The notes under the pieces: generated by a model
The model's database searches: none
What the model was told of the DNA's origin: nothing
What the model saw: the letters and a program-made list of their open reading frames with translations, nothing else
Shown: one piece after another, positions 1-35,496 of the stretch
Layout of the letters: every line of letters starts with the position of its first letter
Position numbering within the stretch: the stretch's first letter is position 1
Source: Candidatus Poribacteria bacterium
GTDB lineage: Bacteria; Poribacteria; WGA-4E; WGA-3G
Direction: 5' to 3'
DNA length: 35,496 bases
Assembly: GCA_022822085.1 (NCBI GenBank)
Contig: JAJECK010000065.1
Location: forward strand, 1-35,496
Position numbers and translations under genes: made by a program

Positions 1-197
1 TGTAGACAAATATGGAATAAAAACCTTAAACAGTGCTATAATTTGTTGCATGGGTGATTGTCCTTCAAAGTTATTTGGAATTGTATATAACTTTAGGACA
101 TCTGCCCACTTTAATCAACTATTTTTGGCGAAGGTATTGAAACGTATATTTGTTAGAAAGTGTAGCATAATCTTTTGTAATTAACTATATTAAAGAA

Positions 198-1316
198 TCA
201 CTTCTTCTGTAGTTCTTCAAACACATTTATATATTGATCGGCAATATGATCCCAGTTAAAACGATTATGGATTTGTTCAGGTGCACGGCGGCGGAAATCC
301 TCCACCATCTCAATGTTTTGTTCTAACGTTTCCATCTCTTTTTTTAATGATTCAGGTTTTTTGTCAAAGAGGACACCGTATTTACCTCCTTCCAACACTT
401 CATTGTTAAAGGGAGTATTCAGGGCAAGAATACAGTTTGAGAATCCGAGTGCCTTCAATATAGATGGATTAATTCCACCGAACTGATGTCCGTGAATATA
501 AGCAAAACAGTGATGGTGCAGTTCCTTAATATGTTCCGAACTGTCTATATGACCGAGAAATAGGACATTATCATTTGCAATATCTTTCAACTTATCTAAG
601 AATTCGTTTTCAAGCTTATTACCCCGATAATCAGCTCCACCTGCAATAGCAAGTTTTCTTTCACTATTTGATTTTACAAATGCCTCCACAATTATGTCAG
701 CATTATTGTCAGGAACAAGCCTACTCGCAATTAAATAGTAATCTCTTGACTTTAGACCATATTCCTCAAGAACTTCAGGATGTTCTGAAGGTTCAATGTT
801 AGCACCATAAGCAATATATGTTGTCTCAGCCCCCAATTCTTCAAGGTATAGCCGTTTCATCTCTTCTGCATCAGTAATAACAAGCGGAAACGCAGAAGTC
901 GCCATCTTTGCCGCCCATTTGAAATAGACTGCCCCAATTCCCTTCCATTTCGGACGAAGCCATTCCATTCCATCAACATTGATAACAGCAGTCTTACCGG
1001 TCATACGGAAAAACCATCCAAAAGGGCCGTTACCCGCATTCCATACGAAAATCACATCAGACGGTGTAAACGAAGCGTGCACAGAAGCAAAAAAACTATG
1101 ACTGAGGGTACTAAACACTTTATGTTCAATGCTCGGTAAATAGACTAACTTTATACCCTTCCATTCAGCGGGCCTCTCCTTGAAAAACCCCCTTCGGCAG
1201 TATACTATAACTTCATGTCCTGCTTCAACCCAGCGCGGAGCAAGTTCACTCATAACAGTCTCGGAACCACTATAAGTTGCTGGAAGTCCTCTAATGCCTA
1301 ATACCCGTATTCTCAT
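198..1316 (-). CDS. DUF1972/GT4-type glycosyltransferase
   Basis: Probable cytoplasmic glycosyltransferase that adds a sugar to a polysaccharide repeat unit. The N-terminus (VLGIRGLPATYSGSETVMSE) is the DUF1972 signature of rhamnosyltransferase-like GT-B enzymes, with a glycine-rich acceptor loop and GHEVIVYCRR strand. The C-terminal half has a GT4-like donor-binding region (GHQFGGINPSILKALG, then NTPFNNEVLEGG, about residues 277-312). The length of 372 residues is normal for the family. The ATG is preceded by AAGGA at about 7 bp, which supports this start. It is the last gene of the polysaccharide array and is separated from the Wzi-like gene by 134 bp, the widest gap in the array. Donor and acceptor sugars cannot be read from the sequence. 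Family assignment is firm; specificity is unknown. Confidence 0.88.
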   Translation of the reverse strand: MRIRVLGIRGLPATYSGSETVMSELAPRWVEAGHEVIVYCRRGFFKERPAEWKGIKLVYLPSIEHKVFSTLSHSFFASVHASFTPSDVIFVWNAGNGPFGWFFRMTGKTAVINVDGMEWLRPKWKGIGAVYFKWAAKMATSAFPLVITDAEEMKRLYLEELGAETTYIAYGANIEPSEHPEVLEEYGLKSRDYYLIASRLVPDNNADIIVEAFVKSNSERKLAIAGGADYRGNKLENEFLDKLKDIANDNVLFLGHIDSSEHIKELHHHCFAYIHGHQFGGINPSILKALGFSNCILALNTPFNNEVLEGGKYGVLFDKKPESLKKEMETLEQNIEMVEDFRRRAPEQIHNRFNWDHIADQYINVFEELQKK

Positions 1317-1450
1317 TTGAAATCCTTACATAAGAATATAGTCACATATTTCCAAAATTATTTGCTTTACCTAAAATCTACAAGACATATCTTTGTTGCT
1401 TAAATTTGAAGGAATCTTCATTATTTACCAATAGAAAAGGAGGATAGTAC

Positions 1451-3079
1451 TTATATACGGAAAAGCATCTTAGCTTGAATTTCATTACCAGTTTCATGCA
1501 CACCGTCTCGATTCCCGATGTTTCTTCTCCATATCCGATTCCACTCACCATAGAATGAGTAATCCCCAATATTTACCCAGTTAAATCCAATTTTTAATCG
1601 ATGTTCACTTTCTGTTATTCCTGAAAGAGGAGTCCATACATCATCTTTTGGAGCATCGGCAGGATGATTTTTATTGATATTACCTTGTCCGTGTCGTTCA
1701 AGTTCATAACCCAAAACAGTTTCAAGCTTATTTGTCCATCGTCTACGCAATTCCATCCATAAATTATCCGCATCAGAACCGATGTGATGTCCTATTACAG
1801 ACGTAAAATGTTTGTATACGTTTACTGGATTAACATGTGTATATGTATATTGATTAATAAATGTATATTCCGCATGGAAATCAGTATCTGCTAATCCAAA
1901 CGGATCAGTTAAATATATTCCTCCAAGTATCCCAAATTTTGTATCCCAATGATAAAATGATGCAGCAGGGTTTCCATCGTCAACCAAAACCTCACCATAT
2001 ATCTCAAAATTGTCCTTTGGTCTGAATCGCAAGTCTACACTGGCAAGGACATTATCTCCGCTTCCGGGGGCACGGCTGTCTGCTCGTGAAATTGTCTGTT
2101 CGTTTATAAGATAGATATTGACCGGATTTAAATAACCTGGTTCAAATCGGTTACCGTATACTACTACTTCAGATATACCAATCCCAAACCAATTCCAGAA
2201 AAAACCTTCAATTCTATGTCCCGAAATAAATTTATCATTTATTTCTTCCGCATTATCTTCTAAAACACCTGTGAAAGCAGTAAATGAAACTGTTTTGAAT
2301 TTAGATTGAAACTTCAACATATCAATAGCAATCGGGTTCGGTGATACCATCAGATTTCCATGATAACCAGGGCCCCATTGAAGATTGTCTGTGCCAAACT
2401 GTAATTCTAACATCGGTAGTTTAAATTTGACATAACTATTGATTGCAGTTCTATTTTTTAGTTCACCCTCTAATTGTCTGTATTTAGATTCATCAGGATA
2501 AACATCATTGAAAATATCTCCATATAAAAACCGATATGCCATGTCCGAAGTAAAAGCAAAACTATCCTCAAATTGACCGTAAAGATGAGGGAATAATGTA
2601 GTAAGGTGCATATTTCCTTCATCAGAAGGAATATCAGATTGGTTATCAACTATACGAGTTATTTCACGCTGACCAGCTCTAAGATCAAAAGAGAAACGGT
2701 ATGAGGCATCGTCAGTAAGACTCATCACATGTAATCTACGATCAGGTGGGATACCTGTTCCTGCTTCAGAATAGAATGCTAACAACTCTCTCAGACGCTT
2801 CAGATCGTTATTGCTAAGAGTTATCTGACCACTTTCATGCTTTTGAGATGCTTCCAGCAGGAATGCGGTTACCTGCTTACGTGTAAATGGAAGAGATCCC
2901 CTGGGTACACCCGACAACACACGTTTATTAAGTAAACGATGAATAAATCGATAGGTTTCAGTATTAAAATCAGACAAGTTGGGATTGAGTGGGACATTTA
3001 TTAGAGATGCAGCATTGCTGAAAGGTAAATAGCATAATTGAAAAAGAGTGCATATTATTAGTAGAGTACGCAAAAACAT
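1451..3079 (-). CDS. Wzi-family capsule assembly outer-membrane protein
   Basis: Likely outer-membrane beta-barrel that anchors or organises surface polysaccharide, as Wzi does for group 1 capsules. The protein begins with a hydrophobic signal peptide (FLRTLLIICTLFQLCYLPF, then SNA/A). A helical N-terminal segment follows, then alternating amphipathic strands rich in aromatic residues to the C-terminus. The stretch NLQWGPGYHGNLMVSPN is a typical Wzi-family block. An upstream TTG at 3097 stays in frame, but GGAAGGAA lies about 8 bp before the ATG at 3079, so I start there and get 542 residues. It sits between the sulfatases and a glycosyltransferase in the array, consistent with surface attachment of the polymer. 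No Wza or Wzc partner is present in the window. Confidence 0.85.
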   Translation of the reverse strand: MFLRTLLIICTLFQLCYLPFSNAASLINVPLNPNLSDFNTETYRFIHRLLNKRVLSGVPRGSLPFTRKQVTAFLLEASQKHESGQITLSNNDLKRLRELLAFYSEAGTGIPPDRRLHVMSLTDDASYRFSFDLRAGQREITRIVDNQSDIPSDEGNMHLTTLFPHLYGQFEDSFAFTSDMAYRFLYGDIFNDVYPDESKYRQLEGELKNRTAINSYVKFKLPMLELQFGTDNLQWGPGYHGNLMVSPNPIAIDMLKFQSKFKTVSFTAFTGVLEDNAEEINDKFISGHRIEGFFWNWFGIGISEVVVYGNRFEPGYLNPVNIYLINEQTISRADSRAPGSGDNVLASVDLRFRPKDNFEIYGEVLVDDGNPAASFYHWDTKFGILGGIYLTDPFGLADTDFHAEYTFINQYTYTHVNPVNVYKHFTSVIGHHIGSDADNLWMELRRRWTNKLETVLGYELERHGQGNINKNHPADAPKDDVWTPLSGITESEHRLKIGFNWVNIGDYSFYGEWNRIWRRNIGNRDGVHETGNEIQAKMLFRI

Positions 3080-3117
3080 AATCAGATTTCCTTCCAATAT
3101 GATTAGTTATCAGTTGT

Positions 3118-5199
3118 TTATTTTCGGATAACCATTTTTCGTATTGATCTTGAATTGTTTGTGATTAGACTAGAGTAGTATAATCCACTTCCTACTAATT
3201 CACCTTCTGAATTTCGACCATCCCAATATGCTGCCAATCCCTTACTACGATAGGAACCTGCAGGCTGAAATCCAATTTTGAGATCCTTGATTGTTTCACC
3301 CTTCAGATTATAGATATGGATATGGACATCTGTATCTTGAGCCAAGTCATAAGGTATCCAAGTTTCAGGATTAAAAGGACTTGGATAATTAGGGAGAAGT
3401 TGGGATTTATTAGGTATTATGTTATCTATTAGTGTTTCTAAGTTTGCAATTCCATCACGAAAAACATCTGAACCATCATCTTGTCCGTATGCTTCTGTAA
3501 GCCATTTTGAAATATTGTCTATATGTTTGTTTGTAATAGAAAACTTGGACTTTGGTGCTGATGCATAACAACTTTCTCCAACATGAGACGCAACCAATAG
3601 TAAATCAATAATATCAACTGATCCATCTTTGTTCACATCTACTTTTGGATATTCATGTGAATCCACTCCGAAACTATTTGAAACGAGTATCAGATCTTGT
3701 ATGTCAACAATCCCATCATTATTTATGTCCCATATTAGTGTTTTTGGTATAGAAGATTCTGTTGGTGTATCTGGTAGTGCTGCCTTCCATCCAGCATGAA
3801 GTTGTTCGCTGAGTTGGGCAACGAGTTCTTTGTTTTCCGGCAGATTGGCTATGTTGACAGTTTCATCCGGATCCAATTCATAATCGTAGAGTTCTCTACC
3901 TTGGCTACCATTATGTCCCCATTCAGTATATCGGTATCGTTTTTCTCGGATGGTATTACCTACGAAACCGACTCGTATCTTCTGGCTAAAGGAAGCCCTC
4001 TTCCAAGTGATCATCGGTTGTTCAATGACAGGTATCATACTCAACCCATCAAGCTCAGAACGAATTGGCAAATTGCATGCATCACAGAGTGTAGGATAAA
4101 TATCAACTAACTCAACTAATGCATCTGTAGTTGAACCAGGATTCGACTGTCCTGGTACACTCATTATTAGACCTGATTGAAGTCCGACCTCAAAAAGCGA
4201 ATTCTTTCGAAACGTTCCATGCACTCCAACATGAAAACCGTGATCACTACATAAGACAATAACAGTCTTTTCAGTAAGTCTTAATGAGTCAAGTTGATTT
4301 AGAACACGTCCGACTTGTGCGTCCATAAAACTTGTTGCTGCGGCATATCCTCTAATCAATTCTAACATTTTTTCTTCAGAGAGAGTGCCTGTATCTGTTA
4401 TATCTTGATATATTTTTAGATCACCGGGCAAATATCCACCAACAATAGATGGGGCATTAGTTGGGAAACGATTTGTTGCCGGTAGGTCAAATTCGATGTG
4501 ATTGTATAAATCGTAATACTTCTTTGGTACATGCAATGGAAGATGGGGTTTTCGGAATCCTACAGCGAGAAAGAAAGGTCTATACTGTATTTCATTCAAA
4601 ATATTTACTGTGTTAAGCGCAGCTTTACCATCTCTGAGTTCGTCATCTTCAACATCTAACGCCTGCCAAGAAGGAATTGTTGTTTTATCCACGTATATAG
4701 GCCATCTCAACGAAGGCACACTCCATGAAAAATCATCATCTTGCATTTTTAATGTATGTGTAATTTTCCCAACAGACTGCGTATGATATCCGTGTGCTTT
4801 AAAATGCTGTGGAAGCGTCACAACGTTCGGCAACTCCTCCCGAAATCTTACTGAATTGGACATTATTCCTGTCGTCTCAGGTCTTAATCCAGTGAGTATT
4901 GATGTTCGAGATGGGTTACACAGAGGATATTGACAATAAGCACGATTGAAAAGCGTTCCCCGCTGGGCAAGTCTATCAATATTGGGAGTGTGCATCTCTG
5001 GAAATCCATAACATCCAAGTAGAGGATAGAAATCATCAACGACGATGAACAACACATTGTATTGACAATTAGCGTCTGCCCTTGGTCTTGGAAAAAGTCC
5101 TGTCGTGAAAGCGGCAGCACCTACCCTTAGACTTGTTGATAAGAAATCCCGTCGGGTAAATTGTTGAGAGAATGCTTTCTGGTGGTTATTGTTTTTCAC
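3118..5199 (-). CDS. Tat-exported type I sulfatase with dockerin-like and C-terminal sorting modules (S1)
   Basis: Probable secreted sulfate-ester hydrolase of the iduronate-2-sulfatase-like group. FTRRDFLSTSL at residues 15-25, followed by an Ala-rich stretch, is a twin-arginine signal. Metal ligands D55/D56 and D319/H320 are visible. The formylglycine site is C94 in CNPSR, and K145, H148 (GKITH) and H219 (KPHLP) match substrate or catalytic positions known in this family. A dockerin-like pair of Ca loops (DINNDGIVDIQD, DVNKDGSVDIID) covers residues 490-541. After a helical spacer, a FlgD-like module with NYPSPFNPETWIPY runs from about 604 to the end at RKMVIRK. The start is GTG with AAGGAA about 8 bp upstream. 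It is 11 bp downstream of paralogue S2. Activity would need a formylglycine-generating enzyme, which is not in the window. The substrate is unknown. Confidence 0.93.
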   Translation of the reverse strand: MKNNNHQKAFSQQFTRRDFLSTSLRVGAAAFTTGLFPRPRADANCQYNVLFIVVDDFYPLLGCYGFPEMHTPNIDRLAQRGTLFNRAYCQYPLCNPSRTSILTGLRPETTGIMSNSVRFREELPNVVTLPQHFKAHGYHTQSVGKITHTLKMQDDDFSWSVPSLRWPIYVDKTTIPSWQALDVEDDELRDGKAALNTVNILNEIQYRPFFLAVGFRKPHLPLHVPKKYYDLYNHIEFDLPATNRFPTNAPSIVGGYLPGDLKIYQDITDTGTLSEEKMLELIRGYAAATSFMDAQVGRVLNQLDSLRLTEKTVIVLCSDHGFHVGVHGTFRKNSLFEVGLQSGLIMSVPGQSNPGSTTDALVELVDIYPTLCDACNLPIRSELDGLSMIPVIEQPMITWKRASFSQKIRVGFVGNTIREKRYRYTEWGHNGSQGRELYDYELDPDETVNIANLPENKELVAQLSEQLHAGWKAALPDTPTESSIPKTLIWDINNDGIVDIQDLILVSNSFGVDSHEYPKVDVNKDGSVDIIDLLLVASHVGESCYASAPKSKFSITNKHIDNISKWLTEAYGQDDGSDVFRDGIANLETLIDNIIPNKSQLLPNYPSPFNPETWIPYDLAQDTDVHIHIYNLKGETIKDLKIGFQPAGSYRSKGLAAYWDGRNSEGELVGSGLYYSSLITNNSRSIRKMVIRK

Positions 5200-5210
5200 G
5201 AGTTGTTTCC

Positions 5211-7307
5211 TTAATTGATAATAATCATTCGGCGTGTGGTTGTAACCTGATCAGCATATAAGGTATAAAAATAGACTCCACATGCAACATGTTCACCAAT
5301 AGAATTACATCCGTTCCAATACGCTGCGAGTTCTTTGGTCCGATATGTGCCAGCGTTTTGAAAACCTATTTTAAGTTCTCTGATAGTTTCGCCTTTCAGA
5401 TTATAGATTTTGATGTCTACATTTGTATCTTGAGCCAAGTCATAAGGTATCCAAGTTTCAGGATTAAAGGGATTTGGATAATTTGGAAGCAGTTGGGTTT
5501 TGTTAGGCATTATGTTATCTATTAGTGCTTCTAAGTTGGTAATTCCATCACGAAAAACAACCGAGCCATTATCTTGTCTGTATGCTTCTGTAAGCCATTC
5601 TGAAATACTGTCAATATGGTTTTGTGAAACTGTAAAGTTGGACTTAGGGGCAGACGCATCACAAGTTTCTCCGAGGTGAGATGCGATTAATAACAAATCA
5701 ATTATATTAACATTTCCGTCTTTGTTTACATCTGATTTCGGATGTTCCAAACTCTCCGAACCAAAACTGTTTGAGACGAGTAGTAGATCCTCCATATTGA
5801 CAATACCGTCGTCGTTTATATCCCACGGTAACGTTTGCGGAACGGTGATACGTTCTGATACATCTGGCAAAGTTTCTTGCCAACGGGCATGAAGTTGTTC
5901 GCTGAGCTGTGCAACAAGCTCTTTGTTTTCTGGATGGTTGGCTATGTTGACAGTTTCATCCGGATCCAATTCATAATCATAGAGTTCTTTACCTTGGTTT
6001 CCATTTTGTCCCCATTCGGTATATCGGTATCGTTTCTCCCGAATTGAATTGCCTAAGACACCTAATCGCTCAAGTTGGCTAAAAGCAGCAGTTTTCCATG
6101 GAAGCATTGGCTTTTCAACGACAGACATCATACTAAACCCTTCAAGCTCGGGTCTAATTGGCAATTGACATGCCTCACAGAGAGTAGGGTAAATGTCAAC
6201 TAATTCAACTAAAGCATCTGTTTTAGTCCCAGGATGCGTTTGTCCCGGCACGCTGATTATTAACGCAGATCGGAGGGATACCTCAAAAAGTGAATTTTTT
6301 CGCCAGGTTCCATGGTCACCAACATGAAAACCGTGGTCACTGCAAAAAATGATAACTGTATTTTCAGTGAGTCCTAAGGCATCCAGCTGATTTAGAACAC
6401 GTCCGACTTGTGCATCCACGAAACTTGTTGAAGCTGCATACCCTCGCAGCAGTTCTAATGTTTTTGCGTTCGAGAGAACACCTTTATTGGGAATATCTTG
6501 GTATATCCTGAGATCAGATGGTAAATTACCACCAGCAATAGGTGGAACACTATGTGGAAGACTGGAAGTAGATGGCAAGTCGAAATTAATACTACCATAT
6601 AAATCATAATACTTCTTTGGAACATGGAAAGGTAAATGGGGTTTGCGGAATCCGACAGCAAGAAAAAACTGTGTGTTTTGGTATTCCGCTAAAAACTCTA
6701 CTGTGCTCTTGGCGGCTTTTCCGTCTCTAAGTTCGTCGTCTTCAACATCTAGTGCCTGCCAAGAAGGTATTGATGCTTTATCCAAGTATATCGGCCATCT
6801 CAACGGAGGGGCACTCCACGAAAGCACATCAGCCTGCCATGTCAACTGATGTGCAATTTTACCAACAGACTGGGTATGATAACCGTGTGCTTTAAAATGC
6901 TGTGGAAGCGTCACAACGTTCGGCAACTTCTCCCGAAATCCTACTGAATTGGACATTATTCCTGTCGTCTCAGGTCTTAATCCGGTGAGTATTGATGTTC
7001 GAGATGGGTTACACACAGGATATTGGCAATAGGCTCGGTTGAAGAGAGTACCTCGTTGGGAAAGTCTATCTATGTTCGGAGTGTGCATCTCTGCATATCC
7101 ATAACATCCAAGTAAAGGACGGAGATCATCAACGATGATAAACAAGACATTGTTCCGGCAATCAGCACTTGTTCTGAGTTTGGGTAAAAGTCCTGTCGTG
7201 AAAGCGGCAGCACCTGCCTTCAGACTTGCTGATATGAAATTTCTTCGCGAAAATTGTCTTTGGGATACTCTATACTGTTCACCATCTTCAGTGTGGAGTT
7301 TACTCAT
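5211..7307 (-). CDS. Tat-exported type I sulfatase with dockerin-like and C-terminal sorting modules (S2)
   Basis: Second of three tandem sulfatase paralogues with the same domain order as S1. The Tat signal is FSRRNFISASL (RR at 21-22) and the formylglycine cysteine is C99 in CNPSR. DD60-61, GKIAH, KPHLP and SDHGFHVGDHGTWRKN complete the recognisable active-site set. The dockerin-like pair (DINDDGIVNMED, DVNKDGNVNIID) and the NYPNPFNPETWIPY module follow; the protein ends RRMIIIN. The ATG overlaps the stop of S3 by 4 bp (ATGA), suggesting translational coupling, and the Shine-Dalgarno is weak. Several blocks are almost identical in DNA to S1. S2 may differ from S1 in the sulfate position or sugar recognised, but the sequence alone does not say. 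Confidence 0.93.
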   Translation of the reverse strand: MSKLHTEDGEQYRVSQRQFSRRNFISASLKAGAAAFTTGLLPKLRTSADCRNNVLFIIVDDLRPLLGCYGYAEMHTPNIDRLSQRGTLFNRAYCQYPVCNPSRTSILTGLRPETTGIMSNSVGFREKLPNVVTLPQHFKAHGYHTQSVGKIAHQLTWQADVLSWSAPPLRWPIYLDKASIPSWQALDVEDDELRDGKAAKSTVEFLAEYQNTQFFLAVGFRKPHLPFHVPKKYYDLYGSINFDLPSTSSLPHSVPPIAGGNLPSDLRIYQDIPNKGVLSNAKTLELLRGYAASTSFVDAQVGRVLNQLDALGLTENTVIIFCSDHGFHVGDHGTWRKNSLFEVSLRSALIISVPGQTHPGTKTDALVELVDIYPTLCEACQLPIRPELEGFSMMSVVEKPMLPWKTAAFSQLERLGVLGNSIREKRYRYTEWGQNGNQGKELYDYELDPDETVNIANHPENKELVAQLSEQLHARWQETLPDVSERITVPQTLPWDINDDGIVNMEDLLLVSNSFGSESLEHPKSDVNKDGNVNIIDLLLIASHLGETCDASAPKSNFTVSQNHIDSISEWLTEAYRQDNGSVVFRDGITNLEALIDNIMPNKTQLLPNYPNPFNPETWIPYDLAQDTNVDIKIYNLKGETIRELKIGFQNAGTYRTKELAAYWNGCNSIGEHVACGVYFYTLYADQVTTTRRMIIIN

Positions 7308-9379
7308 TTCATAACCACCATTTTCCGGGTAACATTCTCCTGTTGAGTATGAAGAGAATAAAAATACATACCACTTGCGACAAAATCACCATTAGAATTT
7401 CTACCATCCCAGTGTGCTGCTAATGCCTTATTTCTATATTTTCCTGCGGAACGAAAACCTAAATTGAGTTTTCTTATAATTTCACCTTTCAAATTATAGA
7501 TTATTATATTCACATTTGTATCTTGTGCTAAGTCATAGGGTATCCATGTTTCCGGGTTGAATGGATTTGGAAAATTTGGCAGCAGATCTGTCTTAATTGG
7601 ATGCACAGTGTTAGCAAAGGTTTCCAGAACTTCAATACCTTTCCGCAGCGTATTGTTTATCTGATCCAGTTGACGGGCATCAGTAAGCCATCTATCTATG
7701 ATTTTGAGATGTTCAGAGGTAATCTCAGATTGCATAGAGGGCCCTGAGGAAATAGCAGAATCACCAATGTGTGCAGCGACAATAAGTAAGTCAATAATAT
7801 TAACAACTCCATCATTGTTAATGTCAATTTTTGGATTGTCAAATGTTGTTTTACCAAAACTATCTGAGATAACCAAAAGATCTTGTATATCAATAGTTCC
7901 ATCGTTATTAATGTCCCATGGCAAGATACATGGAATAGGTGGTATATCATCTGTTTCCGGGAGTGCATACTCCCAACCAGCCTCAAGGCTTTCTCTAAGC
8001 TTGTTGGAAAGTTCCGCGTATTCTGGGTTTTCAGCAACATTTATTTCAGAGTGGGGATCCGTTGTATAATCATAGAGCTCAACCCTTGTTGGTGATTCTG
8101 TTAATCTATATCGATCAGTTCGTATAGATCGGAACGTTTTATACTGACTAAAAACAGCAGTTTTCCACGATAGTGATGGTTGATTCATAACAGGTAGCAT
8201 ACTTATGCCCTCTAACTCTGGTAGGATAGGTAGGCAACAGGACTCGCTTAAAGTGGGAAATATATCAACAAATTCCACAAGGGCATCCGTCCTTTCTCCA
8301 ACCGAGTTTTGTCCTGGCATACTTACAACTAATGGTGAATGGAGCGTTGCTTCATAAATTATATTTTTTCCCCATGTTCCGTTTTCCGCGAGATTATACC
8401 CATGGTCACCACATAAAGCAATTACTGTGTTTTCAATGAGTCCGTGTTGCTCCAATTTATCTAAAACTCGACCAATTTGTGCATCTGTATAACTTATTAC
8501 TGCAGCATAGGCACGTACAAGCTCTAACATTTTGGCATAGGTAATTGGTAATGTTCCTGCAGGCACATCTTCAAATGCTCTAAGTGCATTCCATGTTGGC
8601 GGCACTATTTCAGGGTTAATTTCTTCGGAAATGGATGGTATATTAAAGTTTTCGTTTTCATATAATTCGAAATACTTCTTCGGAGCATGATAAGGTAAAT
8701 GGGGTTTGTAAAATCCGACTGCTAAAAAGAACTTTCGGTTTCGAATCTGATCTAATACTTCTACTGTTCGTTTTGCTGTTTCACCGTCTCTGAGATCGTC
8801 ATCCTCAACATCAAGTGCTTGCCAAGATGGTGTTGTATTACTATCAAACGGCCGCCATCTTGGTCGCCATGAGGGAACACTCCATGAATATTCATCATCT
8901 TGAAAAGAGGGGAGATGGAATACGCGTCCTACAGATTGGGTATGGTATCCGTAGTTTTTAAAATGTTGCGGGAGTGTAACCGCATTCGGAACTGTTTCAC
9001 GAAAAAAATCTCTATTATTTATCACACCTGTCGTATCGGGTCTAAGTCCTGTTAGATACGATGTACGAGAAGGACTACATAAAGGATATTGACAGTACGC
9101 CCGATTAAATACAGTGCCTCTCGCAGCAAGTCTATCAATATTTGGTGTATGCATTTCAGGATGACCATAACACCCAAGCAAAGGGCGCAAATCATCAACC
9201 ATGATGAAAAGAACATTATGTTGTCCCTTGGCAGAGACATTGAGATTAGGGACAAGACTCGTTGTGAATGCAGCTGCACCTGCTTTCAAACTTGTTGAAA
9301 TGAAATTACGTCTGGAGATTAAACGGTTTTGTATAGTTTGTTTCGGGGATTTTTTAGTGGAACTGTTATAAATTTTCAT
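7304..9379 (-). CDS. Tat-exported type I sulfatase, divergent paralogue with altered active-site lysine (S3)
   Basis: First-transcribed and most divergent of the three sulfatases. ISRRNFISTSL gives RR at 23-24 for Tat export. The formylglycine site is C101 in CSPSR, with metal ligands D62/D63 and D325/H326 and H227 in KPHLP. Two changes stand out. R152 (GRVFH) replaces the lysine found in S1 and S2 (GKxxH). The segment after the metal site reads LAENGTWGKN, with asparagine where the others have histidine (DHG/VHG). The dockerin-like pair (DINNDGTIDIQD, DINNDGVVNIID) and NFPNPFNPETWIPY module follow, ending RKMVVMK. The ATG has GGAG about 7 bp upstream. It lies 33 bp after a sulfotransferase gene. 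It may be a sulfatase with changed specificity or reduced activity. Confidence 0.92.
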   Translation of the reverse strand: MKIYNSSTKKSPKQTIQNRLISRRNFISTSLKAGAAAFTTSLVPNLNVSAKGQHNVLFIMVDDLRPLLGCYGHPEMHTPNIDRLAARGTVFNRAYCQYPLCSPSRTSYLTGLRPDTTGVINNRDFFRETVPNAVTLPQHFKNYGYHTQSVGRVFHLPSFQDDEYSWSVPSWRPRWRPFDSNTTPSWQALDVEDDDLRDGETAKRTVEVLDQIRNRKFFLAVGFYKPHLPYHAPKKYFELYENENFNIPSISEEINPEIVPPTWNALRAFEDVPAGTLPITYAKMLELVRAYAAVISYTDAQIGRVLDKLEQHGLIENTVIALCGDHGYNLAENGTWGKNIIYEATLHSPLVVSMPGQNSVGERTDALVEFVDIFPTLSESCCLPILPELEGISMLPVMNQPSLSWKTAVFSQYKTFRSIRTDRYRLTESPTRVELYDYTTDPHSEINVAENPEYAELSNKLRESLEAGWEYALPETDDIPPIPCILPWDINNDGTIDIQDLLVISDSFGKTTFDNPKIDINNDGVVNIIDLLIVAAHIGDSAISSGPSMQSEITSEHLKIIDRWLTDARQLDQINNTLRKGIEVLETFANTVHPIKTDLLPNFPNPFNPETWIPYDLAQDTNVNIIIYNLKGEIIRKLNLGFRSAGKYRNKALAAHWDGRNSNGDFVASGMYFYSLHTQQENVTRKMVVMK

Positions 9380-9412
9380 TGAGTTACTCCAATTAGGTAT
9401 TGGCAGAAATAT

Positions 9413-10414
9413 CTATGTATTATATCCTAATCTCGCCATCGTGTCATGGAAAATTGGTGCAACACTATGATGTATATCAAATTGTTCTCTGGGAGGAATA
9501 GGGTGTAAAGTATTTCGTGCATACTCCAGAAAGGTTGTATCCAATTGCAAATCACAAAACTCACATAATTTCGGAAGCACTTCATCTGGTTTTGATGTAA
9601 GTTCTTCAAAACAAACCGTATAAACACAATCAGAAGTTGTTTCCAATACGCGAAGCCCTTCCCGCATAGTTACAACCCATTCAACAACTGCTCGGTCCAA
9701 ATGTCGATTAAATGAACTGACTTCCGATGCAAATTCATTCATGTCAGTGTCTGTATACACCAATTGTTCTACCAATAACTCCCATTTTCGGTTATTAATG
9801 CCCCACCAATCATGTGTTTCACCACTGTTTTGAATTCCATGATGTTCAGACCATGCAGCAATTGATTGACAGGTATCCCAACCATTACGAATGAGAAAAA
9901 TAAATCTTGCATCTGGGAACAGCTTTTGGACAAAATCTACTCTGAAAATAAGTTCCGGATATTTATCAACAAGTCTATGTGAGAAGGTACTAGACAAATA
10001 TGCCCCAAATAGTTGTTTGGCACGCCGACAAGTTTCATAATCGGCATCTTCAGATGTTAAACGATAAAATCCCTCTCCTTGACTATAACTGCCTATTACA
10101 TCTTCTTTTTTATGAATTATATGCCAAATTGCCTTCGGCTCATTGAGATAACCTACCTCCTGATGCATAGATAGGACTAATCCAAGGATCGTTGTTCCAC
10201 TTCGTCCTATACCCAAGATGAAAATTGGTTGCTTAACTGGTTTGAATTCTCTCTTACTATATGATATGCCATTTAGTAGAGATAGAACAAGTGAATTAAT
10301 CCAACGTCCTTTTGTCGTTGCAGGACGTCCTTCAAAAAACGCATAACTTATTAAACGAGTTAATGCTTTCAAAGGACGCGTTTTGATATAATTTTTATTG
10401 AGGTGTGCAATCAT
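9413..10414 (-). CDS. Sulfotransferase family protein (ST1)
   Basis: Probable PAPS-dependent sulfotransferase that transfers sulfate to a carbohydrate. The 5'-phosphosulfate loop is FILGIGRSGTTILG (about residues 65-78), and the 3'-phosphate-binding region is FLIRNGWDTCQS. A family-typical late segment, VCFEELTSKPDEVLPKLCEF, corresponds to the 'YEdL ..P ... l..F' region of bacterial carbohydrate sulfotransferases. About 60 residues precede the P-loop, which is longer than in ST2 and may be an extra helix or association segment. No clear Shine-Dalgarno precedes the ATG. It lies 38 bp downstream of ST2 and 33 bp upstream of sulfatase S3, so one transcript likely carries both sulfating and desulfating enzymes. 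The acceptor is unknown. Confidence 0.85.
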   Translation of the reverse strand: MIAHLNKNYIKTRPLKALTRLISYAFFEGRPATTKGRWINSLVLSLLNGISYSKREFKPVKQPIFILGIGRSGTTILGLVLSMHQEVGYLNEPKAIWHIIHKKEDVIGSYSQGEGFYRLTSEDADYETCRRAKQLFGAYLSSTFSHRLVDKYPELIFRVDFVQKLFPDARFIFLIRNGWDTCQSIAAWSEHHGIQNSGETHDWWGINNRKWELLVEQLVYTDTDMNEFASEVSSFNRHLDRAVVEWVVTMREGLRVLETTSDCVYTVCFEELTSKPDEVLPKLCEFCDLQLDTTFLEYARNTLHPIPPREQFDIHHSVAPIFHDTMARLGYNT

Positions 10415-10452
10415 ATTTTTGTTCGTATATAACTTTAGACCATCGATTCTAT

Positions 10453-11478
10453 CTACAATCGTCTTCGTATCGTTTCTCGGATATTTTTAATCCTGTCCAG
10501 ATTGCATAGAAATGCCAACACTACTTTAATTGGAAATGTAAAGAAATCTATCAGCAAACTAAAAATGTTAGGTCTAATCTTAACAGATTCGTAGTTGTGT
10601 TTTTTCATCAATTCGCCATTCAGTTTCTGATTTATATAGATTTCTGACGAATTCAGATTCCCGCCCTGAAGGTTACCTGAACTCCAATTCCCTGCTCTAT
10701 TGGGGTTGATACCAGTCTTCGTCGGTTTATCAGTATCTACAGAAGAACCAACTTGTGGGACCTGTAGCATAGATTGTGTATATTCTATTTCTATAAATTC
10801 ACATAATTCTGTGACTGTTTTCTCAGGTAAATCAAGCAGTTGTTCAAAATAAACTGTCCGGACTCTGTCATGCTTTGTAAATTGATCCGCTGTTTTAACT
10901 GCAGTATGCCAAATTCTACTTATTGTTATTGGGTGATAATTTACCCAATCTCGGAACGATTCTTTTAGTGGTAAATCTGAGCCGCCCAGAAATCTTCGTT
11001 TCCACTTCCGTTTCTGAGACAATAACACATCACGGGGGTCGCGAACCATGTTAATTATTTTTGCTTGTGGATAAACTTTTAGTATTTCATCAATATAAAA
11101 TACATTACGTGGTGTCTGATCACAAGGAATTGATTTGCCATTCAGCATCGTCTCATTCTGAAGAAATGCTAAATAGAGAACGGTAGGGGAAATTGAATGA
11201 CCATCAATCCCATCACAAAGTTTCTGTGCATCCTCTTCGAATTTACGTGGATCGCCTTGTTGACGATAACCAATTCGTTGTATGCAGAATAGTTTTGAAG
11301 CCAATTCTTCAGCATCAGGTCTACTCAATCCTGATGTCCGTGCTGGAGACCATAACTGCCCAAAAAAATGTAGTTCACCAAAAGTATGGACATCTGCATG
11401 GTTACCCAATATACGTCCCATCATTGTCGTTCCACTACGACTGTTACCAACAACAAACAGCATTTTCTCCAAATTCAC
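10453..11478 (-). CDS. Sulfotransferase family protein (ST2)
   Basis: Probable PAPS-dependent carbohydrate sulfotransferase. The 5'-phosphosulfate loop LFVVGNSRSGTTMMGRIL is at the N-terminus and the classic 3'-phosphate site NMVRDPRDVLLS is in the middle. TVYFEQLLDLPEKTVTELCEF is the usual downstream block. The C-terminus has a hydrophobic segment (about 310-328) that may be a membrane-associating helix. The start is GTG with GAGG about 7 bp upstream, overlapping the stop of the glycoside hydrolase gene by 4 bp. An in-frame ATG five codons later is an alternative. It resembles ST1 more than ST3 or ST4 in the GRSGTT/SRSGTT form of the loop. Substrate is not predictable. Confidence 0.86.
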   Translation of the reverse strand: MNLEKMLFVVGNSRSGTTMMGRILGNHADVHTFGELHFFGQLWSPARTSGLSRPDAEELASKLFCIQRIGYRQQGDPRKFEEDAQKLCDGIDGHSISPTVLYLAFLQNETMLNGKSIPCDQTPRNVFYIDEILKVYPQAKIINMVRDPRDVLLSQKRKWKRRFLGGSDLPLKESFRDWVNYHPITISRIWHTAVKTADQFTKHDRVRTVYFEQLLDLPEKTVTELCEFIEIEYTQSMLQVPQVGSSVDTDKPTKTGINPNRAGNWSSGNLQGGNLNSSEIYINQKLNGELMKKHNYESVKIRPNIFSLLIDFFTFPIKVVLAFLCNLDRIKNIRETIRRRL

Positions 11479-13103
11479 AGTCTTACCTCAATTGTTCCAA
11501 AACTGTTTTTTGGAATTCTAAGCTTGTTCACATTCCCACGCCATTCTTGTATTTCTACCTCAATTTTTCCAGAACCTTCCATCTCTGCATTCCCGCCGTT
11601 TGTAGCGGATATATTATCATTGGCAACATACCGATAAACAGCATCTTTGTTGATCTTCTTACCGTCTATCATAAATTCAGGAATATAGTCTGCTGCAGTG
11701 CGATTACTCACCATCAAGTAAATTGTTTGACTATTCCCGATTGCTTGGATCTGAACACCAGGTATCTGTTTGTTCTCATAATCTAACTTACCTACAAGTT
11801 GTGGCATGTTAGCAGTTGTAATGGAATATTGAGTATCTGATTCTGCAAATACCTCGCCAATTAACTGAAATGCAGAATGGACAGTGCGACGAATAGTGTC
11901 CCCATAATCTGATTCAGGTTCTCCGCCATATTTCCAAAATGTTTTTGAATTTACTGGTGTGATACGCGAGAATACTGGAAATCCTTTACCAGGTCCTGTT
12001 ATCACATGAAAGTTTGCATGTGTAATAATTGGATAACTCAGCAATTTTAGAAAAAAGTCGCCTACGTACATTGCATGCAGTTGTGTGTTCGCAACACGAT
12101 TGGCAGGATTTGCTATATTCCATTCTGTAATCCACATCTCTTTATCTGGAAACAAGTCTTGATAATAAGTCATTGCTTCTTCACACTCATAATGTATCCA
12201 ACCGAATAGGTAACGACGCATCGTGTCAATTTCAACATCTTTTACTGCTTTGTAAGCATACACATGCACAGAGAATGCATCATACCAATCTGTTGACGAT
12301 GGAGCAGAATAATTAGCAAGTTTTTCATCCCATTTGCGCTGGACACTCTTGATTAAAAATCCTTCCTTGTGAAATGCTACAGGTGTTGCACATACTGATA
12401 CTTTTATATCTGGATTGACTTTTTTCATTGCTAATGCATGCTTTTTTGCTTCATTCATATATATATCAGCAGTGCGAAATTTCTTTACATAGTGGGGTAG
12501 ATAATACTCATTGCCAAGTTCCCAATGATTAATTTTGTACCCTTTCTCCATTGAATAACTAACCCATGCTGCACTCTCATCTGGGTTACCAGTCCACAGA
12601 TTGACAACAACGATTGGTGTAATCTGCAAGTCTTGACAAAGTTTCATAAAATCGTCAAAAGAGATGATTCCATCTCGACGTTTTTGTAGTTTTACATAAT
12701 TCCCTCTATTACGTTTATTAAGTTGAGTGCTAAGCGTTGAATTCATCTCATCTTGCCGGAATCCTGCAATATTCCAATGATAGAAATTTCCAACTGTACC
12801 TCCAGGGAACCTTAAAGTTTTAGGTTTTAGGACCTTCGTTAACGCAATAAAGTCGTCATCAAGATATCCGTAATCCCCGCTCATCATGTTCGTATTAAAT
12901 CCGTAGAGTTCTTTTCTCAATGGCATGCTGCTTTGTGTGTTAACATCTATAGATAGCACTTCAGAGATCGATACTTCTATGTCGTAATCAAGATATAATG
13001 TAAGAATCACCAAACCTACTATTAATAATATACATACAATCAGGATAATTCTTATATATTTTGAATTCCAGATGCTTTGCAATAAAGTTTTACTAAAATT
13101 CAT
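11475..13103 (-). CDS. Membrane-anchored clan-A glycoside hydrolase (GH51/GH39/GH79-like)
   Basis: Probable periplasmic retaining glycosidase tethered by one N-terminal membrane helix (residues 18-38). The rest looks like a TIM barrel followed by a beta-rich C-terminal domain. LRFPGGTVGNFYHW is typical of arabinofuranosidase-like clan-A enzymes. WELGNE gives a candidate acid/base E199, and MWITEWNI gives a candidate nucleophile E327; the spacing of about 128 residues is plausible for the clan. The ATG overlaps the Wzy-like gene's stop by 4 bp and its own stop overlaps ST2's start by 4 bp, placing it firmly inside the polysaccharide operon. Glycosidases in exopolysaccharide operons, such as PslG in Pseudomonas, act on the polymer being exported. 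The same role is inferred here. Exact GH family is uncertain. Confidence 0.8.
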   Translation of the reverse strand: MNFSKTLLQSIWNSKYIRIILIVCILLIVGLVILTLYLDYDIEVSISEVLSIDVNTQSSMPLRKELYGFNTNMMSGDYGYLDDDFIALTKVLKPKTLRFPGGTVGNFYHWNIAGFRQDEMNSTLSTQLNKRNRGNYVKLQKRRDGIISFDDFMKLCQDLQITPIVVVNLWTGNPDESAAWVSYSMEKGYKINHWELGNEYYLPHYVKKFRTADIYMNEAKKHALAMKKVNPDIKVSVCATPVAFHKEGFLIKSVQRKWDEKLANYSAPSSTDWYDAFSVHVYAYKAVKDVEIDTMRRYLFGWIHYECEEAMTYYQDLFPDKEMWITEWNIANPANRVANTQLHAMYVGDFFLKLLSYPIITHANFHVITGPGKGFPVFSRITPVNSKTFWKYGGEPESDYGDTIRRTVHSAFQLIGEVFAESDTQYSITTANMPQLVGKLDYENKQIPGVQIQAIGNSQTIYLMVSNRTAADYIPEFMIDGKKINKDAVYRYVANDNISATNGGNAEMEGSGKIEVEIQEWRGNVNKLRIPKNSFGTIEVRL

Positions 13104-14449
13104 AAAGTAATCCTTAATGGTTTATAGGTCTGAAGTGCTGTATCACTCACAAACATTAATGCAGCACACATCCAGAAGTAGAAACCGTATCCTCTAAATT
13201 CAAGAGTTCTGTTAAAGAACAGTAAAAACATTGTAACAACAACAAGGCAGATCATTACCATTGCCATATCTTTTGTAAATTTGCTAACAGTATTTTTATA
13301 TAATTTCAATGATGCAGTGAAGAGGCGATAGAAAATAAACATGAACAATCCTAATCCAAGTAATCCATAGAAACACAAGATAGCAACCCAATAAACATCT
13401 TTAAAACCTTTCTTACTCAATATTTTGAATAGGAAGGACCGTTTACTCTTATTGAGTTTTTCAATTGTAGTATTTTGGTCTGCCCCATAACCTAATATAG
13501 GTTTGTTGACTAGTACAGTCGGTACATTTCCCAAAATCGCACCAAGACGTTGTTTCTGTGCTACCTTTACATAAGAACCTGAAAATACACCCGTAATGTT
13601 GCCAGTGAGTCCAACTTTTGCTTTTCTCGGGTTAACATATTCCAATTCAAACGGATTCACTATTGCCAATATCACACTGAATACCAATAAAACAATTAGT
13701 GATAGGCGAAGTGTCATTTTCCAACCATATTGAAAGAAGTACCAAACAACACATGCGAGCATTGCAGAAAAAGTCGCAGCACGAGAATAAGAACGTGCTA
13801 TAAACAATAACAATAATCCTATACCGAGAAGGTTGAGATAGTCAAGTCGTTTGATCCGAGATAGAAATATGGTGAGTATAACAATCATAAATACACCATA
13901 TATTACCGTATCACCTAATGTCCCATAAATACTACCAATTTCTCTCCCAAGTTCAAGCAACCTAAATTCTTTTGTGAAACCTGCCACCTCAAGAGTAGAT
14001 GCACGTGGCAAAAACAGGTCATATAGGGTAGGGCCGCCAAGCCACTGAACCAAACCGACACCGATTTGCACAACCCCTATACATAAAATAATCCGTAACA
14101 GTGTTGTAATCCGTTGATGAGATAACGAAGAATTTACGACAAGATAAAAGAGCACTATATAACGAGCAAGAGGACGGATGTTATATAGACTACCGATTAT
14201 GGGTGAACGGTTGATAAACATTGACAGAAAGACGACAAAATAAAAACCAATGACTGGTAAATCAATAGGTGTTTTGACAAACGGAATTCCTCTATATAGT
14301 TTGTGGAAAACGAGTCTACCAAAAGCAGCATAGATTAGGATTTCTCCTAAGAAACGTAGATATGAATAAACAGAATCACTTACAGGTAGGAACTTCAGTA
14401 TAAATTCTTCAAATGCAAAGTAACCTGTCAGAAAATAGATAATATGCAT
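13100..14449 (-). CDS. Wzy/O-antigen-ligase-like polysaccharide polymerase
   Basis: Integral membrane protein with about 11-12 predicted helices and one larger extracytoplasmic region between about residues 265 and 345. The arrangement, and the segment LLLLFIARSYSRAATFSAML, match the Wzy_C/O-antigen ligase family, where the arginine-containing segment opens the catalytic loop. The conserved-looking GYGAD lies late in the loop, as in other family members. It would polymerise flipped repeat units on the outer face of the cytoplasmic membrane. It is followed by the glycoside hydrolase with an ATGA overlap. No clear Shine-Dalgarno precedes the ATG. Polymerase is favoured over ligase because the locus also holds a flippase and a Wzi protein, but the two cannot be told apart by sequence. 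Confidence 0.8.
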   Translation of the reverse strand: MHIIYFLTGYFAFEEFILKFLPVSDSVYSYLRFLGEILIYAAFGRLVFHKLYRGIPFVKTPIDLPVIGFYFVVFLSMFINRSPIIGSLYNIRPLARYIVLFYLVVNSSLSHQRITTLLRIILCIGVVQIGVGLVQWLGGPTLYDLFLPRASTLEVAGFTKEFRLLELGREIGSIYGTLGDTVIYGVFMIVILTIFLSRIKRLDYLNLLGIGLLLLFIARSYSRAATFSAMLACVVWYFFQYGWKMTLRLSLIVLLVFSVILAIVNPFELEYVNPRKAKVGLTGNITGVFSGSYVKVAQKQRLGAILGNVPTVLVNKPILGYGADQNTTIEKLNKSKRSFLFKILSKKGFKDVYWVAILCFYGLLGLGLFMFIFYRLFTASLKLYKNTVSKFTKDMAMVMICLVVVTMFLLFFNRTLEFRGYGFYFWMCAALMFVSDTALQTYKPLRITL

Positions 14450-14487
14450 TTTTTCGTTGTGATGTTTATAGCCAAATTACTTTTTTG

Positions 14488-15381
14488 CTACCAATGTGTT
14501 AGATCTTGTCCAATTAATTCTGATAATTTTTCATTGTATGGTTTAAAATAGTTGTATAGTTCATTTTGTGTATTCGGATTTAATGGGGGAGGCGTAAAAG
14601 GTTTGTCGTTCAAGTCCAACACGGCTTTTCTGAGTTTGTATGCTGCTGTATCTGGGACAAGTCTACGAATTACACGTCTTATAGGATTACGTGATGCCAG
14701 GAATTGGGTAAACAGATACCCAAACTTTTCTGATCGTGGCATCGCTGCTTGATTAATCCTTTCACTAACTTGAGGTTTAAAATCTGAGCTAATTCCCATT
14801 ATGTCATATATTTGTTGACATATACCTATCGCATTCGTTTTCAACGCATCCGTTAGAAAACAATGCACTTTATCTCTACCAAATAACGAGTACAAATTAT
14901 TTATATGTAAAGAGTATGTACTGTTGAATTTATATAGACACTGCCTCCATTTAAACCAATCTTCATTATGGCGTGCCTCTTCTGCTACAAGTGCTTCTTC
15001 AAAGGTTTTTATATTTTCCCAACCTCTACGGCGCGCCCACCAATACGCAGACGATGCGCGCGCTATCGGTTCTCTCAATAGCACTATGAGATTAATATTC
15101 GGATTGTGTTCAAAAATCCTTTGCATTTTTTCTGAAGAACACATTACCATTACATTTTTCGCGATGATGTACTTGTCACTTGGACATTTTGAAAAATACT
15201 TGGCATAAGCAGAATCGTATCCACGCTTATACTCGTGGTCTTGAAGAAAGTAAGTCATTTCAGGTTGAGGATGCGTCCAGATATCTGGATGTTGTGCTAA
15301 GTATCGCAACAAAGAAGATGTACCTGACTTCTGTGCCCCCACAATCATCAGTTGTATTTTGTTCTGTTCCACATTGTCCAT
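14488..15381 (-). CDS. Heparan-sulfotransferase-like sulfotransferase (ST3)
   Basis: Probable PAPS-dependent sulfotransferase of the NDST/heparan-sulfate-like group. The 5'-phosphosulfate loop is MIVGAQKSGTSSLLRYLAQHP, with the GxxKxGTSSL form and HPDI segment of that group. The 3'-phosphate region is IVLLREPIARASSAYWW. A late block near residues 196-215 precedes a basic C-terminal region. The length of 297 residues is usual for the bacterial members. The ATG is 14 bp downstream of ST4's stop and the gene ends 38 bp before the Wzy-like gene. The cytoplasmic location of PAPS suggests sulfation of lipid-linked repeat units before flipping, which is an inference. Specificity is unknown. Confidence 0.86.
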   Translation of the reverse strand: MDNVEQNKIQLMIVGAQKSGTSSLLRYLAQHPDIWTHPQPEMTYFLQDHEYKRGYDSAYAKYFSKCPSDKYIIAKNVMVMCSSEKMQRIFEHNPNINLIVLLREPIARASSAYWWARRRGWENIKTFEEALVAEEARHNEDWFKWRQCLYKFNSTYSLHINNLYSLFGRDKVHCFLTDALKTNAIGICQQIYDIMGISSDFKPQVSERINQAAMPRSEKFGYLFTQFLASRNPIRRVIRRLVPDTAAYKLRKAVLDLNDKPFTPPPLNPNTQNELYNYFKPYNEKLSELIGQDLTHW

Positions 15382-15395
15382 CTGTAATGCTTATC

Positions 15396-16385
15396 CTATG
15401 TAAATGGTTTCCAAGGTGGCTGTTTTCCTAAGAGTAGTGCTAAATCATCTACATCAGGTCTATAATAGTCCACTAAACGTTTCTGTGTATCATCAGATAG
15501 TGTGACACTCTCAGTAGATCGTGTGTTCAATCGTAGATAAAGCGGTTCAAATCCTCTTCTCATTGCCTGTAATGTCTTATGTATAAGCGGTTTGTTATGC
15601 GTCCAGCGACGCACTCGAAATCTAAATGACCTATATTTCTGATGAAATTCTGGGTTTCTCATTGTTTCCGTTCGATTAGTGACCTGAAATGTGTAATCAT
15701 TGAAAAATGTTGAATCTAAATCAGCAAATTCACATAAATCCTTCATTACATCTAATGGATTTTTTGACAGATCTTCATAAAAAAATGTGTGTACTCGATC
15801 ATTTCCAAAACGATCAAGATAACATTTCAAAAAAGTAGTATAACGACCTTGAGGTAACACTTGCATAAACTGTGCATGATCTGAATTACGTTTGGAATCC
15901 GGACCAAATTGTTGAGTGTGATCAAACCCCTGTTTTCCATCAGCAATTTCAAAAAGTCGTTCTACATATTCATCTATACTTAGACTATTCGGCAACCTTC
16001 CAATCTGTATTGCAAAACGATACCACGATATCAACCGTGAGATTGGTTCACGAAGACTAAAGACCAACTTTGCATTTGGTAGCAATTCTGATATTCTCTC
16101 AAGTGCAGAGGAACAATACAGATAGTCTGGTGTCGATTCAAGTCTAATTCGATTATCCTGAGAATCTGAGAACAATAGATTGTATTTCTCGACATCGCCA
16201 TTGAAACGGTATTTTGACGGTAGCGGATAATCTGAACTGAGGAAGAATCGAGTTTCTTTATATGATGCAGCAGAGATAGCAGGATGGTCAGAGAGATATG
16301 AAAACAGTGATGTCGTAGCTGCTTTTGTTGTCCCACCTATTATAAGATATTGATACTCACTGACCGCTTTCGTTGAAGATTTCAT
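15396..16385 (-). CDS. Heparan-sulfotransferase-like sulfotransferase (ST4)
   Basis: Fourth sulfotransferase of the locus and most similar in layout to ST3. The 5'-phosphosulfate loop is LIIGGTTKAATTSLFSYLSD, a variant in which alanine replaces the usual glycine of KxGTTSL. HPAIS and ETRFFL follow, as in NDST-like enzymes. The 3'-phosphate site is LVFSLREPISRLISWY. VHTFFYEDLSKNPLDVMKDLC is the standard later block. The ORF is intact at 329 residues and lies 50 bp after the flippase gene. Its tandem position with ST3 suggests duplication and divergence to modify a different hydroxyl or amino position of the repeat unit; this is inferred. Confidence 0.85.
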   Translation of the reverse strand: MKSSTKAVSEYQYLIIGGTTKAATTSLFSYLSDHPAISAASYKETRFFLSSDYPLPSKYRFNGDVEKYNLLFSDSQDNRIRLESTPDYLYCSSALERISELLPNAKLVFSLREPISRLISWYRFAIQIGRLPNSLSIDEYVERLFEIADGKQGFDHTQQFGPDSKRNSDHAQFMQVLPQGRYTTFLKCYLDRFGNDRVHTFFYEDLSKNPLDVMKDLCEFADLDSTFFNDYTFQVTNRTETMRNPEFHQKYRSFRFRVRRWTHNKPLIHKTLQAMRRGFEPLYLRLNTRSTESVTLSDDTQKRLVDYYRPDVDDLALLLGKQPPWKPFT

Positions 16386-16435
16386 TTTTCATCAATGTTA
16401 AATATAGTGTATGCACTTTACTACATCTGAATTAC

Positions 16436-17779
16436 TCAAGATTTTGTGTATAAAGAAACACCAGTTTTTCTTAGCAGAAATACCAGATTTCCAACAGCCA
16501 AAATCGCCGTAACAGATACTGTAATCGCGATACCATTAAGTTGCCATACTGTTACAAGGATGTATGCTACGACGAAGTTAATAATTGCCATCGTTAGCAT
16601 GTTTCTAAATATCAACTTATATTCTTTTTGTGCATATAGTCCAGCGTTCAGAACAGGAATTAGACAAGAAAATACAGTGCCTATGCTAAGCCAAATAAGG
16701 ATTCTTACGATTGTTTGAAGGGATTGTTCATCGAACTTACCACCACTAAATAGTAGATGAGTAATATAGGATGCACACAAAACAAGTAAAAATGTTATTG
16801 GTAATGCAATAATTATGACAGAGCGAATGTTACGTATTAGTGTTTGTTTCAGTTTCTGTCTGTCTTCTTTAATACTGTTTGCTGCCATTTCTGGTAAACC
16901 GGTCGTAGCAATACTTATCCCAATTAATGTCTGAATAGCAGAGAATATCTTGAATGCACTATTATATAGGGTTATTGCTCCATTACCAATTCTTCCTACT
17001 AAAATAACTTCAACCAATATGCGTGCAGTGATTTGGCGAATAGCAAAACCAAGAGTGGGATATGAAATAGTCTCTTTCAAAGAACGTAATTCATCATAAG
17101 TTATCCAAGAAAAACGATATCCATATCCTACTTGATAAATTCTTGTACATAACCAACCATAGTATACTACAAAACCACATGTATATGCTATTGCAATATA
17201 ACGTACAAGGTTCTTATCACTTGAAAGGAATATAAAACATGCTGTTGCAATGGCAGGTGGAAGAGCGTTTCGTATGGCAACAGTTTTGAACCTTTTCTGA
17301 CTGTTCAATAAAGCACTGAGAATGGTACTTCCTGTTCCAAAGAGGACAATTGGTGCACATATCCGTAATAGAGATGCCATTAAAGCGTGTGCATCAGTTG
17401 AACTGCTTGATAATGTAAATCTTGCAATCTGTGTTGCGAATACCTCAATCAACAGCATGAAAACAACACTTACACATAGCGAAAAATTTAATATCCCATT
17501 CGTAAAATAACGAAAGTCTGTGTTGTTTCTCAAATTGCCTTCGTTGATAAACAACGGAACAAGACTAAATTTTGCCCCTTCTCGGATTATGGTATCAACT
17601 ATGAGAACAACTTTCAGTGAAGCGATTAAGGCATCTGCCGTTTCATTTATTCCAAGGTATCTGGGAATAAAAACATGAAATATAAGGCTCAATCCCATAC
17701 CTATTGCGGTAATAAACATAACCCAATGGGATGGAGTTGGTCTCAACTTTTCCAGTAATTTAGAGGTATTTTTGATCAA
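16436..17779 (-). CDS. MurJ/MviN- or Wzx-like lipid-linked oligosaccharide flippase
   Basis: Polytopic membrane protein of the MOP superfamily with about 12 hydrophobic segments across 447 residues. The N-terminal block, GLSLIFHVFIPRYLGINETADALIASLKV followed by IIREGAKFSLVPLFI, resembles MurJ/MviN (R-G x8 N/D-A-D and 'lvP.f'). It is shorter than canonical MurJ (about 500 residues). It would move lipid-linked repeat units across the cytoplasmic membrane for the Wzy-like polymerase. An in-frame stop lies two codons upstream and the first possible start is TTG at 17779, with no ATG until residue 21. The TTG start is therefore likely, with only a weak GTGAG upstream. The gene lies 25 bp after the nucleotidyltransferase. 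A dedicated polysaccharide flippase is favoured over the housekeeping lipid II flippase because of the locus. Confidence 0.8.
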   Translation of the reverse strand: MIKNTSKLLEKLRPTPSHWVMFITAIGMGLSLIFHVFIPRYLGINETADALIASLKVVLIVDTIIREGAKFSLVPLFINEGNLRNNTDFRYFTNGILNFSLCVSVVFMLLIEVFATQIARFTLSSSSTDAHALMASLLRICAPIVLFGTGSTILSALLNSQKRFKTVAIRNALPPAIATACFIFLSSDKNLVRYIAIAYTCGFVVYYGWLCTRIYQVGYGYRFSWITYDELRSLKETISYPTLGFAIRQITARILVEVILVGRIGNGAITLYNSAFKIFSAIQTLIGISIATTGLPEMAANSIKEDRQKLKQTLIRNIRSVIIIALPITFLLVLCASYITHLLFSGGKFDEQSLQTIVRILIWLSIGTVFSCLIPVLNAGLYAQKEYKLIFRNMLTMAIINFVVAYILVTVWQLNGIAITVSVTAILAVGNLVFLLRKTGVSLYTKS

Positions 17780-17804
17780 GTTTCACTCACGAGTTCAGAT
17801 CAAT

Positions 17805-18206
17805 TCACCCTTTTAGAATCTTTTCTACAATGTCAGTCGTATGAATATAGTCAGTATCCACAGTCTGAACTGGGGTATCTAACTCCAGTTCTTGTAATAT
17901 TTCCCTTAATCTCGCATTTCCATCAACACCCTCAACACATATATCTGGGGCAACTTTAGCGACTAAATCTAATTGGGATTCTAAAGAAAATACTTCTACT
18001 GCATCTACATGCCGACATGCTTCTAACAACGCGATACGGTGCTCAAGCGGATAGATAGGTCTATTTTCACCTTTTACACGTCGAACTGTATCATCCTCAG
18101 CAACACCTACCACAAGACGATCTCCACATGCAGCCGCCGCTTCAAAAAATTTCAAATGTCCATAATGAAAAAGGTCAAAACAACCCGTAACTAAAACTGT
18201 TTTCAC
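17805..18206 (-). CDS. HxGH-type sugar nucleotidyltransferase (TagD/HldE-C-like)
   Basis: Small 133-residue cytidylyltransferase-fold enzyme. TGCFDLFHYGHLKFF holds the HxGH nucleotide-binding motif (H14, H17). RRVKGENRPIYPLEHRIALL is the usual second block. HTTDIVEKI near the end matches the ST-T/S-x-I motif region of TagD, PCYT and the HldE C-terminal domain. It should join a sugar phosphate or polyol phosphate to CTP or ATP, giving an activated donor for the locus. The GTG start overlaps the FGGY kinase's stop by 4 bp (GTGA), so the two products are probably made together and act in sequence. The sugar and nucleotide are not readable. It is not a fused HldE, because the partner is not a PfkB-type kinase. 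Confidence 0.85.
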   Translation of the reverse strand: MKTVLVTGCFDLFHYGHLKFFEAAAACGDRLVVGVAEDDTVRRVKGENRPIYPLEHRIALLEACRHVDAVEVFSLESQLDLVAKVAPDICVEGVDGNARLREILQELELDTPVQTVDTDYIHTTDIVEKILKG

Positions 18207-19198
18207 GTTTGTAGTTCCAATGCTCTAAATGCGTATTTTGCTGTTTGTCTATGTTGATATACCTCTGCATCAGGCGGAGCGACGAAATGAAATTGACTTT
18301 TCAGTTTGTCCAGTTCCGGTGCAAGTTCTTCACCATACCCACCAATAACAAAGATCTCAGATTGATCGGGAACTTGCATCAACTCAAAAATTGAGATGAT
18401 ATATTCCATGTCATGAAGTGTAATTGGATTTGAAACCCTTTTCACAAGTTGTTTATGAAAACTACCGTGCGCAGTGATAGTCCAACGGACTCCCATGGCT
18501 TTTTCATCTGGTCTTGGAAGAAAAGCAATTTCAGGATGGCTAATCACAACCCAGGTACCTGCAATAATAATTGGTTTGGGATTAAATACTGAGATACAAC
18601 TGTGATCGTGTCCACCACCAAACACTAATGCCCCTCTTTCTGTTTTACCCACTACAGTCGCAGAACTCATAAATTCTGTTGAGAAGGGTAAGGGATCACA
18701 TTTATATTTTTTGAGTAATTCTACTGCCCATTGCCGTTGAGAGATGTTGAGCATTCCACTATTGCCTGCATGAGTTAATTCCCAAGTATATATTTCTTTA
18801 TTGACAAGACGAGATGCAATGTATGTTGATACAGGCAATGCAGGCCCTTCTGTATAAGTCTTAAATGTCAATAGTGATTGAAAAGCTGAACCAATATCTC
18901 GTTCAACATCTGTTGCAGTACCTACCTGACAGTAGTTATCTTCAGTCATAAACGCTTTATTGTGTGTTGGCTCATATACAGTATTGTTATAGATTACACC
19001 TTCTCCAAAACTAAGGGGAAAGATCGCTTGATATGTGTAGTTATCAAACATTGATATAACTTCTCTAACACCCTTTTCAAACGAATCGGGTGTTGACATA
19101 TCGGTAGGTATTTTATATTCTTTTACGATCTCAATAGAATTATTGAACAAATAACCTTTTGTAAATGAACAACCTATGTCAAGTACTAAGATTTGCAT
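18203..19198 (-). CDS. Compact FGGY-family (rhamnulokinase/fuculokinase-like) sugar kinase
   Basis: Probable ATP-dependent carbohydrate kinase of the ASKHA fold and first gene of the polysaccharide array. The N-terminal VLDIGCSFTKGYLF is the phosphate-1 motif. VFGGGHDHSCISV corresponds to the FGGY catalytic GGHD region, with D as the likely general base. IIAGTWVVISHP is the second phosphate loop, and VIGGYGEELAPELDKL near the C-terminus is the adenosine region. At 331 residues it is well below the usual 450-500. The ORF is open throughout and all core motifs are present, so it looks compact rather than broken. The ATG has AGAGGG about 7 bp upstream. Coupling to the nucleotidyltransferase suggests sugar phosphorylation followed by NMP transfer. 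Substrate unknown. Confidence 0.75.
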   Translation of the reverse strand: MQILVLDIGCSFTKGYLFNNSIEIVKEYKIPTDMSTPDSFEKGVREVISMFDNYTYQAIFPLSFGEGVIYNNTVYEPTHNKAFMTEDNYCQVGTATDVERDIGSAFQSLLTFKTYTEGPALPVSTYIASRLVNKEIYTWELTHAGNSGMLNISQRQWAVELLKKYKCDPLPFSTEFMSSATVVGKTERGALVFGGGHDHSCISVFNPKPIIIAGTWVVISHPEIAFLPRPDEKAMGVRWTITAHGSFHKQLVKRVSNPITLHDMEYIISIFELMQVPDQSEIFVIGGYGEELAPELDKLKSQFHFVAPPDAEVYQHRQTAKYAFRALELQT

Positions 19199-19303
19199 TG
19201 TACACCCTCTTCACAACTCGAAAATATGACTATTATTCTTATCATTCTCTACTATTCTATTGAATATAACTTTAAATTATTCATTATGTTACTTTCTTTA
19301 TTT

Positions 19304-21988
19304 TTATTTTATCACAACTAATCTTCTCATTTGTTTAAATGTTGATGTTGCTAACTCGTAAAAGTAGACTCCACTTGCCACCTTTTCTCTAAATTCGTTC
19401 TTTCCATCCCAATGTGCGGCTTTATCACGACTGATATAATAACCTGACTTCTTAAATCCTGAATGAAGTTTCCTAACAACTTTCCCAGAAGCATCATATA
19501 TGCGAATTGTAAGATTCGAATCTTCAGCTAGTTGGTAAGGAATCCAGGTCTCAGGGTTAAACGGGTTTGGATAATTTGCATGTAGTTTAGTTCTCATCGG
19601 ATCTTTAATAGGCATCAACAAGAGTTTTTCTAAAAAACGTTTTACCAATGTAATTTGTGTAGTATCAGGAGATAATTCTTCAATTATTTCATAAAATGTA
19701 GCAAGTAATTCAATGTCTTCATCAGATAATAACTTAACTATGTCAATCTCTGTTTCAGGAAGTGAATTAACTGATGGAGCGGCACTATTGCCCTCTTCTA
19801 TTACCTCAATTACATATACAACATCTTGTAAGTCTACCTTACCATCTTTATTCGCATCATAACGTGGGTTTGAAGAAGGGTTCTCCCCAAAATGCGCAAC
19901 TATGATCAATAAGTCAATAATGTTGACTTTACCGTCTAAATTTACATCACCAGAATCTAAAAGTTCTGTCCCTTCTTCTATGACATGCAACACTTGGTTT
20001 ACTTTGACATCCTTTATTTTTTGTACTATTCCACTTGGCCAATAGATAGCCAATTCACTGACCTTTTCATTTTGTGCGAGTCCAAAATGGATACGTTTCT
20101 GATCCTGTTGTGCCCAATGAATACCTCCGTTTCGTTCACGCAATTGCTTTTTACCATCAGGTGTGGTAGCAAATAGACGTGCACCGATCCCATCCCTATT
20201 TGATTTTTTTCCCTCTAAATCTATCTGAAGCCAATTATTGCCATTCCCGATGTTACGGTATAGTTGGTCAGGACCATTATTAAATGGATATACTCCTCTA
20301 CCATTTGTAACAAATAAGTCTAAGAACCCGTCTAAGTCATAGTCAGCCATTGTCACACTCATTCCTTTTCCTGACGTGTTTGCTTCTGCCCCACCAGCAC
20401 CAGGAACTCGGATAAACGTACCATCACCTTGGTTTTCATATAGTTGGTTTGGGAGGTTAGCAGCACTATTTGAACGAACGATATAAAGATCTAAGTCCAT
20501 ATCATTATCAAAATCACCTGTTGTAACAGAACGACCATCTGTTGTTTCAGAAAATGCAATCTTACGAAAATGAAGTTGGGATAAACTTAAACAGAGTTGA
20601 GATTTTGGATTATAATTAAGATCTGTAGATGTAAAGTTGATCGGGTTTATATCTAAAATCTGTTCTTTTGATGAAATCAGTGCTTCAAATCCTGACCAAT
20701 TGGTACTAATTGACGGCATTGTATGATATAAGATTGTCCATTCCTGTGACTCTACGTCGTATCCAATATATGTTCTCCATTTCTCATCTATCTGCCGATC
20801 CTTAAGTCCAAAAACCCTTGGGTCTGAAGGATCAAGCACAAATGAAAAAGATGATACATTTCGTTCTCGATCCGTAGGTGTATAATGTCCATCAAATGTA
20901 TGAATAGTATAACCTTCTTCCCCAATCACAAGATGGCTGATGGCAGATGCCCAATTTGAGTGGACTTCAAACTTGACAAGTCCATCAGTTTTGAAACTGA
21001 AGCCTTTTTCACCTTTATTAATGATAACGTATGCTTTTACACTAAAAGGGAAATCTTGATTGTTTTGTTCAATATTATTAGGAATTCGTCTTGTTTGAGT
21101 ATTGGATGTGTCAAGAAAAGAACGGTAAAATCCACATGTTAAGAACGCATCTGGAATCAGATCTCCATTGAAATCTGCAAAAATTGAATCTTGGACATTA
21201 TAGGCTTTTGGAAAATTAAGGGTAGCTGCTAAATCATTAAATGGTGTAGTAGATATATCATAAATATGTGCGGGATATAGCCTACCATCCACAAATAATT
21301 CCATGGATCCATCACCAGTAACATCCGCAAGTTGTGCTAAAGCCGAATCTTTTTCAATGTGACAGCCAGCTTCAGAATTAACATCTTCAAATCCTTCAAT
21401 AGTCTGTTCAAATAAAGTTGATGCTACAAGTGCTCCTGATTGGTCTGTTTGCGTCTTTCCTGTAAATAGCAAATCAAGTAATCCATCTTTATTCCAATCA
21501 AACCAAAGAGGGGCTCTACCCCGTAACAATGGCATGTCTATTCCGTATTTAGACGCACTTTCAATTAATTTCCCATTTTCATTCACATAAAAGTGATTAT
21601 AATGTGTTTGGTTTGTACGATTAACGCCACCACCACCACCACATAAGACTATCAGATCTTGATCCCCATCATTGTCAAAGTCCGCCCACGCAACACCGTG
21701 CGTGTCTGCAAAGTGATATGCATTCCATACCTGGTCAATAATATCTGTAAAAGTACCATCTCCATTGTTTCTATAGAGGCTGGGTTTATGCTTATGGTTT
21801 GTCGCCCATAAGTCAAGATATCCATCACCGTCAAAATCTCCCCATGCATTTCCCCAACTCTCGCCGATGCGGGTAATTCCTGCTTGATGTGAAACTTCTT
21901 CAAATTGTATATCAGACCAAGATGGAATCAATAAACACAATACTCCCAATACTATTAACAATAAGAAAATCTTGCAATCTTTTAACAT
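19304..21988 (-). CDS. Secreted FG-GAP/ASPIC-UnbV repeat protein with dockerin-like pair and C-terminal sorting module
   Basis: Large secreted protein of 894 residues. A Sec-type signal peptide covers residues 1-25. FG-GAP/VCBS Ca-binding blades occur at about 49-115 (DFDGDGYLDL, DFDNDGDQDL), 160-175, 220-280 and 490-565. An ASPIC/UnbV domain covers about 598-665, ending in AIYWPSGIVQKIKDVKVNQ. A dockerin-like pair (DVNLDGKVNIID, DANKDGKVDLQD) covers 681-725. A helical spacer is followed by the NYPNPFNPETWIPY module from 801 to the end at RRLVVIK. The architecture resembles CRTAC1-like beta-propeller proteins; adhesion or matrix binding is inferred. The ATG is preceded by AAGGA. It lies 105 bp upstream of the polysaccharide array and could share its transcript. 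Confidence 0.9.
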   Translation of the reverse strand: MLKDCKIFLLLIVLGVLCLLIPSWSDIQFEEVSHQAGITRIGESWGNAWGDFDGDGYLDLWATNHKHKPSLYRNNGDGTFTDIIDQVWNAYHFADTHGVAWADFDNDGDQDLIVLCGGGGGVNRTNQTHYNHFYVNENGKLIESASKYGIDMPLLRGRAPLWFDWNKDGLLDLLFTGKTQTDQSGALVASTLFEQTIEGFEDVNSEAGCHIEKDSALAQLADVTGDGSMELFVDGRLYPAHIYDISTTPFNDLAATLNFPKAYNVQDSIFADFNGDLIPDAFLTCGFYRSFLDTSNTQTRRIPNNIEQNNQDFPFSVKAYVIINKGEKGFSFKTDGLVKFEVHSNWASAISHLVIGEEGYTIHTFDGHYTPTDRERNVSSFSFVLDPSDPRVFGLKDRQIDEKWRTYIGYDVESQEWTILYHTMPSISTNWSGFEALISSKEQILDINPINFTSTDLNYNPKSQLCLSLSQLHFRKIAFSETTDGRSVTTGDFDNDMDLDLYIVRSNSAANLPNQLYENQGDGTFIRVPGAGGAEANTSGKGMSVTMADYDLDGFLDLFVTNGRGVYPFNNGPDQLYRNIGNGNNWLQIDLEGKKSNRDGIGARLFATTPDGKKQLRERNGGIHWAQQDQKRIHFGLAQNEKVSELAIYWPSGIVQKIKDVKVNQVLHVIEEGTELLDSGDVNLDGKVNIIDLLIIVAHFGENPSSNPRYDANKDGKVDLQDVVYVIEVIEEGNSAAPSVNSLPETEIDIVKLLSDEDIELLATFYEIIEELSPDTTQITLVKRFLEKLLLMPIKDPMRTKLHANYPNPFNPETWIPYQLAEDSNLTIRIYDASGKVVRKLHSGFKKSGYYISRDKAAHWDGKNEFREKVASGVYFYELATSTFKQMRRLVVIK

Positions 21989-22079
21989 ATTTTTCCTTTT
22001 ATCGTATTCTTGGTAAACTTTAGAGATAATTCTAAATTGTTTCAGTTATTGTTTTGTTGATACACTATTATTTCTATCT

Positions 22080-22121
22080 TTTATATGTAGGAGCGACCAG
22101 AAAGTTGCTCCTACATATAAA
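22080..22121. repeat. REP-like perfect inverted repeat
   Basis: Two 15-base arms (22080-22094 and 22107-22121) are exact reverse complements around a 12-base centre, with arm core ATGTAGGAGC/GCTCCTACAT. On plus-strand RNA the stem extends inward by a G-U pair plus two Watson-Crick pairs, leaving a CAGAAA loop. It lies 37 bp past the stop of the shorter LRR gene and 92 bp before the FG-GAP gene's start, reading the minus strand. No T-run follows on the minus strand, so a standard intrinsic terminator is unlikely. The core resembles widespread REP/palindromic repeat units, but only one copy is in the window. Confidence 0.7.
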
Positions 22122-22157
22122 GGCATAATTATTTTCAAAATTCACCTTAATGTGATA

Positions 22158-23846
22158 TTACTTTCTAACGGTCATTTTTGCTGTTGAAATATAATTATCT
22201 GAAATAATTGTATAGAAGAAAAGTCCACTTGATACAGCCTCTCCTGCCTCATTTCGTCCATTCCAATATGCTGCTCTGGATTTGTTTTGATACACACCTG
22301 CCGATAAATGTCCTAACGCTAACTTCCGTATATGTTTACCATCAGAAGAATAGATAAAAATGGTAACTTTAGCAGGTTTTGCAAGTTGAAAAGGTATCCA
22401 TGTCTCAGGGTTGAATGGGTTCGGGTAGTTCTGCAATAAAGTTGTCGTTTTTGGTAATACTTCTACGTTGTTCAGAAGTTCCTTGAGTGACTCTAATACG
22501 GTTAATCCTCTTTGCAGTTTAGGTTCTCTTGTTCTAATCTTCTTAGCACTATGTATCCATTGAGTGAGATTCGTTATACTCAAATCTGATATCCCAACAT
22601 TATTGTTAGTAAGTTTAGGTGCAGCGGCATCTGTACTTCCCATTTCTGACGCGACAATCAGCAGATCAATAATATCAACATCACCATCACTGTTGACATC
22701 CGGATAGATGTTCATCTCGGCAAGTACATTTAAGTCGAAATCACGAAAATTAGATGCCACTAAGACCATATCTGTAATAGTTACTACACCGTCCCGATTT
22801 ACATCTGCCGTGTTGAATGGTTGTTGTGGAATCAAGTTGGGAGGAGGTTCAGTTTGATTGCTGGCATCGTACTCCTCAAGGTTATCTATCAATCCTGCAA
22901 TCGGAGAGAAGTCGGTTATATGGTTGTCATGAAGAATCAATTTTGTGAGTTTTGTCATACCCTTGAGTGGTGATATATCGGTTATATGGTTTTCTTGAAG
23001 TCTTAAGTTTATCATATCTGTCATATTTTTAAGTGGAGACAAATCTGACACCTGATTTCCATGAAGATCAATGAATACCAACTTTACCAAATCACTAAGT
23101 GGAGACAAATTGGTAATTATCTTATTGTCATTTAGGTTCAAGTATTTCAACTTTGTCAAAGGACTAAGTGGCGACAGATCCGAAATCATATTATCATCAA
23201 GTGCTAAGTTTACCAGATTTGTCAAAACAGAAAGCGGGCTTAAGTCCGATATCCGATTTTGATCAAGATTTAGGAATGTCAACTTGATTAACTTTTTGAG
23301 CGGTGTCAAATCTGATATTCTATTGTAACCAATATGTAAGTATGTCAGGTTTGTCAAATCCTTAAGAGGTGACATATCTACTATTATGTTGCCTCTAAGT
23401 GAGAGCCAAGTTAGATTTGACAAATCTTTGAGTGGTAATAAATCCGATATATTTCTGTTTCGATGAAGGTCAAGAACTGAGAGTTTTTTCAAGCCTTTGA
23501 GTGGTGATAAATCCGAAATCTGATTCAAGCCAAAACTCATCACTTTCAAATTAGTAGCAAACTCAAGTCCAGTTAAATCAGTGATTCCAACTTCAAATGC
23601 GGCAAGAGATTCTAACTTTGCCAAATCAACTTGTGTGATGTCCTCGCCGTCTTCTTTGTTGAGTGCCAACTCAATAATCACACGTAATTTCGGATCAGGA
23701 ATTTGGACGGTCTGTGCGTATGCTATCTGGGAGTACATTAAAATAAGCATACTAACAGTGAAAATAAAGACCATGGCATGTCTAAGTCTTATATCTTGGT
23801 AGGCATAGCGGACATCTCTTGAGTCAACAGAAGTAAAATGTGTCAA
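22158..23846 (-). CDS. Secreted SDS22/internalin-type leucine-rich-repeat protein with dockerin-like pair and sorting module (short paralogue)
   Basis: Secreted protein of 562 residues. A membrane-entry signal (about 25-44, ending AYA/Q) follows a long basic N-region. A short capping segment (IPDPKLRVIIELAL) precedes about ten 22-residue leucine-rich repeats of the form LxxLxLxxNxIsDlSPLkxL, from about residue 83 to 310. These are internalin/SDS22-like and typical of protein-protein binding solenoids. A dockerin-like pair (DVNRDGVVTITD, DVNSDGDVDIID) and the NYPNPFNPETWIPF module follow, ending KMTVRK. The start is TTG with a strong AAGGAG 8 bp upstream; an ATG at residue 25 is an alternative. 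It lies 26 bp downstream of a longer paralogue. Host or matrix binding is inferred. Confidence 0.88.
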   Translation of the reverse strand: MTHFTSVDSRDVRYAYQDIRLRHAMVFIFTVSMLILMYSQIAYAQTVQIPDPKLRVIIELALNKEDGEDITQVDLAKLESLAAFEVGITDLTGLEFATNLKVMSFGLNQISDLSPLKGLKKLSVLDLHRNRNISDLLPLKDLSNLTWLSLRGNIIVDMSPLKDLTNLTYLHIGYNRISDLTPLKKLIKLTFLNLDQNRISDLSPLSVLTNLVNLALDDNMISDLSPLSPLTKLKYLNLNDNKIITNLSPLSDLVKLVFIDLHGNQVSDLSPLKNMTDMINLRLQENHITDISPLKGMTKLTKLILHDNHITDFSPIAGLIDNLEEYDASNQTEPPPNLIPQQPFNTADVNRDGVVTITDMVLVASNFRDFDLNVLAEMNIYPDVNSDGDVDIIDLLIVASEMGSTDAAAPKLTNNNVGISDLSITNLTQWIHSAKKIRTREPKLQRGLTVLESLKELLNNVEVLPKTTTLLQNYPNPFNPETWIPFQLAKPAKVTIFIYSSDGKHIRKLALGHLSAGVYQNKSRAAYWNGRNEAGEAVSSGLFFYTIISDNYISTAKMTVRK

Positions 23847-23872
23847 TAGATCTACTCCTTAATAATCTACAT

Positions 23873-25948
23873 TTACTTACGAAGAAGCATTTTGCCAGAT
23901 GCAGTGAAATTATCTGCAGTAAACATATACAGGTAAATCCCACTTGCAACAGCCTCACCTAAGTTGTTTCGTCCATCCCAATAAGCCGCACGGGATTTGC
24001 TACGATATACGCCAACAGGTGTGTGTCCGATCTGTAACGTTCTCACGAGTTTCCCATCAGCAGTATAAATATAAATATTCACTTCTGCGGGTTTCGCTAA
24101 TTGATACGGTATCCATGTTTCAGGATTGAACGGATTTGGGTAGTTCGTTAGTAGTGCAGTCTTTCTCGGTAAAACCTTTCCAAAAGCAAGAACTTTTAAG
24201 AGTTGTTCCAAAAATGCAATCCCTCTTAGCATTTGTGGATCATCCATACCATGTTGTTTAGCGAGCCAAATCCACTGTGATAGAGTTTCTGTTGTAATAT
24301 CAGTGGTTTCAACTGAGTCATTAATGAATGTTGGAGCATTTGAAAATGTACCTATTTCCGATGCAACAATTAATAGGTCAATAATATCAACTGATCCATC
24401 TTTGTTTACATCTGGAAAAATGTTAGATTCTGCAAGAGTCTCTAAGTCAGAATCATGAAAGTTAGATGCAATCACAACCAGGTCTGTGAGATTCACAACA
24501 CCATCTCTGTTTACATCTGCGAAAATTATAGGAGGTTCCACTTCAAGATCTGGGGGAGGATCTGTTTGTCCACTTGCATCGTAGTCCATCAGATTTCCTA
24601 TTAACCCTGCGATCGGTGAGAAATCTGATATATAGTTGTCGTGCAAGTCTAATACTTTGAGTTGTGTCAAATATTTGAGTGGGGTTACATCTATTATCTT
24701 ATTGCCATCAAGGTCTAATACTGTAAGTTGTGTCAAATATTTGAGTGATGTCACATCTATTATTTCGTTATCATCTAGATCTAATTCCATCAAGTTTACC
24801 ATGTTCTTGAGTGCAGTTATATCTGAGATAGTATTACCGTGTAGATCTAATACTTTAAGTTTCGTCAATCTACTGAGTGGAGAAATATTTGAAATTTTAT
24901 TACTGTCAAGATCTAATTCAGTCAGGTTTCTCAAATTTTGTAGCGGCGTTACATCAGTAATAATGTTGTCATTTAGATCTAAATATTCTAAATTTATCAA
25001 ATTTTGGAGTGGTTTCACATCCGATATACGACTGTGGTCAATATCCAGCCAAGTTAGTTTTGTCAAATTTTCAAGTGGCGTAATATCAAGTATTTGGTTG
25101 TCATCAAGATCAAGTATCGTCAATTTTGTTAATTTACGAAGATCTGATATATCTGATATCAGGTTATCGTCAAGATCCAGGTATGTCAATTTTGTCAAAA
25201 ATTTGATACTGGAGATGTCCGATATCTGATTATCGGAAGCATCTAATTCAGTGAGATTTATCAATGTCTCAATCGGTGTCAAATCTGATACATTAGCACT
25301 GTCAAAATCAAGATATGTTAGATTTGTCAATCCACTGAGTGGTTTCAAATCTGAAATCCTGTTCACTTCAATATCCAAGAATGTTAAGTTCGTCAAGGAT
25401 TCAAATGGAGTTACATCCGTTATTCGGTTGTAAGCGATATGTAGATATGTTAGATTAATCAAATCTTTGAGTGGTTTTGCATCAATTATACTATTGCCTC
25501 GAAGGGAAAGCCATGTCAGATCTGTTAGTTCTTTGAGGGGTGATACATTTACTATACGTCTGTTCCGATGAAGATCAAGGACAGTAAGTTTTTTCAAACT
25601 TTTTAATGGTGATATATCAGATATTTGGTTTAGTCCAAGATGCAACTCTGTCAAATTGATAGCAGACTCAAGTCCACTTATATTGCGGATACCAGATTCA
25701 AATGCATCAAACGATTCTAAACTTGCCATATCCTCTTGAGTAATGTCTTCACCAATTTGTTTACCTAATGCCAACTCAAGAGCAGCACGGAGAGCTGGAT
25801 CAGGTATGTCAACAGTCTGTGCCGCTGCATTCCTATATGGACTCAAAATGAGTATATTCGTTATAATCAGACCAAATATGAGAAATTGTCTAAACTTTCG
25901 GATTGAATATGAGATGTAATGTCCTAAGGTAAGTGTGATAAGTCTCAA
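23873..25948 (-). CDS. Secreted SDS22/internalin-type leucine-rich-repeat protein with dockerin-like pair and sorting module (long paralogue)
   Basis: Same plan as its 562-residue neighbour but with about sixteen 22-residue leucine-rich repeats instead of ten. A signal peptide near residues 20-44 ends AAA/Q. The cap IPDPALRAALELALGKQ matches the neighbour's cap. The repeats run from about 80 to 445 with consensus LTxLDLdDNxIsDiTPLxxLT. The dockerin-like pair (DVNRDGVVNLTD, DVNKDGSVDIID) and the NYPNPFNPETWIPY module end in KMLLRK. The start is TTG with AAGGAA about 11 bp upstream; no in-frame ATG occurs before the signal region. The sixfold difference in repeat number between tandem paralogues points to repeat gain or loss. 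The binding partner is unknown. Confidence 0.88.
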   Translation of the reverse strand: MRLITLTLGHYISYSIRKFRQFLIFGLIITNILILSPYRNAAAQTVDIPDPALRAALELALGKQIGEDITQEDMASLESFDAFESGIRNISGLESAINLTELHLGLNQISDISPLKSLKKLTVLDLHRNRRIVNVSPLKELTDLTWLSLRGNSIIDAKPLKDLINLTYLHIAYNRITDVTPFESLTNLTFLDIEVNRISDLKPLSGLTNLTYLDFDSANVSDLTPIETLINLTELDASDNQISDISSIKFLTKLTYLDLDDNLISDISDLRKLTKLTILDLDDNQILDITPLENLTKLTWLDIDHSRISDVKPLQNLINLEYLDLNDNIITDVTPLQNLRNLTELDLDSNKISNISPLSRLTKLKVLDLHGNTISDITALKNMVNLMELDLDDNEIIDVTSLKYLTQLTVLDLDGNKIIDVTPLKYLTQLKVLDLHDNYISDFSPIAGLIGNLMDYDASGQTDPPPDLEVEPPIIFADVNRDGVVNLTDLVVIASNFHDSDLETLAESNIFPDVNKDGSVDIIDLLIVASEIGTFSNAPTFINDSVETTDITTETLSQWIWLAKQHGMDDPQMLRGIAFLEQLLKVLAFGKVLPRKTALLTNYPNPFNPETWIPYQLAKPAEVNIYIYTADGKLVRTLQIGHTPVGVYRSKSRAAYWDGRNNLGEAVASGIYLYMFTADNFTASGKMLLRK
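24661..24792. repeat. Nearly identical 66-bp direct repeats inside the long LRR gene
   Basis: Two adjacent 66-bp units, each encoding one complete 22-residue LRR plus part of the next, are much more alike than other units of the gene. The 19-base block beginning GTTGTGTCAAATATTTGAG occurs at 24661-24679 and again at 24727-24745, exactly 66 bp apart. The encoded repeats both contain KYLTQL. This indicates a recent unit duplication within the array. Confidence 0.75.
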
Positions 25949-26116
25949 GAGATAAATTGTTCCTTGTTCAGATGAGTTGTGGGAAGATATTGAAAATAGA
26001 AAATAACATCAATGAAGTTAACTAATTTCGTATCTCCCCTATATTTCATTGTTATATTTTCAGCAATCAAAATATATAAGTGTATTTAGCTGAAGTTTTC
26101 TACATACAACAGAGTG

Positions 26117-26716
26117 CTATTGAGCCATGTTTTCCGCTCCTGGTGTCGCAACAACAACTTGGAAATCACCAGTCCCATTCGGAATACGTCCGTAAGAAAC
26201 ATCCGTCTCCTGCTCACCAAATACAATAGTATCCAGCACCATATTCCCATTCGCATCAGTATCTACCAGCAAGACCGTTTCTCCACTTTTAGATAGTTTG
26301 AAGTTGGAATGCAAACCTTCGGTAGCTTCTTCGTTATCATGATCTTCATCACACCACACAATGAGATACCCATTAGCAGCAATCTCTGTACCATCTGGAA
26401 ATTGCCATTTAGTTGGATTATCTACTTTATCACTAAGGGACATTCCAGTGAGATCAACAGGACTGTCAGTCCGGTTAAATAATTCAACCCAGTCGTCATA
26501 GTCGCCTTGTGGATCTTCAATGGTATTGTCATTATCCGCCATCAATTCATTAATAACAACAGAAGATCCTTTCATTATTTCTGGGGGATCCATTATTTCT
26601 GGGGGATCCATCATTTTTGGAGGATCTGTTTTCATTACATCTTGTGTATATTCACAAGATAAGATAATAACACAACCGAGTAATATTAGAATAAACGTTA
26701 ATTGAAGTCTTAGCAT
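26117..26716 (-). CDS. Lamin-tail-domain (LTD) lipoprotein
   Basis: Probable surface or periplasmic lipoprotein of 199 residues. The start is placed at the ATG at 26716 because it begins a compact hydrophobic signal ending in ILSC, a lipobox with the acylated cysteine at residue 21. A longer reading to an ATG at 26779 would add 21 polar residues ahead of the signal. A short DPPxxM repeat linker follows, then an LTD fold: VVINELMADND, DWVELFNRTDSPVDLTGMSLSD, KWQFPDGTEIAANGYLIVWCDED. The ending YGRIPNGTGDFQ and TPGAEN is also characteristic of bacterial LTD proteins. LTD domains are often found on secreted nucleases or surface proteins, but no catalytic domain is present here, so function is not assigned. 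Confidence 0.82.
   Translation of the reverse strand: MLRLQLTFILILLGCVIILSCEYTQDVMKTDPPKMMDPPEIMDPPEIMKGSSVVINELMADNDNTIEDPQGDYDDWVELFNRTDSPVDLTGMSLSDKVDNPTKWQFPDGTEIAANGYLIVWCDEDHDNEEATEGLHSNFKLSKSGETVLLVDTDANGNMVLDTIVFGEQETDVSYGRIPNGTGDFQVVVATPGAENMAQ
26573..26626. repeat. Three tandem 18-bp units encoding a DPPxxM linker
   Basis: Units at 26573-26590 and 26591-26608 are identical (CATTATTTCTGGGGGATC). The unit at 26609-26626 differs by a few bases. They encode a repeated DPPEIM/DPPKMM linker just after the lipidated cysteine of the LTD lipoprotein. This is a candidate slipped-strand length-variable tether. Confidence 0.85.
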
Positions 26717-26847
26717 CTTAATTATCCATTTCCTTTCAGTATTTAGGTTATCTGCTAAAATTGCAGCAATTAGTTCCATACATGCACCAATTCATCATGA
26801 GAATCACAAGGCTATTTTAACACATGATGGCTGTTGATAAAAGTTAA

Positions 26848-26856
26848 ATTATACCA
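26848..26856 (-). promoter_or_regulatory. Candidate extended -10 promoter for the LTD lipoprotein
   Basis: On the minus strand the sequence reads TGGTATAAT, a perfect -10 hexamer with an upstream TGn extension. It is placed about 132 bp before the LTD start and just beyond the GT4 gene's stop. No convincing -35 is present at 16-18 bp. In A+T-rich spacer DNA such matches can be fortuitous, so confidence is limited. Confidence 0.35.
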
Positions 26857-26864
26857 TTCATTTA

Positions 26865-28067
26865 TTACAAAAATTTTTCATAAATATTAATTATTTTCTG
26901 ATAGTGAACATCTGCATTAAATTCTGTTTCCATCTTCATTCTACCAATTCTCCCCATCTCTGCTGCTTCAACTTTATGTTCCCCCATCCACAACAATTTT
27001 TCACGAAGAGCTTCAGTTCCAGCGGACGGAACAAGGAAACCATCTTCACCATCAACAATTAATTCAGGTATTCCACCGATGTCAGCACCAATAACAGGTT
27101 TTCCATAAGCATAAGATTCCAAGACAGACATAGGACAATTTTCATACCATTCTGATGGCAGAACAGTACAGATACTCTTTTGAATAAGTTTCTTGAGTTC
27201 ATCTCCTTGTTTAAATCCCAGTAAGTGGAAATGTTCACATCTATTTTTCTCTATAAATTGTTTCACTTCAGGCATCGTTTCTCCATCCCCAACGATATAG
27301 AGCGGTACCTGTTTCAGTGGTGCAGCAGCCTCAATTAGGGTCAAAATACCTTTACTACGATGCACTCTGCCGAAATAGAGAATATAATCTCCTTCATCAT
27401 AATTCGGTGTAAAGTTGTTAACATCGGTAAAGTTATGTACAGTTGAAATCTTTTCTTCTGGTACGCCATACTGGATCATTTTTTTTCGTAGAAAATGGGA
27501 TACAGAGATGAAATGGTCAAACTTGTCAACCGATCCGAGGAAACGAGATACATAAGACTCTACCACGCTCAATGCAGTTCGGGCAAGGGATCCTCTATTA
27601 CACCTTTTCGGTAAGGCACGCCAAAAGTGTTTTCCTTCGCAATCCTCACATATCTCGTCGTTTGATAGATGACTATATACTGGACATGTAATCTTATATT
27701 CGTGCAATGTTTGAATCAATGGTATACCAGCGTCTTTGAGGTGCCCTAAAATTGATGCTGTTAACTTACCGTAATATATGTGAAAATGTGCAATATCAAT
27801 ATCTGCATTTTTTAACAAGTGTTGAATAGATTTGGCTGCATCCCGTGAATAAATAAAACGAAATAAGTCAATCGGTTTTGGCTTCTCAAAATCTGCAGCC
27901 CGAGGAAAATACTTATCCCATTCGGATGGTTCATTCTTAGGATGTGCAGCTGTAAACGGGATCACCGTGTGGCCATTTTTCTGTAATATCTCCCCCATGG
28001 TGAAAAAATATCGATCGGATCCACCACGAACAAAATGATTCTGTGAGATATTCAGAATGGTTAACAT
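26865..28067 (-). CDS. GT4-family glycosyltransferase
   Basis: Probable cytoplasmic retaining glycosyltransferase with a GT-B fold. The N-terminal domain begins ILNISQNHFVRGGSDRYFF, with a glycine-rich acceptor loop, and contains HFHIYYGKLTASIL and TLHEYKITCPVYSH. Several cysteines (CPVYSH, EICEDCEGKHFW, KRCNRG) lie in the next stretch, as in GT4 proteins of polysaccharide loci. The donor domain has YILYFGRVHRSKGI, LYIVGDGE and the E-x7-E region SEWYENCPMSVLESYAYGKPVI. The 400-residue length is normal. The ATG lies 6 bp after the beta-helix gene's stop, with GGGAG about 9 bp upstream inside that gene, so the two are likely cotranscribed. The relation to the main polysaccharide locus about 8 kb away is possible but unproven. 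Confidence 0.9.
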   Translation of the reverse strand: MLTILNISQNHFVRGGSDRYFFTMGEILQKNGHTVIPFTAAHPKNEPSEWDKYFPRAADFEKPKPIDLFRFIYSRDAAKSIQHLLKNADIDIAHFHIYYGKLTASILGHLKDAGIPLIQTLHEYKITCPVYSHLSNDEICEDCEGKHFWRALPKRCNRGSLARTALSVVESYVSRFLGSVDKFDHFISVSHFLRKKMIQYGVPEEKISTVHNFTDVNNFTPNYDEGDYILYFGRVHRSKGILTLIEAAAPLKQVPLYIVGDGETMPEVKQFIEKNRCEHFHLLGFKQGDELKKLIQKSICTVLPSEWYENCPMSVLESYAYGKPVIGADIGGIPELIVDGEDGFLVPSAGTEALREKLLWMGEHKVEAAEMGRIGRMKMETEFNADVHYQKIINIYEKFL

Positions 28068-28073
28068 CTCATA

Positions 28074-28976
28074 TTACTCCCTTGGACCGGCATCAGCAAA
28101 ACGAATTTCTGCAATCGGTAAATAACCCACTCTACCCAATATTTTTGTTGTCAGATCTACATCAGCAGCATCCAATATTATTTTATCAATATCTTCAAAA
28201 ACAGTTGTACCCCACCAATTATTTGAAATACTAAGATCAAATTTTACATTTAACTGTAAAGCAAAGTCATTGATTTCTAAGTTGTTGTACTGAATAATTG
28301 ATTGTACGTTCTCACAGAAAATACCTGTCTCATTATTTTTTATATCATTATACTCAATTTGTGGTCTATTTTGACGTTCAATTGTGCTAATACCTATCTG
28401 ATTATTGAATATTTTATTATATCTGATTATTGAATCACTTCCATTCAATGCAATTGCAGTTCCGTTATTCTGCAGTGTGCAATCTAACACTGAAGGTGAA
28501 GTTGATCTGATGTCCACGGCTATCTCTGCGTATTCTATCATAATTCCTCTTAGATAACTATCCGCATCTCGTGTAATGTCAAAGAGTATTCCTTTCCAAT
28601 CTCCGGATTGTGGATTTATATTTTTGGAGGTAAAAAGAACAAGATCGTCTAATTGTTCCTCTATTAAAGGTGTTCCAATTTTCAGTAATGCATTCACACC
28701 GGTGACCTTAATTTGTGAATCATGGCCAAATTTAACAACCGTTCCCGGCAAAATCTCAAGTGTAATATCGGCTGGAACAATTACAGTGCCATCTATAATA
28801 TATGTTTTGTCGGATTCCCAGGTTTCATCCTCAGTAAGTTGATAGTCATTGAGAACTATTTCATTCTCATCTGTAATTCCATTAGGTTTCGGTGAAGAAT
28901 CCTGACATCCAAAAAGAAAAATACTAAAAGTGATAATAAACACACAAAAGTATATAAGAAATTGTTTAATATTCAT
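28074..28976 (-). CDS. Beta-helix-repeat lipoprotein
   Basis: Probable lipoprotein of 300 residues. The N-terminal hydrophobic signal ends IFLFGC with a lipobox cysteine at residue 24. DETWESDKTYIIDGTVIVPADITLEILPGTVVKF is a common entry strand of right-handed beta-helix proteins in environmental bacteria. Repeats such as NNGTAIALNGSDSIIRYNKIF, NNQIGISTIE and NNETGIFCENVQSIIQYNNL follow. SNNWWGTT near residue 253 is the usual terminal motif. NosD/parallel beta-helix proteins often bind or cleave polysaccharides, but no catalytic residues are evident, so binding is as likely as lysis. It is transcribed between pnkp (55 bp upstream) and the GT4 gene (6 bp downstream). Confidence 0.75.
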   Translation of the reverse strand: MNIKQFLIYFCVFIITFSIFLFGCQDSSPKPNGITDENEIVLNDYQLTEDETWESDKTYIIDGTVIVPADITLEILPGTVVKFGHDSQIKVTGVNALLKIGTPLIEEQLDDLVLFTSKNINPQSGDWKGILFDITRDADSYLRGIMIEYAEIAVDIRSTSPSVLDCTLQNNGTAIALNGSDSIIRYNKIFNNQIGISTIERQNRPQIEYNDIKNNETGIFCENVQSIIQYNNLEINDFALQLNVKFDLSISNNWWGTTVFEDIDKIILDAADVDLTTKILGRVGYLPIAEIRFADAGPRE

Positions 28977-29031
28977 GTCTTGATTTGTTGATTTTGTATC
29001 TATAATAATTCAGATAAAATGTGAAGAACAG

Positions 29032-31596
29032 TCAAAGTCTTGGATCTACTGCTTCACTTTCAAGAGCCAACACCCCAAACACACATTCATGCACCTTAGA
29101 CAACGGTTCACGATTGACAAATCGTTCCAATGCTTCCACACCCAATGCAAATTCCCTTATAGCCAGTGAACGTTTGTGCGATAATCCTCTGGCACGCAAA
29201 CGTTCTAAATTATTTGGCAACGTATATTCAGGTCCATAGATGATACGCAGATATTCTCGACCACGACATTTAACAGCAGGTTGAACAAGTCCACGTTTAC
29301 CTTTGACAACGAAATCAAGCGGTTTGATAACAATTCCCTCACCACCTTGATTCGTAAGTTCTTCCCAATTTTGGATTGCAGTATTCACACTCTGTTCATC
29401 CTGAAAATCAACGATACCGTAAGATGTTGTGAACATAACACTGTTCTCAGAACTAATACATAATTTTGAAAGCATTTCCATGTGCCACAAATGGTCCTTG
29501 TCAAAATTTACTTTCCCTTCTGATGCCAATAAATGAAATGGGGCAAGTTTTATATCAGATATAGATTCCACTTGCCAACAGTATTTCTGATACGAATTGA
29601 CATAACCACTAATAGTATCTGAACGGTTCTGATAATTTTCTAATAATTCATTTACTTCCACTCCGCGGTTATCTGCATTGGTTAACGCACCAACTGCATC
29701 AGCAAAAGAAACACGAGCAGCCGTGCCAACTGGTGCATATTGTTGGCGTAACAACTCTTGTGCTTTTACTGACCACGGCATTAACTCGCAATCGAGACAG
29801 AGCCAATCTGTGTTCAAAGTATCCCACAATCCAGCAGTATCAACTCTCTGCTTCACTTGACTAAGCAGCGCATTTTCCATTGTATCATCATCAAAAAAAG
29901 GTCTTCCAGTGCGAGTATAACAGACGCCTATAGTCTCACCTATCACACCGAATCGTTTCTGAGATGCTTCTGTGTTCTTACATACAATTACGATTGCCCG
30001 AGAACCCATGTGCTTCTCTTGCCAAACGACTTTCGATACGCCTTGATTGCGATAGTAAGTAAATCCTTCAGTGGGATGTTCAAGCAGGTCAGTCTTTTGT
30101 GATGTTTCAGTAGGAGACATCGTTGGAGGAAGATAGATTAACCATTTTGGGTCAATTGCAAACCGACTCATTACCTCTAAGGCATTGATAGTATTCTCTT
30201 CCCGGATCGTAACATTGTGATTTAAACGTGTGCTGATGATCCGCTTACCTATCACATCGTTGATGTCCAGGATTCCATCATCTTTAGGAACACTTGTTGG
30301 TAAATCTCCATCTGTTCGGTCCTGTAATGGTTTGGCAGGTTCATAATATACTTTCTTTGCGGGAACAGAGACAAATTCTTTTTCAGGGTATCGGAACGCA
30401 GTTAACTTTCCACCGTAAACACATCCTGTATCAATGTTTACTGTTCTATTCATCCATTCAGGTTCCGGAACTGACGTATGACCGTAGACAACAGTTGCTT
30501 GTCCACGATATTCTTCTGCCCAATTTAATCGGATAGGTAAACCAAATTCATCTGTTTCTCCGGTAGTTTCACCATATAATGCGAATTGACGAACACGTCC
30601 CGAAGCACGTCCTTGATATTCTTGTTTCATACCGGCATGAGCAACAACCAATTTGCCTTCGTCCAAGACGTAGTGACTCACCAATCCCTCTATGAAATCA
30701 GCGACCTGTTCTTTAAATTCAGGTGTTTCATTTTCTAATTGCATTAGTGTTTCTGCTAAACCGTGGGTATGTGCAACGTTTTTTCCTCTAAGTGCACGGG
30801 TAAGTTTGACATCATGATTTCCCGGTACACACATTGCAATCCCGTTCTTGTGCATCTCCATCACTAAACGTAGCACCTCAACCACTTTTGGTCCACGGTC
30901 AACATAATCGCCAACAAACAGCACTTTTCTATTCTGCGGCGAATCGATAACAGGAATATCACCTTCCTTTGTAGTAACTTCATATCCAAGTTTCATCAGC
31001 AATTCAACAAGTTCATCATAACAACCGTGTATATCACCGATTATATCAAACGGTCCAGTTTCCTCCATCCGATTTGTCCACATCGGTTGCCGTTCAATCT
31101 GTGCAGCTTCAACTTCCTCTGGCGAAGACAGAATATACAAGAAGTTACGAAAACCCTCGCGCTTTAATGAACGCAGCGATCTGCGGAGTTGACTTGTCTG
31201 ATTGCGAATAACATGCGGTTTAAAATTTCGATCTTGACGAGTTTCGTTCCTTTCCTGACAGAGTTTAGCAGGAATATTAAGAACAATCGCAACTGATAAA
31301 TAGTGATATTTCCGTGCCAATTCAAGCAGCGGTTTTCTCGCATCATGTTGAACATTGGTAGCATCAATTACAGTCAACTTGCCTGCAGCAAGACGTTTTG
31401 CTGCAATGAAATGTAGCACATCAAACGCATCTTTTGTTGCTTCTTGGTCATTTTCATCGTCAGAAACAAGTCCCCTACAAAAATCTGACGAAAGTATTTC
31501 TGTTGGTTTGAAGTGTTTTTGAGCAAAAGTGGACTTGCCTGAACCCGATGCACCAATTAGCACTACGAGTGATTGATCTGGAATCTTTATTTGCAT
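29032..31596 (-). CDS. pnkp: Bacterial polynucleotide kinase-phosphatase/ligase Pnkp
   Basis: RNA end-healing and sealing enzyme of the bacterial Pnkp/Hen1 repair system. Three modules are visible. The 5'-OH kinase has P-loop LIGASGSGKST (G15-S22) and covers about residues 1-165. The metallophosphoesterase covers about 182-410, with GDIHGC, GDYVDRGP, PGNHD, VAHAG and YGHTS. The C-terminal adenylyltransferase has nucleotidyl lysine K528 in EKHMGSR and a later GEGIVIKP. I start at the ATG at 31596, because the 31 upstream residues lack family character and would overlap the end of hen1. This gives 854 residues, close to the roughly 870 of the Clostridium thermocellum enzyme. It lies 46 bp after hen1. 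The enzyme repairs 2',3'-cyclic phosphate/5'-OH breaks such as ribotoxin-cut tRNA; known family biology, not shown here. Confidence 0.95.
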   Translation of the reverse strand: MQIKIPDQSLVVLIGASGSGKSTFAQKHFKPTEILSSDFCRGLVSDDENDQEATKDAFDVLHFIAAKRLAAGKLTVIDATNVQHDARKPLLELARKYHYLSVAIVLNIPAKLCQERNETRQDRNFKPHVIRNQTSQLRRSLRSLKREGFRNFLYILSSPEEVEAAQIERQPMWTNRMEETGPFDIIGDIHGCYDELVELLMKLGYEVTTKEGDIPVIDSPQNRKVLFVGDYVDRGPKVVEVLRLVMEMHKNGIAMCVPGNHDVKLTRALRGKNVAHTHGLAETLMQLENETPEFKEQVADFIEGLVSHYVLDEGKLVVAHAGMKQEYQGRASGRVRQFALYGETTGETDEFGLPIRLNWAEEYRGQATVVYGHTSVPEPEWMNRTVNIDTGCVYGGKLTAFRYPEKEFVSVPAKKVYYEPAKPLQDRTDGDLPTSVPKDDGILDINDVIGKRIISTRLNHNVTIREENTINALEVMSRFAIDPKWLIYLPPTMSPTETSQKTDLLEHPTEGFTYYRNQGVSKVVWQEKHMGSRAIVIVCKNTEASQKRFGVIGETIGVCYTRTGRPFFDDDTMENALLSQVKQRVDTAGLWDTLNTDWLCLDCELMPWSVKAQELLRQQYAPVGTAARVSFADAVGALTNADNRGVEVNELLENYQNRSDTISGYVNSYQKYCWQVESISDIKLAPFHLLASEGKVNFDKDHLWHMEMLSKLCISSENSVMFTTSYGIVDFQDEQSVNTAIQNWEELTNQGGEGIVIKPLDFVVKGKRGLVQPAVKCRGREYLRIIYGPEYTLPNNLERLRARGLSHKRSLAIREFALGVEALERFVNREPLSKVHECVFGVLALESEAVDPRL

Positions 31597-31642
31597 ATCT
31601 TCTAAAGGCTTCTGTTGATTGTATATTCTTGGAAATCTAATT

Positions 31643-33034
31643 TCATTTCTGTTGTGTAAACACCCCCATCTGTGTAGGTGCACCGACATCAGAATCTACT
31701 TCTCCAACTGAATGAAATGTCACAGAATATCCAAACCGTTTGGAAACATCTGTTGCCCAAGATTCAAATTCACTCCGTGTCCATTCAAAACGGTGGTCTC
31801 TATGCCGAAATTTGCCTGCTGGCAGATTCTCAAATTTTATGTTAAATTCTACATTAGGTGTTGTCAATACAACCATCGTAGGACCAGCATATTCAAATAG
31901 AACGCGTTCAAATGCAGCAAGACGCGGTTTGTCTAAATGTTCAATCACCTCAATCACAGCAGCCGCATCATATCCCGATAAACGTGAATCACGATAACAT
32001 AACGATCCTTGTATAAATGTAAGACGTTCCTGTTCTTTCTCAGGCAAGCGATCATAGTGCAATCGTTGTTGAGCGATCTTCAATGATTGATGAGAGACAT
32101 CCATTCCAACTACTTCTTCAAACTGCTTTTCTCGTATCAATTTTCGAAGCAGCTTACCTTCACCACATCCCAAATCTAAAACACGTTTTGCGCCAGACAT
32201 TTTGATAATCTCTGTCGCCTTCGTTAGTCTAACTTCGTTCAAGCCAATATGTTCTTCTATCTCTGCTTCATTCGGTGAATCCGTCTCTTCTTCCTCAATA
32301 CTATCACCTAATTGATGCAATGCTTGACGCGTAAGCCTCCGTTGATGTTTCAGATAACGACTAACAATCACTTCTTGTTCTGGATGTTCAGACAACCAAT
32401 CTTCTCCGTGTTTTAATAGTTTCTCAATCTCAGCTTCTGCAACCCAATAATGTTTTTCATCATCAAGGACAGGAATTAAAACATAAAGGTGCCTCAATAT
32501 TTCGCTCAATAAACACTCCTTTTCAAGAGTAACAGTAAAATAACGACTGGCACCCCAATCATCAAAATTTGTGTCCAAACTATGTCTCACTGATATGACC
32601 GAATATCCAAGTGGTTCAAATAGTCGTCTCAAAAAAGTCTCACCACCACGACAAGGTAATACAGACAACTTGATGCATAACGGGATTGGCGTTTCTGCAA
32701 GCTCAGGACGGTCTTTACTATTACCAGATAACGCACTTCTATAGACTTTGGCTATAGCAACACTCATAAATGAAGACGCAACATAAGCACGATCATTGAC
32801 ATATTCAGCAAGAGCGAAATTCTCTCGATTATGTCCATAACTCCTTCTCACAAGCCCAACCGAATCTACATCAAGCAGCAAAGCAGCTGTACATCTATCC
32901 TTTTCTGCTTCAGGATAAAATACATGTGCTTGTCCGAAAGCGAGATCAAACGTTTGTAAACGGTCAGGATGTTTATGTAACAGATACCCAAGATCGGTTG
33001 CAGGAGAATAGGTTGTGGTGATTGTTAATAGCAT
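31643..33034 (-). CDS. hen1: Hen1 RNA 3'-terminal ribose 2'-O-methyltransferase
   Basis: Partner of Pnkp. The N-terminal domain (about residues 1-250, beginning MLLTITTTYSPATDLGYLLHK) matches the bacterial Hen1 region that activates Pnkp ligation, including LPCRGGETFLRRLFEPLGY. The C-terminal methyltransferase (about 265-463) has the SAM motif VLDLGCGEGKLLR. Metal-binding residues E362, E365 and H366 lie in EVIEHLDKPRL, with a fourth likely ligand H414 in the HRDHRFEW stretch. It methylates the 2'-OH at the break so that the repaired RNA resists a second cut at the same site (family knowledge). The 463-residue length is typical. No Shine-Dalgarno is evident. A perfect consensus promoter lies about 76-104 bp upstream. 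It is transcribed toward pnkp, whose start is 46 bp beyond its stop. Confidence 0.95.
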   Translation of the reverse strand: MLLTITTTYSPATDLGYLLHKHPDRLQTFDLAFGQAHVFYPEAEKDRCTAALLLDVDSVGLVRRSYGHNRENFALAEYVNDRAYVASSFMSVAIAKVYRSALSGNSKDRPELAETPIPLCIKLSVLPCRGGETFLRRLFEPLGYSVISVRHSLDTNFDDWGASRYFTVTLEKECLLSEILRHLYVLIPVLDDEKHYWVAEAEIEKLLKHGEDWLSEHPEQEVIVSRYLKHQRRLTRQALHQLGDSIEEEETDSPNEAEIEEHIGLNEVRLTKATEIIKMSGAKRVLDLGCGEGKLLRKLIREKQFEEVVGMDVSHQSLKIAQQRLHYDRLPEKEQERLTFIQGSLCYRDSRLSGYDAAAVIEVIEHLDKPRLAAFERVLFEYAGPTMVVLTTPNVEFNIKFENLPAGKFRHRDHRFEWTRSEFESWATDVSKRFGYSVTFHSVGEVDSDVGAPTQMGVFTQQK

Positions 33035-33109
33035 TACATAAGGAGTAGATTATCTAATTAATTTCAGGTGTGATACTATAAAGTATATTATGATCTTATC
33101 TATATTGAA

Positions 33110-33138
33110 ATTATACCTTTTGCTTAGGATATTGTCAA
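33110..33138 (-). promoter_or_regulatory. Perfect consensus sigma-70-type promoter for hen1-pnkp
   Basis: On the minus strand TTGACA (33133-33138) is followed after exactly 17 bp by TATAAT (33110-33115). This is a 12/12 match to the consensus with optimal spacing. Initiation would fall near 33103, giving a leader of about 69 bases before the hen1 ATG at 33034. It overlaps no supported gene. Confidence 0.82.
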
Positions 33139-33339
33139 GAAACTTCGTAATTCAATCCACAGTGATCTAATTCTCATGCCAACTAATGTTTGCGTGTTTC
33201 CAACCATGATCTTGTTGGCGTGGTTTTCAACCGAGATTTTCCGTTTTTTACCGACATCGGAGCAGCTTATTTTATCAACAGCACTCTGAAAATCCAGACT
33301 CCAATCCTGGTCATCTGGAAATCCTGGTTCAGACAAAAT

Positions 33340-33369
33340 TTGACTAAATTCCAATTCATGTGATATATT
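33340..33369 (+). promoter_or_regulatory. Candidate sigma-70-type promoter for the TrpD-like gene
   Basis: TTGACT (33340-33345) and TATATT (33364-33369) are separated by 18 bp, giving 5/6 matches for each hexamer. Initiation near 33376 would leave a leader of about 27-30 bases containing GAGGAA just before the start codons at 33403/33406. The position relative to the gene and the Shine-Dalgarno supports it. Confidence 0.55.
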
Positions 33370-33402
33370 AGACAAATCAAATAACAGAAATAGAGGAATA
33401 TA

Positions 33403-34860
33403 ATGATGTATATGCCACAATTTCCCGGACCGAACCAAGAACTACTTGAAGCGCAAGCAAGAGTTTGTACAGGCCCCCACCAAACTCGTCCGTTAGGGAA
33501 AAAGGAAAACGACGGACCACAACCTGGTGCAATACTTGAAACAATATTAATGTCGTTGAATGGAAAATTACAAGAAAAAGAGGCAGTATCAGAAGCGCAA
33601 ATGGGAGCATTTTTCGTGGCGATGACAATACGCAAATATTTTCCAGAAGCAACGCAGTGGTCTCAATCCGAAACTGCAGCATTTCAGAAATATCTACCAA
33701 TATTATTTCCTCAACTCCCCAAAGAAATACACTTTCTCATAAACCCAGACAGTGGATATATCCCCAGGAATCTAACAGAAAGTATTGTTGTTAATGCATT
33801 GGGAAAAATTCTTAGAGCAAAGCACTTGAGTTATAACGAAACCCGTCAAATGTGTGAGGCAATACTTACTGATGAAGTTAAACCCGCACTCAAGGCAGCC
33901 GCTCTTATCGGTCAGCGTATGAATCGAGAAACTTATGAAGAAGTCCGCGGATATCTTGATGCATTCTATGCACCAGAAAAAGTTTGTCCCATTGATGTAG
34001 AAAGTCTTACACATTTTGGACAACCCTATGACGGTGCAACACGTTATTTTCGACCAACACTATTTGTTGCAGCTGTACGTGCAGCGTTAGGGGAACCTTC
34101 TCTCTTACATAGTGTTGATTTAATGCCGCCAAAGAATGGAATTACTGAAGAAACACTATTGAAAGTACTCGGTGCAAGAACGGATCTATCACTTGAACAA
34201 ACAGCATCGTTGATTACAGATAATCAAATAGGATTTGGCTATATCAGTCAACGTGAATATTCGCCGCCGGCTTACGGATTGAGGGAAATGCGCGTACACA
34301 TTATGAAACGTCCGCCTTGGGCAGCCACAGAAAAGGCACAACAATTCTTTGCAGCGCGTCAGAAGAATTACATGGTACTTGGATATTATCATATCGGTTA
34401 TGAAAAACCGTTGTTACAAATGGCTGAAGAACGTGGGTTTCAGGCGGCGGTCGCAATTAAAGGTGAAGAAGGCACAAGTCATTATGCACTAAGGCTTGGG
34501 AAACCTTCTACACCAGAGAGGATGGCTGTCAACTATTCACAAGGATTCCGATACATAAATGGAAATCGCAAAGACTTTGCTTTGGATATTGATCCAAAAA
34601 CTTATGGCTTTGAATATACATTAAATCCGAGACCAGAAGAAGTTTCTGCCGAAGCTTATGCCAATTCAGGTATTGCAGCACTATCGGGAGAGAAAGGACA
34701 GATCTACGATAGGATACTACTGAATACTGCAATGGTAGATTATCTATTAGGCATCTGTCCCGACCCACATCAAGCAATCAAACGGACAAAAGCAGTCATG
34801 GATGATGGTTCAGCATTGAATCATCTAAAGGCATATATTAAAGCAAGTAACGAGGTGTAA
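33403..34860 (+). CDS. TrpD/TrpD2-like (anthranilate phosphoribosyltransferase-family) protein
   Basis: Protein of 485 residues related to the class IV phosphoribosyltransferase/TrpD2 fold. Residues 140-190 (LSYNETRQMCEAILTDEVKP, then AALIGQRMNRETYEEVRGYL) match the helical N-terminal domain of TrpD. An earlier segment at 48-80 has a similar shape (GKLQEKEAVSEAQMGAFFVA), suggesting an extra or duplicated helical part. The next region (GQPYDGATRYFRPTLFVAAV, then HSVDLMPPKNGITEETLLKVLGA) aligns in order with the PRPP domain, but the GTGGD loop reads GQPYD. HIGYEKPLLQMAEERG and VAIKGEEGTSHY are later blocks seen in TrpD2-like proteins. GAGGAA precedes two adjacent ATGs (33403, 33406). It is unlikely to be the tryptophan enzyme; no trp genes are nearby. 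It is the only well-supported plus-strand gene here. Confidence 0.62.
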   Translation: MMYMPQFPGPNQELLEAQARVCTGPHQTRPLGKKENDGPQPGAILETILMSLNGKLQEKEAVSEAQMGAFFVAMTIRKYFPEATQWSQSETAAFQKYLPILFPQLPKEIHFLINPDSGYIPRNLTESIVVNALGKILRAKHLSYNETRQMCEAILTDEVKPALKAAALIGQRMNRETYEEVRGYLDAFYAPEKVCPIDVESLTHFGQPYDGATRYFRPTLFVAAVRAALGEPSLLHSVDLMPPKNGITEETLLKVLGARTDLSLEQTASLITDNQIGFGYISQREYSPPAYGLREMRVHIMKRPPWAATEKAQQFFAARQKNYMVLGYYHIGYEKPLLQMAEERGFQAAVAIKGEEGTSHYALRLGKPSTPERMAVNYSQGFRYINGNRKDFALDIDPKTYGFEYTLNPRPEEVSAEAYANSGIAALSGEKGQIYDRILLNTAMVDYLLGICPDPHQAIKRTKAVMDDGSALNHLKAYIKASNEV

Positions 34861-34871
34861 AAAGACACTTT

Positions 34872-35123
34872 TTATGAAATTGTCCAAACACCTCGTATAG
34901 GATTCTCTGCCTGACCTGATTGCTTCAATAATGTTAACGCACGTGTAGTCGGATCTTGTTTAGACCGAACAGGTCGTCCACCACGTTCAAGATGTGTTAA
35001 AACAACCAAATCAGACAGTTCCTGTTTCTCAACAGTCTGACCAGAGAATAATTCTATAATGAGTTCCACTGCCATTAATGGAGTTAATGGATAATCAGCA
35101 TATTTATATGTCCTATTATCCAT
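34872..35123 (-). CDS. Small protein with Mrr-N-like winged-helix character
   Basis: An 83-residue protein with a plausible winged-helix pattern. LTPLMAVELIIELFSG is a first helix, and RALTLLKQSGQAENPIRGVWTIS at the C-terminus closely follows the form of the Mrr N-terminal domain ending (A..YLKKAGLIE.P.RGVW.IT). No nuclease domain is attached. It is 7 bp downstream of the BCCT transporter stop, and a GGAAGG within the end of that gene is its likely ribosome site, so the two are probably cotranscribed. It is convergent with the TrpD-like gene, with 11 bp between stops. A DNA-binding or regulatory role is possible but not shown; some uncertainty remains that it is a stand-alone conserved protein of unknown function. 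Confidence 0.6.
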   Translation of the reverse strand: MDNRTYKYADYPLTPLMAVELIIELFSGQTVEKQELSDLVVLTHLERGGRPVRSKQDPTTRALTLLKQSGQAENPIRGVWTIS

Positions 35124-35130
35124 CTAAATT

Positions 35131-35496
35131 TCAACCTTCCTGCTGATTTTCACGGCTTTCTTTGATTAGTCCAACTAACACACAGGCACCCATACCTAAT
35201 AGTACAATTGCAAATGGGAAGCCCGATGCAAGAGATGCTGCTTGCAATGCTTTCAATCCCCCGCCAAGTAACAGAGCAATAGCAACTAATCCCTCTGCAG
35301 TGCACCAAAAAACCCGTTGTGGTATTGGAGCGTCAACCTTACCGCCTGCAGCAATGATGTCAATAATCAAGGATCCAGAATCCGAAGACGTGACGAAAAA
35401 GATGATTGTCAACAGCATTGCAACACAGGAAATTAGTGTTGTCCAAGGTAGTCCTTCAAACATCTTGAAAAGTGCAATTTCGTAATTGTAATTCTC
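35131..35496 (-). CDS. BCCT-family transporter, C-terminal part (cut by window edge)
   Basis: The C-terminal 121 residues of a betaine/carnitine/choline transporter. The reading frame stays open to the window end, and the residues before the first in-frame ATG (ENYNYEIALFKM) also fit the family ('ALF.MLE.LP'). The gene therefore starts beyond 35496 and the ATG at 35463 is internal. FFVTSSDSGSLIIDIIAAGG is the hallmark BCCT block. IPQRVFWCTAEGLVAIALLL and the following hydrophobic segment are the last membrane helices, and the tail is short and charged (KESRENQQEG). It would import a quaternary ammonium or related compound with Na+ or H+. The substrate-binding helices are outside the window. 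Confidence 0.92.
   Translation of the reverse strand, partial: ENYNYEIALFKMFEGLPWTTLISCVAMLLTIIFFVTSSDSGSLIIDIIAAGGKVDAPIPQRVFWCTAEGLVAIALLLGGGLKALQAASLASGFPFAIVLLGMGACVLVGLIKESRENQQEG

Follow-up and report, generated by a model that had tools for sequence, protein, structure and literature searches.

The window analyzed here, a stretch of 35,496 nucleotides, is a whole contig from a genome (5.63 Mb, 96.5% complete) of Candidatus Poribacteria, which are sponge-symbiont bacteria. Two adjoining genes on its reverse strand encode a compact FGGY-like (ASKHA) kinase (18203 to 19198; 331 amino acids [aa], ATG start) and an HxGH nucleotidyltransferase of the CTP_transf_like type (17805 to 18206; 133 aa, GTG start). 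The stop codon of the kinase and the start codon of the nucleotidyltransferase overlap in the sequence GTGA (18203 to 18206, reverse strand), and the first-pass annotation of a 331-residue kinase overlapping a nucleotidyltransferase by 4 bp was thus exact.

The surrounding genes, likewise on the reverse strand, belong to a surface-polysaccharide cluster. Directly downstream of the pair lies a MurJ/Wzx-type flippase (16436 to 17779), and the upstream flank is formed by an FG-GAP/ASPIC protein with dockerin and sorting tail (19304 to 21988); we refer to the position between them as the slot. Beyond the flippase are two sulfotransferases (14488 to 16385), a Wzy/O-antigen-ligase-like membrane protein that serves as the core cluster marker (13100 to 14449; Wzy_C at 24.9 bits, below the cut-off of 31.7), a glycoside-hydrolase-79-like protein with an N-terminal hydrophobic segment (11475 to 13103), two further sulfotransferases (9413 to 11478), three sulfatases with dockerin and sorting-tail type domains (3118 to 9379), the capsule assembly protein Wzi (1451 to 3097) and a GT4-type glycosyltransferase (DUF1972; 198 to 1316). 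A second GT4-type glycosyltransferase lies at the opposite end of the cluster (26865 to 28067). On longer syntenic contigs, the gene following the DUF1972 glycosyltransferase encodes an initiating sugar transferase (PF02397, Bac_transf), and the cluster therefore combines the flippase, polymerase/ligase-like protein and initiating transferase of a Wzy-type system, the last of these being seen in the syntenic contigs. No other nucleotide-sugar genes were found within the window. Between the FG-GAP/ASPIC protein and the distal glycosyltransferase, leucine-rich-repeat (LRR) proteins with dockerin and C-terminal sorting tails (22158 to 25948, reverse strand) vary in copy number between genomes. 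Adjoining the cluster is a bacterial RNA-repair pair, also on the reverse strand, comprising Pnkp (kinase-phosphatase-ligase; 29032 to 31689; PF16542, 598 bits) and Hen1 (31643 to 33034; PF12623, 378 bits), whose position is kept in several related genomes.

Motifs and predicted folds of the two proteins

Pfam FGGY_N (PF00370) was recognized in the kinase only over residues 123 to 187 (31.7 bits against a gathering cut-off of 28.8), and FGGY_C gave no Pfam match at an E value of 0.1. Because FGGY_C is unrecognized, we name the protein FGGY-like and do not treat it as a canonical member of the two-domain family. Its motifs comprise an N-terminal DIGCSFTK loop (D7, G9, S11, K14; pattern DxGxSxxK), GGHD (G195 to D198), an AGTW loop (G214-T215-W216) and a C-terminal VIGGYGEEL. 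D7, G9, S11, K14, G195, G196, D198, G214, T215 and W216 are invariant across the kinase alignment, down to approximately 25% identity. The first-pass annotation regarded the short kinase as functional on account of its phosphate and GGHD motifs and named loss of catalytic residues in a full alignment as evidence to the contrary; in all relatives the key residues proved to vary little or not at all, and the kinase is predicted to be catalytically intact.

An AlphaFold model of the kinase (pLDDT 84.9, pTM 0.87, from an 11-row alignment) points to an FGGY-like fold. Foldseek against the PDB placed FGGY kinases at the top, namely LsrK (4.4e-14), xylulokinase, L-rhamnulokinase (RhaB) and glycerol kinase (GlpK), with many FGGY structures among the listed ranks at E values of 4e-14 to 3e-11 and TMq of 0.58 to 0.79. 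A PDB search with the kinase sequence returned no match, and no compact counterpart was found in a viral fold library. When the kinase was aligned by hhalign with RhaB, FucK, XylB, GlpK and LsrK of Escherichia coli, residues 2 to 244 paired with residues 5 to 296 of RhaB. The GGHD motif fell on the HD motif of RhaB, and D198 is therefore likely to be the catalytic base. Beyond the aligned part, 87 C-terminal residues remain in the kinase compared to approximately 193 in RhaB, indicating that the contraction in size lies mostly in the C-terminal domain. Structure prediction and comparison with RhaB and FucK, which had been suggested for locating what the short kinase lacks, thus place the missing part at approximately 100 residues of that domain. 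Like RhaB, XylB, GlpK and LsrK, the protein has the FGGY fold in its predicted model, the N-terminal phosphate loop, the HD base motif and the GT phosphate loop; it differs from them in its size (331 aa compared to 472 to 530 aa in the E. coli set), in the shortened C-terminal domain and in the missing FGGY_C match. Known FGGY carbohydrate kinases are mostly catabolic.

The nucleotidyltransferase belongs to PF01467 (75.4 bits against a cut-off of 21), with motifs GCFDLFHYGH (H14, H17), K45-G46 and R49-P50, and with IHTT replacing [I/Y]STT. Its nearest profile is that of HldE-C/RfaE2 (TIGR02199), at 103.5 to 103.7 bits and under the curated cut-off of 181.5, and the profile of TagD/glycerol-3-phosphate cytidylyltransferase (TIGR01518) scored 44.1 bits against a cut-off of 165.4. 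A structural model (pLDDT 86.7) matched both HldC and TagD (5.1e-9 for TagD). In a tree of 37 rows, the orthologue group (four rows) and two distant copies formed one clade (96/90) beside HldE-C/RfaE2 and apart from TagD, with one member (L026) on a long branch and bootstrap values not fully settled. Where HldE has the acceptor motif GGDY and TagD has GDDW, the orthologues carry G[VA]DG, and HTT takes the place of STT; the VKGGDY motif of RfaE2 and the GDDW and RTEGIST motifs of TagD are lacking. Identities as a heptose or as a CDP-glycerol enzyme were both considered and rejected, as scores lay under the respective cut-offs and the motifs were absent. In a sample of 387 genomes, the protein's own group scored 165 to 253 bits and all other sequences at most 107. 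A canonical RfaE2 is encoded elsewhere in the same genome, at 191.9 bits and above its cut-off of 181.5.

Conservation of the pair and its exchange with an epimerase

The first-pass annotation made its proposal depend on conservation of the pair in other genomes, and six orthologous pairs were found in other Poribacteria in the same gene order, with identities of 72 to 74% for the kinase and 86 to 89% for the nucleotidyltransferase. The overlap, as GTGA or ATGA, is kept in 7/7 orthologous pairs. Resolved dN/dS values were 0.04 to 0.18 for the kinase and 0.03 to 0.125 for the nucleotidyltransferase, several gene pairs yielding no value through saturation of synonymous sites. The pair is under purifying selection, and its conservation is far beyond chance.

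More distant relatives occur in other arrangements. In one poribacterial genome (G081), a nucleotidyltransferase is flanked on both sides by distant kinases (approximately 25 to 31% identity), each joint reading ATGA; another kinase-nucleotidyltransferase pair lies at a second locus. G079 and G081 each have one more compact kinase, located before NeuB-like and CMP-sugar-synthetase-like genes, so that members of the compact kinase family are found in two or more kinds of glycan cassette. The G079 locus (L084, 45 to 19158) also bears terminase and portal genes and is prophage-like; besides the compact kinase, NeuB and CMP-sugar synthetase-like genes, it contains an epimerase, PhyH and a sulfotransferase, forming a phage-borne glycan cassette. 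Near the glycan cassette of G081, an RRXRR protein (L085, 15755 to 16777, forward strand; 99 bits), which we take to be IscB-like, lies beside a TnpA-like open reading frame (16809 to 17222, forward strand). A further locus (L025, 9262 to 13317, forward strand) holds a tandem array of unannotated proteins of 221 to 277 aa with no Pfam match, several with NLxxRxxRR-like motifs, which are perhaps GT25-like glycosyltransferases.

The genome-wide search for the same gene pair proposed in the first-pass annotation recovered it in further Poribacteria and, within the limited searches made, nowhere convincingly outside them. No convincing compact kinase was found in phages or plasmids by tblastn or in IMG/VR with four queries, and a strict pattern scan of contigs from 84,980 species returned it in Poribacteria only. 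The 387-genome sample, drawn mostly from across the domain, gave only weak kinase matches, in longer frames of ordinary FGGY size. No FGGY neighbor was present within approximately 1.5 kb of the 22 best-scoring nucleotidyltransferases outside the group, nor at the plasmid and phage loci examined. One promising match, in huge phage LR756511 (49% identity), was set aside as an ordinary HldE-like fusion.

Within the family, the pair occupies a slot that is otherwise filled by a different gene. Among 59 family genomes, all of which were searched for the epimerase (E value at most 1e-70), the slot adjoining the flippase holds the pair in 7, a nucleotide-sugar epimerase in 51, both in none and neither in 1; the single exception (G060) is 83% complete and lacks Wzy. 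The Wzy cluster marker is present in 56/59 genomes and the kinase orthologue in 7/59. The hypergeometric value for this alternation (2e-8) is overstated, as the genomes are related. In pair-less relatives examined (6/6), an NAD-dependent epimerase of 331 to 352 aa adjoins the flippase; its best profile is GalE (136 to 140 bits, under the cut-off) and its best PDB match UDP-glucose 4-epimerase. Wherever the slot gene and Wzy are on one contig, they are on the same strand and 3.3 to 7.8 kb apart.

Phylogenies show that this exchange has happened repeatedly. In the rpoB tree, G000 (pair) and G046 (epimerase) are sisters (100/100), and G058 (pair) belongs to a different genus, where it is surrounded by epimerase genomes; the Wzy tree gives the same picture, placing G058 with the epimerase genome G071 (98/91). 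These placements imply that the slot has switched at least twice, and the rpoB tree suggests more. In the flippase tree, with moderate support, G046 groups with epimerase genomes (96/93) and its sister G000 with pair genomes (85/91). The flippase type thus tends to go with the slot gene, and the flippase may have been part of what was exchanged; a third flippase type, off the slot pattern, is carried by G031 and G037. The GT4-type glycosyltransferase at 26865 to 28067 follows species and not slot (89% identity to G046, an epimerase genome, compared to 72 to 76% to pair genomes), and it therefore need not use a different donor. The RpoB proteins themselves differ in length, the matched stretch being approximately 1,717 to 1,744 aa in five genomes of genus g4, 1,507 aa in G029 and 1,278 to 1,280 aa in the window's genus (sequences L175 to L180 are rpoB of G029, G058, G083, G080, G079 and G081). 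These differences are large in-frame inserts, and no intein or other non-RpoB Pfam domain was recognized in the two that were scanned.

A candidate route for sugar activation

We consider it probable that the pair is a module that supplies a nucleotide sugar to a Wzy-type cluster for a sulfated surface polysaccharide, exchanged with an epimerase in a manner that changes which activated sugar is available. From the sequences we infer two reactions, their order and the use of the product in the polysaccharide. With D198 as base and ATP as phosphate donor, the kinase would phosphorylate X, a small molecule bearing hydroxyl groups that is most likely a sugar in free form or a derivative of one. 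The coupled nucleotidyltransferase could then join X-phosphate with CTP or ATP to give NDP-X and pyrophosphate. NDP-X would be used by a glycosyltransferase of the cluster or elsewhere in building the repeat unit, which the neighboring flippase would export. Replacement of the module by the GalE-like epimerase at the same position would make a different activated sugar available. As the position is held in most relatives by a nucleotide-sugar epimerase, the pair probably makes a different activated building block, and the identity of the alternative gene fits sugar activation by a non-HldE route. The first-pass annotation had suggested that such a route might serve a monosaccharide or a polyol; the polyol version is weakened by the absence of the glycerophosphotransferase PF04464 and of LicD from the same genome. 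Against the supply-module reading stands the C-terminal domain of the kinase, which is some 100 residues short and without FGGY_C, so that activity may have been lost. The phosphate used by HldE-C-like enzymes is normally an anomeric one, whereas known FGGY kinases phosphorylate a non-anomeric hydroxyl, and the joint product of the pair would therefore be unusual.

Alternatively, pair and epimerase could both supply one nucleotide sugar, or two equivalent ones, and leave the polysaccharide unchanged; the pair would then salvage free sugar, taken for instance from the sponge host, and the epimerase would act on an NDP-sugar already present. The distal GT4-type glycosyltransferase and Wzy track the species tree as expected with an unchanged donor, but the tendency of the flippase to change with the slot hints at a changed repeat unit, an argument limited by the flippases of G031 and G037. 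The flippase thus favors a changed polymer and the conserved glycosyltransferase the same donor reached by another road, and on balance we regard a shared product as rather unlikely. That the kinase is instead a decayed FGGY remnant serving in regulation or as a scaffold, leaving the nucleotidyltransferase as the only enzyme, would account for the short C-terminal domain and partial Pfam match, but is the least credible of the explanations considered here given the low dN/dS and the phosphate and base motifs that are invariant or nearly so to approximately 25% identity.

Known systems suggest two further products. HldE (or RfaE1-RfaE2), whose product is ADP-heptose, resembles the pair in that a kinase and an HxGH nucleotidyltransferase of the same superfamily are encoded together and feed a surface glycan, and profile, fold and tree all place the window nucleotidyltransferase nearest to HldE-C/RfaE2/HldC. 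An ADP- or CDP-heptose type pathway in which the FGGY-like kinase replaces the pfkB kinase HldE-N/HldA is nevertheless very improbable, as the nucleotidyltransferase scores well short of the TIGR02199 cut-off with different acceptor motifs and no VKGGDY, a canonical RfaE2 is encoded elsewhere in the genome, and no other heptose gene was recognized within the window. A CDP-polyol pathway, making CDP-glycerol, CDP-ribitol or a similar compound to provide polyol-phosphate substituents of the kind present in teichoic acids and capsules, draws on the glycerol and ribulose kinases among FGGY enzymes and on the likeness in fold and size between the nucleotidyltransferase and TagD/GCT, which makes CDP-glycerol. 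TagD belongs to a separate clade, however, whose GDDW and RTEGIST motifs and TIGR01518 score the window protein does not share. Moreover, a search of the 96.5%-complete genome for CDP-glycerol glycerophosphotransferase (PF04464) gave 0 matches, with positive controls found, and LicD (PF04991) was also absent, making a CDP-polyol product less likely; we judge it improbable overall. Human cells offer a parallel in its favor, as FGGY together with ISPD yields CDP-ribitol, FGGY being needed only when ribitol is supplied (PMC4873967). There is therefore a precedent for an FGGY kinase that supplies a cytidylyltransferase and so leads to a CDP-linked surface-glycan donor, although the human genes are not coupled.

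ISPD is not an HxGH enzyme and has a different fold. Two elements of the proposed route are thus already known: activation by a kinase plus a nucleotidyltransferase, from HldE, and supply of a cytidylyltransferase by an FGGY kinase, from human cells fed ribitol. The literature searched contained no description of an FGGY-like kinase coupled to an HxGH enzyme, of so small a kinase or of such a pair alternating with an epimerase. No paper in it treated FGGY jointly with HldE, nor FGGY jointly with both polysaccharide biosynthesis and a nucleotidyltransferase, and a review of the FGGY family mentions neither nucleotidyltransferases nor polysaccharides. More tentatively, the locus may represent a new pathway, in which a miniaturized FGGY-type kinase (so far seen in Poribacteria only, including a prophage-like glycan cassette) and a new HxGH clade would generate an unprecedented NDP-donor, and the epimerase swap would alter a sulfated symbiont polysaccharide.

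If the supply-module reading is true, an FGGY-type kinase route would be added to the few known kinase-plus-nucleotidyltransferase sugar activations. The slot also presents a clean case, in uncultured sponge symbionts, of a putative donor-supply module being naturally swapped within a surface-polysaccharide cluster. Because sister genomes differ at the slot, the donor chemistry would be directly testable with two small proteins.
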